Positions 1 through 64,000 of a stretch of 64,000 nucleotides of DNA are shown here, one piece after another (position 1 is the stretch's first letter; each line of letters opens with the position of its first letter). The DNA comes from Sycon ciliatum (Eukaryota; Porifera; Calcarea; Leucosolenida; Sycettidae): contig NC_088654.1 in NCBI RefSeq assembly GCF_964019385.1, positions 4,981,597 through 5,045,596 of the forward strand. The letters run 5' to 3'. The notes beneath the pieces are model-generated. The model worked only from the letters and a program-made list of their open reading frames with translations. It was not told the origin of the DNA and made no database searches. The position numbers and the translations under genes were made by a program.

Positions 1-1535
1 GCAGATCGGGCCTGTTTGCTGATAGTTTCAGGTCAGTTGGGACCGAATACTCCCAATAGAGGCGATACTGATCACTCTTGACCAATGCCTTGAGCTGGTG
101 GTCAAATCGTGAAACACCAGTAGGTAGATCTCGTGCTTTACACATTTCGAAGTGCATATACTTTACTATCCGGTTATGTCGTTCAATGTAACTGGTCCGA
201 GCAAGAACTGGGCAGGCACTGACAATGTGGTCAATTGTTTCTAAGCTGCCCTTGCAAAGCCTGCAATTGGCATCAGTTCGAGCAATTGACTTCATTATGG
301 CGTATTGGTAATTTTTCGTTTTGAGGGATTGGTCTTGTGCTGCCATAATCATGCCTTCAGTTGAAGGTTTCAGTGTCCTTGATTTCAACCACATGAAGGT
401 AAGCTTCTTATCTAGGCGACTCTCCTCCAATCGGCTCCAATATCTCCCATGCAGCGGCATAGTGGAAAGTGTTTTGGATTTTCGCTCAGCGCACGCTTGT
501 TTAATGGTATGCTTATTGGGTAAAGCTGGTCCAGCTGCTGGCAGATCCAAACTCGACAGGAACTTAGCGGCCTTTGCAGTTATTGAGTGGCTTTTTTGTT
601 GTAGGTTTTTGTTGATGATACTGATAAAGCAGGCTTATTCTGTCTATTGGGCTGGTACTCATGTAGCGGGCCAGGCCACACATGCTCCGGCCGTGCATAT
701 CCTCACAAGAGACCAAGCCCCGGCCTCCATCTCCCCTCTTCATGTAGAGCCTGTTGACTGAGGCTTTGGGGTGGTGAAATCCAGACGCAGTCAAGGCTGA
801 TCTTGTCACTCGATCTGTGGTCTTGATTTCAGCCTCGGTCCAATTTACGATTCCATAACTATATGTCATAACCGGCAGAGCATACGTATTGATGGCCTTG
901 ATCATGTTTCGCGCATTCAATCCACTGTTAAGAAGCAAATACAATCTCTTTTTGTATTCTGCAGTGAGTTGCGTCTTGAGCTGCGGGTGAGGTATCATGG
1001 CTGCTTGCACTACTCCAAGGTACTTGTATGTTTCATTGAGTCGTAGCGACTCTGCAATGGTCTCATCGCCAACCTGGATAGAGCATCCTTCATCTGGTTT
1101 TCCTCTCCTGACGTGCAGCACGGCACACTTGGCCGGGTTGAGATTCATGCCGATGTCATCACCAACGCCACACACGGTAGACACGAGGGTAGTCACATCC
1201 TTTGTAGTTTTCCCATAGAGTTTAATGTCGTCCATGTACCAAGAGTGATTGATAGACAACTCGGCGTCTCTGCAGCTGACTCTGTATCCCAAAGGCAATC
1301 GGTTGAGCTCAAAACTGATTGGGTTTAGCGCCAGGCAAAACAGTAACGGGGATAATGTGTCACCTTGAAATATGCCTCTTCTTATTGAAATGTTGCCGGT
1401 AGTGACCCTGCATCTTCCCTGGTCGCATATGTGCATTGTCGTTCTCCAGTTCTGCATGCTACGAGCAATAGTTGTGACCAAAGACGGGTGGAATCGATAC
1501 ATAGTCAAAGCATGTAGAATCCATTCATGCGACAC
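1..1535 (-). pseudogene. Non-LTR retrotransposon, 3' part of reverse transcriptase ORF (R2/NeSL-like)
   Basis: The 323-aa open frame from 1535 to 564 carries the RT palm signatures QGDTLSPLLF (residues 57-66) and YMDD (100-103), followed by a thumb-like region. Downstream of its stop, in other frames down to base 1, the coding sense continues. It includes a zinc-knuckle-like CRLCKG...TIDHIVSACPVLA near 180-270, a C-terminal feature seen in R2/CRE/NeSL-type elements. The N-terminus is missing: the frame runs into a TTA-rich simple repeat at about 1550. The frame break near 564 and the lost 5' half make it a dead fragment. It continues beyond the window on the left. A second fragment with the same kind of C-terminus lies at 43.85-44.43 kb. 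The clade is inferred from motif style. Confidence 0.75.
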
Positions 1536-1548
1536 ACTATCAAATGCC

Positions 1549-1590
1549 TTTTTATTATTATTATTATTCTTATTATTATTATCATTCCTA
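1549..1590. repeat. TTA-rich simple repeat
   Basis: A run of TTA/ATT trinucleotides with small interruptions. It marks the 5' break of the neighbouring retrotransposon fragment. Confidence 0.8.
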
Positions 1591-1935
1591 CCGCACTACG
1601 TTACTACAAACTTAGTGTTGTGAAGTATGCAATGGTAAACTTCGAACATTGGTCTAATTTGACAATAAAACATAAACATTTAGCACAGATCGTGTCCAGG
1701 AGAGGATTGATCGCTGTTGAATCTCCTTGTCTGCTCCCAAAATTCTCCCGACATATCACGCAGACCACCAATCCTACTCACTTGGCGGAACTGTGTCGAT
1801 AGTAATAACCTACACTGGTTTATCACCTTGATTATATTTATCTACCATTCGGTGCTGTCCTCTGACTGAAGACCATCACGAGAAAACGTTCTGAGAAAAC
1901 AAACAAACCATTCCAGTGATGATGTATGCATACTC
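1590..1935. repeat. Stand-alone copy of the distal 5' flank of the Merlin-like gene family
   Basis: This block is closely similar to 37.58-37.92 kb and to 13.41-13.73 kb. Shared landmarks include TCCTACCGCAC.ACGTTACT, GACAATAAAACATAAACATTT, CTTGGCGGAACTGTGTCGAT and GAAGACCATCACGAGAAA. At 13.4 kb the same block lies upstream of an intact family gene, so this copy is probably a remnant of the co-duplicated flank. No coding capacity is evident. Confidence 0.7.
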
Positions 1936-2249
1936 AGAACCATGTATCTAATGACTGCGCACCTTGTACGTGTACTCTACAGTGTGTTCACAGATTATTG
2001 TCTCCTCGTCGACTTGTAAGGGTAGGAAATTATTATTCCAACACAACATGGCAAGCTACAGTCTCCACCAGGGCGTTCATCAGCGGACACGTTGTGCCTC
2101 TAATTCCATATACACCACAGTGGATCTGTTCTTCAATACGTTTGACCAGCACAATGTGGCAACGATTCATCCCGTGGCTTTCAGCGACCATGCAGCAGTC
2201 CTAAAGAATTCTACCTTCACCCGACAAGGAGTCCCGAGACATCAATGGT

Positions 2250-3725
2250 GTGCTGGAACTACCAAAGGATAAATCATGAACGCTGCAGCATCGAAGGCAG
2301 TACCGTGGATGGACAGCCAGCTCTTGCACCTTTTGTGTAAGCGCACCTGGCTTCATAGAAAGTGGCTGTCAGACAGACCTGATCAAATGTACGCCATATT
2401 CAAAGCGGCGAGAAGAGAGGCCACTATCTGTAACCGGAAGCTGAAAAATGCGTACTACGGTGCAAAATTTCAGCTTGCAACTTGTAATGTAAAACAAACC
2501 TGGCGAATCCTCAACCAGTTGACGGGGAAACAAAAAATCGGCACCGCTTCAGTGCTCAGCTGAAGCAATTCGAAGTGATTTCGCCGAGATCGTGGAAGAT
2601 CCCAGCCGGCCAGTTCATCTTCACCTACCCCAAGGGCCACGAACGGCAACTTGTTTTGTGGAATTTGTTCCTGAATCTATTGCAAAAGTTCGGAAGCTTC
2701 TAGAGCAATCGAAACCGATGAAGGCAACTGGCAGTCACGGCATCCCTGCAGCCCTTCTTCCAGGTCATGCAGATGTCCTTGCGGCGTCATTGGCCTTACT
2801 GTTCAACATATCCATGAGGGAGGGACATTTCCTAGCTCACATGAAAGTGGCCAGCATTTCAGCTGTGTTTAAAGTTGGAGATTCCCAGCATAGAAAAGAA
2901 TCACAGACCCGTGTCTCTAATGTCGATAGTTTCAAAGCTTTTGGAAGGAGTCATCCATGATCAGCTCACTCAGTAGTTGTGCCGACATGGTCTATTTTCA
3001 TCAATTCAGTTCGGTTATAGTTCACATCATTCCACATGTGATGCCCTTGTATAAGCCGTTGAGGGCAAATGCCAAGCCCAGACAAAAAAGTACCTCACGG
3101 GGATTGCTTACGTACATATGTCAAAAGCATTTGATAAGGCGAAGCACCGAACCCATTCAGGACCTATTCGAGGTCGGACTTGATGGAACGGTGCTGCAAT
3201 GGCTTGCAGACTACCTCTCAGATCGGACATAGTATGTCAAAGTCGGTCATGTACAGAGTTCACCATACACCATCTTCTCCGGAGTACCACAGGGGTCAGT
3301 TCTCGGACCCCTGTTGTTTGTTCTCTACGTCCATGACATAGCGAAAGAGCTGTCCCCTCACAAAGTTTCGACCCTGCAATTTTCGGACGATATCTCAATT
3401 AGATCCAGCAGCATGAGCATGGATGAGGTGTCCCAAAATCTCTCAAGTGCTCTCCCGCATCTCGCCGATTGGCTTAGGAACCGCGGTCTCATCTTCAATG
3501 AAAAAAAGACACAGGGAATGCGGATAACGCCAGTACGGTCTCAAAAATTTGACTTGCAGGTGCAATGTAATGGACTGGCTCTGCCAAGTGCTCGCTCTGC
3601 GAAATAAGTAGGTCTCCACTTTGATGTGGACATGAGCTGGAATACCATGTTGGATGAGGCGTCGCGTCAAAAGTTGGTGTGCTCAGACGATACGCTACGT
3701 TCCTGCCTTTTCAATGCCGCAGAGC
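2250..3725 (+). pseudogene. Degenerate CR1/Jockey-type non-LTR retrotransposon ORF2
   Basis: Three frames together give a recognisable RT region. A linker (AVPWMDSQLLHLLCKR, then TWRILNQLTGKQ) is followed by an RT fingers-like stretch (KPMKATGSHGIPAALLPGHA), then GVPQGSVLGPLLFVLYVHDI at about 3280-3340, a corrupted catalytic box reading FSDD instead of FADD or YADD (about 3380), and a thumb region ending near 3700. Several frameshifts and stops show it is dead. The order of motifs matches the much better preserved element at 53.9-57.7 kb, and the two probably belong to the same broad clade. The endonuclease and 5' end are absent. Confidence 0.75.
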
Positions 3726-4750
3726 CTATTTTGGTTATTTCGTTTTATCACACTTTTTGTATGCCGCTTCTGCTTACTTACCATTTTTGACGGTGTATCA
3801 AAGCCGACGGCTTAATGGGCTCTAGAAGTGTGCTCAACGCACAGTCTGTCGGGTACCTCCCAGAACACCCACAAGCAATATTCTTACACGCATGAACATC
3901 CAAACATTGACCACATACGCCAATATGCACCTTCTGGGTTTTTTCTGGTGGTGGGCACAGCAATTTACTGACTGCCCCAGCCAGCCCAACTGCAGATCTT
4001 GCCAAACGTGTTACCTATACTGGGTCCATCTAATGGATCCAGCTAAACGCTGCGGTCAGACAAGAAAGAAAACGCAATCGCTTTAAGTCAATGGCTCTTG
4101 CCTTTTTGCTTACCAGATAAATAATCCTTTGTATAAATACTGTATGTACTGCTCTTTCCGTTCTTTTCTTCCTATGCAAGTCGCGACTCCTTTTTTGAGT
4201 TCTTTTCTTCTCTCGTTTTCTTTCCCTAATAGTTGCTGTTACATTCATTGATTCGTGTGTACAGATATACAGCATTCCCTCACTAGTGGGACCATTGTTA
4301 TTAGGCTAGGGAATGTTTTGGATTACCTACTCTAAAAAAAGAATACAAACAACAAACAAACAATAGACGGTTTAGATGGGTGAACACAGCAATGTACAAA
4401 AAATATAAAAGAAAGGTGACAAGTTCTCCCTGACATAAAAGCCATGTTCCACATGTTAGGTATCCGTTGGACGGGTTTATGAACATCTAAATAGCTTTGT
4501 CATGATACATGTACTAGACATGCACACGATTTCACGTGATAACTGTAACTAGCTGACTTAGTTTCTTGACCTATTCGAACAGTACATACAGTACTCCTAC
4601 AGATAGAATTTGGAGAAAAATATGGGAAGAAAAATTAGCAGATTCTGTTGCTTTTTCTTATAATGTTTCATGGATGTTTTTTAACGGGATAAAAAATGGA
4701 ACAGATTTCAATGAAGCGCGTGTGATAAGGTTTTTAGGGCTCTGCTAATC
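3726..4750. other. No gene recognised; start of the duplicated 3' flank near its right end
   Basis: Only short open frames occur here. From about 4600 the sequence resembles 39.34-39.46 kb, including a matching short plus-strand reading with IWR.IW, then GTDF..A.V.RF..LC and a stop in both copies. That reading may be simple nucleotide homology within the duplicated flank rather than a gene. Confidence 0.5.
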
Positions 4751-5212
4751 GTAGTGGTCTTCAACGAGAATTTCCCACCCTTTGTAGCATAACCTGTGAA
4801 GGGCTAGGTGCACGTGACCTTCTATATATCACTGTGGCAAGGCTACAGTTGAGTAAGAACACATTTCCATAACAGATACACACATATAGCATTTAATTTA
4901 CACCATAACAAATGAGCAACCAGACGGAGACAGAAAGGGAATATTGGTGAAACTAATAGCATAGTGTAAGACATGCAAGAGCAAGCTATAATGTTCCAAG
5001 GACGATCTGAACACCAAACAGAAACAAGGAACAAAACAATACGAACGTTCAAGTGGGTTTCTACAAACAAATACAGAGGTGTGCACTACGATCACAAGGT
5101 AAGATTTTTCACAAAGAAAATGCATTGAACAGGCTAAGATTATGAATAGGTATGAAATACTTTGAAGGGTAAACCCTATAGAATATTCATGACTACCCAA
5201 ACCTGCAGTTTA
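4750..5212. repeat. 3' flank of Merlin-like gene copy 1 (part of duplicated unit)
   Basis: Shared with the regions just left of the other copies (about 10.8-11.3, 25.8-26.3, 31.75-31.98, 39.4-39.88 and 41.63-41.79 kb). Diagnostic pieces are CACCAAACAGAAAC, AATACGAACGT, GGGTTTCTACAAACAAA and ATCACAAGGTAA. Its presence beside every copy shows that the family spread by duplication of a segment larger than the coding region. Confidence 0.75.
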
Positions 5213-6220
5213 CTATGCATGAGTAAGGCCTTCACGCAAGAAACTAAGATAACATGCAAATGGATTTATAGCCCCAGTTACAGACTCCATAGAGAAATAC
5301 CGCTGTAATGATAGCACCTGAGCGCACTTTCCAATACTCATCGTTTCCTTTAACAATCCATCTAGTCTGGTGTAGCTCGCTTGCATTTCGTCAATGAAGC
5401 AGGAAATAGCTGCCTCGTGTTTATCCTTGTACTGTACTGACGTCACTTGCGTATGATCATCAACATCTATAAACGAGTATTCATGTGAACTGAGATACTG
5501 CGGAGAAAGAACGACTGAGGAAGATTTGTAAAGGATCTGGCTTCCTGGTCTTAAGCAATTGTGTAAAAATATCGGCACATGAGAAAGGTTAACGGACCTG
5601 TCCGTCATTGTCGCTGCCAAGTTAGTGTTCATCTCTACGGCTATAAATATCGTACATTCGGCATGTGGCTTGAAAACATCAAAATACACTGGATGGTCAG
5701 GTCCAAACTGCATATTCCTTTCAAGACATTGGATGGTTTTGGAGAGTATCCACTTATAAGATTTGTATTTCGGTGAAATCTCCACTTTCAACGAGGTTGG
5801 CAGGTCAAATAATGTAAAGAAGCCAAGGAAAATATCCATGAGATTTCCTGGGGCACTGGAAAGACTTGATTTAGCTACCGTGGGCCATGTAGACTTGCAA
5901 CCAGTGCACTGCCACCGGTTCCCGCAATTTGACCGCGGATAAGCAGATATCCAGGCTGATCTTTCGCATTGGTTACATTGTATTTCATTACGAATCACCT
6001 TCCTTCTCGCCAAGTAGCGTAGCAATGACTGGTTGTCTCGTGTATGCTCCGAAATGTCCTTCCGAGAGTACTCTTCTGCCTCGTTGTCCGTTATAGAACT
6101 TGGTTCCACAATCTGGGTTCCTTCTAGACGTGCATTTGCGGCTGCTCCTCCAGGCGCAATAGCAGAAGCCGAGCCACCGACATTCGAATACATCTTGCCA
6201 GACGACGGTGTCACAGTCAA
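5213..6220 (-). CDS. Zinc-ribbon / Merlin-like transposase-derived protein, copy 1
   Basis: A single uninterrupted 335-aa frame with no introns needed. Residues 1-60 are low in order and acidic. Residues 63-80 (NQSLLRYLARRKVIRNEI) lead into a C4 zinc ribbon (C82, C85, C105, C108). The core at about 125-285 follows the layout of Merlin/ISXO2-like (IS1595) transposases: a helical segment, then HPVYFDVFKP where those enzymes have the first catalytic Asp, then a hydrophobic strand (IFIAVEM), then LRPGSQILYKSSS where they have PGT..I.SD.W. In this and every other copy that second Asp position reads YKSSS, and the last acidic position is not obvious (HEAAISCFIDEMQ). If the alignment is right, the catalytic triad is lost and the protein is a non-cleaving, possibly DNA-binding, derivative. 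The gene has duplicated 5' and 3' flanks. Function is unknown. Identity of the family is inferred from layout, not searched. Confidence 0.7.
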   Translation of the reverse strand: MTVTPSSGKMYSNVGGSASAIAPGGAAANARLEGTQIVEPSSITDNEAEEYSRKDISEHTRDNQSLLRYLARRKVIRNEIQCNQCERSAWISAYPRSNCGNRWQCTGCKSTWPTVAKSSLSSAPGNLMDIFLGFFTLFDLPTSLKVEISPKYKSYKWILSKTIQCLERNMQFGPDHPVYFDVFKPHAECTIFIAVEMNTNLAATMTDRSVNLSHVPIFLHNCLRPGSQILYKSSSVVLSPQYLSSHEYSFIDVDDHTQVTSVQYKDKHEAAISCFIDEMQASYTRLDGLLKETMSIGKCAQVLSLQRYFSMESVTGAINPFACYLSFLREGLTHA

Positions 6221-6239
6221 AGCTATCAGAGATCCGGTA

Positions 6240-6395
6240 ACTTGGCGACACAGACTTTGAACCAGTTATTGTGTCGCAGGCAGTTTATACACGTCCCCTA
6301 GTGATGACATAATTATACAGTGTGATGATTTTGTCACTTACTCTTACCGTTTTGTTGAACTTGCAATGTCACCTAGAGCTAGACCTGGGCAGATA
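6240..6395 (-). promoter_or_regulatory. Conserved upstream block of Merlin-like gene copy 1
   Basis: About 150 bp directly upstream of the start codon is conserved among copies 1, 2, 3 and 5 and an orphan copy at 45.09 kb. The core reads (plus strand) AGTTTATACA, GTGATGAC, TATACAGTGTGATGATTT and TGTCACTTACTCTTACGATA. It includes the opposed repeats GTGATGAC and GTCAC. A promoter or 5' UTR role is inferred from position and conservation only. Confidence 0.45.
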
Positions 6396-6859
6396 ATGCT
6401 AGCATTATAAGTAGCATTGTAGTGTGTGATTTGCAAAGAACATTATGCTAGAATTATAACAGTACTTGTCAACAAAAGTGGCATTATACTCAATATGGAA
6501 GTTTTGGCCACTACAAAATATTGACCGTTACATGCCTTATACATCGAACTGCACAACCTGCATAGGATTGTCCAAACTATTCCAAAGCATACTATTGCGG
6601 TTTTGCTGGCATTATGGAGCAACAGCAGCATAAAATTAGAATTATTATCATGATTTTCTAACATTTTCCATGCTGTCCACGTAGAACTACGAAACGCGCA
6701 CAATACTGCCCAAACCAAGCCATTTTTCCATACTTACTTACTACTGGTGAATTGCTGGAATTACAGAGGAACGGCAGCTTTATAAGTATGATACAGTATT
6801 TTTGGCATTGCCATTAGCAATATCCCGCGAAAAAATATTATTTATCGGCCCAGGCCTAT
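6380..6859. mobile_element. MITE-like insertion (hAT-style termini) in the upstream region of copy 1
   Basis: The paralogous flanks of copies 3 and 2 run straight from the CACCTGGAGCAGAGT-type sequence to GGCAGATAAT/CGCGATCTTGGCGCTTG. Copy 1 has about 480 extra bases here. The insert starts AGACCTGGGCAGATAATGC and ends in the near-inverse ATTATTTATCGGCCCAGGCCT, and it is rich in GCATTATA-type words internally. A clear target duplication could not be read, so the ends are approximate. Confidence 0.55.
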
Positions 6860-6963
6860 AAAGAGTAGACTAACATATGGGCAGATAATTCTGCTCGCGA
6901 TCTTGGCGCTTGAATTTTCATTTTTGCAATGCATTGATGTATTTAGTGCGAATGGACAAGACA

Positions 6964-7218
6964 TTATGAGGGTCTTGTGCTAATCCTTACAAGTATGTAT
7001 CTATGCGAGCAGTCAAGGCAGCGGAAGCGGCCGAGCGACAGCCAAATGTATGCGCTGACATTGTCCATCAGGTACCACGCCAGATCGTACAGTAGCGCAA
7101 GAATGAGGTGTAACATCTGCATATCCGTAAACAAGAAAGAAATATCACTGCTAACAGAGGCAAGCTGTTGAACACGTGAAGCCAGATCATGGGAGCGTGT
7201 CGACACTGTAACAAGCAT
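6964..7218 (-). CDS. Possible exon, unknown protein with hydrophobic segment
   Basis: An 84-aa minus-strand frame has protein-like composition, with a hydrophobic stretch MLHLILALLYDLAWYLM near residues 33-50. It ends close to a GTAAGG donor-like site. It sits in sequence absent from the other family flanks and resembles nothing recognised. It could equally be a chance open frame, so it is listed only as a candidate. Confidence 0.2.
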   Translation of the reverse strand: MLVTVSTRSHDLASRVQQLASVSSDISFLFTDMQMLHLILALLYDLAWYLMDNVSAYIWLSLGRFRCLDCSHRYILVRISTRPS

Positions 7219-7299
7219 GGACTCGCTAACTTCACCGCCACAACTGAAACGGTACGGTGTATTATATTTGATGAGTTCAATAAATTCTCAACGCCGACT

Positions 7300-7322
7300 T
7301 TTTATTTTTTTTATTTTTTTAG
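7300..7322. repeat. T-rich tract
   Basis: The tract TTTTTATTTTTTTTATTTTTTT lies between the copy-1 flank and the retroelement remnant that starts at about 7.48 kb. Confidence 0.7.
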
Positions 7323-7480
7323 GAATGGACGCCTTGAGCCTCTTGTACGGGCAAAATAACACATTTGCGAAGAAGCAACACAATAACATAAAACGAATCA
7401 CCAGGTACAGTAACAATTAAAAAAACGCTGTCACGCAATATCATCACTGCAGGTTCACTGGATGCGTGCCTCCGCCACCA

Positions 7481-8459
7481 CTAGCACAGCACAGGATTCA
7501 AGCACGGCAGGAGCAAACATGATCCTTGTGCCACGCAGACACATGGCACAATAACGCACCAGGGCAAACCCAAGGCGGCATGGCAGGAACGAGATAATCT
7601 GCGAGTATAGCGCTTTGCTCTTCTCAGCCAGGAGAGAGGCCATCCGCTTGAAAAGAGCATTGGCATGCTTGCCTTTGTCTTGTTGTCCGGTGTAATTTCA
7701 GTTGTCCTCTTCCCCTGATTATTAGAAGGGATGTGTTCTAGTAAAAAAAGCAAAAAATGCTTGCCATAGCCACCAGAGGAAGAAATCACAACGGGCACAA
7801 AGGAGGCATGCTCGACATCGCGTACTCGCTCTTCGTCCTTCCGGCGCTCTTTCTGTTCATGCCGCCTGTAGCTAGCAGCGAGGGAGGTTGCTCGATTTGA
7901 AGACGCAAAAGGGTTGAAAATCCGTACATCAATAAAGATGAGCTCGAATCGGCCACCCCACACACCACTAGACGCAAAGTCCAGCCGAGCTTGCTTCTCC
8001 GTGACAGCTTTGCGATGGCGATAGGACTCTCCCGTGACGGGCGGGAGGTTCGGTTCCACCGTCACGTTATGAACGACCTGCCTTAGAGCTCTGGCGATGA
8101 TGCTCCTCACCTCGTTATGTCGCAGGGTCGGGAAGCCACAAAACGGGCACGACAGGGCGTGACTCACATTCAGCGGCTTACTGCACACGCAGAGGCTTTT
8201 GAGCCGAGGTGGTGTCCAGACGTACCAGAGGCACAGGCCATCCCGTAAGTCTCCCTTTGTGAAGGTGAAGCCATTGCGGCTGAGGGGGCGGCAGGTCAGC
8301 CAGCTGGATGCACCGTTTTCTAAGACCAGGTCGATAGAAGGGATCAAGCGAAGCACGAACCGTCGCCTTGACCGTCCGGATCTGAGGCAGAGAGTCGCCA
8401 AGAGACGAGTCCTGCTCCAGCAGGCGAGACAAGAGGCTAGCCGTGATCCTTCTGGATGA
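7481..8459 (-). pseudogene. C-terminal domain of an invertebrate RT-type mobile-element protein
   Basis: Reading leftwards from 8459, one frame gives SSRRITASLLSRLLEQD...; it shifts near 8330 into a frame with NGASSWLTCRPLSRNGF, CVCSKPLNVSHALSCPFCGF, RHNEVRSIIARAL, ARLDFASSGVWGGRFELIFI and ASFVPVVISSSGGYGK. This ordered set (ENGAS.WLT, a CxC...HALSC..GGF zinc-like motif, RHNE.R, ARLD...WG..FE..F.DVR.FNP) is familiar to me from mobile-element proteins common in sponge, cnidarian and mollusc genomes, usually annotated as reverse-transcriptase-related. The ARLD...FIDVRIFNP part could be a nuclease fold, but that is inference. The single frameshift and missing N-terminus make it a fragment. Confidence 0.6.
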
Positions 8460-10810
8460 GGTGTACTGCTCAGGCAGTGAACAAGGGTCTGCTATAACCA
8501 GTCCCCCAAGCCAAGCCCCCCAAAACGGTTAGGTGACCGTTGACATGTGTGCCCAGGACTTGCTTTCAGACTTCGTAACTCACACTTCCTGTGAATCCAC
8601 ACAGGTAGGTGGGAAACAGAGCTCACAATTAACCACATACCTTACGTACAAATTAGCACGCGGGGAGCGCCAAGACATAAAATATTAATGAATAAATAAT
8701 AATCGCTTTGTGCGCTCAACGGGCGATTTCGCTCGTTTTAAATGCGCGTCACATTTTTGATCGTCACGCTTGACTGGTTTACCGCATCACGCCGAGACTT
8801 CACCACTGTGTAGCTGAGACATTTTCCGTGACGTAGGTACTAAACATGACGTAGGTCGCCACTAAAAAAATTTTGATAGCACGCTTTCAAAGAGCCTTTG
8901 CAATTATGTCAAAATTAGAATTTGGACTTATCCAGCGATGGATGCAGACGAGGCTCTTCGCCTAATACAAGACGCGAAAAATGAGTTTACAAACCGATCA
9001 ACATTTTTTGCGTTATGTAGAGCTCACGGACGTGTCATTTTGCGCACTCTAGCTAGGTACGTTCGGGCCTGGTTTAAATCTGCCTTTAGAACATAACTTT
9101 TTATTGCTATCAGGTTCGGCCTCATTTATTTTTATGATGCGCTTATGAATCCATAAAGGACGAAATAGTTTTGTCCTTGGTAGGAGTTTACAAACTCTAA
9201 ACACCGTTAGGAAGAGGTTTGTGCGACTTCGGCAATAGTAGGGGAAGAGTGTGTTGCTTCCTACATCGGAGCTCGCGGTTTTCCTGCCGACTTTGAATTA
9301 TCACTTTACTGACTCACGACTGCCATCCAGAGCACAAGAGAAGTCCATCGAACCGTTCACTCGGCAAACCTGCAAGAAAGCACCACTCCCTGCTCCGTTT
9401 CCAGCACGACAAATACCTCTTGAACACCAGATAGCAGCGTGAGTCAGTGTCGCTCATGGAGGTGCTGAAAAAGTGCTGAGGACCGTTGGCCGTTCACAAC
9501 GTTGTTGCCTCCAAACCATCTAATTCTGAAGCACTCGCTGGGGACAACAATGTGAAGAAGAGGTTGGTGGGACTCCGGCGATAGTATGAGAAGAGTGTGT
9601 TGTTCCCTGCATGGGAGCTCGCTGTTTTCTTAAACACTGTTGCTCTGTAAAATAATATTGATTTATCCGTCTGCTCATTTCACACCACTGATTGCGTTCG
9701 CCACATGTCCAAAGAATGGCCACCTGACGGTTCTGATAGGGACCGGCGGATTATGGTCGAAAAAGTGCTCAAAATGCTCCAAAAGCTGGCAGATTCTGCT
9801 CGAAGAGCAGTGAAATTGGCAGAACCGTACAAACTTACCAGAAAGATACCGGTTTCTGCAAATTATTTTGTCCGCAGAATCCGCCGGACCCTAAGTACAG
9901 ATGATCTAGCTAAGTCTACCGCTGCCTCTCCGTTGGTATAAGTACTTGTCGGTGATTCTTTGAGAGTATCGAATTCCCATGACGTGTAGGAGCTGAGTCT
10001 GGTGGCATGCATCAATAGGTTTAAGGGCTTTCGTGAGACCCGAAGTGGTGATTTGTTGGTGAGTATGGGTGATATAAGCCCATTGTAAATCAGGATGCTC
10101 ATATGTATCCAAGTTTTCTGCGTTTGGTCTTAATTCTCGACCAGGCTCCACTGGCCGAAGAAAAAGATCGACACCCTCACGCTAGACGTGTGGACTAGAA
10201 CTATAACTCTGCTGAACCGGTCAAAAAGTGGCAAGTAATGCCAGGCATACCGAATGGAAGACTCACTCGTATCCAGGTGAGATAATGTACTGGAGCAGAC
10301 GAGCAGATCGGGGTACTTGTAGTGACAATGTGGAGAAATGGGATGAAGGATGGAAGACCCCGCGAAAGCCATTGTTCAAGACAAAGGACGTGTCAGACAC
10401 TGGACGAGTGACCGAACTGTGTGCTGGAAGAGAAGAGTCTCGACCTGCAAAATGGGATGTGACGACAAGTTGACTGTACAGTGGAAAGCACGAGTTAAGA
10501 GCTCGACATTGGAGGCGACGAAAACGACGCGGTATTCAACATATCATCAATCGACTACCAAAGCTGCCATAAGATATCCACTGTCTGACATCCACTAGCC
10601 GATCTTCTGTTGCTCTTCGTAGACACCATCTTCACCACAAGTATTCTGTGCCAGGTAGACCGAATTTGCAAGTATTTTCTGCTGTTCCTTTTTGCATTAT
10701 TTCAATTTTTCGCCTTGTCACGTCCCTTCCTCCCTATCTCATAAAAAGCCACCTTCACTTCATTTCCCCAAGAAATTCCCTTTGAGAGGCATCCATTTGC
10801 CTCTGGCTAA
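8460..10810. other. No gene recognised
   Basis: Only short frames without protein-like composition occur. Two similar segments (about 9180-9330 and 9540-9640) share GGAAGAG.TTTGTG..ACT..GGCAATAGTA-type wording, which suggests an old local duplication. Nothing else can be supported. Confidence 0.5.
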
Positions 10811-10813
10811 TCC

Positions 10814-11287
10814 TTGATAAAATATTATCAACGATATCAAGCGGTACCCAAATCTTGTCAGCACTACCTTACCAGGTCTCCGTTCATATCATATTCTTTC
10901 AATCACTGTGACAAGGCTACGCTTGAATCACGTGACATATTCTTTTACAAATACACATGCAGGCAACGTGTACACCAAAAATTGACAACTGACCGCAGGC
11001 AGAACATTTATGTTGGTGAAATTATTACAAACTTATAGCTTAGTGTACACTTCTGCAGTCAAATCATGAATTTCTCGTTGACATTGTTAAGACCTGCAAG
11101 TACAACATAAATTACACTGGGTATAGGATGACAATTACACCAAACAGAAACAAAACAAAAAAAATACGAACGTATGGTTGGGTTTCTACAAACAAACAAT
11201 CACGTGTTCAACAAGATCACAAGGTAACAATTTTCACAAACGTAATGCATTGAGCGGTCTGAAACCATGATTGTCTAGTATGAAATA
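10814..11287. repeat. 3' flank of Merlin-like gene copy 2
   Basis: Same segment as left of copies 1, 3 and 5: GTCAGCACTACCT.CCA, AATCACTGTGACAAGGCTAC, CCAAACAGAAACAAAACA, GGGTTTCTACAAACAAAC and ATCACAAGGTAACA.TTTTCACAA. It is closest to the copy-5 flank at 39.48-39.83 kb. Confidence 0.75.
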
Positions 11288-11974
11288 CAGTAAATATCGG
11301 ATATAACGTGCCCCTTTGATTTTCGAAAATGTATCACTATATCCGGTGCATCACTATAGCCGATTTGCATGTTTGACCGACACATGGCACATGACTGCAC
11401 ATGAAATGATGCGTACACGCTGGAAAAAGCATGCTGAAAGTGCATGCATGCTCCGCGGACTGTGTACCGGTGCATGACACAGAGGAGTGCATGGCAGTGC
11501 AGTACGAGTACAGACTGTACACAGTGGTACATGTACTAGAACTTCGATACATCATGTGGCATGGCTGCTTCTTCAGCGTGTTCTCCAAAAAAAGCCTGAG
11601 CTGGATCCGTGCTCACGTAGATCTGGTAGATCGTAGATCTACTCGGTGTCCAACGAGTTGCGTAGAGCCAGAAATAGACATGAGTGGCTGTGTACGTGAG
11701 TTGGCAACATCATCGTGAGAGGCAACACAGCCAGAAACGGACAAGAGCATGCAGAAAGATCACTCTTGATCATTATATGCGATATTTTCCTGTACATTTG
11801 ATATGGTTTGCTTCCTGAAGGCCATCACAATAAGCGATATATCGGTATAGCCGATAATAGTGTATATAGTGATATTTTAGCTGTATTTTTCAGATTTGAT
11901 TTTGATTTTGACGTGTTCTATCACTATAACCGGTATATCATTATATCCGGTCACTTTATAAACGATACTTACTG
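11288..11974. mobile_element. pogo/mariner-type MITE, 687 bp, TA target duplication
   Basis: Left end CAGTAAATATCGGATATAAC, right end the inverse of CAGTAAGTATCGTTTATAAA, bounded by TA on both sides. Copy 5's flank at about 39.82 kb preserves the unoccupied site, GTATGAAATACTTGGAACTG, so the boundaries are certain to the base. Subterminal words such as TATCACTATA.CCGG recur near both ends. There is no transposase; the short frames inside are not protein-like. CAGT...TATAACG termini and a TA target are typical of the pogo/Tigger branch of Tc1/mariner, which is inference from end sequence. Confidence 0.88.
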
Positions 11975-12029
11975 TACTTGGAACTGAAAGCACTAGGGTA
12001 TACTCGAGACTACACATATGCCTAGTTTA

Positions 12030-13010
12030 TTATGAAGTGCCTTCCCGGAAGACATTGAGATAACATGCAAACGGATTTCGGTCCAGACGTACAGACTGGA
12101 TGTTGAAAAAGCGACGCAAAGACAGCACCTGAGAGCACATTAAAAATTCCGGCTGCAGCTTTAGCAGTAATTCTAGTCTACCATGGGTGTCTTGAACTTC
12201 GTTAATAAAGCTGGAAATGGCTGCTTCGTGATCCTTGTACTGCCCTGATGTCCGTTGTGTCTGCTCATCAACATCAGTACACGAGTATCCACGTGCACTG
12301 CTAGTCAGCCGGGAATGATGGATTGAGGAAGATTTGTAAATGATCTCGGTTCCTGGTCCTAACCATTTGTCCAAAAATGTCGGCACGCAACAAAGGTCAC
12401 CTACACTATCCTCCATAGTCACTGCAAAGTGACTGCTCATCTCCACCGCAATAAGAAACGTACTTCCGGTTTTTGGCTTGAAAACTTCTAAATACACTGG
12501 ATGTATAAGTCCTAACTTCAAATTCTCTTCAAGCAGCCCGAAGCTTTTGAGGAGTATCCACTCATATGATCTGTAGTTCGATTGAATCTCCACTTTGGAT
12601 GAGGTTGGTAGGTCAAACAATTTGAAGAAGCCTAACACGATCTCCATGAGAGTTCCTCGGGCATTGGAAAGATTCGATTCAGCAACGATGGGCCATGTAG
12701 ACATGCAATGGTAGCAGTACCACCGACACCCGACTCTTGTCCTTGGCTGAACCTGTATTCTGGCTGATCGTCCGCATTGGTTACATTGTATTTCATTACG
12801 TATCAATTTCCTTCTCGCCAAGAAGCGTAGCAATGACTGTTTGTCCTGTATATCTTCCGAAAGGTCTTTCCAAGAGAACACTTCCTTCTTCCACTGCTCA
12901 TCGTCCATTATCATACCTGGTTGCACAATATGGGTTCCCGCTAGTGGTGCATTGGCCGCCACTCCTCCAGACGCACAGGCAGAAGCTGAGTAACCGACAT
13001 TGGACTCCAT
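12030..13010 (-). CDS. Zinc-ribbon / Merlin-like transposase-derived protein, copy 2
   Basis: An intact 326-aa frame starting MESNVGYSAS and ending LNVFREGTS. The zinc ribbon is C76, C79, C99, C102. The core repeats the family pattern: HPVYLEVFKP, then a strand TFLIAVEM, then PTFLDKWLGPGTEIIYKSSS, then a YSCTDVDEQTQ block, and a C-terminal CSQVLSLRRFF...NPFACYL. The first core Asp is replaced by Glu here (LEV versus LDV in others), which further argues that the site is not under catalytic constraint. The conserved upstream block follows at 13.05-13.2 kb. Very similar to copy 5, which shares its 3' flank; these two are the most recent pair by eye. Confidence 0.75.
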   Translation of the reverse strand: MESNVGYSASACASGGVAANAPLAGTHIVQPGMIMDDEQWKKEVFSWKDLSEDIQDKQSLLRFLARRKLIRNEIQCNQCGRSARIQVQPRTRVGCRWYCYHCMSTWPIVAESNLSNARGTLMEIVLGFFKLFDLPTSSKVEIQSNYRSYEWILLKSFGLLEENLKLGLIHPVYLEVFKPKTGSTFLIAVEMSSHFAVTMEDSVGDLCCVPTFLDKWLGPGTEIIYKSSSIHHSRLTSSARGYSCTDVDEQTQRTSGQYKDHEAAISSFINEVQDTHGRLELLLKLQPEFLMCSQVLSLRRFFNIQSVRLDRNPFACYLNVFREGTS

Positions 13011-13039
13011 CTTGGCGGACGACGGTGTCTCATTAAACG

Positions 13040-13790
13040 CTAGCAGCGATCCAGTTACCTGACAAGAAAGGCTTTAGACCCGATATTGTGTCGGAAACAG
13101 TTTATAGAAGTCCCGTGGTGATGAAATACTTCCCCGACGTGTTGATTCTGTCACTTACTCTAACGATATTGTTCAGCTAGATATGTCACCAGGGGCGGAG
13201 TAACATTTAGACAAATAATACCGCCCGCGATCTTCGCGCTTGAATTTGCATTTTCGTTACATACACGTATAATATTATAATATTATTTAGTGCGAATCCA
13301 CACACCAGTGTGAGGGTCACGTTGTTGTCCTCACAATTTTTGTATCTTCCAAACTGTGTTGGGTTAGAGGTACCCACCGCACTTGCAATTTTCTTCACCA
13401 TATTTTACCCCACCTATCCCTACCGCACTGTGTTACTACGAACGCAGTGTTGTGAAGTATTTAACGGGAAACTTCGATCATTGGTCTAAATTTACACTAA
13501 AACTTATAATATTTGGCACACATCGCGTGCAGCTGAAGATTGAAATCTATTGAATCTCGTTGTCTGCTTCCAAAATTATCCCGGAGACTGCCAAGCCTCT
13601 TCATTCGGCGGGACTTTGTCTACAGTAATAACCTACACTATTTATCACCTTCATTATCTTTATCTACCATTCAGTGATGTACTCTAGCTGAAGACCATCA
13701 CGAGAAAAGGTGGTGGGAAAGAAACCATTCCAGAGATGACGGGTGCATACTCAGAGGTATGTACGTATTGACTACGCGCGTTGTATAAGT
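13040..13790. repeat. Full-length 5' flank of copy 2
   Basis: The upstream block (about 13.05-13.2 kb) is followed by CGCGATCTTCGCGCTTGAAT, an AATATTATAATATTATT tract, GTGAGGGTCACGTTG, then the distal block that also occurs at 1.59, 23.49, 28.41 and 37.5 kb. This is the least interrupted copy of the flank and is useful as a reference for the insertions in the others. Confidence 0.65.
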
Positions 13791-14031
13791 ATGAACTCTT
13801 CATTGAGATCTTAGATTTTATTTTTAATTTATTTTACTTCACCGTTCAATGGCAGAAGCCAATGAAAAGGAGGGCGTTTAATAGCCAGCCATGGCAAGAG
13901 GAGGAAAAAGAAGAAGGAAAGAACATAAAAGAATCCAATATATCACACCACCACATTGCGCTCTTTGGCCGATCCAAACTCTGCACTCACATCACCATCA
14001 CCACAGCGAAGAAAATTGATATTGACAATGA

Positions 14032-14078
14032 CCTTCCAGACAGCTGTTTCGCTCCTCCTGAGCTCATCAGTGGAGGCA
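14032..14078 (-). ncRNA. Hammerhead ribozyme (type I), degenerate stem I
   Basis: Minus strand: CTGATGA, stem II GCTC..GAGC, GAAA, a palindromic stem III in ACAGCTGT, then the cleavable C. Stem I CCTCCA pairs with TGGA in the 3' strand and then has a mismatch, because the 3' side reads TGGAAGG. Confidence 0.75.
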
Positions 14079-14852
14079 TATGATGTTGAATGAAAGAATA
14101 ATAAGAATAGACTGATCTTTATTGGACTAAATTGGCGCAATTGCGCTCAATCTGCATAGAAACGTGACATACCCTAAGTGACAAAAGTGAAAACAAGGTC
14201 AGGTGATAACACGCGCTCATGGCTGGGACAGGAACATGTAGTACGTGTGAAAAGGAGGGCGCGCTAAAAACAGCAGTCAGTCTAACACCAGAAAAGTTTG
14301 TTATTGCATGTGCCACAAAAACCAAGATACTGCGGCTGACTGTACTTTTCCCATACTGACGTGACGGGGAATGAACAACGAAGCGAACTGGATGACGCTG
14401 CTGACCCAGAGGCCCCTGAGGCAACCACTGTCCTGCCAGCCCGTCGCACACAGCCACACCACGCCACCATACCCGTTGAACACGAACACTGATGTTGCCT
14501 GTGCCTCCAGTCAGCATCTTCCGCCGCAAAACAGCCACTTGACACACCGAGAGGCCCATGGGACATTCACTCCAGTCAGGGCCGCGCTGTGTCGACGATG
14601 CTAAATTTTGATTTAGCACTTTATGTTGAGGAACTATCCCGCTCGTCTCGTAATTTCACTGTCGCTCCTCGGCGAATTTCAAGTTGAGAAGTTGAGAAGA
14701 AGTAGCGACGACCCGGCTTTTATGGAATCCAATACACCACACCACCACATTGCGCTCTTGGTCGATCCACACTCTGCACTCACAATGTCATCACCATCAC
14801 CACAGCGAGGAAAATTCCGGTATAATATATAATTATATTGATATTGACAATG

Positions 14853-14899
14853 ACCCTCCAGACAGCTGTTTCGCTCCTCCTGAGCTCATCAGTGGAGGC
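14853..14899 (-). ncRNA. Hammerhead ribozyme (type I), complete
   Basis: Minus strand: stem I CCTCCA/TGGAGG is perfect, followed by core CTGATGA, stem II GCTC/GAGC, GAAA, and stem III ACAGCTGT closed by the cleavage-site C. All positions expected for a hammerhead core are present. Confidence 0.85.
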
Positions 14900-15228
14900 A
14901 TATGATGTTGAATGAAAAATAATAAGAATAGACTGATATTTATAGGGCTGAATTGGCGCAATTGCGCTCATTCTGCTTAGAAACGTGGCATACCCTAAGT
15001 GACAAAAGTGATAATGTAACAGGTAGCCGAGTGCCGAGTGGTAGTCGCGGTGCAATCAACAAGAGTTTGCTTTTATTCTTCTTCTCTCAGGTACACACCT
15101 CGGATATAATATAAGTAAAAGAAGAAGCTCAACATCCGAGTTTCAAAAGAAGAAGCGGCAAACGAGAGAGCTTGGAAGCTCAGGGCCCTACGCTATGCTT
15201 TTTTGCCCTGATGACCTAGACAACAAAA

Positions 15229-15305
15229 GCATAGGGATGTTATAAATTCTTTAAAAAAATCCTTTTTTTAAATTAAAGACATAACCTGGGATTCGAACCC
15301 GTACT
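15229..15305 (-). repeat. tRNA-related segment (SINE-like), copy 1
   Basis: Minus strand carries CGGGTTCGAATCCCAGG, a perfect polymerase III B box/T-arm, then a run ending in ATTTATAACATCCCTATG-type sequence. A near copy lies at 15512-15585. No convincing A box, so it is not a complete tRNA. Confidence 0.55.
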
Positions 15306-15511
15306 ATCGCGCGCCCTGCATGCATCCCCCGATACACTTCGCATACATACTAATTCTTCCAAGTTGCTTCACGTTATGATCTTGTATTTGAAAGCCCTAT
15401 TTGAATATGCATTGTGGCCAGCCGTCTTTGATGGTACGGTACGGGATAGGTACGGTACGGGTACGATCGAGGGTAATACGACACCGTTTACCGCCTTGAT
15501 GACGGCAAAAA

Positions 15512-15585
15512 TCATAGGGATGTTATAAATTTTTCAATTCTCCTATTTTTTTTTCAGGCATATCCTGGGATTCGAACCCGCACTC
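15512..15585 (-). repeat. tRNA-related segment (SINE-like), copy 2
   Basis: Same layout as the segment at 15229: CATAGGGATGTTATAAAT, a T-rich stretch, then CCTGGGATTCGAACCCGCACT on the plus strand. The pair could represent two SINE tails or one duplicated insert inside the LTR element. Confidence 0.5.
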
Positions 15586-16049
15586 ACGCTGATAACAAAT
15601 CATAAACTGATAACAAATCATAAAATAGAAGTAAAAGCACACCAGGTTCACACGATATCTCGGGGTCAAAAGGGAAAGAATGGTCCTCCAAACAGGACGT
15701 GAAAGACAGCCAATATTCTGCACATCGCGGGCTCAAACTGCCAGGAAATTCACAATTTCAAAAAATGCACTGCATCGTGGGAACTTACTCCGGTACACAC
15801 CTGGAGTGTAAAAGGGGATTCTCACACACTTCTCTCACAAGGTTAGTTAGGTAAACCGTGGCTCACCATGATCAGACGTCTACCAAACGAAACTGGATTC
15901 ACACACTCGCATAAAGGAAGACTGAAGAGAACTGAGAGACTGAAGGAAGACAGGAAAGAAAAGCCATACCTGGAATAAGCGTTAGTAACCACGGCGGCGG
16001 CTGGAGCTACGGCGGAGGGCGAGCCAGGTTTTATCTTCATCTTGGTTGA

Positions 16050-16522
16050 GCCGGTCACTCAGAGTGGCTAAATCGGCGTCAGAAAAATCACCTCCCTCCT
16101 CGTCTTGAATCGCGGTCTTTACATTGTCGATAGCATCGCTTTGCGTGACGTAAAGAGTGATTGTCTAGCCAGGAAGAGTGTTGACGAAAATCTGCATCCC
16201 ACCACGGAGGCAAAGTACCAAGTGAAGATTGGGCTCCTGCTTCCGACTGCGTGTCGGCGAAAATCCTACACTGCTGGTCTTGGGGAATACGCTCCTTGTC
16301 TTGGTCAGCAGCCTGCCTGTTGTCGTCCTCATCAGCTTCGCCATCACCACCGGAAGTATACATGTAGGTAGCGGGTCGCTTGGTATCGACATCGGAGTAT
16401 CCAGTGTGTGCCGTGCGGAGAGAAGGGTGATCCACGCCAGCACCCTGACTGCGCTGCAGGCTAATAAGCAGGGCAAAGCCCAGGAAGGCAAGAAACATGA
16501 TTCTCATCTTGATGCCCCGCAC
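16050..16522 (-). pseudogene. Signal-peptide ORF fused to broken polyubiquitin, inside the LTR element
   Basis: The 144-aa frame from 16522 starts with a signal peptide (KMRIMFLAFLGFALLISLQ, residues about 5-23), then an acidic linker. From residue 74 it reads QDKERIPQDQQCRIFADTQ, which matches the middle of ubiquitin. A small deletion and frameshift near 16240 move the match to the next frame: NLHLVLCLRGGMQIFVNTLPG, i.e. a ubiquitin C-terminus ending RGG followed immediately by the next repeat's MQIFV. A TAG stop then falls where Lys11 would be, and the match resumes (TITLYVTQSDAIDNVKTAIQ, then DEEG). After EEG the frame continues into an unrelated DADLATLSDRLNQ tail to about 16.0 kb. Head-to-tail junction without intron indicates origin from a polyubiquitin mRNA. 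It cannot make functional ubiquitin. Confidence 0.85.
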
Positions 16523-16601
16523 GGACCTCCAGCGGGTTGAGCCATGGGGGTCTGGGGTCGAATCTCGTTGTTTTATTTAAAAAATACACCGCTGCCACCA
16601 A

Positions 16602-16916
16602 TGTAACAGGTAGCCGGGTGGTAGGCGCGGTGCAATCCACAAGAGGTAGCTTTTATTCTTCTTCTCTCAGGCACATACCTTGGATATAATAATTATAAGT
16701 AAAAGAAGAAGGGGCGAATAAATAGGATTTTCTCTCCGCTGCACACCTGGAGGTTGAATACTTCTTCTTTTCGGCTTTGTCGTTGCTATCAAATCTCAAC
16801 AAAGCAGAAATGCGCAGCAGCTTTTACGCAACAGATACACTAAAATACCACAGGTAAAGTTCCGTATTAGTTCCGTAATACTTCAGTATTAATATTAGCC
16901 AAGCAAGGATACTACA
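16602..16916 (-). repeat. 5' LTR of the 15.0-16.9 kb element
   Basis: Bounded by TG and CA and adjoining the primer-binding-site-like TGGTGGCAGC. The first 110 bp (AACAGGTAGCCG, TTTTATTCTTCTTCTCTCAGG) repeat at 15015. The remainder diverges from the left terminus. Confidence 0.7.
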
Positions 16917-17600
16917 ATAACAAGGTCAGGTGATAACGACACGCGCTCATGGCTGGGACAGGAACATGTAAAAAAAAGTAAATTATCGTATCCGTTCCTG
17001 AAGGGAACTCCCGTTGCCGACGGGAAATCACATGTAGCACGTGTGGGGGGGGGGGGGGCGCTAAAAACAGCAGTCAGTCTAACACCAGAAAAGTAAGTTA
17101 GTAATTGCTTGTGCCACAAAAACGAAGATACTGCGGCTGACTGTACTTTTCCCATAGTGATGTGAGGGGGAACGAGCGACGAAGCGACCTGGATGACGCT
17201 GCAGACCCAGAGGCCCCTGAGGCATTCACTGTCCTGCCAGCCCGTCGCGCACAGCCACACCACGCCGCTATACCCGTTGAACACGAACACTGATGTTGCC
17301 TGCGCCTCCAGTCAGCATCTTTCGCCGCAAAACAGCCACTTGACACACGGAGGCGAGAGGAGGCCCATGGGACATTCACTCCAGTCTGGGCCGTGCTGCG
17401 TCCGACGCTGACGAGCTCAGGGGAAGCGAAACAGCTGTCTGGAGGGTCATTGTCAATATCAATCTAGATACCGGAATTTTCCTCGCGGTGGTGATGATGA
17501 TGTGAGTGCAGAGTATGGATCGGCCAAGAGCGCAATGTGGTGGTGTGGTGTGTTGGATTCCATAATGGCCGAGTCGTCGCTACTTCTTCTCAACTTCGAA
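16917..17600. repeat. Family A hammerhead repeat: remainder of copy 2, then inverted partial copy
   Basis: 16917-17407 continues the unit interrupted at 15010 (AACAAGGTCAGGTGATAAC, CTCATGGCTGGGACAGGAAC, AACAGCAGTCAGTCTAACAC). At 17408 the orientation flips inside the ribozyme, and 17408-17600 is the reverse complement of about 14.70-14.88 kb. The poly-G tract at about 17046 lies within the direct part. Confidence 0.8.
17408..17447 (+). ncRNA. Hammerhead ribozyme core, truncated at the inversion point
   Basis: Plus strand CTGACGA (allowed N7 = C), short stem II GCT/AGC, GAAA, stem III ACAGCTGT, C, then TGGAGGG. The 5' strand of stem I is missing because the inversion junction lies exactly at the core, so folding is unlikely. 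Confidence 0.6.
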
Positions 17601-18160
17601 AGAACATAATAATCGGAAAAAAGAACGCATCATCGGGGTGAAAGTTATCAATATGCTGACGATGATGAAGAGAGGCATGATAAGCTAGCAAAGGAGACGA
17701 GTGAGCCTGCAACTTGGCATAACATTAAACATGGTCTTTGAGATGTCTAATTTTGGACATTGTCTTCATTTCCAACGGCAGCTTGAGGCACTATAGGTAA
17801 TTAATAGTCATGCAGAAAAGATAGGAGTGTGGTGAACATAGTTGCCAAAGCTCTGGGAAGTACTATGCCATTGCGAGTGTCTGGTGCGAAAGTAAACCAA
17901 TTCTACTTGCTGAGATATTCAGGGTTAAAATTCAGTTTAATACGATGGACAAGAACGCATGACTGTTTCAACGACTGGATAGAAATGCGGCTGTTGGGGG
18001 CCAAACTATAGAGATCATTAGAGGGGAATAGGGAGGGTTTACGAAAAATATTTTTTAATATACTTTTCGTAATACGTATTCACATGCAACGACGCAAATC
18101 CACACAATTAAGTAGACACTTCTTTTCTATCAAACTTTTTCTTTCCCTTCTCTTCAGGAT
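17600..18160. other. No gene recognised; spacer between the two hammerhead arrays
   Basis: AT-rich sequence with short frames only. The right edge TTCTCTTCAGGAT reappears at the far end of the next array (about 22.88 kb). Confidence 0.5.
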
Positions 18161-18259
18161 ATTCATTGCATTCCCAACTCATCACAACCACGCGCTCTTC
18201 AGCCGAACCATACAGACACCAGCAAGGACACTTCCGTTGAGAGATAATATTGCTCCACG

Positions 18260-18305
18260 CCTCTAGACAGCTGTTTCGCTCCCTGTCGGAGCTCATCAGT
18301 AGAGG
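18260..18305 (-). ncRNA. Hammerhead ribozyme, 850-bp unit 1
   Basis: Minus strand: stem I CCTCTA pairs perfectly with TAGAGG; core CTGATGA; stem II GCTCC-GACAG-GGAGC; GAAA; stem III in the palindrome ACAGCTGT; then C at the cleavage site, giving the GTC^TAGAGG cut. A three-pair stem III with a self-complementary sequence is the arrangement known for dimeric hammerheads of animal retrozymes and Penelope-like elements. Confidence 0.9.
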
Positions 18306-19109
18306 ATGATAATGATGATAATGGAGGAATGATCATTCTTATACACCAGAAATGGCGCAAGTGCGCGCTTTCCACATAATATCAATGGCATATGCAAGCT
18401 GCTAAAATGGTAAAGTGTGAGAACAGCGATAAATAATCATAGTACGCGCTCATTGGTGGAGAAACACACCACACAAGCGACGAAAATCTTACTCGGAATA
18501 CTGATGCCAATGGAAAGTACATGTATGTTGTTTATTATTATGATGTTGCAATGTCCATGTATGCAGGCGAGGCGAGACTCACCGCCGAGATCCCCCAACG
18601 CGACAGGCTCGGTTGCCGTTCAGGATTCACACCGACCTGTCCGCCCGTCAACAGGATCGACAGCGGGAGGCCCCACTGATGCCGATGTCGATGCACACCA
18701 GGAAACTTGTAGTTGTAGTCGTGAGTGTGATACTAACAGGTCTAGTAGCAACCACTGACAAACGAGAGGCCAGCTGGGGCATTCACTCCAGTCAGGGATG
18801 CTTGGTCGACGCTTCGTATCAGCAGCTCAGCTCAGTTTGATCAAAGATGTTGCAGATGTGTCTTGCTTTCCTCCTTCCTTCTTCACCGACTCGTCTTGTC
18901 ATCTCTCCTTCTTTCTTCACCGACTCTTCGTGTCCACTCTGCTCTGCCACTAACGGCGCATTAAAACTTCAGAACTAAATATTGCGACAGAGCTTTCGGC
19001 CATATTTTCAATTCATTGCATTCCCAACTCATCACAACCACGCGCTTTTCAGCCGAACCATACAGACACCAGCAAGGACACTTCCGTTGAGAGATAATAT
19101 TGCTCCACG

Positions 19110-19155
19110 CCTCTAGACAGCTGTTTCGCTCCCTGTCGGAGCTCATCAGTAGAGG
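19110..19155 (-). ncRNA. Hammerhead ribozyme, 850-bp unit 2
   Basis: Identical to the unit 1 ribozyme. Confidence 0.9.
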
Positions 19156-19959
19156 ATGATAATGATGATAATGGAGGAATGATCATTCTTATACACCAGA
19201 AATGGCGCAAGTGCGCGCTTTCCACATAATATCAATGGCATATGCAAGCTGCTAAAATGGTAAAGTGTGAGAACAGCGATAAATAATCATAGTACGCGCT
19301 CATTGGTGGAGAAACACACCACACAAGCGACGAAAATCTTACTCGGAATACTGATGCCAATGGAAAGTACATGTATGTTGTTTATTATTATGATGTTGCA
19401 ATGTCCATGTATGCAGGCGAGGCGAGACTCACCGCCGAGATCCCCCAACGCGACAGGCTCGGTTGCCGTTCAGGATTCACACCGACCTGTCCGCCCGTCA
19501 ACAGGATCGACAGCGGGAGGCCCCACTGATGCCGATGTCGATGCACACCAGGAAACTTGTAGTTGTAGTCGTGAGTGTGATACTAACAGGTCTAGTAGCA
19601 ACCACTGACAAACGAGAGGCCAGCTGGGGCATTCACTCCAGTCAGGGATGCTTGGTCGACGCTTCGTATCAGCAGCTCAGCTCAGTTTGATCAAAGATGT
19701 TGCAGATGTGTCTTGCTTTCCTCCTTCCTTCTTCACCGACTCGTCTTGTCATCTCTCCTTCTTTCTTCACCGACTCTTCGTGTCCACTCTGCTCTGCCAC
19801 TAACGGCGCATTAAAACTTCAGAACTAAATATTGCGACAGAGCTTTCGGCAATATTTTCAATTCATTGCATTCCCAACTCATCACAACCACGCGCTCTTC
19901 AGCCGAACCATACAGACACCAGCAAGGACACTTCCGTTGAGAGATAATATTGCTCCACG

Positions 19960-20005
19960 CCTCTAGACAGCTGTTTCGCTCCCTGTCGGAGCTCATCAGT
20001 AGAGG
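19960..20005 (-). ncRNA. Hammerhead ribozyme, 850-bp unit 3
   Basis: Identical to the unit 1 ribozyme. Confidence 0.9.
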
Positions 20006-20809
20006 ATGATAATGATGATAATGGAGGAATGATCATTCTTATACACCAGAAATGGCGCAAGTGCGCGCTTTCCACATAATATCAATGGCATATGCAAGCT
20101 GCTAAAATGGTAAAGTGTGAGAACAGCGATAAATAATCATAGTACGCGCTCATTGGTGGAGAAACACACCACACAAGCGACGAAAATCTTACTCGGAATA
20201 CTGATGCCAATGGAAAGTACATGTATGTTGTTTATTATTATGATGTTGCAATGTCCATGTATGCAGGCGAGGCGAGACTCACCGCCGAGATCCCCCAACG
20301 CGACAGGCTCGGTTGCCGTTCAGGATTCACACCGACCTGTCCGCCCGTCAACAGGATCGACAGCGGGAGGCCCCACTGATGCCGATGTCGATGCACACCA
20401 GGAAACTTGTAGTTGTAGTCGTGAGTGTGATACTAACAGGTCTAGTAGCAACCACTGACAAACGAGAGGCCAGCTGGGGCATTCACTCCAGTCAGGGATG
20501 CTTGGTCGACGCTTCGTATCAGCAGCTCAGCTCAGTTTGATCAAAGATGTTGCAGATGTGTCTTGCTTTCCTCCTTCCTTCTTCACCGACTCGTCTTGTC
20601 ATCTCTCCTTCTTTCTTCACCGACTCTTCGTGTCCACTCTGCTCTGCCACTAACGGCGCATTAAAACTTCAGAACTAAATATTGCGACAGAGCTTTCGGC
20701 CATATTTTCAATTCATTGCATTCCCAACTCATCACAACCACGCGCTCTTCAGCCGAACCATACAGACACCAGCAAGGACACTTCCGTTGAGAGATAATAT
20801 TGCTCCACG

Positions 20810-20855
20810 CCTCTAGACAGCTGTTTCGCTCCCTGTCGGAGCTCATCAGTAGAGG
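20810..20855 (-). ncRNA. Hammerhead ribozyme, 850-bp unit 4
   Basis: Identical to the unit 1 ribozyme. Confidence 0.9.
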
Positions 20856-21659
20856 ATGATAATGATGATAATGGAGGAATGATCATTCTTATACACCAGA
20901 AATGGCGCAAGTGCGCGCTTTCCACATAATATCAATGGCATATGCAAGCTGCTAAAATGGTAAAGTGTGAGAACAGCGATAAATAATCATAGTACGCGCT
21001 CATTGGTGGAGAAACACACCACACAAGCGACGAAAATCTTACTCGGAATACTGATGCCAATGGAAAGTACATGTATGTTGTTTATTATTATGATGTTGCA
21101 ATGTCCATGTATGCAGGCGAGGCGAGACTCACCGCCGAGATCCCCCAACGCGACAGGCTCGGTTGCCGTTCAGGATTCACACCGACCTGTCCGCCCGTCA
21201 ACAGGATCGACAGCGGGAGGCCCCACTGATGCCGATGTCGATGCACACCAGGAAACTTGTAGTTGTAGTCGTGAGTGTGATACTAACAGGTCTAGTAGCA
21301 ACCACTGACAAACGAGAGGCCAGCTGGGGCATTCACTCCAGTCAGGGATGCTTGGTCGACGCTTCGTATCAGCAGCTCAGCTCAGTTTGATCAAAGATGT
21401 TGCAGATGTGTCTTGCTTTCCTCCTTCCTTCTTCACCGACTCGTCTTGTCATCTCTCCTTCTTTCTTCACCGACTCTTCGTGTCCACTCTGCTCTGCCAC
21501 TAACGGCGCATTAAAACTTCAGAACTAAATATTGCGACAGAGCTTTCGGCCATATTTTCAATTCATTGCATTCCCAACTCATCACAACCACGCGCTCTTC
21601 AGCCGAACCATACAGACACCAGCAAGGACACTTCCGTTGAGAGATAATATTGCTCCACG

Positions 21660-21705
21660 CCTCTAGACAGCTGTTTCGCTCCCTGTCGGAGCTCATCAGT
21701 AGAGG
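21660..21705 (-). ncRNA. Hammerhead ribozyme, 850-bp unit 5
   Basis: Identical to the unit 1 ribozyme. Confidence 0.9.
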
Positions 21706-22409
21706 ATGATAATGATGATAATGGAGGAATGATCATTCTTATACACCAGAAATGGCGCAAGTGCGCGCTTTCCACATAATATCAATGGCATATGCAAGCT
21801 GCTAAAATGGTAAAGTGTGAGAACAGCGATAAATAATCATAGTACGCGCTCATTGGTGGAGAAACACACCACACAAGCGACGAAAATCTTACTCGGAATA
21901 CTGATGCCAATGGAAAGTACATGTATGTTGTTTATTATTATGATGTTGCAATGTCCATGTATGCAGGCGAGGCGAGACTCACCGCCGAGATCCCCCAACG
22001 CGACAGGCTCGGTTGCCGTTCAGGATTCACACCGACCTGTCCGCCCGTCAACAGGATCGACAGCGGGAGGCCCCACTGATGCCGATGTCGATGCACACCA
22101 GGAAACTTGTAGTTGTAGTCGTGAGTGTGATACTAACAGGTCTAGTAGCAACCACTGACAAACGAGAGGCCAGCTGGGGCATTCACTCCAGTCAGGGATG
22201 CTTGGTCGACGCTTCGTATCAGCACCTCAGCTCAGTTTGATCAAAGATGTTGCAGATGTGTCTTGCTTTCCTCCTTCCTTCTTCACCGACTCGTCTTGTC
22301 ATCTCTCCTTCTTTCTTCACCGACTCTTCGTGTCCACTCTGCTCTGCCACTAACGGCGCATTAAAACTTCAGAACTAAATATTGCGACAGAGCTTTCGGC
22401 CATATTACA

Positions 22410-22883
22410 GGGATCTCGGCGGTGGGTCTCGCCTCGCCTGCATACATGGACATTGCAACATCATAATAATAAACAACATACATGTACTTTCCATTGGCAT
22501 CAGTATTCCGAGTAAGATTTTCGTCGCTTGTGTGGTGTGTTTCTCCACCAATGAGCGCGTACTATGATTATTTATCGCTGTTCTCACACTTTACCATTTT
22601 AGCAGCTTGCATATGCCATTGATATTATGTGGAAAGCGCGCACTTGCGCCATTTCTGGTGTATAAGAATGATCATTCCTCCATTATCATCATTATCATCC
22701 TCTACTGATGAGCTCCGACAGGGAGCGAAACAGCTGTCTAGAGGCGTGGAGCAATATTATCTCTCAACGGAAGTGTCCTTGCTGGTGTCTGTATGGTTCG
22801 GCTGAAGAGCGCGTGGTTGTGATGAGTTGGGAATGCAATGAATTGAAAATATGGCCGAAAGCTCTGTCGCAATATTTAGTTCT
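22410..22883 (+). repeat. Inverted partial unit closing the 850-bp array
   Basis: Reverse complement of the unit from its GGGATCTCGG region through the unit start and about 45 bp into the preceding unit end (CGCAATATTTAGTTCT). It abuts unit 5 with about three unmatched bases. Terminal inverted partial copies are typical of Penelope-like element insertions. Confidence 0.88.
22699..22744 (+). ncRNA. Hammerhead ribozyme in the inverted partial unit
   Basis: Same 46-nt sequence as in the direct units, here on the plus strand and complete. Confidence 0.88.
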
Positions 22884-22971
22884 CTTCAGGATAGTACAGG
22901 GAATGTTGAAAATTTGAAAAACACGTAACTATAGAGAATGAAAGAATGAAAAATGTCAACACTTCAACATA

Positions 22972-23160
22972 CAGTCAACTTCGCTAATAACGACTTCGGG
23001 TATAAAGACAATTCGTGAATAACGACAGAATTTCCATGCCCAGAGCATAGTCCCATCCCACTGTAATACATAATAATGAGAATTCGGGTATAACGACACT
23101 TCGCGAATAAGGACACCTTTTTGATGCTCCGCGCAGTGTCGTTATAAGCGAAGTAGACTG
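22972..23160. mobile_element. pogo-like MITE, 189 bp, copy 1
   Basis: Ends CAGTCAACTTCGCTAATAACGAC and, inverted, CAGTCTACTTCGCTTATAACGAC; flanked by TA on both sides. A close relative is at 52992-53183. Internal word GGGTATAACGACACTTCGCG is shared. Confidence 0.88.
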
Positions 23161-23202
23161 TAGGTGTTAAAAATGATTAAAGATTTAAAAACTCAAAAAA
23201 AA

Positions 23203-23349
23203 ACAGCTGCAAGTTGTAGACAAACACGTTGAACACATCAGGGAACACTTGTCACACTTTCACGAGGTGTGACACCAAACAACTGCAACGATAACACATT
23301 CTCCTTCTGTACACATAGTTCAAAGTGTTTGTCTACAACTTGCAGCTGT
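23203..23349. repeat. Perfect-arm inverted repeat (hairpin MITE or foldback), 147 bp
   Basis: The first 32 bases (ACAGCTGCAAGTTGTAGACA...) are inverted at the right end with a single mismatch. The loop of about 83 bp has no coding sense. It is preceded by an A-rich tract. No target duplication is obvious. Confidence 0.75.
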
Positions 23350-23690
23350 TGTGATTTGCTTACTTTGTTGCATACAAAATCCACTTCAGAATTATATCCT
23401 CGTTGACTTGAAATGGTTTTGCTTAGGCAGAAACAGGAACATTCTGAAGAAAACATTGACTGTCCCCACCAGGATTCGAAGTAGAGACCTTCGCTTGGTT
23501 TATCACCTTAATTACCTTTATCCACCATTCAGTGATGTCCTCTAGCTTAAGACCATCATGAGAAAAGGTTCTGAGAAACAAACTAACCATTCCAGTGATG
23601 ACATGTGCATTTTCTGATGCATGTACTCAATGACTACGTACATTGTGCATGTGCTCTTCGTTGTCTTCTGCACGTGATTGCAGCATTCCT
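23350..23690. repeat. Fragment of the family 5' flank
   Basis: From about 23490 the sequence TTTATCACCTTAATTACCTT.ATCCACCATTCAGTGATGTC...GAAGACCATCA.GAGAAAA matches the distal flank at 13.64 and 37.82 kb. No gene is seen. Confidence 0.6.
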
Positions 23691-24174
23691 CTGGCCGTAA
23701 TTTTCAAACACTGCATGCAAACATCCAGTACGTTTTGCGTCATCTATTGCACGGAAAAAAGTTGGTGGCGCAAGGAGAAGCTTGTCGTTTGGTATGGCAA
23801 GTGATCACTGCTGCTTCTTGTTTTCAGAGTCAGCAATGCACTTTGTTCTGCTGCGTTTGGAGTAGCGTTATAGTAGAAATAATTGCTGGGGAGACGTGGT
23901 GGGGAGGGGGGGGGGGGGGGAGCTTTCCCGCGCAGGTATGAGTTTGGACGTAGTTCAGCATGGTCGAGCGGAAAAATTTAACATTGTTTATTTCAAGAGA
24001 ACCCCAAAAGGAAGACGGAGAACATGTCCTCGGCGCAAAAAGAGGCGTTCGACTATTTGCCGGTGTATAGTTCTTGCCAATTGCGGACGTAACTGGCTCT
24101 TTTGCAAGCGCTTGATAATTGACTATTTTCAAGACGCGCATTTGTGGCGTCAAGGGGTGATGGGATCGCGACAG

Positions 24175-25390
24175 TAGGGCGTCTAACAGTAGGTCGAAGT
24201 ACACCTGGGCGCCAGACTTGACGGCGTCTGTGACAATAGGGCGTTGCAGCGTAAGGCGCGAGAATATTTTGCCGCGCAGACAGTAAGGCGTATGGACCAC
24301 ACGTCCCCGAGACAGAATGTCACCACTACCACAGGGCGTCTCGTAGCGTTGCGAGGGCAGCAAGCAACCGGTCACACGTTACTCCCTGTTTGTCAGGTAA
24401 TAGGGCATACACGAGCGGAAATACCTGACCGTCACAGCGAGCATGGATTGTGTATAATTGACAAAATAGCTTGGGGACGCTCTTGAAGGTACCATCCACG
24501 TAGCAGCTTTCGGAGGTTTCGAGTAGATTCAGATTCTCGTTTGTACTGAACAGAAGAATCCGGTCTTCTCCAGGTCCGCTGTCGAACATCAGAAAGTTCT
24601 TGTTACTTGCTGTCAATTTAAACTGCTCCGGGAGAACAAGTTCTTGTAAGTTTCTTGGATTTGGAGGAACATTACCTGCAGCAAGCCGTTCGCGCTGGAT
24701 AGGTTTCTTAAGGGAAGAAGGCATCTTCTTAAGGGAAGATGCCTTAGGTAACGAGGATAGGCAATCAGCAGACAGATCATGCGTTGCAGCTCTCAGAACG
24801 GCACTCGTTGGCTCAATTGTCGTTGCGGCCCTTGTCCGTAGCTCCTCCTTGGCTTTCTCAATTGTGACACGCGTCGCATACAGTGGGTGGCAGTGTGGAA
24901 CGGTCTTGAACACGTCATCCCTGACAGTTTTACAGCGACCCTTGCATTCGCCTCGCCGCTCACACCTCCAGTAAGTCGTGTCCTGTAGTCCGTCATTGTC
25001 CTTGGTGTACGAAAACCCCTCATGGATGAGGAGTCTCTTCTTCTTCTTCGTAGTAGATAAGTGAATACCATTGGCTTGAGCTGCCATAGTCAGATTCGGT
25101 TATCGGTTATGACTAGAAAATCAGAACATTGCTTGGGATAATTGGGGGGGGGGGGGCGTACCTGTGTTTTATTCCGAGGTGATTTGTTAAGTGATTCGAC
25201 TTTCGTCGACATTAAACAGTTTAGCGCCGATTCGTCTCGCCTCCGACGTGTCCCGACGCATTGATGTCTCAGTGCCCTCGTGTCTCAGCGCCGTGATGTC
25301 TTTGCGCCCTCGTGTCTCAGCGCCGTTTGAGGGCGCCGAAACGTCTTAGCGCCCTAAAATCTCGCGCCCTTTCGTCGTAAACCCGTTGGT
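24175..25390 (-). mobile_element. Non-autonomous MULE with FLYWCH/transposase remnant
   Basis: Both ends are rich in short GGGCGC/GGCGTC words: AGTAGGGCGTCTAACAGTAGG at the left, and GGGCGCGAGATTTTAGGGCGCTAAGACG (minus strand) at the right. These look like degenerate, internally repetitive MULE termini. It sits inside a TTAA-type element, breaking it after CCATCACCCC. The target duplication could not be read. Confidence 0.6.
24326..25087 (-). CDS. Truncated MULE transposase with N-terminal FLYWCH zinc finger
   Basis: A 253-aa frame. Residues about 20-70 form a FLYWCH-type zinc finger: GFSYTKDN, then TTYWRCERRGECKGR, then HCHPLY. Residues 196-245 are the start of a Mutator-like DDE domain: YVDGTFKSVPKLFCQLYTIH, with the first catalytic Asp at about 198, and FPLVYALLPDKQG. 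The frame ends at about 253, right after LLAALATL. Full-length proteins of this type are much longer, so the other catalytic residues and the SWIM zinc finger are missing through internal deletion. It may still bind DNA but should not transpose. In free-living MULEs this enzyme acts on terminal repeats in the nucleus. Confidence 0.8.
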   Translation of the reverse strand: MAAQANGIHLSTTKKKKRLLIHEGFSYTKDNDGLQDTTYWRCERRGECKGRCKTVRDDVFKTVPHCHPLYATRVTIEKAKEELRTRAATTIEPTSAVLRAATHDLSADCLSSLPKASSLKKMPSSLKKPIQRERLAAGNVPPNPRNLQELVLPEQFKLTASNKNFLMFDSGPGEDRILLFSTNENLNLLETSESCYVDGTFKSVPKLFCQLYTIHARCDGQVFPLVYALLPDKQGVTCDRLLAALATLRDALW

Positions 25391-25764
25391 TTGTAGGAAA
25401 GGAAAAGGACCTATGGAAACGAGTGAATAGTAACTCTCCATCACTGAAGCCAGATACTATATAATTATACAGTCAGAAAGTGCAACAACTAGGCATAGAA
25501 CTGACAGAGTACAGAGACATTCGACGTCCTGACACCTAGCTTCAACACATCCCCGTAACGCTAACCGAATGCCTTCAAACTCGGAACAAGGCAGGCAGGC
25601 ATAGTGGGATGGTCTAAGGTTATGATTGAAAAACAGACGGTACAAGGTTCAAGTCCTATCAAGACACCCCAAAGGAGACGTATTTGCAAAATTTGGTCGA
25701 AATTGGCGATATCAACTTGCACAAAATTTCTGGTTTTCTCAGAAATGCTCTCTTAAAATTGAAC

Positions 25765-26304
25765 AGATTTAAATGAAATTCCGGACACAATGGGTTTAGT
25801 GTTCTCCCTATGTCACTGGTTGTGGAGCAGGACATTCCTCTATTTGGAGCATTACCTGCGAATGGCTGGGTGCACGTGATGTTCTCTTGATCAATGTGTC
25901 TACGCTAAAGTTCACTCAGGAAACATTTCCACATACAGACAGACCACGTAGCTTTGCACAACAATTGACAGTTGATCAAGGACAGAACATTAATGTTCGC
26001 GAACCTAATAGCTTCGTGTACCCTCCTGGAGTTCAATCTTGAACTTCTCGTGGCCAGTTTTAAGACGTCCAAGAGCAAAATATATTGTCCTGGGTATAGA
26101 ATGACAAGTAGACCAAACAGAAGCAAACCAAAACGACACGAACGTACGGGTGGGTTTCTACAAACAAAGATGTGTGCACCAATATCACAAGGTAAAACTT
26201 TTACAGGCGTAATGCATTGCCTATTCCGAGATTATGAATAGGTATGAAATTATTGAAAGTGCAAGCACTATGGTATGTTGAGGACAATACAGATTTGCAA
26301 TTTA
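25765..26304. repeat. 3' flank of Merlin-like gene copy 3
   Basis: Homologous to 4.70-5.21 kb, for example GGAGCATTACCTGCGAATGG against GTAGCATAACCTGTGAAGGG, then CTAGGTGCACGTGA-type sequence, CCAAACAGAAGCAAACCAAA, GGGTGGGTTTCTACAAACAA. Confidence 0.7.
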
Positions 26305-27318
26305 CTATGAAGTATCTTCACGCAAAACATTCAGATAACATGCAAACGGATTTTTGGACAGAACTACAGACTGGGTATTGAAAAAGCGTTGCAATGCTAG
26401 CACCTGAGCGCACATTTCAAAATCTGGCGTTTTCCTGAACAGTAATTGTAGTCTAGAATGGGTTTTTTGAAATTCTTCCCATAAGCAGGAAATGGCTGCC
26501 TCGTGATCCTTGCGCTGCCTTGATGAGCAATATTTCTGATCATCAACATCAGTAAACAAGTAGCCACGCACACAGCCGGTCATCTGGGAAAGATCGATTG
26601 AGGAAGATTTGTAAATGACCTTGGTTCCTGGTACTAACCATTTCTCTACAAATGTAGGCATGCTAGAAAGGTCACCTGAACTGTCCACCATTGTCACTGC
26701 AACGCTACTGTTCATCCCTACCGCAATAATCATCGTTCTCTCAGCGTTTGGCTTGAAAACATCCAAATGCACTGGATGTACAAGTCCTAACTTCAAATTC
26801 TTTTCAAGCATCCCGAGACTTTTGGAGAGTATCCACTGATATGATCTGTATTTCGGTGTAATCTTCACTTTGGACGAGGTTGGTAGGTCAAACAATGTGA
26901 AGAAGCCTAGCAAAATCTCCATGAGATTTCCTGGGATACTGGAAAGATTCGATTCAGCTACAGTCCTCCATGAAGACGAGCAACCGGTGCACATCCAATA
27001 ATGACCGCTGCTTGACATTCGCTGAACAAATATTCTGGCTGATCTTTCGCATCGGGTACATTGCATTTTATTACAAATCACCTTCCTTCTCGCCAAGAAG
27101 CGTAGCAATGACTGATTGTTCTGTATATCTCCCTCAAGGTCCTTCGAGGAGTACTCTTCCTCCTTGCACTGCTCATCGTCCAGTATGGTACTTGGTTCAA
27201 CAATCTCCATTCCCCTTACACGTGCATTGGCTGCTACTCCTTCAGACGCACCGGCGGAAGCTGAGTCATTGACATTGGTATTCATCTTGGTTGACGACGG
27301 TGTCACACTGTGTAACAC
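26305..27318 (-). CDS. Zinc-ribbon / Merlin-like transposase-derived protein, copy 3
   Basis: An intact 337-aa frame, MLHSVTPSSTKMN to LNVLREDTS. The second Met (residue 12) aligns with the internal start of copy 1. The zinc ribbon is C87, C90, C110, C113. The core shows HPVHLDVFKP, TMIIAVGM, VPTFVEKWLVPGTKVIYKSS and a shortened C-terminal helix MCAQVLALQRFFNTQSV. The YKSS replacement of the second acidic site is kept. A conserved upstream block lies at 27.32-27.48 kb. Beyond that, a TTAA-type element starts on the opposite strand 286 bp away, giving a divergent layout. Confidence 0.75.
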   Translation of the reverse strand: MLHSVTPSSTKMNTNVNDSASAGASEGVAANARVRGMEIVEPSTILDDEQCKEEEYSSKDLEGDIQNNQSLLRFLARRKVICNKMQCTRCERSARIFVQRMSSSGHYWMCTGCSSSWRTVAESNLSSIPGNLMEILLGFFTLFDLPTSSKVKITPKYRSYQWILSKSLGMLEKNLKLGLVHPVHLDVFKPNAERTMIIAVGMNSSVAVTMVDSSGDLSSMPTFVEKWLVPGTKVIYKSSSIDLSQMTGCVRGYLFTDVDDQKYCSSRQRKDHEAAISCLWEEFQKTHSRLQLLFRKTPDFEMCAQVLALQRFFNTQSVVLSKNPFACYLNVLREDTS

Positions 27319-27339
27319 TAAACGTTAGCAGAGATTCAG

Positions 27340-27600
27340 TTACTTGGCGGAACAGGCTTTGGACCAGTTTATGTGTCGGAAGAAGTTTATACAAGTCCCT
27401 TAGTGATGACGTAATTATACAATGTGATGATTTTCTCACTCACTCTTTCGATATTGTTGAACTAGCAATGTCACCTGGAGCAGAGTCACACAAGGATAGA
27501 TAATCCCGTTCGCGATCTTGGCGCTTGATTTTGTATTTCGCTATACACGTGTATATTTATGGCAAAACGACACGTCATTGAGATTGTCACTTTCTAATCC
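27340..27600 (-). promoter_or_regulatory. Conserved upstream block of copy 3
   Basis: Shares AAGTTTATACAAGTCCC, TAGTGATGACGTAATTATAC, GTGATGATTTT, GATATTGTTGAACTAGCAAT and CGCGATCTTGGCGCTTGA with the other copies. It contains TGACGTAA, a CRE-like octamer, which is not conserved in all copies. Confidence 0.4.
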
Positions 27601-27604
27601 TTAA

Positions 27605-28401
27605 GAGAGCATGTCTGAGAATACCAAAGTATGTGTGCAAGTGGATCTCTCCGATTTCGCTCAAAATTTGCAGGTAGGTTGCCTTTGGGGTGTGGATCGA
27701 CTGTGCAAAGCCCTTGAAAAAGTTTCTGAAGGGAACCTTGAAATTTGCATACCCCTCAAAAATGGCCGAAATATCACATTATTTATGGGTCTAGAAACGA
27801 GTCACGCCACAGCGTATACGAACAAGCTATGAACAAAACTCCATCAAGCCAACATTGCCTCACCTTAGAAGAGTTCCTGGAGCAGTACCGCTTAGCCACG
27901 CCAGCATCCCAGAAGACGAGGTCCATCACCCCCTGACGCCACAAATGATCGTCTTGAAAATAGCCAATTTACAAGCGCTGGCAAAACAGCCAGCTACGTC
28001 CTCAATTGGCCAGAACTATACACCGGCAGATAGTAGAACACCTCTTCTAGCGCCGAGGACATGTCTCCCATCTTCCTTTTGGGGTTTTCTTGAAATAAAC
28101 TTTTTTGAATTTTTCCACTCGACCATGCTGAAATACGGCCAAAGTCATACCTGCGCAGGAAAGCTCGCCCCTCCGCGACGTCTCCTCAGCAATTTCTACT
28201 CCAACACTACTCCCAAGGCCGCAGAACAAAGTATAGTGTTGACTCTGACAAGGAAAAGCAGCGGTGATCACTTGTCACTCCAAACGACAAGCTTCTCCTT
28301 GCGCCACCAATAATTTTTTGTGCGACTGTTGATGCAAAAGTGACTGAAGGCCTGAGCGCAGTTTTTGAATTTTATTGCAAGATGCACGGTGAAATGCTCT
28401 C
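27605..28401 (+). mobile_element. TTAA-flanked element with small conserved ORF, copy A
   Basis: TTAA at 27601-27604 and 28402-28405. The ends are inverted: GAGAGCATGTC and, reversed, GAGAGCATTTC. The paralogous flank of other family copies runs CTAATCCTTACAA.TATGTATC without the 797-bp insert. It carries an ATG at 27611 that opens SENTKVCVQVDLSDFAQNLQ, which is partly conserved in copies B, C and D. Further along, in another frame, is a stretch matching copies B and C: PDATNDRLENSQFTSAGK, then a stop after about 35 residues. TTAA target use suggests piggyBac mobilisation, but no transposase is present. The ORF is broken in this copy. Confidence 0.65.
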
Positions 28402-28404
28402 TTA

Positions 28405-28575
28405 ATAATTATATTGTATCTTCGAAACTGTGATGGATTAGATGTTCACGCCACACTTGCGAGGTATTTGTAAAATAAATTTTAACCTCACTTTTCTACA
28501 CATGGGGCTGTGTTACTACAAACGTAGTAGTGTGAATGTTTGTATGGGAAATTGCACGGGGCAAACAATAGTGCC
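28405..28575. repeat. Continuation of copy 3's 5' flank after the TTAA insert
   Basis: ATTGTATCTTCGAAACTGTGATGG, TGTGTTACTACAAACGTAGT.GTGTGAA and GGGAAATTGCAC match 13.34-13.47 kb and 37.53-37.65 kb. This confirms that 27605-28401 is an insertion. Confidence 0.65.
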
Positions 28576-28849
28576 TGTACTAAATGCAAGTATAAATTAC
28601 TCGCCAGTGCAGAAAATTAACAAGCAAAGTGTCCACTGAAGTATCAATTTGACAACGCCTACATGATCTAAGCAGCAGTGGGACGTCCGTGAGACGTAGC
28701 ACAGAAGGAAGTGTAGTATGCGTTAACAGTGAACACCATGTGTTGTGAGGTGTAATACCTCTTTTCTTTCTAAAGACTCTCTCTCTCCAACACACAAAAA
28801 GAACAACCGCAACACACAAAACACACAAAAACCATCAAAGTAGGTTAAA

Positions 28850-29700
28850 AGAGCATGTCTGAGAACACCAAAGTGTGTGTGCACGTGGAACTTGCTCAAA
28901 ATGTGCAGGTAGGTTCCCCTTGGGATGTGGATTGCTTGTGCAAAGCCCTTCAATACGTTTCTGGAGGGAACCTTAAAACTTGCATACCCATCAAATATTG
29001 CCAAAATATCAACAAATGAGAGTGCTCAATATTCGTCCCTAATTGTTCAAATAGAGCGAACTTACACACGTGGCCAAAAAATCACATTAGTTATGGGTCG
29101 AGAAACGAGTCATGGCACGGCGTATACGAACAAGTTACCAACAAACACTTCATCGAGCCAACATTGCCTCACCTTAGAACAGTTCTTGGCGCAGAACCAC
29201 TTAGCTACGCCAGGATCTCAGAAGCCAGGGTCCATCACCCCTGACGCCATAAATGAGCGTCTTAACAGTAGTCAATTTACAATCGCAGGCAAAAGAACCA
29301 GTTGCGTAATCAATTGGCAAGAATTATCATACCGGCAGATAGTAGAACACGTCTTCTAGCGCTGAGGATATGTCCCCTATCTTCCTTTTGGGGTTCTCTT
29401 GAAATAAACTTTTTTTGAATTTCTCCTTGGACCATGCTGAAATGCGGCCAAAGTCATTCCTGCGCAAGACGTCTCGCCTCTCCGCCACGTTTCCTAAGCA
29501 ATTTCTACTTCAACACTATTCCCAACGCTGCAGAACAAAGTGTATTGTTGACTCTGACAAGGAAAAGCAGTGGTGATCACTTTTCACTCCAAACTACAAC
29601 CTTCTCCGTGTGCCACCAAAAATTGTTGGCTCACCGTTGATTCAAACGTGACTGAAGTCCTGAGCGCAGTTTTTGGATTTCATTGCAAGATGCGCTTGAA
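28850..29700 (+). mobile_element. TTAA-type element, copy B
   Basis: Starts GGTTAAAAGAGCATGTCTGAGAA and follows copy A at about 75-85% by eye to GATGCGCTTGAAGAGG near 29700. The right terminus is altered. A frame from about 29010 to 29356 stays open through ITLVMGRETSHGTAYTNKL, QHCLTLEQFLAQNHLATP and PDAINERLNSSQFTIAGK, where copy A is frameshifted. This shows a previously longer coding sequence. A GCAGGTAGGT splice-donor-like site follows the first 17 codons in both copies. Confidence 0.6.
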
Positions 29701-30440
29701 GAGGTGTTCTACTATCATGTTTCTGATCGACCTGATCGTCCAGATTTTGATTCTGATCTTGATTGTCCATCAACTCCATCAAATCCGTCGATCTGCAATG
29801 TCACGCGGTTGTCAGCGCACAGCCACTTTCAGGACGCAAACATTATCGTGCTTCGATCGCACAAATCGAGATTTGTTCAATATTTTTTTGGCATTCCTGC
29901 AGAGCTTTCCTGCTAGTGAAATCCGAGTCGTTCAGGGAAGGAAATGGTTGATGTTTGGAGCGACAAGGGTTGTCAGCTCAATTTCTTGTCACACTCGGTA
30001 GAGGTAACCACGCTGCATTGTTTGGCGTGCTGGCGTCTGGAGCGGTGCATGGTGTTGGAGCTTGAGGGCTTGAGGAGGCGATTTCCTTCGTCGGGTTATG
30101 CGGTGAAGTGAAAATAATGAAATTTGATTATTTCCTGAAAACCTGGAGCACTTTTAACTAAGCATGTCCTGGGTAGTAGTGGAGATAGTCCACTGTCCTG
30201 CAGTGCATGGTTCAGAAAAATAGACGCCGCGTAAATGGTTTCTATTGCCCTTGAAATTGGACTATTTAAGCGATGCATTTTTGCGATGTTTGGAGATCAT
30301 GGTCATTGCTTTCCTAGACGTAACCATGCCTCTATGTGGTGGTGATGTGAAGACTATTCAGCTGGGGTAATGTAGGCATGGTGGTGGTTTGCTCTGTCGT
30401 ATTTGGGCCCAATTCGAGGCAGTCCCAAGTTCCAAAGTGC
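29700..30440. other. No gene recognised
   Basis: Short overlapping frames in several phases and no conserved block. A CT/CA-poor unique sequence by eye. Confidence 0.5.
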
Positions 30441-31725
30441 CCGTGAGTTATGGAACGAGCCCTTTTGCATGGTTGTTGCAGACCCCAAAGGAAACCTTCT
30501 TGTGTAGCGACCGTTGTATGGTAGAACGAACGTCGTATTGAACAGTACGCTGAGCGTATACGCAAATGCTGAGCTTGTAGCGTGACCAACGCGTGACCAA
30601 CGCTACACCTCCCCTCTTAAAGACAATCTCGTCCTCCTGATTAGTAGCGGGTTGGTGGTCGAAACATTTGGCGGTATGCATGGTCGCGTCGGGACAACCC
30701 CGACGAAAGAACATAGAGCGTCAACCGGGATATGTATGCCAAATATTATCGGAAATTATAACGTTTATAGAGTAGATAGAAGAAATGAACTGATAACAAA
30801 TCATAAAAATAGAAGCACACCGGTGTCAAACTATTTCATGGGCTCAAAAGGGAAACCTCATTACACTTCCTGTAAAACGCTGGCGCAACCCACCAGGAAA
30901 ACCGCAGTTCAGAACCGAACTAAATACACTATATTAACATCGTCCCAGATTAATTAGATAGACCGTGGTTCACCATGATCAGACGCCTACGAAACTAAAC
31001 TGAATTCACACGCTCGCGTAAAGGAAGACTGAAGGAAGACAGGAAAGAAAATGCCATATCTGGAACTAGCTTACACTGGCAATGTACATGGAGCTCCATC
31101 CTTTGAGACGCTTGCGCTATCTGTCATGGAGATCAATCCCTAGAGACACGCTGGCTGCCATCATGACTGGCTAGTTATGGCGGGCGGCAGGAGCAGCGGA
31201 GCTGGGGCAGCAGTGGGTAACGGCGGGTGCTCCTTCAGATGCAATAACTTGAGCACTCAGCGAACCATGGATGAAAAATAAAACCAAAATTGACGGCTAT
31301 CACAAATGTGTAGCGGTCATTACGTCGGAAAACATGCAACTAGAACAAAACTGTACTGCTGCCACCATTTTTGTAGCGGGCTTGGAGGTAAAACAACCTA
31401 ACAAATCGAAACTAACTTTATTAACAATTCTCTTTCTCTCTCTAGAAAGGCAAAACTGTCTCTAGCAGTAAAACTCTGAACTCATTGTGAAAGATAAAAT
31501 AAACGCAATTTATGGAAAATAATCACAAACAGCAACGTTCTGTCATGCGACCGTTGTATGGTAGAACGAACGTCGTATTGAACAGTACGCTGAGCGTATA
31601 CGCAAATGCTGAGCTTGTAGCGTGACCAACGCGTGACGAACGCTTCACTTGCACAATTTGACCGGATTTCGAGAGATACACCAGCGTAGCTTTTCTGGAT
31701 TTCTCAGACATGCTCTCTTCAACCC
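30440..31725 (-). mobile_element. TTAA-type element, copy D, interrupted by an LTR element
   Basis: On the minus strand GAAGAGAGCATGTCTGAGAA (about 31725-31706) opens SEKSRKATLVYLSKSGQIVQ, then is cut by the LTR element. It resumes at 30498 with AAGGTTTCCTTTGGGGTCTG, which corresponds to AGGTTGCCTTTGGGGTGTG in copy A. The rest fades by about 30440. Confidence 0.55.
30503..31647 (-). mobile_element. Small non-autonomous LTR retrotransposon (TRIM-like), second copy
   Basis: Bounded by CTTG at 30499-30502 and 31648-31651, a 4-bp target duplication. The left terminal repeat is 30503-30607 (TGTAGCGA...CGCTACA). The right one, 31372-31647, shares about 95 bp with it (GTTGTATGGTAGAACGAACG...) but has an extra 170 bp. 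Minus-strand landmarks: primer-binding-site-like TGGTGGCAGCAG (31358-31369) after the 5' LTR, and a polypurine tract AAGAGGGGAGG just before the 3' LTR (30608-30619). The interior (30.79-31.08 kb) matches the element at 15.0-16.9 kb: TGATAACAAATCATAAA, TCACCATGATCAGACG, GTAAAGGAAGACTGAAG, GACAGGAAAGAAAA. There is no coding capacity. Confidence 0.85.
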
Positions 31726-31984
31726 ACGCACACCCACAGACCATATAACGTTACACAATAAGTGAGAAACCAGACGTCTTCAGAAAATTAATATTGGTGA
31801 AACTAATAGCATAGTATACACTCCTGCAGTGAAATATTGAACTTCTCCTCCTCAAGTTTAAGACGTGGAAGAGCAAAAATATTATAGTGGGTCCGAACAG
31901 TAGACCAAACGGAAACGAGGACCAAAACAATACAGAAGTGCAAGTTGTTTCTACACGTGAACAAATAGGTGAGCAACAAGATAA

Positions 31985-32925
31985 CTAAGTGAGATAAACT
32001 GCAAACAGATTTATAGCCCGATATACAGATTGCATATAGAAATTGCGCCGTAATGAAAGCACCTGAGCGCACTTTCCAATATCCAGAAGTTCCTTTAAGA
32101 CCCCATGCAGTCTAGTTTAGTGTGCGAACATTTCATCAATGAAGCAGGATATAGCTGCCTCGTGCTTACCCTTGTACTTCACTAACGTTAATTGTGTTTG
32201 ATCATCGACATCATTAAAAGAGAAGTCACGTGCACTGCTAGCTTGCTGAGAATGATCGATTGAGGAAGATTTGTAAATGATCTGGCTTCCTTGACTCAAC
32301 CATTTGTCTAAAAATGCATGGAAGCCAGAAAGGTCAGCGAAACTGTCCAGCATTGTCACTGCAAAGTTAGTGTTCATCTCTACCGCAATTAATATCTTAC
32401 ATTCGGCATAGGGCTTGAAAACATCCAAATAGACAGGATTCAAGGGTCCAAACTTCAACTTCTTTTCAAGCACTTCAACGCTTTTGGAGATTATCCACTG
32501 ATATGATTGGGATCTCGATATAATTCCCACTTTGGACGATGTTTGTAGGTCAAAAAATGGGAAGAAGCCTAGCACACTCGTCATGAGATTTCCTCGGGCA
32601 CTGGAAAGGTTTGATTTAGCTACGATCTGCCATGTCGACTTGCAACGATTGCACTGCCACTGATACCCGCCTTTTGAGGTTGCATGAACATATAATCTTG
32701 CTGATCGTTCGCATCGATTACATTGTCTTTCATTGCGAATCACCTTCCTTCTCGCCAAGAAGCGTAGAAATGACTCGTTGTCCTGTATATGTCCCGAAAT
32801 GTCCTTCCAAGAGTACTCTTCCACCTCGTCCTCCATTATTGTTCTTGGTTCCACAACCTGGGTTCCCGCTATACGTGCATTTGCTGCTCCACGGCCGAAG
32901 CCGAGTCATCGACATTGGAAGCCAT
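31985..32925 (-). pseudogene. Merlin-like gene copy 4 (broken)
   Basis: The frame 32854-32117 keeps the zinc ribbon (CNRCERSARL...WQCNRCKSTW) and the core HPV-like NPVYLDVFKP, GFHAFLDKWLSQGSQIIYKS. The N-terminus (SNVDDSASA at about 32.92 kb) is in a different frame because of a deletion. A stop after EMFAH at about 32117 cuts off the C-terminus, which then continues recognisably (TRLHGVLKEL, KCAQVLSLRRNFYMQSV). At least two lesions make it a pseudogene. It resembles copy 1 most. Confidence 0.75.
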
Positions 32926-32999
32926 CTTGACGGCTGACCAGTTCTTTAATAGTGTTGACCTAACAATTTCACCTGCAGCAGAGTTACATTGGGGCAGAT

Positions 33000-33500
33000 A
33001 ATACCGTTGGAGATCTTGATGGCATTTAACTAGGGCTTCAAATCGGCGATGACAACCTTCCTGGATACTTTTGCTTCTACGATTTCCACTTGCTATTTTT
33101 GTCTGGACGTACCACGACTTATGGTGAAACAAAGGCGTGTTTACTCGTCCCATTAGCTCTTAGCCCGCCGGTGTTGTAAGTTTCACAGTAGAGCACTATT
33201 TCCTCCGCCTCAGGTGAAAAGTCAGCTTCCAGTGACTGAAACCACTCGGCAACGTCTCCCCACGGAAAATGCAATGATTCAAATATGATCTATAGCGCGG
33301 GCATCAGCGACATGTTATCGATTAAAATGTTATGCGGTGAAACTGCGGTATTTATATTATCGATGTCATCAGCGACGTGGTTTCATGGCAACTGCCATTG
33401 GGCAAAACTGCTATTCTCTGAATGGAAAATCTGTGAACATGCCCTTGATGAACCAGATTTTCTACGAATAGACCAGTCGCTGAATCTTACACTTCGTAAA
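33000..33500. other. No gene recognised
   Basis: Flank remnant to about 33000 (TCACCTGCAGCAGAGTTACA, GGCAGATAATACCGTT), then unique sequence with short frames. Confidence 0.45.
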
Positions 33501-33504
33501 AATA

Positions 33505-33680
33505 TAAGTTTCCGTGCATGGCACGGTAAGTGGAGTTAGCAACACACCAACATCCTTGCCATAAGCAACACTTGTACATGCATAAAATGCACGCACTCCG
33601 AATTCCCGCGTTTCCGCACGGGACTGTGAGGAGCATGCGCATTACTCCAATTCGCCATGCTGTTGTTTCTTGCTCTTCGC
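33505..33680. repeat. Start of a roughly 3.1-kb duplicated segment
   Basis: TATAAGTTTCCGTGCATGGCACGGTAAG... through CGCCATGCTGTTGTTTCTTG recurs at 36611-36785 with a few changes. Confidence 0.8.
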
Positions 33681-34110
33681 TTTGCTGTGCTGACGGTCAA
33701 ATTGTTTGACTATCGCGGCCAGTTTCTGATCAATATCCGATCAACCATGTCTTTGTCAGTGAGCGATGTCCAGCCAAAACGCTCCGTTGCTTTGCTGCGC
33801 TGACGGTCAAATTGTTTGACTATCGCGGCCAGTTTCTGATCAATATCCGATCAACCATGTCTCTGTCAGTGAGCGATGTCCAGCCAAAATGCTCTTTGCT
33901 TTGCTGCGCTGACGCAGTGACGGTCAAATTGTTTGAAAATCGCGGCCAGTTTCCGATCAATATCCGATCAACCATGTCTCTGTCAGTGAGCAATGTCCAG
34001 CCATAACGCTCTTTGCTTTGCTGCCTTGACGGTCAAATTGTTTGACAATCGCGGCCAGTTTCTGATCAATATCCGATCAACCATGTCTCTGTCAGTGAGC
34101 GGTGTCCAGC
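33680..34110. repeat. Tandem repeat, about 110-bp unit, four copies
   Basis: Unit landmarks: GCTTTGCTG.GCTGACGGTC, AAATTGTTTGACTATCGCGG, CCAGTTTCTGATCAATATCC, GATCAACCATGTCTCTGTCA, GTGAGCGATGTCCAGCCAAA. Copies begin near 33675, 33788, 33896 and 34013. A truncated fifth copy is at 36790-36842. Confidence 0.88.
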
Positions 34111-34114
34111 CAAA

Positions 34115-34440
34115 ATGCGCTCTGCTGAGCTGCGAAACGCACTGGCATCCCGCAATTATTTAGACCCGACAGGAACAAAACCTACTCCGCGGACTCGCCT
34201 GCTTGAGTTGAAGTTGGCTCCAGACTACTGTACGCGAGGACTTGGCCGCTCCGGCAGCGGAGCAGAACCTAGCCGAGGCAACTGCAGCCCCATCCCTGGC
34301 CTGGGAGACTTTAGTCGGGAGGAGGTTCGCGACGCTTGGAGCACGTATTGTGCGACTTACGCAGCAGCACACCCCTCCAGGGCCCCCGGAGCTGTTTTCG
34401 CACCAGCCCATAATCTTGAAGATGGCTCCGAAATTTAGGT
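34115..34440 (+). CDS. Small ORF with SAP-like motif (gag-like fragment?)
   Basis: The 107-aa frame begins MRSAELRNALASRN, followed by LDPTGTKPTPRTRLLEL, matching the SAP pattern (helix, ...G.K..L..RL). SAP domains bind DNA, and invertebrate retroelement Gag-like proteins often begin with one. After residue 40 the +1 frame (AEQNLAEATAAPSLAWETLV...) looks more protein-like than the main frame, so a frameshift is likely. It immediately follows the 110-bp tandem repeats. Could also be chance. Confidence 0.35.
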
Positions 34441-34619
34441 CCCTGATGCTGAGCTCTCCTCTCTAAAGCTGACACGAAGTATGCCTGGCGGCTTTGGCCT
34501 GTTTCCCCTCATGTCTGGCCCCGGCTTGGCATTTTTGGGAAGGTTCGTACCATGTAGATGAGGCACCACCATTTGGCCTTAGATCCTCCCCCTTCCGTTC
34601 AACAGACCGGCTGATGTGG

Positions 34620-36010
34620 ACTCTCAGCCCAACGGCGACTCTGCAATGATCCTGCTAAGTCTTTTACTCGTCTTCGAGTACAGCGCTTCCAGACTCTCAG
34701 CCCATCTACGGACGCAGTGCTGACACACCCTGCACAGTCCACCCTCCAGCAGTTGATGACGCAACCATGGACCTCATCCGCCAGGGCCTGGCAGACAGTT
34801 CCAGCATAACATGCGCTTCGCTGCCGCGCTCCGAACACTTGTCTCCCTGCGCCAGGGCAAGCCACACTCAAGGACTGATCAGTGCCGGCAGCATTGTTCC
34901 AGATCCTGTACTTTGAGCGCATTGCCCACGGTTCTAATGGCTAGCCGAATTGGACGGCACTCACATCAATTGCAGTGTAATAGTAATGCAGATAAATCCT
35001 GTTTGGGTCAGGTTGTCAGCGCTGCCGGACTCGCATCCCAACTGCCGAAGTGGTGCGGACACAACCAGCGCAGTCCACCCTCCAGCAACGACGCAACCAT
35101 GGACCTCATCCGCCAGGGCCTGGCGGACAGCTCCAGCATGGCATGCGCTTCGCCGCAGCACTCCGAACGCTTGTCGCCCTGCGCCAGGGCAAGCCAACCT
35201 CAAGGACTGATCAGTGCCGGCAGCATTATTCCAGATCCTGTACTTCGAGCACATCGCCCACTATGCTATTGGGCAGCCGCATTGGACGGCACTCACATAA
35301 ATTGCAGTGTAATAGTAATGCAGATAAATCCTGTCTGGGTCCGGTTGTCAGCGCGTCTGGACTTGCAGCCCAACTGCCAGCGGTGCCGGCACAACCAGCG
35401 CAGTCCACCCTTCAGCAGTTGATGACGCAACCATGGACCTCATCCGCCAGGGCCTGGCAGGCAGCTCCAGCACAACATACGCTTCGCTGCAGCGCTATGA
35501 ACGCTTGTCACCCCGCACTAGGGCAAGCCATACCCAGTGACTGATCAGTGCCAGCAGCATTGTTCCATATCCGGTACGTTGAGCGCATTCCCCACTATGC
35601 TAATGGGCAGCCGCATTGGACGGCACTCACATCAATTGTAGTGTAATAGTAATGCAGATAAATCCTGTTTGGGTCAGGTTGTCGGCGCTTCTGGACTCGC
35701 AGCCCAACTGCCGACGCAGTGCCGACACAGCCAGCGCAGTCCACCCTTCAGCAGTTGACGACGCAACCATGTACTTCATCCGCCAGGGCCTGGCGGACAG
35801 CTCCAGCACGACATACGCTTCGCTGCAGCGCTCCGAACGCTTGTCGCCCCCGCGCCAGGGCAAGCTACACCCAGGGACTGATCAGTGCCAGCAGCGTTGT
35901 TCCAGATCCGGTACGTAGAGCGCATTGCCCACTATGCTAATGGGCAGCCGCATTGGACGGCGCTCGCATCTATTGCTGTAAATAGTAATGCCGATAAATC
36001 CTGTTTGGGT
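34620..36010. repeat. Tandem repeat, about 333-bp unit, four copies
   Basis: The word ATGC.GATAAATCCTGT.TGGGTC recurs at 34986, 35318, 35652 and 35988. Other unit landmarks are CGCAGTCCACCCT.CAGCA, GACGCAACCATGGACCTCAT, CCGCCAGGGCCTGGCGGACA and GGACTGATCAGTGCC.GCAG. The unit length (333 = 3 x 111) leaves long overlapping frames in all phases; these are by-products of composition, not evidence of genes. Confidence 0.88.
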
Positions 36011-36019
36011 CATGTTGTA

Positions 36020-36430
36020 TTTTTGGGAGAACAGTAAGGATCGTGAGTCAGGCCGGCATTGAGCCAAGTGCGCCTATATTCGCTCACAAGTGCATCCTTT
36101 AAGCCATCCCGAAAGGGAGAACAGTAGGGATCGTGGGTCAGGCCGGCATTGAGCCAAGTGCGCCTACATTCGCCCACAAGTGCATCCCTACTGCATGCTC
36201 GTGTATTGACACATCTGAATTCAACAGTAGGGATCGTGGGTGAGGCCGGCATTGAGCCAAGTGCGCCTACATTCGCCCACAAGTGCATCCCTACTGCCTG
36301 CTCGTGTATTGACACATCTGAATTTAACAGTAGGGATCGTGGGCAGGCCGGCATTGAGCCAAGTGCGCCTACATTCGCCCACAAGTGTATCACTACTGCA
36401 TGCTCGTGTATTGACACGTCTGAATTCTCT
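36020..36430. repeat. Tandem repeat, about 104-bp unit, cluster 1
   Basis: Unit landmarks AGTAGGGATCGTGGGTCAGG, CCGGCATTGAGCCAAGTGCG, CCTACATTCGCCCACAAGTG, CTCGTGTATTGACACATCTG; four copies of variable length. Confidence 0.88.
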
Positions 36431-36610
36431 CCGGGCAATTGTTGCCCCAGTTAGTGTCGGCATTGGCCATACTAACGCACAGCGGTGCTTGCAATACTAG
36501 CTCTGGCTTTGGACCAGAATATTGCATATTGCATACGGCAATTGTTGCCTATCTCCTGGTAATACAACGCGTAATAGCTCCCAAACAGGTCGGCTTGTTG
36601 TGTGGTTGGT

Positions 36611-37395
36611 AAATATAAGTTTCCGTGCATGGCACGGTAAGTGGAGTTAGCAACACACCAACATCCTTGCCATAAGCAACACTTGTACATGCATAACATG
36701 CACGCACTCCGAATTCCCACGTTTCCGCACGGCACTGTGCGGAGCATGCGCATTACTCCGATTCGCCATGCTGTTGTTTCTTGCTCTTCGCTTTGCTGTG
36801 CTGACGGTCAAATTGTTTGACTATCGCGGCCAGTTTCTGATCACCCCCAACCACCCCATCATCTCTCACTAGCAGTCCATTCGAAACCATCCCGAAAGGG
36901 AGAACAGTAAGGATCGTGAGTCAGGCCGGCATTGAGCCAAGTGCGCCTACAATATGCGTATATTCGCTCACAAGTGCATCCTTTAAGCCATCCCGTAAGG
37001 GAGAACAGTAGGGATCGTGGGTCAGGCCGGCATTGAGCCAAGTGCGCCTACATTCGCCCACAAGTGCATCCCTACTGCATGCTCGTGTATTGACACATCT
37101 GAATTCAACAGTAGGGATCGTGGGCAGGCCGGCATTGAGCCAAGTGCGCCTACATTCGCCCACAAGTGTATCCCTACTGCATGCTCGTGTATTGACACGT
37201 CTGAATTCTCGCCGGGCAATTGTTGCCCCAGTTAGTGTCGGCATTGGCAATACTAACGCACAGCGGTGCTTGCAATATTAGCTCTGGCATTGGACCAGAA
37301 TATTGCATATTGCATACGGCAATTGTTGCCTATCTCCTGGTCATATAACGCGTAATAGCTCCCAAACAGGTCGGCTTGTTGTGTGGTTGGTAAAT
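36611..37395. repeat. Second, internally deleted copy of the 33.5-36.6 kb segment
   Basis: 36611-36842 equals 33505-33720; after a jump, 36885-37395 equals 36020-36600, including a second cluster of the 104-bp repeat and the block GGGCAATTGTTGCCCCAGTT...GTGTGGTTGGTAAAT. The junction at 36605 uses the shared TAAAT. The parts in between (SAP-like ORF and 333-bp repeats) are missing. Confidence 0.8.
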
Positions 37396-37469
37396 GTCTT
37401 TCCGTGAACCGTCTCTCTGTGAATGATCGTTCTATGAACACGTTTTCGACGAACCGTCGGGATACCACT

Positions 37470-37990
37470 TACGTATTTACTGAGAATCGACACATCTTTA
37501 TGAAGTTTACATTTTCCTCCTTACAATTTTGTATCTTCCAAACTTTGATGGTTTAGAGCTTCGCGCCATTTTCTCTTCTACTTTTTATCCTCCATTCCTA
37601 CCGCACCACGTTACTGCAAACTCTGTGTTGTGAAGTGTTCAATTGGACACTTCGAACATTGTCTAATTTGACAATAAAACATAAACATTTTAGCACACAT
37701 CGTGTCCAGTAGAGGATTGAACGCTGTTGAATCCGTTGCCTGCTCCCAAACATACTCCCGACATATCACGCAGACCGCCAATTCTACTCACTTGGCGGAA
37801 CTGTGTCGATAGTAATAACCTACACTGGTTTATCCCCTTTATTATCCTTATCCACCATTCAGTTATGTCGTCTTACTGAAGACCATCACGAGAAACCGCT
37901 CTGAGAAAACAAACAAACCACTTACCATTCCAGAGATGAAGTATCCATACTCAGACGAATGTACGTGTTGAATACGCAAATTGTGCATAC
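37470..37990. repeat. Stand-alone copy of the family distal 5' flank
   Basis: Collinear with 13.31-13.77 kb and 1.59-1.93 kb (TTGTATCTTCCAAACT, CCTACCGCACCACGTTACTG, TTGGCGGAACTGTGTCGATA). Confidence 0.7.
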
Positions 37991-38069
37991 TCTTTATTGT
38001 CATCCTAAATTTTTGTTGTTGTCTTGTAATAATTACTAGAAAATTATGATTCGAACACAACATTCAGCT

Positions 38070-39130
38070 GATTTTCATTCCTTCAAGCTGCCGAGGTTCG
38101 CGAGTGAAATGGCGTTGCACGCCAGTTGAAGGTCGCCAAATGAAGCTGTCGACGACGTCAACAAGGTACTTCCAGTGCTTGCTATAGATCTTGCGGACCT
38201 AGGGTTGTCAGCCAGCTCTGCCAAGACTGTCGCCATGGTCAATTCTTAAAATCCCCCTGCACCTGTCTCTTCCTGTGATTTATAACGATGAGGTATCGAC
38301 CCGCGTTACTTTCACCCGAATCCTTGCATTGATGACCGCCTAACGTGGTCGCCTCACATTGACTTTGTAAATCGCAAGACATGTGTTAAGGTTGGCGCTC
38401 TTCGTCGGTCCTTTCTGCAACTGACCAGGAAGGCCAGGAGGCAATATAATGTGACAGTCGTTCTAACTGATCTTTTGTACTGTTGTTTGTGTTTTATATA
38501 AAGGCTGTCCGCTAAGTACCGCCAAAGGCTCTCTACTACGCGAGTGGCCGGTGGTGATAAGTCACAGGACGACATCACATTATTATTGACCACATTGTCG
38601 ATTTATCTATTTAAACACTATATGATTCTCAAACGTGCCCAGTATATTCGTAGAAATCATGTTATCATCTAACTGCCTACCCTAACGGAAATATTTCCAC
38701 CGATCACAACAGGCCTTAGAACTATAAGCCACTCTAATGCTTCCATTACCTAAGCCTCGGACCACTGATGGAGTAAATTCTTTTTCTAATCGTGCCGTAA
38801 TCGTGCCGCAATTTTCTTTAATACACTGCCTACCGAGTGGCGCAGACACCATTATACCTCTACATTTGCAAACCAACTCAGGGACCGTTTAAAAAATAAC
38901 ATCGGCGTTTAAGAAGTATTTTAACCTTCTTTTTGGAATCCTTTGAGTTTTTCGATGATCTTGATCGTTCTTGTATTAAGCTCGAAGTCGATTTGGTGTT
39001 TGATTAATGCTTGATGTCTGGATTCCACTATTTTCTAATTTTTCTTTTCTTTTCTTTTCCTTTTCCCTTATCCCGTTATCGGCCCTCTTAAGAGTTGTGT
39101 ATATCACTGTTGAGGCATCGGATGGTAAAT
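38070..39130 (+). pseudogene. 3' end of a Jockey/CR1-type retrotransposon
   Basis: Thumb/C-terminal region in shifted frames: LTWSPHIDFVNRKTCVKVGA, LRRSFLQLTRKARRQYNV, then the typical terminal motif RAAIFFNTLPTEWRRHHYTS (about 38810-38870). Its tail reads TATAATTACTACAACTACTAC at about 39.13 kb. Heavily mutated. Confidence 0.65.
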
Positions 39131-39339
39131 AATATAATTACTACAACTACTACATCCACTTTGCTTATCCAGAACGACCGAAGCTAATTGCTGATTACAA
39201 CATCCATTTTGTGTCTGATCAAAACAGAGACAAGGTCTGAATAAATTCAAGTGGTAGAGCAGTCCATCTGGCAGCTATAGGGAAAGAAAATAATATACCG
39301 CGCACAGTGTTTCTACATGTTCCAACCAGTAGATTTTAG

Positions 39340-39879
39340 ATGAAGATCTGGCGAAATATCTGGCAATTTTTGTCAGTTTTCCGTCGCATGCATGCTTCGA
39401 ACGTGGATAACAAATTTGGGACTGATTTCAGAAAAGCGCCGGTCAAACGGTTTGTACGGCTCTGTTAATCTCACTGCTTTTCGTGGAAAAATTCCCAACT
39501 CTTGTCAGCACTACCTGCCAAGGTCTCAGTTCAGTTCATCGTCTTTCAATCGCTGTGACAAGGCTACATTTGAATCACTTAGGGTACACTTCTGCAGTCA
39601 AATCTTGAATTTCTCGGGGCCATTGTTAAGACCTGCAAGTACAACATAAATTACACTGAGTATAGGAGTAGAGGCACACCAAACCGAAACAAAACAAAAA
39701 CAATACGGACGTACGAGTGGCTTTCTACACACCAACAATAACGCATTCAACAAGATCGCAAGGTAACACTTTTCACAAGCGTAATGCATTGAGCAGTCTG
39801 AAATTATGATTGCGTAGTATGAAATACTTGGAACTGAAAGTACTAGGGTATATTCGAGAGTTCACAAATGCCCAGTTTA
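39340..39879. repeat. 3' flank of Merlin-like gene copy 5
   Basis: Same block as left of copies 1-3; contains the unoccupied site of the 687-bp MITE at about 39.82 kb. Confidence 0.75.
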
Positions 39880-40880
39880 TTATGAAGTGCCTTCACGCAA
39901 AACAATGAGATAATATGCAAACGGATTCTGGTCCAGACGTACAGACTGGATGTTGAAATAAAGACGCAACGACAGCACCTCAGCACACATTCCAAATTCC
40001 GGATTTTTCCTTAGCAGTAATTCTAGTCTAGCATGGGTATCTTGAACTTCTCCAATAAAGCAGGAAATGGCCTCCTCGTGATCCTTGTATTGCCCTGATG
40101 TCCGATGTGTCTGACCATCAACATCAGTACACGAGTATCCACGTGCACTGCTAGTCAGCCGGGAATGATCGATTGAGGAAGATTTGTAAAATTGATCTTG
40201 GTTCCTGGTCGTAACCATTTCTCTAGAAATGTCGGCACGCAACAAAGGTCACTTACACTATCCGTCATAGTCGCTGCAAAGTGACTATTCATCTCTACCG
40301 CAATACAGTAAGAATCGTTCTTCTTTTTGTCGGCTTGAAAACTTCAAAATACACTGGATGTATAAGTCCTAACTTCAAATTCTTCTCAACAAACACGAGG
40401 CTTTTGCAGAGTATCCACTGATACGATCTGTACGCATATCGCGGTTTGAGCTCAACATTCGATGAGGTTGATAGGTCAAACATTTTGAAGAAGCCTAGTA
40501 CAATCGCCATAGGAGTTCCTTGGACACTGGAAAGATTCGATTCAGCTACTATGGACTTGGTGGAGTTGCAACGGCTGCACTGCCATTGAAACCAGCCTTT
40601 TGCCCGTGAATTAGCATAAATTCTGGCTGATGTTTTACATTTGTTACATTGTCTTTCATTACGAATCACCTTCCTTCTTGCCAAGAAGCGTAGCAATGAC
40701 TCCTTGTCTTGTACATCTCCCGCAAGGTCTTTTCAAGAGTACACTTCCTTCTTCCACTGCTCATCGTCCAGTATCATACCGGGTTGCACAATCTGGGTTC
40801 CCGCTAGACGTGCATTGGCCGCTACTCCTTCAGACGCACCGGCAAAAGCTGATTCTCCGACATTGTAATCCATCTTCGTT
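39880..40880 (-). pseudogene. Merlin-like gene copy 5 (frameshifted)
   Basis: Pieces in at least three frames: N-terminal NVGESAFAGASEGVAANARL-like sequence near 40.85 kb; zinc ribbon CNKCKTSARI...WQCSRCNST in the frame 40696-40295; and the C-terminal block from IYKSSSID-type sequence to REGTS in the frame 40245-39880. Breaks near 40.73 kb and 40.28 kb. Closest to copy 2. Confidence 0.75.
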
Positions 40881-40899
40881 GCCGACGGTGTCACACTAA

Positions 40900-41090
40900 A
40901 CGCTAGCAGAGATCCAGTAACTTGGCGACAAAGGCTTTGGGCCAGGTATTGTGTCTACAGCAGTTTATACAAATCCCCTTGTGACGACAAAAGTATACAG
41001 TGTGATGATTTTGTCACTTACTCTTACGATATTGTTGAACTAGCAATTTCACCTGGAACAGAGTAAATTTTGGAGAGATAATTCCATTCG
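40900..41090 (-). promoter_or_regulatory. Conserved upstream block of copy 5
   Basis: GCAGTTTATACAAATCCCCT, GTATACAGTGTGATGATTTT, GTCACTTACTCTTACGATAT, TTGTTGAACTAGCAAT and TCACCTGGA.CAGAGT as in copies 1 and 3. Confidence 0.4.
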
Positions 41091-41139
41091 CGAACTTGGT
41101 GCTTGGATTTGCCTTTTCGCTTCATCCCTCTCCTCTTGC

Positions 41140-41340
41140 TCAATCTCTCTCTCTCTCCCCCTCTCTCCCTCTCTCTCTCTCTCTCTTTTGTGTTTGTTGC
41201 TGCTGTGTTGTTGACGTTGCTGTTGTTGTTGTCGCTGTCGCTGTTGCTGTTGTTCTTCCCGTTGCTGTTTGTCATTTGTAGAAGCTTGGACAATTCACTT
41301 GTCCAGGCACTAAAACAGTCTCTATCTCTATCTCTCTCTT

Positions 41341-41399
<59 letters not shown>

Positions 41400-41415
41400 C
41401 TATCTATCTCTCTCT
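41140..41415. repeat. (TC)n microsatellites
   Basis: Two long TC/CT runs (about 41145-41185 and 41330-41395) with a TTGCTG-rich stretch between them. Confidence 0.9.
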
Positions 41416-41539
41416 CGAATCTGTCTCTCCTCTCTCATCATGCATGCGTCATACTCTCATGGAATTTTCTCTTATAAGATTGCATGCTTCACACTCTCAT
41501 GTAATATTTCTTTCCTTCCTTCGTCTTTTTGTGAGAGCT

Positions 41540-41630
41540 TGGACAATCCACTTGTCCAGGCAAGAAGACCGCATTGCCTGTTCATTCTGGCGAAGTAAAA
41601 TAAAATATACCAACCAACCAACCAAGTGTA
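41540..41630 (+). repeat. 3' terminus of a CR1/Jockey-type LINE with (ACCA)n tail
   Basis: GGCGAAGTAAAATAAAATATACCAACCAACCAACC resembles GTGCGAAGTGAAATAAAAACCAACC at the end of the 53.9-57.7 kb element. Only the tail is present. Confidence 0.6.
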
Positions 41631-41790
41631 AGCTGTCCAAGAGCACAATAAATTGTACTAGGCATGGTAGGACAAGTAGACCAAACAGAAACTAAACAAA
41701 ACAAAACAAAACGACCATACGGGTTGGTTTCTACAAACAAACAAAACAGTACACAACAAAATCACAAGGTAACACCTTTACACGCGTAAT

Positions 41791-42912
41791 TCAATGGATT
41801 GTACGAGTTGATGAGGAGGCAAGACATACTTGAAGGGGTAAGCACTGGGGCATATCCGAGACAACACAGATCCGCAATTTTCTACCCCTACATTTTAATC
41901 CCCTCGCGCAAAAACTGAGATACAATGCAAACGGATTCCTGTCCAGAACTACAGACTGCATCTGGAAATAGCGGTGCAAGGACTGCACCTCAGCGCACAT
42001 TTCAAAATCCGGCAATCGGTTTAACAGTAATAGTAGTCGATTATGAGTTTTATCCACTTCTTGAATGAAGCAGGAAATGACAGTCTGGTGGTTATCCTTG
42101 TACTGCTGTAGCTGTGCTGACGTCAATTGTGACTGATCATCAACATCAATATACACGTAGTGACGTGCACTGCTAGTCAGCCGGGCAGGATCGATTGAGG
42201 AAGATTTATAAATGATCTTGGTTCCTGGTCCGCACCATTTGTCTAAAAATCTCGGCACGCAAGAAAGGTCACCTGAAGTGTCTGCCATTGTCAATGCCAT
42301 CTTACTGTATCTATCTACGGCAATAATCATCGTGCATTCGGCTCGTGGCTTGAAAACACCTAGATACACTTGATGCACACACCCAAACTGCAAATTCTTT
42401 TCAAGCAGCTCGAGGCTTTTGTGGAGTATCCAAATATATGATTTGGCTCTCGATTTAATCACCAGTTTGGTTTCGGTTGGCAGGTCAAACAGTTCGAAAA
42501 AGCCTGTCACGATGTCCAAGAGGTTTCCTGGGATACCGGCAAGATTTGATTCAGCAACGACAGTCCATGAGGACTTGCAAACGCTGCACCTCCACTGACA
42601 CCTGCCGACTGACGATGGCCGAGCGTTGAGTAGAACTGGTCTTTTACATTTGTCACATTGTCTTTCATTATGAATCAACTTCCTTGTCGCCAAGAAGCGT
42701 AGCAATGACCGGTTGTTCCGTACATCCGCAGGTACGTCCCTCAAAGAATCCTCTTCCTTCTTCAACTGCTCATCCTTCAGTATCTCACTTGGTTGCACAA
42801 TCTGGGTTTCCTCTAGACTGGCACTTGCTGCTGCTCCTCCAAACGCACCGGCATAAGCTGAGTCTCCGGCATTTGAATACATCTTGGCGGACGACGGGAT
42901 CACAATATACAT
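41791..42912 (-). CDS. Zinc-ribbon / Merlin-like transposase-derived protein, copy 6
   Basis: The open frame reaches up to 43041, but everything above 42970 belongs to an inserted element. The start is therefore placed at the Met of IVIPSSAKMYSN (42912), which aligns with copy 1; the Met at 42882 is an alternative. The product has the C4 ribbon (CDKCKRPVLL...WRCSVCKSSW), VHQVYLGVFKP (the first core Asp replaced by Gly), MIIAVD, FLDKWCGPGTKIIYKSSS and NPFALYLSF. The last 30 residues differ from other copies because of a frameshift, giving a longer tail. The most divergent copy. Its upstream block is now 2.1 kb away at 45.09 kb, so expression in the ancestral way is doubtful. Confidence 0.65.
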   Translation of the reverse strand: MYIVIPSSAKMYSNAGDSAYAGAFGGAAASASLEETQIVQPSEILKDEQLKKEEDSLRDVPADVRNNRSLLRFLATRKLIHNERQCDKCKRPVLLNARPSSVGRCQWRCSVCKSSWTVVAESNLAGIPGNLLDIVTGFFELFDLPTETKLVIKSRAKSYIWILHKSLELLEKNLQFGCVHQVYLGVFKPRAECTMIIAVDRYSKMALTMADTSGDLSCVPRFLDKWCGPGTKIIYKSSSIDPARLTSSARHYVYIDVDDQSQLTSAQLQQYKDNHQTVISCFIQEVDKTHNRLLLLLNRLPDFEMCAEVQSLHRYFQMQSVVLDRNPFALYLSFCARGLKCRGRKLRICVVSDMPQCLPLQVCLASSSTRTIH

Positions 42913-43849
42913 TAGCAGCGAACGATTTGAAGTAGTGACATGGATACCAAGACTTTGGATGAATAATCGGTATGCCCCCACATGAGCGCGACCCAAAACA
43001 GCGCCGTTGACTTCAGCGCCCCCCAAAAGCCCCATCCCCATAACTGGACATCCCCAAAACAGACCACCCCGTCAGCGCGCACGCTCAATACAGGTCGACT
43101 CATTTACACTCAAACCCAAAAGATGGACACTCGACTTGTCAAAGACTCAAATCATGATCAACTCGAAATGGCCAGTTCAGTATTGAAGGGCGATATTGCC
43201 TGGACTCAATTTATAATCAACTCTAGAAAGCAATGATGAACTAAAAGAAGCAATTATTATCGACTCAAAAACACCAGTTCAGTATTAAATGGCGATATTG
43301 CCTGGATGGACGTCATTAAAACAGAAAAAGAAAATAATAAGGCACCCATTTTGATAGTCCAGGGGATGGCCCACGCCTGGTAAAGAGAAAAAAATAGAGA
43401 AAAGAAAAGACGGATATTTCACAGGAAGTACAGGTACATGGACATGTACAATGGGGACACAGTGCAGTTCAGCATTAAATGGCGATATTGCCTGGAGCGA
43501 ATCCATGAACAAATTGTGGGCAGTCACGAGATGGCTTGGACGTTACCAAGTCCAGATATAAGTACTAGTAGGTTGTAATCAACTCTAGAAAGCAATGATC
43601 AACTCAAAAAAAGCAACGGTCGTCTCAAAAAACGCTAGTTCAGTTTTACATATTTTGGTTTTCCGAAAATGGTAATCTGTGATGGACTGAAACAGAAACA
43701 GAAAAATGATAAGGTACCCATTTTGATAGTCCAGGAGATGGCCCACGCCTGGTAAAGAGAATAGAGAAAAGAAAAGACGTTAAATGGCTGCCTGGAGCGA
43801 ATCCATGAACAAATTGTGGGCAGAGTCACGAAATGGCTTGGACGTTAAC

Positions 43850-44430
43850 AAGTCACCGCAGCTGCAAGAGGTGATTGTGCTTCTGCTGGCCCCGAAACAA
43901 ACTCGCTGTCCGTGCCAACACGGGGCAACATGCCAGAATATGGTCAACAGTCTCCCCCCGGACCTCCGCACAAACGGCACACGTCAACCACGGAAGTGTC
44001 GCCAATGACTGACCTCTGGTAGTTCCTGGTATTAACCACCTGATCCTGAGCAGCAAATAAAGATGACTTAGCAGATGGACAATGTGGCAGACTTTAAGAA
44101 GGAGAGAGGCATGTCCAATACACCGTCACTCGGCTGCCAATAGCGACCATGCAGGGGCTTCTGCCGCAGACCTTGGGTGGTGGTTACTATAGCAGACTTA
44201 AACAACATCAGTTGTTTCACCTCCGATGTCCGGGATGTTGAAATGCTCCATAGCCGTGGCTGCCCGGGAGATGATCGACTTTGTAGGTGGGAGATTATCG
44301 GGATGAGAATGCAGAGCAGCAATCAGCGGCAGGTCAGAGTGCACCTGGAGGTACCTAGACAGACGGATGTACTTCCTCTCCAGCAGGTGCTCAACCGATA
44401 TAATCCCTCGGCCGCCCTCAGATTATTATT
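43850..44430 (-). pseudogene. R2/NeSL-like LINE C-terminal fragment inside the 2.1-kb element
   Basis: Minus-strand pieces GGRGIISVEHLLERKYIRLS (near 44.42 kb) and CAVCAEVRGETVDHILACCP (near 43.95 kb) correspond to GGRGLVSCEDMHGRSM and CRLCKGSLETIDHIVSACPV in the fragment at 1-1.5 kb. Several stops. Confidence 0.65.
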
Positions 44431-44454
44431 ATTATATCTTTCTTAAACTCGGAT

Positions 44455-44800
44455 ACTGAGCCAGTAATAAAATTAATGTAAAAAAGAGAAGAAACACATG
44501 AGAACGAGTTATGCAGCAACTATCCACGACTGTAACAAGGTAAATATTCAGAATGTTCGCTTCGCTCCTCTTCCCTTCTTCGGTCCTACGTAACCACGAA
44601 CCTTCCAAGTTGGAAGGTTGGTTTGCGCACTGGAAATGTGTTAGAGCTAGGTCTTGGGCCGCTGAATGTCTCTGAGGCCTGTCAGTTTCGTGCCCTATTA
44701 TCGCACAGTCACTTTCTGACTGTTTATCATCTTGTTACAGTCGTGGATAGTTGCTGCACAACTCGTTCTCATGTGTTTCTTCTCTTTTTGCATATCTTTT
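44455..44800. repeat. Foldback-type repeat, copy 1
   Basis: AGAGAAGAAACACATGAGAACGAG...CAACTATCCACGACTGTAACAAG at the left is inverted at 44730-44795. The same arrangement occurs at 58.33-58.98 kb. Confidence 0.75.
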
Positions 44801-45084
44801 TTAGGAACGGGTTTGCTCCTGATATCCACCATGGTAATACTAACATCAAGAGTATATAAACCTGGTTATGCACTCTTGCTAACATGAGCCTGCACATTAT
44901 GGGTCACGTGTGTAATGAGCTGGCTTATATTCGGACGTTAACGTAATTGGTCGCGCCAAAATGGGGCGTGCAAGAGATGAGACGAGCTGTAGTGACACAG
45001 TGTCACATTAGGTCGCGCTGTACTGGGGGTGCTAATATGAACACGCGCCGTTTATGGTTGCGCTGTTTTGGGTGTAAATCGAAT

Positions 45085-45462
45085 AATCGTGTCGCAGACA
45101 GTTTATACAGTCCGCTATTGATGACACAAACAGTGTGTTGATTTCATCACTTACTGTTACAATACTGTTCAACTGGTTTAGCCGCCACTACCAGAGCACA
45201 ACAAATGTGGGGATCACGTACTCTTGACAATACCAGTTCCGGCTTTGGCGCTAGAATTTGCATTTTCCACTATATATTTATGTATTTAGTGAATCGACGC
45301 GTCATCATTTGGGTCAGGCTCTAATCAGTACAGATTTGTGTCTTCGACAATGTGAAGGAAAGGGGTTCACCCCACACCTACCATTTTCGCGATCACTTTT
45401 TCACGTTTTTTCCTGCACCTAGAGCACTGTGAGCTCAAACTGTTTGGTGTGAAGTATTCATT
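45085..45462 (-). promoter_or_regulatory. Detached upstream block of Merlin-like copy 6
   Basis: TGTCGCAGACAGTTTATACA, GTGTGTTGATTTCATCACTT and TTCCGGCTTTGGCGCTAGAA correspond to the upstream blocks of copies 1-3. Joining 42960 to 45090 restores the usual order, so this is the original upstream region displaced by the insertion. Confidence 0.65.
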
Positions 45463-45907
45463 GGGCGCTTTCGATTACACGAATTTCGGTCAATTCTAGA
45501 ATTAGTTATTGTTGATGCACAGTTCGATTACACAAAATGTGACAAATTCCGTCGTTAGAATTAATTTTATCCAATTCCGTCGAATCCGTCAATTTTGAAG
45601 AGAGGGCGGAATTTCTCTACTTTTGGCGCCAGAATTGCACAGTCGTTGTGTAACCGGTCTGGTCATGACTCAAGCGCGCGAAGAGCCTCCCTGGCCGGCG
45701 TGTGCGCGATGCTGGGTCCACGTGCGCGCGAGGGTGTACGTGATCTCTTTTTACGATTCATCTATTTTGTTCGTGACATGACATGAATAAAATGCGTTGT
45801 GAATTCCAGTCGTTCGTTTACAAGGCCGGAATTCGCTCATTCTGGTCATTCCAGAATTGAAAAAAAAACAGTTCCAGAATTGTGTAAACGTGTAATCGAA
45901 AGCGCCC
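45463..45907. mobile_element. MITE, 445 bp, with GGGCGCTTTCGATTACAC termini
   Basis: GGGCGCTTTCGATTACAC at the left is inverted exactly at the right end; ATT flanks both sides. Internal GAATTC/CCGGAATT-type short repeats. A related terminal word (GTGCGTTCGATTACACA) occurs at about 63265. Confidence 0.75.
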
Positions 45908-45909
45908 AT

Positions 45910-46265
45910 TGAGTACTATTGAGTAACCTTGAACAATTGTCAATTTCAATGAGTGAACGCAGGATGACACTGGTAAGCTGTACAGAGCATTAGCAAGCAC
46001 AGCGTCCACGGAATTGTCAATCTGACAACTGGGAGTTGAGTAGATGAGATCCACCACAAAGTGGTTAAAGCCGAAAAATCCCATTCGCTGCATTCCTGCA
46101 TCCATTCCAAGCTAAACAAAACCAGAGAAGTGTTCGCTTCCTTCACCTGAGCCCGAGATTTCATGCCAAATTAATTGACTTGGTAATTGACTGACTGATG
46201 ACCGGAATCTCGAGCACATCAGCTACGACCTGTCGACTACATGTAGTTGGTTTCTACTCGACAGC
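45910..46265. other. No gene recognised
   Basis: Possible upstream part of the gene that follows; a polypyrimidine-AG (TTTCTACTCGACAG) ends at about 46264, so the next coding block may be an internal exon. Confidence 0.4.
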
Positions 46266-46272
46266 GTTGCCA

Positions 46273-47763
46273 ATGACGGAGGATCCTCAACATCTGCTCT
46301 CACCGGCCTGTTTCACGCTGATATTTTGGTGTTCACGACTTGTTTGTCGTGCTGGAAACGGAGCGTCCCTGTAAGTTCGTACCCTTGCTTATCCCACGGT
46401 TTGCCCTGGAGAGCACTATCATACCTGCACGGTCACATTCCTAGTGGCTCTCCACCTGAAGGGTCCGTCCCTCATTCACCTGCTGGCTCGTTTGCCAGTG
46501 ATCTCTCGCAGATGCTGACCAGGGGCAAGTCCCTGAAGCAATCAGAGGATTATCGCTTAATCTCATTGCTGCGGCATAGGAACGAGAAGCTAAAGGAACT
46601 CTTCAGCCCATCCCAGCAGCTGTTAGTTGACATAGCTGGTGAGTCGGGGGTATCCAGATGGCTGACGGCGTCACGGCCGTGCACCGTCCTACAACTACAT
46701 GTAAATGTACATGTATATCATAATAGATACTGGTGTTTGCGACAATAGATCCTACACTACATCTACAGTACAGTACACAGTCAGCTATAATATATTGTAT
46801 CAGTGCAACAAGTGTATGGAAGTCACTGGAGCAAACAAAAAAAAACAAAAAAAGATACGAAAAATCAAAAAATTAAAATCCGCCAACACTCTTGACCACC
46901 CATCCCCTTTTTGCCTGAGGACGGATTTTTTAATTTTGCGAAAAACGGACGACCCCTAAGAATTGCCTGGGTTGACTTTGGATTTTTCTTCAATCATCTT
47001 TCAGATTACATTATCATGGATTTTCAATACACTTCTTTGGACACCCATCGTACCTGCCAAATACTGATAGGGATTTTCACGATTTGTTCACGATTATCCA
47101 ATTTTGGATCACCTCCCGAAAATCATGAATAATTGAAAGTGAAGTGAATTGCTGTGTTGACGATTTTCTGGCATACTGCACGCAGTTGGGTTAGGATCTC
47201 GGCCACAACAGTGAAGAAGAATGGTTACGCACAGTTTGTCCTGGTGGTGGTATGTCTCTGAAATGCTTATTAGCGATGGTACATGTATATTGCACATTTG
47301 ATTGTATAACTTGTGTAAAATGGGTCTTTCTTGATGAATGACGTCACCATAAAAAGTTAAAGTGACTAATGGGAAAGAGTACATATCCCGTAATGAAGTA
47401 AATCGGGATTTTGCACTGACAATCCCGAAAAACAATATCAGTACTTGACAGGTGTGCAAACGCCACTGTCGTCAACACATGGAACCCCCACCGACTCTTT
47501 GTGGCCATGCCCGAAATGACCTTGCCATAGGTCCAGTGGCATCTGGGATTGCTACCGAAAACTGCATGAGGAGCAACAATACCTTCAATAATTATCATCT
47601 CTTAGTGGCCACTGGCCATCGCGAGAATAATTATATCAACAAAGTTTTGCCGGAGGATGCACCCAGTGTGCTGACAGTGCTCAACACCACAAAGGCAGAG
47701 CGTAATACAGAACAGCAAGGACAATCAAGGCTTGTTGGATGCTCAGAGAGTAACCGAGGTTGA
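46273..47763 (+). CDS. Three-exon host gene, unknown 149-aa protein
   Basis: Exon A 46273-46370, then GTAAGT; a 74-bp intron ending TTCCTAG; exon B 46445-46638, then GTGAGT; exon C 47606-47763, preceded by ATCATCTCTTAG and ending in TGA. Phases 2 and 1 match across both junctions, giving 150 codons including the stop. An AATAAA lies 19 bases past the stop. Exon B encodes a polar, helical-looking stretch (LTRGKSLKQSEDYRLISLLR, then HRNEKLKELFSPSQQLLVDI). No known domain recognised. ATG at 46273 has a moderate context; a splice acceptor at about 46264 means the protein may extend further upstream. An alternative acceptor at about 47004 gives a different end. Confidence 0.5.
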
Positions 47764-47781
47764 CGCGCCTTGGAGTGTCTC

Positions 47782-47787
47782 AATAAA
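47782..47787 (+). terminator. Polyadenylation signal AATAAA
   Basis: Canonical hexamer 19 bases after the stop of the three-exon gene. Confidence 0.6.
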
Positions 47788-47799
47788 GGTTTGAAAATT

Positions 47800-48300
47800 G
47801 AAACACACGAATGCAATTGAACACCAAGATCAAAAACTAGAGACTGCTGAGTACATTCTGTAAACCACAGGTACCATGTACTTCAGTAGCAATATGAACA
47901 CTAAACGCCAGCGGAGCTCATTATATACAAACGAATTGGAGAGATCGGAAGGCATTCGCGGTTTTGTTGCCGCTTGGCCCTCACCACACAGGCGCAGTGC
48001 TAAACATGGTGTAAAGAAACTCAGCATCTAGAGAGAATCAGTTCGCCTAGAACAATGGCTAATAATATGCAGAGCAGATCAGCAGACTCCGGGGCAGCGT
48101 GTCTAAACAAACCCTAGAAACAAAATGCAAAAGAGGGGACGAAAGGATTTTCGCACAAAAGTGATGCTGGTAACGGAAAGGCATGAAAAAGTAACCACGC
48201 ACATGTGTATAGGGCAGGGGCAGCTAAATGGTCTGAACGGCGGGATGGGGGGGGGGGGACGGGTATGCTTATAACCAGTGCGTGTTGAAGAGTACTGACA
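47800..48300. other. No gene recognised
   Basis: Intergenic sequence between convergent genes, with a poly-G run at about 48248-48259. Confidence 0.5.
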
Positions 48301-48302
48301 AG

Positions 48303-48605
48303 GGATCTGCATGCACGGCCTTCAATTAATGGTGGCGACTGCCAATACGCTGAGCATCAGGGAGATGAGAGCGGAGAGCGTCAGCATACACGGCCTTCAA
48401 TTAATGGCCACGGCTGCCAATACGTTGAGCAGCAAAGAGACGAGAGCGGAGAGAGTTAGCATGCACAGCCTTCAATTAATGGCCACGGCTACCAATACGC
48501 TGAGCTACAAGGAGACGAGAGCAGAGAGCGTCCGCATGCACGGCCTTCAGTTAATGGCCATGACTGCCAATACGCTGAGCAGCAAGGACCCGAGAGCGGA
48601 GAGCG
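48303..48605 (-). repeat. 75-bp tandem repeat made of the 3' coding end of the adjacent gene
   Basis: Four units (starting near 48308, 48384, 48459, 48534), each with GCACGGCCTTCAATTAATGG, GACTGCCAATACGCTGAGCA and GAGAGCGGAGAGCGTCAGCA. On the minus strand each unit encodes the hydrophobic tail [20 protein letters not shown] followed by its stop codon. Only the unit farthest right belongs to the coding sequence; the other three lie in the 3' UTR, in the same frame. Confidence 0.9.
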
Positions 48606-49182
48606 TCAGCACTGACGCACCGCTGTCTTCACCGGACGGCGTGGTGGAACTACGCTCACCATAGTTGAGAAGGGGAACACCGGCCTTTCCTTCACGCCTG
48701 GCGGTGTCGTAGAAGACGTCGCAGTACAGTCCGGAGGAAGTCTTGTTGAACTCCGGAATCATGACGTTGGCAAACACAAATCCGTCGCTGTTTGTGTACG
48801 TATCGTGGACTTTGAAGCACAGGGATCGGTCGAAGTACTTGTTACCGCGTCGAATATAGACGTCGTCAGCATTTATCGGTCCACCTCCACCCATGATACT
48901 GAGATAGGAGACACAGTTCTCACAATACTCTACAGTACGACAGTAGAGGTTTATGGCGTTGGACACATTGAAGACGTTCTGGCAGGAAAGCCGATTGTAG
49001 AAGATAGCGTTCTGTGGACCGCCGTCAGCCGCATAGCTCGCTCGACGTAAGATTCGCCTGTGCAGAAAAACACACACCGAAACAGGCACACACACACAGA
49101 CACATAGACACACACACGAAGTGACACACACACACACACATGCACACACACACACATGCACATACACACAGACACAGACACA

Positions 49183-49220
<38 letters not shown>

Positions 49221-51148
49221 ATGTATACGCACATCACAAGAGAAGAACACAAATCTGCAAATGGACTGGATGTGCACCCACAGATTTTCTCTTATAACTA
49301 CAATAGCGGATCTGATTGCGAATGAAACAGATCAGGAGAAGCGCCAGATAAATCTCTAATCGAAACAACTGGCAGTCATGTGAATCGACCCCAATGCACA
49401 CCTGGTCTACACCAAACGGAGCATCGGAAAAGGACCGCAAAGGAAGTTACCTATTTTAAGAAACTCTTTGTGGTAGCACTCTTAATTTTTCAACTGAAAT
49501 TATGATTCTGCTGTATTTTATTGCCGTTGCAATGTCTATTGCTATGACGATGCGGTGCAGGCACTTTTTTCTGTCTCCGTCTTTCAGTACTGTATACTCT
49601 CTGATGGCCTGGAGCAGACTTTTTGTTAGGGTGTAGGAGAAATATCTTCATTTTTCCTGTTTTGATAATGATAGCACATCAATATACATTGTGGTCATAA
49701 TGTGTTGGCATTTGGGCTAATTTCAACAGCAGCCCAATGGTCTGCTCTGTGGGCCATGTGATAAATTTGTTATCGCATGGTTGCTGCGGGCCTTATGGCA
49801 TATTTATTGCCCCTCAAGGTTAGCTCTCGGTCCTACGGCCCCCGGGCTAACCTCTCGGAGCAATAATAGGGAGGTTCCGGAGTACGATTTTCCGTGCCAA
49901 AATCCGTATGGCCGCTACGGATTTTTTCCAGGCGTGCTCCATACGATTTTTCGGCACGGAGAATCCGTGTGGATTGGCTTTCATACGAACCATGTTTCGA
50001 ATGGAGATTTTGCGTCATCGGGTGCAGAAAGATTTTTCGCGTACAAATTTGGTACGAGAAACATCGATTTTCTGCGGGAAGTTTTGATTTCTGTACAAAT
50101 TTTCAAAATAAAAAGGCATAGCGCGGGAATGTGACGTGCTTGCGATCGTAACCTAGGCAATGACCGCAAACACATAAGTTCCGTACCCCGGAACTTTTCA
50201 CTGCTCGAAAACGACGTATAAAATATCCGCAGCGCCTCCACGGATTTTGGCACGAAAAATCGTACTCCGGAACCTCCCTACTATGCCATAAGGCCCTTGC
50301 AGCCATGTGATAACATATACTTATTACAGCATCTCATAGCACAGTGAGAACACCGGCCAATGGAAAGAGAGAGGGTGTTAACCAACCACGGCAAGGAAGG
50401 GAGAAGGGGAGGAGAAGAAAAAGGAACCGGCATGGATAAGCAGTGATTGCAACAAAATGAGAAATACAAAATCAAAGTAAAGGCGCGACAAGGCTCTTAA
50501 AAAGGCGGACAGAAGAAAAGTCCTTAGCTTCTTGGGGAAGTGCCTAATTATATGGACAAAAACAAACAGCTACTGTGTATGGGCTGAACTGGGCAGCAGT
50601 GATGTACATATATCGTATTGGCTTTGGCCGCAGAAGTCAACTTTGAATGAGAAGCACCTCGGATAGAATGTACATTTTCCCATTCTCTGAGGGGGGGGGG
50701 GGGAGAGGGAGGGAGGTATGTCTTATCTGATTTCTACTGTAGTACTTGGTCCGACTTATTAAAATCTGCGCTTCACTTCAAAAATCCAGCATATGTAAAA
50801 AAGGAGCACCTTTACTAAAAAATCAGCCAACGGTAGATAGATAACTACTGTATTGTTTCTTGGCCTGACCTTCTAGTTTTCGTCGCTGCTGGTGTCTCAG
50901 CGCGCATCTGCAAGTGCATCAACCTGCAAAACGTCGACATTTTTTCATCTCTACCAAGCTACGCTGCGAATCCTTGATATTTTCACTCCATAGGCACGAT
51001 TGAGACGATCGATTTCGCCTCCTCCTCGTGCAGTACGACCGCCAGAATGTTGGCTGTCGGTGTTGTTTTCGCCTGACGCTCCCACGATACCTTCAACTAA
51101 GGCGAACAAGTACACAACCACGGATAAAAAATCACTTATCATCGCCAT
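48547..51148 (-). CDS. Two-exon gene: secreted, probably GPI-anchored Cys-containing protein
   Basis: Exon 1 51148-50955 starts [20 protein letters not shown], a signal peptide, followed by a polar, glycosylatable segment. Donor TTG|GTAGAG in phase 2. Exon 2 49057-48547 follows a (TG)n tract and the acceptor TTTTTCTGCACAG, starts in the matching phase, and gives a product of 234 aa. Six cysteines occur in pairs that suggest disulfides (CQN...[13 protein letters not shown]...SLCFKV...LYCDVF), with NVS and NKT sequons. The C-terminus [20 protein letters not shown] is a hydrophobic tail without a basic cytoplasmic segment, as in GPI signals. No family recognised. An upstream in-frame Met (51190) exists but spoils the signal peptide. 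It is flanked by MITEs in its intron. Confidence 0.65.
49060..49222. repeat. (CA)n microsatellite
   Basis: CA/TG dinucleotides with GACA interruptions, ending a few bases before the exon 2 splice acceptor of the secreted-protein gene, where the TG run (minus strand) may influence splicing. Confidence 0.9.
49768..50318. mobile_element. Outer MITE of a nested pair
   Basis: TGTTATCGCATGGTTGCTGC.GGGCCTTATGGCATA at the left and its inverse TATGCCATAAGGCCCTTGCAGCCATGTGATAACA at the right. It lies in the intron of the secreted-protein gene and contains another MITE. Confidence 0.7.
49869..50278. mobile_element. Inner MITE, 410 bp, TA target, about 40-bp terminal inverted repeats
   Basis: GGGAGGTTCCGGAGTACGAT... 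is inverted at the right end over about 40 bases with one or two mismatches, and TA flanks both sides. Internal CGGATTTT/AAAATCCG words recur. Size and target site fit a mariner-type MITE. Confidence 0.85.
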
Positions 51149-51478
51149 GTGCCGCGTGCGTGCTGAGTCTGATCTGTGTCGATATGTCATGGAGTCAGAC
51201 TATGCGTACTGTTCCCTGTCTGTTTCACGAATCCACTGCACTAGCCCCGCGGGCCCGGAGACTGGCAGTCTTGTGACGGAGCTTTAGCATTAGTTTGATG
51301 TAGCGATGACGCCTCGCGATCGCGGCTCTGAGGACTCCGCACCATTCACGCAACGTACCCGTAGAATAATTCACCCTTTCTGAGCTTCGGTTCTGCAGCC
51401 AGGTTGTCGCCTGAAAGGCGACCTTAGCTTAGGGGGGGGTATTTATTTCGATCAAATTCTCGGCGATCTCTTCTGTGA

Positions 51479-51817
51479 TCATATTTCGTCGCCCGCCGTA
51501 TCGTGAACGACTGAGAGAGAGATCAGCAAACTGGACGGGGCGATGCTGGTGCTTTCTGCACCAGCATTGCTGAAATTCTGCCAAGGAAACAGCGACTGCA
51601 GCGATTTCAATCCGCCAGGAGGCACTCGAGAACGATCGGCCAGGAGTTTCTGGTACTCTGTGACAATTCCCCATCGCATTAGGGTGTTGATTTCAGAACC
51701 AGGCCTTCTCTGTGTTGCGCGAGGAGCAACAGGAGTCCTCTGATGACAAATTTTGGACGCAAAATGCTCAATTCGACTAGGATCCCAAGGCGCTGCCTCC
51801 TTTGGAGTTGTAGCCAT
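51479..51817 (-). CDS. Hypothetical ORF or exon
   Basis: The frame from the Met at 51817 (context GAAATGG) gives about 112 aa: EAAPWDPSRIEHFASKICHQ, then SEINTLMRWGIVTEYQKLLA, then VPPGGLKSLQSLF. Composition is protein-like and the frame is also open upstream to 51922. No domain recognised. Donor or acceptor sites within (for example CCTTGGCAG) make an exon plausible. Upstream of the secreted-protein gene on the same strand. Confidence 0.35.
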   Translation of the reverse strand: MATTPKEAAPWDPSRIEHFASKICHQRTPVAPRATQRRPGSEINTLMRWGIVTEYQKLLADRSRVPPGGLKSLQSLFPWQNFSNAGAESTSIAPSSLLISLSVVHDTAGDEI

Positions 51818-52309
51818 TTCTTCTTCAACATCACAAATTGACAACTGAAGGACAGTGTTAGGTAGCTGGAAAGTTGAGAGATTATTTGAATTTGTTCGGT
51901 TGACTTTCGAAGCGAAGCGCACATTTTAATAAGTCGGACCAAGTACGAAGATATAGCTTGGGGAGATGGAGTGACCTTTGGACAATATGACAATGTTTGC
52001 TAGCGACTATAATCGAGCAATCGATCGTCAAACTGAGAGTAATCGAGAGTTGAAAATCCACAATCACTTCAGGCATACAATAAAGTCTAAATCCTCATCA
52101 GCGGCAGGCTGTGATGTCAGTTCTCTTTCCAACATCTTGGATCTGATCACCAGCGCAGTGTTTTACCATGGGTACGAGATGACTGCCGAAAGGTATGCAT
52201 GATAAGATGGGGGCGCAGTTTTCCAATTAAATAAAGCCTTGCAGGGCGTACACTGCTCGCCTCCAGGAGTGGTTCCCATGCCAACTGATCAACCAACATT
52301 CCACACAAT

Positions 52310-52824
52310 TAGCCCTTGGCTTATTATACCGGCATAATATTTGGCATAATCTTGGGATTTCGTCCAAAAATTATGCTCCGGCATAATATACAGATTCCAA
52401 CGTGTAAGGTCGGCATAATCTTTCGGTTTAGAAAAAAATTATGCTTAGGGGTATAATACAGCATTGTCAGAAAGCCTGCAGATGTCTTTTTTAAATACCC
52501 CAGTTACGACTCCTTGTCATAGCCCTTGGCGGATTATGCCGGCATAATATTTGGCATAATCTTGGGATTTCGTCAAAAAATTATGCTCAGTCATAATATA
52601 CTGATTCCAACGTGTAAGGTCGGCATAATCTTTCGGTTTAGACAAAAATTATGCTTAGCGCATGGCCGTGTGTGTATGCATGGTTTCTCAATCCTCTATG
52701 TACAGCGTGGATACATAGTGGAACCGAGCATAATTCAGCATAATTCAGCATATTTGTTGGCATAATTGTGGCATAATCAAAAGCATAATTTGACGATTGG
52801 CCAAGCATAGTCCGCCAATGGCTA
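52310..52824. mobile_element. hAT-type MITE, 515 bp, 8-bp target duplication, duplicated left end
   Basis: CACACAAT at 52302-52309 and 52825-52832. Left end TAGCCCTTGGC, right end inverted TAGCCATTGGC. The first 190 bp (GGCATAATATTTGGCATAAT, ATTCCAACGTGTAAGGTCGG, TTTCGGTTTAGA) repeat from 52523, so the element has two left termini in tandem. The word GGCATAAT recurs more than ten times. Confidence 0.88.
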
Positions 52825-52991
52825 CACACAATTGCTAGTGCTCGTATACGTATCCGACGGAGTTTCTGTATAAACTGCTGGATAATGTCACTGCTACGCA
52901 TTTTTGACTTAAAAAAGACTCAACTTTGCCAAGGCATTTTTATGGATGTTTTGTTCAGCGGGACGATTTCATGCAGTCTTGAGTCGGGTTA

Positions 52992-53183
52992 CAGTCAACT
53001 TCGCCAATAATGACCACGGATATAACGACAATTCGCAAATAGCGACAGCATTTCCATGCCCAGAGCAAAGTCCCTTCCAACTGTAATACATAATTATAAT
53101 GGGACTTCGGGTATAACGACACTTCGCGAATAAGGACACTTTTTTGATGCCCCGCCGGGTGTCGTTATAAGCGAAGTTGACTG
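52992..53183. mobile_element. pogo-like MITE, 192 bp, copy 2
   Basis: CAGTCAACTTCGCCAATAATGAC at the left, inverted CAGTCAACTTCGCTTATAACGAC at the right, TA on both sides. It matches the copy at 22972 throughout. Confidence 0.9.
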
Positions 53184-53279
53184 TACAATAATATAACTAT
53201 TCTCGAGAGAACTGCGGTAAAGCTGCCCAAGTTTCGAATCATCTGGAGTAAACATCACACAGGGCGAGCAGAAGCCACC

Positions 53280-53516
53280 ATGGCACGCCGGTCAAAAGAC
53301 TACCCAGGGAAACTCCTCCAACCCGGCAGGATAGTTGACAGCGGCGCTGTCTGGACACGCACGATAAACGAAATCCTTCGCCTTCAGTGGCGCACAATAA
53401 TTGTCGATGACGGAAATCTTTTCCATGTCCGGCAAATTTCGGGGGAAACAGGGATTCCACTGTGGAAGTACACTTTCAGAATATCCTTTCCAACACACTA
53501 CAATGCCACTAAAGTA
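53280..53516 (+). CDS. Candidate first exon, unknown protein
   Basis: The ATG has an ideal context (AAGCCACCATGGCACG). It opens ARRSKDYPGKLLQPGRIVDS, then VWTRTINEILRLQWRTIIVD, ending HYNATK at a GTAAGT donor. No domain recognised and no following exon found. The opposite strand is also open here (the frame 53684-53292), so the coding strand is uncertain. Confidence 0.35.
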
Positions 53517-53920
53517 AGTCTTGGAAGATTCAGCAGCTTCTAACAGCGGTCGCTCTACAGCTTCGCCGACGATTCTGTCCTCTGTGCTGCTCGTTGCAGA
53601 CTCCACTTGCAAGGCAGGTACGTCCGCAATCTCATCTATCGCTTGACCTTCGTCACTGGCTACACGCTTTGCCTCCTGCTCCAAAAAAGCTCTGAATAGA
53701 GCGCTGGCCCTCTGGATGTCGACGCTTCATTTTTCTTTTCCACGAAGCGAAAGCATCGTCAAAAATGTAACCAACTAACGTTACTTTGTCTAAACAAACT
53801 GCAAAGGAAATGACTCTGAGATCGAGGAATTGATGTCACTAGTAGGTCTACATGGTCTTTGTAGAGAATTTGTTGCACCCAGTAAGTAACTAACTTAGTT
53901 TTTTTTTTTTTTTTTTTTCA
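53517..53920. other. No certain gene; minus-strand fragment with PIP-box-like motif, then poly-T
   Basis: On the minus strand at about 53755-53660 a frame reads WKRKMKRRHPEGQRSIQSFF, stopping soon after and continuing in another frame (DEGQAIDEIADVPALQVESA). QRSIQSFF fits the PCNA-interaction pattern and also resembles N-termini of some hAT-derived proteins. A T-run at 53900-53919 precedes the LINE. Confidence 0.3.
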
Positions 53921-53979
53921 AATTTGAGTGCGGATGCAGATTTTCTCGTTCTGCGGTTTTCTTAGCTCATGTCCCAAGT

Positions 53980-55029
53980 ATGTCTAGCAGTACCTCCAGG
54001 AGTTGCTGCATCAACCTTAGTAAGGATTTTGCGTCAGAGGACCATGCCTTCTTCGTCAAGCTGCTTCTCGGAGCAGGGGTTCGGAGCACGGACATCCGAG
54101 TTATTGATATTCAGGGCAGGAGAGGTACGTGCAAAGTAACTCTTGCCTCGACAGCTGCCCGTGACACGTTGCTCTCCCGCGGACTGTCGGCCCAAGGGAA
54201 GACCTTGGAATTGTTGCCAGGGGATGGCACTGCTGAAACGGTGCATGTGTTTGGAGTTCCGGAGGACATGGCGCTGTCGGCCATTGCGTCTTCACTGAGT
54301 CGTTTTGGGACACTCTTGGGGCCCGCGAAAAACGAGAAAAAGACGGTTGAGGGCTGCACCTTCAGTACAGGTATCGTATACTACACCATGGTACCCACAA
54401 TCGCTGTCCCCAGCTCCATCACCGTAGGCCGGTACAAACTGCGAGTTTGGCACAAAGGGCAGACCCCCACGTGCTGGAAATGTAGCACCCCCGGCCACGT
54501 GGCGAGGGATTGCAGGGCGATCTCGCAGCAGGGCACCAAGCCCAGTCCGGGAGCTGCAACGTCAACAAGCGAGCTTGGACCACCCCAAGAACCACTTGGG
54601 CAGGGGCAGGAAAACCAAGAAGTGGCAGCGCTACCAACACCAGCAAAACAGGAACAAGAAGGCAGTGTGAACAAGGAGGCACAGGATCATGTCCCTGATG
54701 CACCACAACCTTGGACGTACGCCAATGCGTTGGGAGTTCACACTCCCTGCACGAGTGCTCGAACCGAGGCGACTGCCCCCACATCTTCATCCACACCCGC
54801 GTTCCCGATGAGTAGAGGCAAAGCTGGTCACCCATCACCCGATGACCAAGGCTTCAAGCTGGCTCGTGGGAAACACACGTTCCCAGCACGTGTTATTACT
54901 CCGGCTACAAAGCAAGGAGTCCAGGTGACTGAGAGTGAGGAGAGCAAAGCCATTCGTCAACTCGTCACAAGGCTTCGGATGAGTATGCCACAGCGAAAGC
55001 TCGGGAGCAGGCGAAGGGACAGCTTGTAA
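53980..55029 (+). CDS. LINE ORF1 protein with CCHC zinc knuckle
   Basis: A 349-aa frame. The N-terminal half has an RRM-like feel (AETVHVFGVPEDMALSAIAS at 86-105, then VEGCTFSTGIVYY). A single zinc knuckle CWKCSTPGHVARDC occupies residues 165-178 (C-X2-C-X4-H-X4-C). The C-terminal half is Pro/Gln/Thr-rich and disordered, ending in a basic stretch. ORF1 proteins of this type bind element RNA. Intact; it ends 11 bases before the ORF2 start. Confidence 0.8.
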   Translation: MSSSTSRSCCINLSKDFASEDHAFFVKLLLGAGVRSTDIRVIDIQGRRGTCKVTLASTAARDTLLSRGLSAQGKTLELLPGDGTAETVHVFGVPEDMALSAIASSLSRFGTLLGPAKNEKKTVEGCTFSTGIVYYTMVPTIAVPSSITVGRYKLRVWHKGQTPTCWKCSTPGHVARDCRAISQQGTKPSPGAATSTSELGPPQEPLGQGQENQEVAALPTPAKQEQEGSVNKEAQDHVPDAPQPWTYANALGVHTPCTSARTEATAPTSSSTPAFPMSRGKAGHPSPDDQGFKLARGKHTFPARVITPATKQGVQVTESEESKAIRQLVTRLRMSMPQRKLGSRRRDSL

Positions 55030-55040
55030 GTTGTTAGAGG

Positions 55041-57435
55041 TTGCGCGCCTTGCATTGTTTGTCTCATTGGCTTATTCCGCATTTGTCTGTATCTATCTGC
55101 ATCAACATTTTAGCCCCTACTATGACTCTCCCTCTCAATCCTCATGCACCACCTTTTATACCCCATGCATCTACGCCGACTCAGTCTGGCATCAAAATAG
55201 CCACGCTCAATGCATGTAGTTTAAGATACAAACTGCCAGAGATTGCCAGCCTCATCCGCACGCGTCAGTACGACATCTTGGGTCTATCAGAGACATGGCT
55301 AGATCCCGAGATTACAGACGGAGAGCTCAGTATTGACGGGTACAATCTGATTCGAAAAGACCGCACTCAACGCTTGGGTGGCGGAGTCTGCTTCTACTAC
55401 CGTCAAGGTCTCCCAGTTCGATCCCGCCCAGATCTGCATTCTGAATCTACAGAAACAGTCTGGGTAGAAATAAACGGAAAACCAGGTCGACACCTGGTTG
55501 GTTGCGTGTACCGGCCACCGGGGGAGCCAGTGTCTTACTCCCTGGTGTGACAGAAAGCTGCACCAGCTCGAACAGCGTAAACGGCGGCTGCACAGCCGTT
55601 GGCGGAAGGATAGGACAAACGGAACACTGTATGCAGAGTTTAAACAAGCACGTAGCACTGCTCGGAACGCGTATCGGCGCAAGCGAAACGAGTACTTCTC
55701 CCGTCAGTGCGAAGAAAATGTGGCCAACCCTAGGAAGTCTTGGGCCATTCTAAATGCAGTCACTGGGCGTTCACGTCGCCGCCAAGATCCTAGTTGTAGC
55801 ATCAGCGAGGTGGCCGACACGTTCCACTCCATTGTCACCGATCCCAACCGTCCTGAACAACTCTGTACCCCGCACGGTCCCGCTGGACCCGTCTCCTTGA
55901 CCGAACTTGATCCTGTGACTCCTGCTGACGTCCGACGTCTCCTTGAGAAGTTGGATGCGCGGAAAGCCACAGGTAGTGACGGCATACCGGGCTCTCTGCT
56001 ACAGCAGTGTGCTGACTTGCTTTCATATTCTCTTGCTGTGCTGTTCTGCACCTCGCTGAGGACTGGAACCATTCCATCCGCATTTAAATTGGCGTCTGTC
56101 GTGCCACTGTACAAGGCCGGTGACCCATCAGTCCCCACCAACTATAGGCCTGTATCCCTTCTCCCAATAGTGTCCAAGTTGCTGGAGAGGGTAGTGCAAC
56201 ACCAGTTAGTTCGTCATTTGGACTTGACCCAGGCATTACCCGAAACACAATTTGCCTTCCGCAAGAAATGTTCCACGAAAGACGCCCTCTGTGTGCTGAC
56301 TGATAATCTGCAGAAGGCGAGAGACAGTGGCAAGACCACAGGGCTGTGCCTATTAGACATGTCGAAGGCTTTTGATAAAGTGCACCACGACAAGTTAATT
56401 CAAGACCTCCTTGCGGTTGGAATTTCTGGAAAAGCCCTTAGTTGGTTCGTCGACTACTTGTCCGGCCGCAAGCAGCAGATCCTCATCTCGCCTTCAACCA
56501 GCCCTGCTCTGGCTTGCACCTGCGGAGTGCCCCAAGGCTCTGTTCTCGGCCCTGTCCTCTTCAGTATATACACACGCGATGTCCCTTTGGTTTCCTCGCC
56601 TGTGCCAAGTGTACAATTTGCAGACGACATAGCCCTGTACGACTCCCAGGCCTCAGCGGCGGAAGCGTCCAGAACCCTCACCACAGCGGCAACTGCTCTG
56701 GCCGGTTGGCTGAAGTCCCGAGGCCTTATCTTGAACGCCACCAAGAGCCAGGTTTTGACTATCTCTCCCCAGCAGCATGTACAGGAAGTAACAGTCAAAA
56801 GCGGCGACTGTCTCCTCCCCTCAGCGTCTTCTGCGCGCTACCTCGGCGTTCACCTTGACAATCGCCTAGATTGGGACACCCATGTAAACTATGTGGTCAC
56901 CAAGGTTGCCAAGAAAATTGGCGCCTTGTGGCGGGCACGCCGAAGCCTATCAAGACGCTCTCGTCAGGTGTATGTGAAGGCGGTCTTAATACCCGACCTG
57001 CTTTATGGCTCCTGCTGTTTTTCAGCCGCAATGCGAGAGGGTCAACTGAAACGACTGCAAACCACGCAAAACAGAGCCATCCGCTGTATCGATGGCAACC
57101 CGCCCCGGACAGCCATGCAGCCGCTGCTCACTGCTCACTCCCTGTACCGTGTCAGCGAGCTCTACAGGCAGAAAATATTGATCACCATCTGGCGGTGCAT
57201 CAACGCCCGCACCAGCCCTGTGCTCGCCCAGCTTCTGACCCCGGCACAAGGCACCCCTACCCGCCATCAGCAGTCAAATGGCCTACTAAGCCAGGCAAAC
57301 CGTAGCCGCCGCGGTCAGCGGAGATTTTCTGTTGCTGGTGCTCTGCTGTGGAACGCTCTCCCTGGTGAGGTCCGCACAATTACCCGGCTACCTGAGTTTA
57401 AGCATGCATGTGTACCATACGCCTGTAGGGAGTAG
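55041..57435 (+). pseudogene. LINE ORF2, endonuclease deleted in the middle, intact reverse transcriptase
   Basis: 55041-55550 encodes the start of an apurinic-like endonuclease: IKIATLNACSLRYKLPEIAS, ILGLSETWLD, GGGVCFYYR and LVGCVYRPPG. It then breaks off in an out-of-frame jump near 55545; the rest of the endonuclease, including the SDH motif, is missing. The frame from 55498 continues for 645 aa with a linker, then RT: KATGSDGIPGSLL, NYRPVSLLPIVSKLLERVV, LLDMSKAFDKVHH, CGVPQGSVLGPVLF, FADD (at about residue 373) and a thumb with the usual RAAI-like SVAGALLWNALPGEV end. It cannot make complete ORF2p, but the RT part is free of stops. Confidence 0.85.
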
Positions 57436-57699
57436 TTCGAGTTGCTGCTGATTGCTCTGCTCTCCCTCCCCGTGCAGTTCAGTAACCCGCACGTAGTATC
57501 CCAGATACATCGTATTCTCTCTCTCCCCCCGTTTACCCGCAGTTATTAGTATCCTATTCTCTTACTATGTGCTTCCATAGCTTTTACTATGTTCTTCCAT
57601 AGCCACTTCTAGGCTAAGCCTTCGCCGTCATTTTATTGGGTCGTCATCCCGTTTGAATGTGCGAAGTGAAATAAAAACCAACCAACCAACCAACCAGTT

Positions 57700-58325
57700 C
57701 AGTAGATCTATATTGTGTCCCGAAAATGCCCCAGCAGCACTTTTACATCTGGCCTACATTTCACCGTCCTCTGACCGTCAGGCGGACTGCAGGCGCCTAG
57801 GCATACATGCACTGCACGCTGGCCAGGATCGAAACATTCTCCGTAGATCTACCCACATCGAAAAAAAAATACTGGTTCCCGGCCATCCCGGGAACCGCCC
57901 TATGTACGCCCCTGCCTTGGAGGTCAGTTCAGCTTGTGTTGTTGATCATGCATGTTTCAATAAAAACTTACTCGAATCTCGGCATTGTCGTGCCGGAAAC
58001 AAAGTCGGTGGTCCTGTTAAGACCACAGTCGTTGCACTCATAACGCAGTACTACAAACGGCTGTGCAGGTAACATATTCCTCGCCTGAACAGACGAAAAG
58101 AAAAGAGGACAACACCGCATACTGGGCTAGGCATGGCACGTTGTGACCTTTCGCAGCAGCAAAGGATGTCCGCAGCGAGGTAACGTGAGTAATGCCTAGC
58201 AGTGTGTTTCAAAAGTCCAGACCTCTGGTTTCAAAAAACCGTTAGGCCAGGATCAATACCACGTAAAATCTGAGATCACTTTACGCAAATATTTTCCGAA
58301 ATTGGGCATTTGTTATTCAATCACT
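57700..58325. other. No gene recognised
   Basis: Unique sequence with short frames between the LINE tail and the foldback unit. Confidence 0.5.
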
Positions 58326-58985
58326 TAGAAATGTATAATTAAAATGGAAGAAATCACATGGAAACGAGATATGAAGCAACTACCCACGACTGTAACAAGA
58401 TAATAATCTTTATCCTTCTGCAGTGGATGTGTGGGCGCTATTAGTGGGCGCTGCACTTCCGTATGCATGTCTTGCTCTCATCTTGTTTTCCCTCTCTTTT
58501 ATGTCCTTCTCTATGTTTCCTGGCAAGCTTTGTCTGTGCAGACGCCGAGACCACCAAGGTCGGCTGAGCAGCATGGCCCCGCCACCACTTTCCGCATTCA
58601 TTCGGGAGCATAGTGAAATTTGTAAAAAATAAATAAAAAGCCAGTCAGAAAGTGGGATAAAAGGGCACAAAACTGAAATATTACTGATATATTCAACGAC
58701 CGGAGGCCTAGCTCTCACACACCTTCAGTGCGCAAACCAACAGCGTTCCAGCTTGGAAGGTTGAAGGTTATGGTAGGACTAATGAGGAGAAGGTGAGCGC
58801 AGCGAAAATCTGCCCAAGCTAAGTTCCACATTTCCGGTCGTTGAATATCTCAGTAACATGTCAGTTTTGTGCCCTGTTATCGCACTTTCTGATTGCTTAT
58901 TATCTTGTTCCAGTCGTGAATAGTTGCTTCATAACTCGTTTCCATGTGATTTCTTCTATTTTAGCTTATTATATTTATAGGCTCA
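58325..58985. repeat. Foldback-type repeat, copy 2
   Basis: AATGGAAGAAATCACATGGAAACGAG...CAACTACCCACGACTGTAACAAGATAATAA at 58341-58410 is inverted at 58898-58966. Inner parts CCAACAGCGTTCCAGCTTGGAAGGTTG also resemble the 44.46-44.80 kb copy. Confidence 0.75.
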
Positions 58986-59029
58986 GTATTCGAAACTTAT
59001 ATGAGGAAAATTGCGGGAGCTCCCTAGCT

Positions 59030-59060
59030 GTGTCCGGGGGGGGGGGGGGGTGGGGGGGGG
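59030..59060. repeat. Poly-G tract
   Basis: G15 and G9 runs separated by a single T; a potential quadruplex-forming site. Comparable runs occur at about 17045, 23905, 25143, 48248 and 50692. Confidence 0.85.
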
Positions 59061-59389
59061 GCATTTTCAAAAGGCCGTCTTATTGCGCAAATTCTCACTC
59101 GAAAACGACTACAATACTCTCCATGTCTGCTCATAGAAACCCATTCATTGCTGCGCATAGACATCTGTGTATTATACATGTATAGCCCCACCCGATCCAC
59201 ACACACAGAGTCATACACCTGCCTGCTTATGAAGGGACGAGAGCGCCCCTCCCCCCAGTCACCAATTTGCTTATGAGACCTCCCCCGCAAACAAACTGAC
59301 CTGATAACACATCCTCCCCCCCCCCTCCTCTTGCTCAATCATGCACATGCTGGCTCTGAGCTTTGCTACAATACCATGGCCTGAGTCAA

Positions 59390-62090
59390 CATGTCGACGT
59401 ACCCACCCGAGGTGATAACACCCTGGACCTGGTGATGTCTGATTTCCCTTCACCAGCAACTGTTAAGGCACACCCGCCTATTGGACTCTCTGATCATGCG
59501 ATCCTCTAAGTTGACTTTCCTGTGAAGCTCACCCGTGAGCCCAAGACATCGCGTAGAGTCTGGCGATACCACCGCGCAGACTGGGAGCGGCTTGCCCACT
59601 TCTACCGAACAACAGACTGGGAGAGCATGCTCGGACCTGAACCGGATCTCAGCTGCGACAACATCACCAAGAGGATCCTCGAAGGAATGGCACAATTCAT
59701 ACCCAACAGAGTTATCTCATCGCGCCCCTCCGACGAACCTTGGTGGACACCGGAGTGTACAGCTGCAGTCAACACCAAGCGACAGATGTGGCACCAGATG
59801 CGCTCAAATCCCGACAGTGCTGATAAGAAAGCACACTACCGCACAGCTGCAGCCTCTGCACGCAGTACCATCCAGCGAAACAGAGAACGGCATATTACCA
59901 TGCTCCGGCAGAAACTCACCACTGGTAGCCTTCGGGACAAGGAATGGTGGTCCACTATCAAGCGTGCGGGTGGCAAGGGCCGCAGCGCTGATATACCAAC
60001 ACTCCGATCTGCTGATGGAACTGAGTACACAACCAGTCAGGAGAAGGCCAAGTGCCTTGGTCAGTACTTCGCCGATAAGTGCAGCCTCGGCCCACAGGAC
60101 TTCAATGAGGAATCTGAATTCCCCTTTGTCCAGCCTCGCTCCCAAAGCCGTCTCCTAAGTATTCGCTTCCGCCCTGCTGAGGTCCGTAAATTGCTGAGGG
60201 CCCTTGATCCTTCGAAAGCGTCAGGCCCTGATGCAGTTCCGGGCAGAGTCCTCAAAGCCAACGCTGAGCACCTTGCAGTGCCACTATGCTTGCTCTTCCG
60301 CCAGTGTATGACGTCGGGGACACAACCACAGTCTTGGAAAGTGGCAAGTGTCGTCCCAGTCCATAAGAAACGGTCAAAGTCAGCCCCATCGAACTATCGG
60401 CCCATTTCCCTCCTGTCGCTCATCTCCAAGACAATGGAAGCAGTTGTTAACCGTGCTCTCACCAACTTTCTCGAACGAAATAATATACTCTCAAACCACC
60501 AGTTCGGTTTTCGTCGAGGGTTAGGACCTGCTGATCTCCTAACAGGACTACACCACCAATGGAGCAAGATAGCAGCTGCTGGCGGTGCTGTACGTATTGT
60601 TGCCGTCGAGATTGCGGGGGCCTTCGATAAAGTCTCCCACGCAGGTGTCCTTCACAAGGCAAAGGCTTACGGAGTGTCCGGGAACCTCCTCAAGTGGCTC
60701 CACAGCTACCTGGCGGATAGACGAATCCAGGCCGTTGTGAGTGGACAAACCTCACCTAAATTCCGAATCAGCTCAGGTGTGCCGCAAGGGAGCATACTGG
60801 GCCCCACTCTGTTCCTCCTATATGTCAATGACATGGAGGACCACCTCCCAGCCACAACCCAGCTCGCCATATATGCAGATGACACCACGCTTTGTCAGTG
60901 CATCCCATCCCTGACCGCTCTCCCAGTTGGCCTAGCGCAGCTCCAGACTGCTGTGGATGCCTTAGCTGAATGGGGCCAGAGCTGGAAGATCGCATTCGAG
61001 CCGACAAAGTCGCAAGTCTTGACAATTTCGCATCACCGTCAACCCTGGCCGATTCCTCCAGCCACTTTCAATGGGGTGGCCATAGAGGAAGTGGAGGAGC
61101 TGAAGTTGCTCGGAGTGCTCTTTGATCGGAGCCTCTCCTTTCGCTCCCACATTCGACAGGTTGCAGTCCGTGGTCACCAACGTCTTGGCTTCATGAGGAA
61201 GGCCCTGCCCATTCTCGACAGCAAGGCCAAGTATGCAGTGTATCGCGGCTTCGTCCGCCCAGTACTTGAGTACTGCCCGCTTTCATGGTTGGGTGCGTCC
61301 CAGTCTACCCTGAACCAGCTGGACCGGGTACAGCACCGAGCCCTAAAGCTCATCGGCCCAGGGTCATACCTCCCAAGCCTCACTGTTCGGCGTCAAGTCG
61401 CAGCACTCACATTCCTGTACAAGCTGCATTGGATCGACGGTCCCCCAATCCTGACCACCATGACACCACCGAGGGCAGTTGCAAACCAGCACCGGCGCTC
61501 CACTCGCCACCAGCAAAAGAACCAGCACCAGCACCAACTAGCACCGACACTGCCCGCCGGAGCCCGTAATAGTGCTCTCCGATCATTCCCCCATGCCACA
61601 ATCCAAGACTGGAATCGTCTCCCATCTGCCCTGCTACGTAACCTTCCCACGCAGAAGGGAATGCAGGCATTCAAGGAAGGCGCCTACAAGTCTTTCCGCA
61701 GCCGAGACTGGCGTTCAGCCACAGATGCCCTCTGAACACTCCCTGAACACCCTCTCTGCTTGTACCCTGGCTCCCCCCTTTTTATTTATTTTTTATTTTT
61801 TATTATTTTATTTATTTTTATTTTTTATTTTTTATTTTCTTCCTCTATCACATGTATCATCTTTCCGTTTTTCCTTCCTCTATATAAATGTACCCCCCCC
61901 CCCTCCCCTCCCCCTGTGCCTACTCCTCCCCAGTTTTTGGTGCTCTGAAGTGTCGCTGAAGGCGAGACCTCAGGTCGGCGGAGATGCTCCAGTTTTCACC
62001 ACCACAGTTGCGTCTGCAACCACCTCTACCATGCAGTATTCTGTTCTCGAGGTTCGTGGTTTCTCGTAAAAAAAAAATAATAAAAAAAAC
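59390..62090 (+). mobile_element. Jockey-type non-LTR retrotransposon, 5' truncated
   Basis: Begins inside the endonuclease C-terminus (VPTRGDNTLDLVMSDFPSPA, then PIGLSDHAIL) at about 59394; carries a complete RT and ends with an A-rich tail TAAAAAAAAAATAATAAAAA at about 62068-62092. The 3' UTR includes a long T/A-rich tract (61780-61850) and a C-rich run. Confidence 0.85.
59522..61735 (+). pseudogene. LINE ORF2: end of endonuclease, reverse transcriptase, C-terminal region
   Basis: 737 aa without stop. A single TAA in SDHAIL*VDFP just upstream (about 59509) separates it from the endonuclease end; the frame is the same. RT motifs: LDPSKASGPDAVPGRVLK, NYRPISLLSLISKTMEAVVN, VEIAGAFDKVSH, SGVPQGSILGPTLF, YADD (at about residue 450), ELKLLGVLFDRSLSFRSHIR, and the terminal FPHATIQDWNRLPSALLR motif. 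A full domain for target-primed reverse transcription, but no endonuclease or ORF1, so not autonomous. Confidence 0.88.
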
Positions 62091-62193
62091 AGTGCTGCAG
62101 TGAGTACTGTATGTGAGTAGCCTCCACTGGCCCTGCTTATGCATACATAACATACTCATTGAAGAGAGCATAGCACCTGCACACTGCACTAAC

Positions 62194-62826
62194 CTTTGTC
62201 ATTGGATCGATGCCATCTTTACAAATAGCTACGGTGGTATTTGCACTCCTGATGCACGTCTCAGGGTCATTGTCCGTGATGTTCAGGAACACGTCATACT
62301 GGCTCGCGTTGTAGAAGTCGAGTCCCAGTGTCTCCGGCACCACGTACGGATAGCGCACTATCTCACATCCCTCTTGCGAATCATTCACTAGGGTGATGTT
62401 CGGTGCTTCGCTCAACGTATTCAGTTCCGCTATCAGCTCTTCCACGTTGCTGTCGAGGATGCCCTCGATCACATCGTCAAGGAACATCACACAGTACGTG
62501 TGGAGGCCGAAACCACTGCCGATGTTGTCCAGTTTGTCTCCTTGCGTACACAGCGACAGATCAAACGTGATCTGGCCCTCAGTCGTCGCCACCTCTTTCA
62601 GAAGCGACTCGCCACTCTCCCGGCATGTATCGCACTTAGCATAGATCAGGGCCTGATTGCCGGACGATGCGGGACAGTAGATGTAGCGTCTGTTGGCGAA
62701 GCTTTTCCAACCACTTGAACATACCTTCACCTGCGTGCTGGGGCACACGTGGCTGTGCCCCAGAGCCACCCCCAACAAGCTACACAAGGCTACGAACGCC
62801 AGCACACACCAGCGTTCGGCATTCAT
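62194..62826 (-). CDS. First exon of a secreted glycoprotein gene
   Basis: Starts MNAERWCVLAFVALCSLLGV with a clear signal peptide (cleavage near residue 23, ALG|HSH). 211 codons follow to the donor ACAAAG|GTTAGT, phase 0; reading on gives a stop 17 codons later, so splicing is expected. The exon encodes about 11 Cys and several N-glycosylation sequons (NIT, NDS, NAS, NIT, NTT). No domain recognised; an extracellular role is likely. The next exon would lie left of 62.19 kb, beyond or among the LINE insertions. The phase does not fit exon 2 at 49.06 kb, so it is a separate gene or has a linking exon. Confidence 0.6.
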
Positions 62827-62829
62827 GAT

Positions 62830-64000
62830 TGATCGACGAGACAGGATTCCTCTATTCCACTCTTTGAAGTCTGACGTTGAGTCTCGTCAAGTTCACGCTC
62901 ACTTCGGCAAACTCGCCGAGCACGCGGGCTGTTGCTTACAATTATTTGAAAGATGCAGGAAATCGTGACCACTAGCACGTCCAAGCCACTGCAATCAAGA
63001 GAGACGGGTGGAGGACATTCGTTCAAAACTACACGGGAGAGTGCATCTGGCATCAATACTCAACTAATGTTGACCTTCGCTTTCTCAACTATTAGTATTA
63101 CCTCAAACTGTGCTGGCCAGTAAATCAAGACAGTAGTTTGGACAGCTCCGGCACGTACGCAGCACTCAGCAGCGCTAGCTAGCTGGTGCTAGGGGTCGGC
63201 CCAGCTGCGTTTGCGCCGGAATGATCAAAAGTTGAGTACAATCGATCGAGCGGGCTGATCCTCCTACTGAGTGCGTTCGATTACACACTTGAATAGATTC
63301 CTGAATCCATTCGCCTGGATTAAAGTCGTTCGTTTTTATGTCATGAGCCCTGGAATCGCTTCGGAATCGATTCCACCGATTCACATGGTGTGATGTAAAT
63401 AGCCAGGGGCGATTCTGATTCACCCGGGGCAATGCAGTGGCGGGAAAAGAAGCCACGTGTTAAGAAGTCATGACGGTAATAAAATGGTCCGACACATGAA
63501 CACAACTCCACAAAACCTATTCCAGAAACAAAATAGGGGAAAGGCAAGATAAAGGAGGGAGAAGAATATGCTAGCGAAAATCGTGCATAGCACAACTGGG
63601 CACAGTAGTGAGTTGCTTCAGCAAAATGTGTTGCTCTTGGCATTGCTGCGCTCCGGTAACAAGCAAGGAACATCATAAGCGGAGCAATATCGCACCGAGC
63701 AGGGAACAGCATTTCTTCTGTCTTGTCATCATCGAACAGCGTCCAGATCCAAGGGAATGCCTCGGCATAGTCCATTTTTCAGGCAACACCTAGCGTCAAT
63801 GGAAACATGGAATCTTCTGCATGCGAAAGGAACTATATCATATACAATTACATGTGAAAGAAAAGCGAAGAGAAGAAAGTCAGTTTCAAAAAGGATTTTT
63901 TTCGTGCAATCAACGACTTACGATCCTTTTGACCTTTTGTACAACGTGATGACCACGTAACCAAAACTCATTGTGATTCAACATGTTCACGCGGTTCGAT
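62830..64000. other. No gene recognised
   Basis: Presumed 5' region of the secreted glycoprotein gene; a MITE-like GTGCGTTCGATTACACA terminus at about 63265 and GGAATCGATTCC-type palindromes at about 63350-63385. Frames are short. Confidence 0.45.

Follow-up and report, generated by a model that had tools for sequence, protein, structure and literature searches.

Two insertions in the window

In the 64,000-nt stretch of Sycon ciliatum DNA that was analysed (the window), five tandem units, each exactly 850 bp long and starting at 18161, 19011, 19861, 20711 and 21561, form the direct arm of element A (Table 1). Units 1, 3 and 4 share one sequence, from which unit 2 departs at two sites; unit 5, with a single additional substitution, ends abruptly and faces a sixth copy that lies head-to-head with the array in the opposite orientation. 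The original prediction of five near-identical 850-bp units holds for the direct array, but its span (18161-22883) proves slightly narrow: the complete insertion occupies 18148-22893 once the inverted copy and the 10-14-bp target-site duplications are counted. The inverted arm carries a 40-nt tail past the point at which the direct arm ends, its RNA-3' end lying at site 2 instead of site 1.

Table 1. Positions of the parts of elements A and B in the window
Feature	Position	Strand	Remarks
B left target-site duplication (GAAAGAACATAA)	13917..13928	.	
B direct arm, 1.3 units of 822 bp	13931..15014	-	RNA-3' end 136 nt past cut
B hammerhead core copy 2, one stem I mismatch	14033..14076	-	HH9 18.6 bits
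B hammerhead core copy 1	14855..14898	-	descriptor scan; HH9 21.4 bits
Later insertion, probably nested in B	15014..16919	.	~115-bp direct repeat (15013-15127, 16600-16711)
B direct arm, continued	16919..17410	-	matches 14192-14600
B inverted arm, 5' end truncated inside ribozyme	17408..17597	+	RNA-3' end 173 nt past cut
B right target-site duplication	17598..17609	.	
A left target-site duplication (TTCTCTTCAGGATA)	18148..18161	.	as many as 4 nt possibly microhomology with A
A direct arm, five 850-bp tandem units	18161..22406	- (sense)	RNA-3' end = site 1, ~105 nt past cut
Type I hammerhead core, A unit 1	18260..18305	-	descriptor scan; Rfam HH9 sub-threshold
Type I hammerhead core, A unit 2	19110..19155	-	descriptor scan
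Type I hammerhead core, A unit 3	19960..20005	-	descriptor scan
Type I hammerhead core, A unit 4	20810..20855	-	descriptor scan
Type I hammerhead core, A unit 5	21660..21705	-	descriptor scan
A inverted arm, 474 nt, 100% complementary to units	22410..22883	+	RNA-3' end = site 2, ~145 nt past cut
Sixth A hammerhead core, within inverted arm	22699..22744	+	descriptor scan
A right target-site duplication	22880..22893	.	

Each unit of the array has a type I hammerhead core of 46 nt on the minus strand, as had been predicted. Five cores were foreseen and five lie in the direct array; the overlooked inverted copy brings the total to six (five minus strand, one plus), all letter-for-letter identical. 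A strict descriptor matches the window seven times (the six A copies and one B copy) and has no match among 200 dinucleotide-preserving shuffles. Stem I has six pairs, stem II five and stem III four, with zero loop in III (ACAGCTGT); the earlier count of three pairs for stem III had omitted A15.1-U16.1. Structure prediction for A adds an outer helix past stem I; canonical hammerheads have tertiary contacts between loops 1 and 2. At the Rfam gathering score the A hammerhead is unmatched, and its best match, Hammerhead_HH9, is sub-threshold at 23.4 bits (gathering 52, E 0.026), as are the HH9 matches of the B cores (Table 1). When the genome was scanned with a generic core whose stem-loop is 10 nt, 920 matches were obtained, and 247 with the reversed pattern, but this excess was dropped as evidence: the pattern excludes A's own core, and many of the matches are repeats in which stem II is, by eye, unpaired. 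Viral contigs, searched with one exact pattern, yielded zero related loci.

Element B (13931-17597), a diverged sister of A, has an 822-bp unit, a 12-bp duplication and an inverted copy, and its GC content is the same as A's (48%). Its stem I, CCTCCA/TGGAGG, covaries with A's CCTCTA/TAGAGG at one pair. The tail of its inverted arm is 37 nt long, so that A's insertion plan is repeated in B, at a single locus.

In A the longest ATG frame covers 84 aa on the antisense strand and 61 aa on the sense strand, and a reverse transcriptase plus GIY-YIG frame is absent; B has a 146-aa frame. No LTR was seen in either element. The ATG in the hammerhead core of A opens a 61-codon frame, and the frame from the equivalent ATG of B stops after 18 codons (by eye); coding from this ATG was considered and rejected, the frame being interrupted or shortened in many copies. 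A rod-like circle likewise finds no support: the predicted circles fold no more strongly than 30 shuffles of each (z of +1.5 for A and +0.5 for B).

Dispersed copies and their two fixed ends

The A family is dispersed in the genome, and 40 loci on 13 contigs were scored. (A technical note: these are the best 40 of 878 candidates, scored with a query whose start and end both lay at site 1, which biases the sample; subtracting four duplicates leaves 36 independent loci.) The independent loci range from 870 to 7406 nt, 30 being shorter than 2700 nt, and in all 40 the units are contiguous, without intervening sequence, apart from a 387-nt gap in one (L046).

Could this be ordinary satellite DNA, amplified by unequal exchange or DNA circles, in which the ribozyme is incidental? 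The near-identity of the tandem units would fit, as would the longest arm (about eight units, at C2), but the idea is very improbable in the face of so many short loci on so many contigs, of their flanking duplications and fixed ends, and of the retention of the window's A core in 74 of the 107 copies that fit a loose pattern. Still less credible is an assembly artefact: tandem and inverted repeats are difficult to assemble, but the loci are many and of varied length, substitutions distinguish units within the array, and the sister element has the same plan.

The RNA-3' ends of the arms are concentrated at two sites, approximately 105 and 145 nt downstream of the ribozyme cut, which together account for 59 of 65 ends at the 36 loci; the six outlying ends are at u37, 57, 92, 582, 696 and 737. 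The head-to-head arrangement, with its inverted partial copy, is found at 29 of the 36 loci: at 23 of them each site holds one of the two ends, at six one end lies elsewhere, and at none do both ends share a site; all seven direct-only loci end at site 2. When ends are re-paired at random, the all-different outcome has a probability of 1e-6. Among arms shorter than 830 nt, which a full-unit match does not favour, 20 of 23 stop at one or other of the two sites (binomial 2e-22), and these sites also hold 10 of 11 ends in a phase-neutral replicate of eight new loci (the exception is u21).

Fifty-five of the 59 arms with an end at either site are long enough to cross the cleavage point, which implies that the RNA that was copied is a religated circle or a multimer left uncleaved, and not a cleaved linear monomer. 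The 5' ends of the arms do not discriminate between a circle and a linear transcript with a single start, since their clustering, as a trace of a fixed transcription start, is not significant (p 0.07-0.14). Two further candidates were set aside: a surplus of 850-1100-nt arms as the sign of one turn of a circle, because the search favoured full-unit loci, and a hairpin in the stretch that separates the start sites (p 0.06 and 0.78 for two A variants, 0.82 for B).

The targets have their own signature. Flanking repeats at the 40 loci average 12.5 nt, compared with 5.6 nt in mismatched flanks, and reach at least 8 nt at 32 of the 40, compared with 11% of mismatched flanks; the duplications are mostly of 8-16 bp, although many are AAT microsatellite, where length is uninformative. 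The flanks are AT-rich (72% vs 53%), and AATAAT/ATTATT lies at most 30 nt from the boundary at 16 of 36 loci (vs 9%).

Duplications of these lengths, the inverted copies and the LINE-type reverse transcriptases found in the window might also suggest mobilisation by a LINE with twin priming, the process from which 5'-inverted LINE-1 copies originate. Twin priming should fix only one outer end, but here the outer end of the inverted arm is also fixed, at the partner site about 40 nt away, and neither a 3'-terminal start nor poly(A) is seen; despite the likening to LINEs of Nematostella repeats with 15-bp duplications (PMC4918200), this explanation too is very improbable.

A proposed route to the insertions

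Penelope-like elements (PLEs) have two internal starts of reverse transcription 30-40 nt apart, with the tail between them; both target strands are cut and extended, and ATT is preferred (PMC11167929). The two fixed internal ends of the A copies, the inverted copy, the tail and the AT-rich duplicated targets match these published signatures and hence indicate PLE-type integration: the layout of A and its sister copies suggests that a Penelope-type retrotransposon enzyme is the copier. We consider it highly probable that A and B are inserted members of two families of retrozyme-type elements, long, non-coding and non-autonomous, which PLE enzymes mobilise.

The following scheme, whose self-cleavage, circle, enzymatic steps and helper we infer, would yield such insertions: 1) A minus-strand transcript would carry in each unit one type I hammerhead, presumably active and possibly so as a dimer through its palindromic stem III. 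2) RNA of more than one unit (religated circle or uncleaved multimer) would be bound by the PLE enzyme. 3) The endonuclease would cleave both strands of an AT-rich target, usually some 10-16 bp apart. 4) Each target strand would prime reverse transcription at about 105 or 145 nt past the cut, one strand per site. 5) Each of the two cDNAs would follow the template, circular or linear, over anything from part of a unit to eight units. 6) Joining them head to head would leave, within a target-site duplication, tandem units on one side and on the other an inverted copy whose tail is 37-40 nt long. In a narrower version a single religated circle is copied simultaneously from both target strands by a dimer of the PLE enzyme, each subunit using its own internal site and rolling-circle length setting each arm. 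This we put forward tentatively, with the balance somewhat against it; were it true, retrozyme arrays would be direct records of circular-RNA reverse transcription.

If the insertion anatomy equals that of PLEs, why not regard the 850-bp unit as the pseudo-LTR of an autonomous PLE, and the arrays as solo-pLTR tandems after internal deletion or recombination, that is, as a PLE derivative rather than a retrozyme? The core ATG with its 61-codon frame recalls that of an Anolis PLE (PMC11167929), and PLE-like coding fragments lie near some A copies, outside the element (by eye). One such fragment, 660 bp from an A copy (L027:3099-3842), has a GIY-YIG match at E 0.0028, below the curated cut-off, and 410 relatives; among the 120 listed, nearly all match PF26215 and some PF00078 or PF01541. 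(Pfam searches of four loci, L046, L073, L004 and L020, matched neither reverse transcriptase nor endonuclease.) Against this, every CUGAUGA core contains that ATG, the frame it opens in B is short, the 40 loci lack sequence between units save for the one gap, and PLE hammerheads are described, in the part of PMC7761336 drawn on here, as minimal variants. We regard a pseudo-LTR origin as rather unlikely; it overlaps with the preferred explanation, mobilisation of retrozyme-type elements by PLE enzymes, and would specify it, so that the two estimates are not mutually exclusive.

The insertions place retrozyme-type elements with 850-nt units in a calcareous sponge. Literature searches that paired sponges with retrozymes, or Porifera with hammerhead ribozymes, showed no report of such elements, and in those papers that were examined for the word, sponge meant a microRNA sponge. 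A 2024 review has animal retrozymes moved by either LINEs or PLEs (PMC11722881); the A insertions themselves bear the PLE signature of two start sites 40 nt apart, one per end. The two-site region offers a testable cis-acting site and a natural template for PLE biochemistry, and the arrays may report the circularity of the RNA that was copied.

Comparison with retrozymes and Penelope-like elements

The description of A as a retrozyme-like array stands in part. In its favour are tandem units in which no protein is recognised, a hammerhead of type I, a palindromic and loopless stem III, and the lack of a visible LTR; what it leaves out is that the array faces an inverted copy within a single head-to-head insertion flanked by target-site duplications, and that this insertion is one of many dispersed copies, with Penelope-type ends. 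Like animal non-LTR retrozymes, A and B are tandem units with type I hammerheads and duplications longer than 4 bp, and the stem III of A resembles the weak, palindromic helix III of amphibian retrozymes (PMC7229834). The length of the units sets them apart, as had been anticipated for 850 nt: A and B measure 850 and 822 nt, as against the 170-400 nt given by Cervera and de la Pena 2020 for animal retrozymes (PMC7229834), the discussion in that paper giving 150 to more than 1000 nt for retrozyme circles. The GC content of A and B is to be set against thresholds of <50% (text) and <45% (figure legend) in the same paper, and their frames against the lack of coding capacity, LTR, primer-binding site and polypurine tract that defines animal retrozymes. 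Published retrozyme circles are highly self-paired, unlike those predicted for A and B, and the portions of PMC7229834 consulted do not mention an inverted arm or two fixed end sites in animal retrozymes. They do present PLEs as a strong candidate helper, on the grounds of shared hammerheads, tandem copies and co-occurrence.

Plant LTR retrozymes are also non-autonomous and hammerhead-bearing, with a comparable unit of about 700 nt, but their hammerhead is of type III, they have LTRs together with a primer-binding site and a polypurine tract, their duplications measure 4 bp, and the helper proposed for them is Gypsy (PMC4918200, PMC7761336). The schistosome W-elements share tandem repeats with A (theirs are up to 1.2 kb, and four families bear hammerheads); they are mostly satellite arrays of the W chromosome, and two-site ends go unmentioned in the portions of PMC8490949 consulted.

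Poseidon of Anolis and the Penelope elements of bdelloid rotifers differ from A in that its unit is without a reverse transcriptase or endonuclease frame, its insertions are multimers of one short unit, and its duplications are mostly of 8-16 bp. Bdelloid Penelope has target-site duplications of 8-10 bp; one example combines an inverted pLTR with a 31-bp tail on one side and a 9-bp duplication (PMC3846280). In Anolis Poseidon the start lies 85-92 nt past the ribozyme cut, by subtraction from figures in PMC11167929. What A has in common with both is an inverted partial copy with a one-sided tail of 30-40 bp, short duplications, AT-rich targets, and a hammerhead upstream of the start sites (PMC11167929, PMC3846280).

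Two tandem elements in the window

The original prediction read 18161..22883 as five near-identical 850-bp units, each with a minus-strand hammerhead. Five head-to-tail units (element A) are indeed present, each with its hammerhead; the last part of that range is instead an inverted copy that had been missed, as had the flanking repeat TTCTCTTCAGGATA, up to 4 nt of which may be microhomology. Units 1, 3 and 4 differ from unit 2 (the reference) at 2 positions each, and unit 5 differs at 3 before breaking off. The minus-strand motif of the unit is CCTCTA-CTGATGA-GCTCC/GGAGC-GAAA-ACAGCTGT-C-TAGAGG, and the inverted copy holds another hammerhead, the sixth, in plus orientation. TACAGGGA, found at the inversion junction and just past the right target-site duplication, is possibly target-derived filler.

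Element B is a diverged sister of A. Its stem I has one pair altered on both sides (CCTCTA/TAGAGG in A, CCTCCA/TGGAGG in B), with one stem I mismatch in its second hammerhead copy, and the two elements have an 18-nt block, CCCTGACTGGAGTGAATG, in common at a similar position. The two ends of B lie 136 and 173 nt downstream of the cut, 37 nt apart.

Features of elements A and B and of their surroundings in the window
Feature	Position	Strand	Remarks
A, five units	18161 to about 22406	minus	850 bp each
A, inverted copy	22410-22883	plus	474 nt; full complementarity to units
A, flanking repeat TTCTCTTCAGGATA	18148-18161 and 22880-22893
TACAGGGA	22406-22413 and 22895-22902
B	13931-17597		822-bp unit
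B, hammerheads	14855-14898 and 14033-14076
B, inverted arm	17408-17597
B, duplication GAAAGAACATAA	13917-13928 and 17598-17609		12 bp; no other occurrence in window
B, stop-to-stop frame	14119-14655	sense of B	178 codons; 146 from ATG
Insertion nested in B	about 15014-16919		probably later; direct repeat of about 115 bp
Frame in nested insertion	16088-16576		162 codons; signal-peptide-like start by eye; no Pfam match
Six related stretches	5213-6265, 12030-13073, 26305-27324, 32117-32905, 39880-40732, 41791-43071	minus	most about 340 codons; 69-82% nucleotide identity
Adjoining tandem arrays	33672-34134, 34681-36018, 36120-37208		periods about 110, 332 and 102 bp
Repeats of about 195 bp	22970-23162 and 52990-53185		88% identity; inverted arms in first
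LINE-type reverse-transcriptase frames	53899-57435 and 59510-61735		PF00078 in two

The six related stretches, with a zinc-ribbon-like cysteine pattern by eye, may represent a transposase or a gene family of this region; the one tested (12033-13073) has no Pfam match. The 195-bp repeats are perhaps a miniature transposon. The LINE-type frame 55474-57435 has a relative 98% identical across 88% of its length.

Insertion ends and targets

In the Sycon ciliatum genome (538 Mb in 313 contigs), one A unit used as query had at least 172 matches, 40 of 878 candidate regions being scored; the matches listed were grouped into 40 loci on 13 contigs (the window and 39 others). Ends were counted at 36 loci, flank comparison having removed the duplicates L040, L052, L053 and L070, and are numbered u1-u850 in the sense direction from the first nucleotide past the cut.

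The RNA-3' ends (the outer ends of the arms, or runs of direct or inverted copies) fall at two places: 59 of 65 lie either at site 1 (u95-118) or at site 2 (u134-158). The other six are u92 (L039), u57 (L045), u582 (L065), u696 (L069), u737 (L071) and u37 (L076). Head-to-head loci have one end at each site in 23 of 29 cases, one end elsewhere in 6 and both ends at the same site in none; the 7 direct-only loci have their end at site 2 without exception. So strict a pattern suggests a separate start site for each target strand. The query itself began and ended at site 1, favouring long arms with that end; no such bias applies to the 23 arms shorter than 830 nt, of which 20 end at the two sites (binomial 2e-22). 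A phase-neutral query (u350-650; at least 43 matches, 40 of 394 candidates scored) yielded 8 new loci and 11 ends, 10 of them at the two sites and the remaining one at u21, with one end at each site in 2 of 3 head-to-head loci. One of these loci, L088, is perhaps not fully independent because about 100 bp of its 3' flank matches window 18060-18161 (95%, then divergent): either the same target repeat was hit or flank was carried along by read-through.

The best string common to both flanks averages 12.5 nt (40 loci, duplicates included) versus 5.6 nt for mismatched flanks, and reaches 8 nt or more at 32 of 40 loci versus 11%; several of these duplications are AAT microsatellite, for which length says little. 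AT content is 72% in the flanks (window, 53%), and AATAAT or ATTATT lies within 30 nt of a boundary at 16 of 36 loci, versus 9% of random window draws.

Ribozyme and template

A hammerhead descriptor scan gives 7 matches in the window and 0 in 200 shuffles. Against Rfam the ribozyme call fared less well: nothing reaches the gathering score, and Hammerhead_HH9 appears below threshold (23.4 bits; gathering 52). Among 107 A copies at the 40 loci fitting a loose hammerhead pattern, which misses broken cores, the window's core is present in 74, and in 16 a stem I pair is changed from A-U to G-U. In a predicted dimer two A cores could pair through an 8-bp stem III; the predicted B dimer has no such pairing between cores.

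What served as template? Fifty-five of the 59 arms ending at sites 1 or 2 exceed 156 nt and thus extend back over the cleavage point, which excludes the cleaved linear monomer as template. The search gave preference to long arms, but 19 of the 23 short arms also exceed 156 nt. The template was either a circle or an uncleaved multimer; both fit these data. Median similarity between copies is 99.4% within a locus (38 loci) and 98.2% between loci (duplicates included), a difference to be expected if each insertion came from a single template. Arm 5' ends show no significant clustering.

Comparison with Penelope-like elements and retrozymes

Fragments beside retrozyme copies look like Penelope-like elements (PLEs). 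The one at L027:3099-3842 has a GIY-YIG match (E 0.0028, below the curated cut-off) and 410 relatives; PF26215 is carried by nearly all of the 120 listed and PF00078 or PF01541 by some. At L026 the GIY-YIG match is weaker (E 0.031); stretches at L046, L073 and L004 are PLE-like by eye, with no Pfam match to reverse transcriptase or endonuclease.

In Anolis, the PLE enzyme, which prefers ATT, cleaves both strands of the target, extends each of them and uses two internal start sites, the sequence between them forming a 30-40-bp "tail"; counted from the reading-frame start, the ribozyme cut is at 26 nt and the main start at 111-118 nt (PMC11167929), by our subtraction 85-92 nt past the cut. The structure described as typical of bdelloid Penelope (PMC3846280) comprises a 9-bp duplication and an inverted pseudo-LTR (pLTR), with a tail of 31 bp on one such pLTR; pLTRs are there deemed enough to mobilise a foreign gene. 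A and B agree with PLEs in these structural points. Of the features of animal retrozymes, A has the tandem units, type I hammerhead and duplications; it lacks their unit length and strong self-pairing. Retrozyme circles are pictured as strongly self-paired (PMC7229834), whereas the predicted folding of the 850-nt A circle (z +1.5) and of the B circle (z +0.5) is not above shuffles. A is not an autonomous PLE; it probably works like a PLE-mobilised retrozyme.
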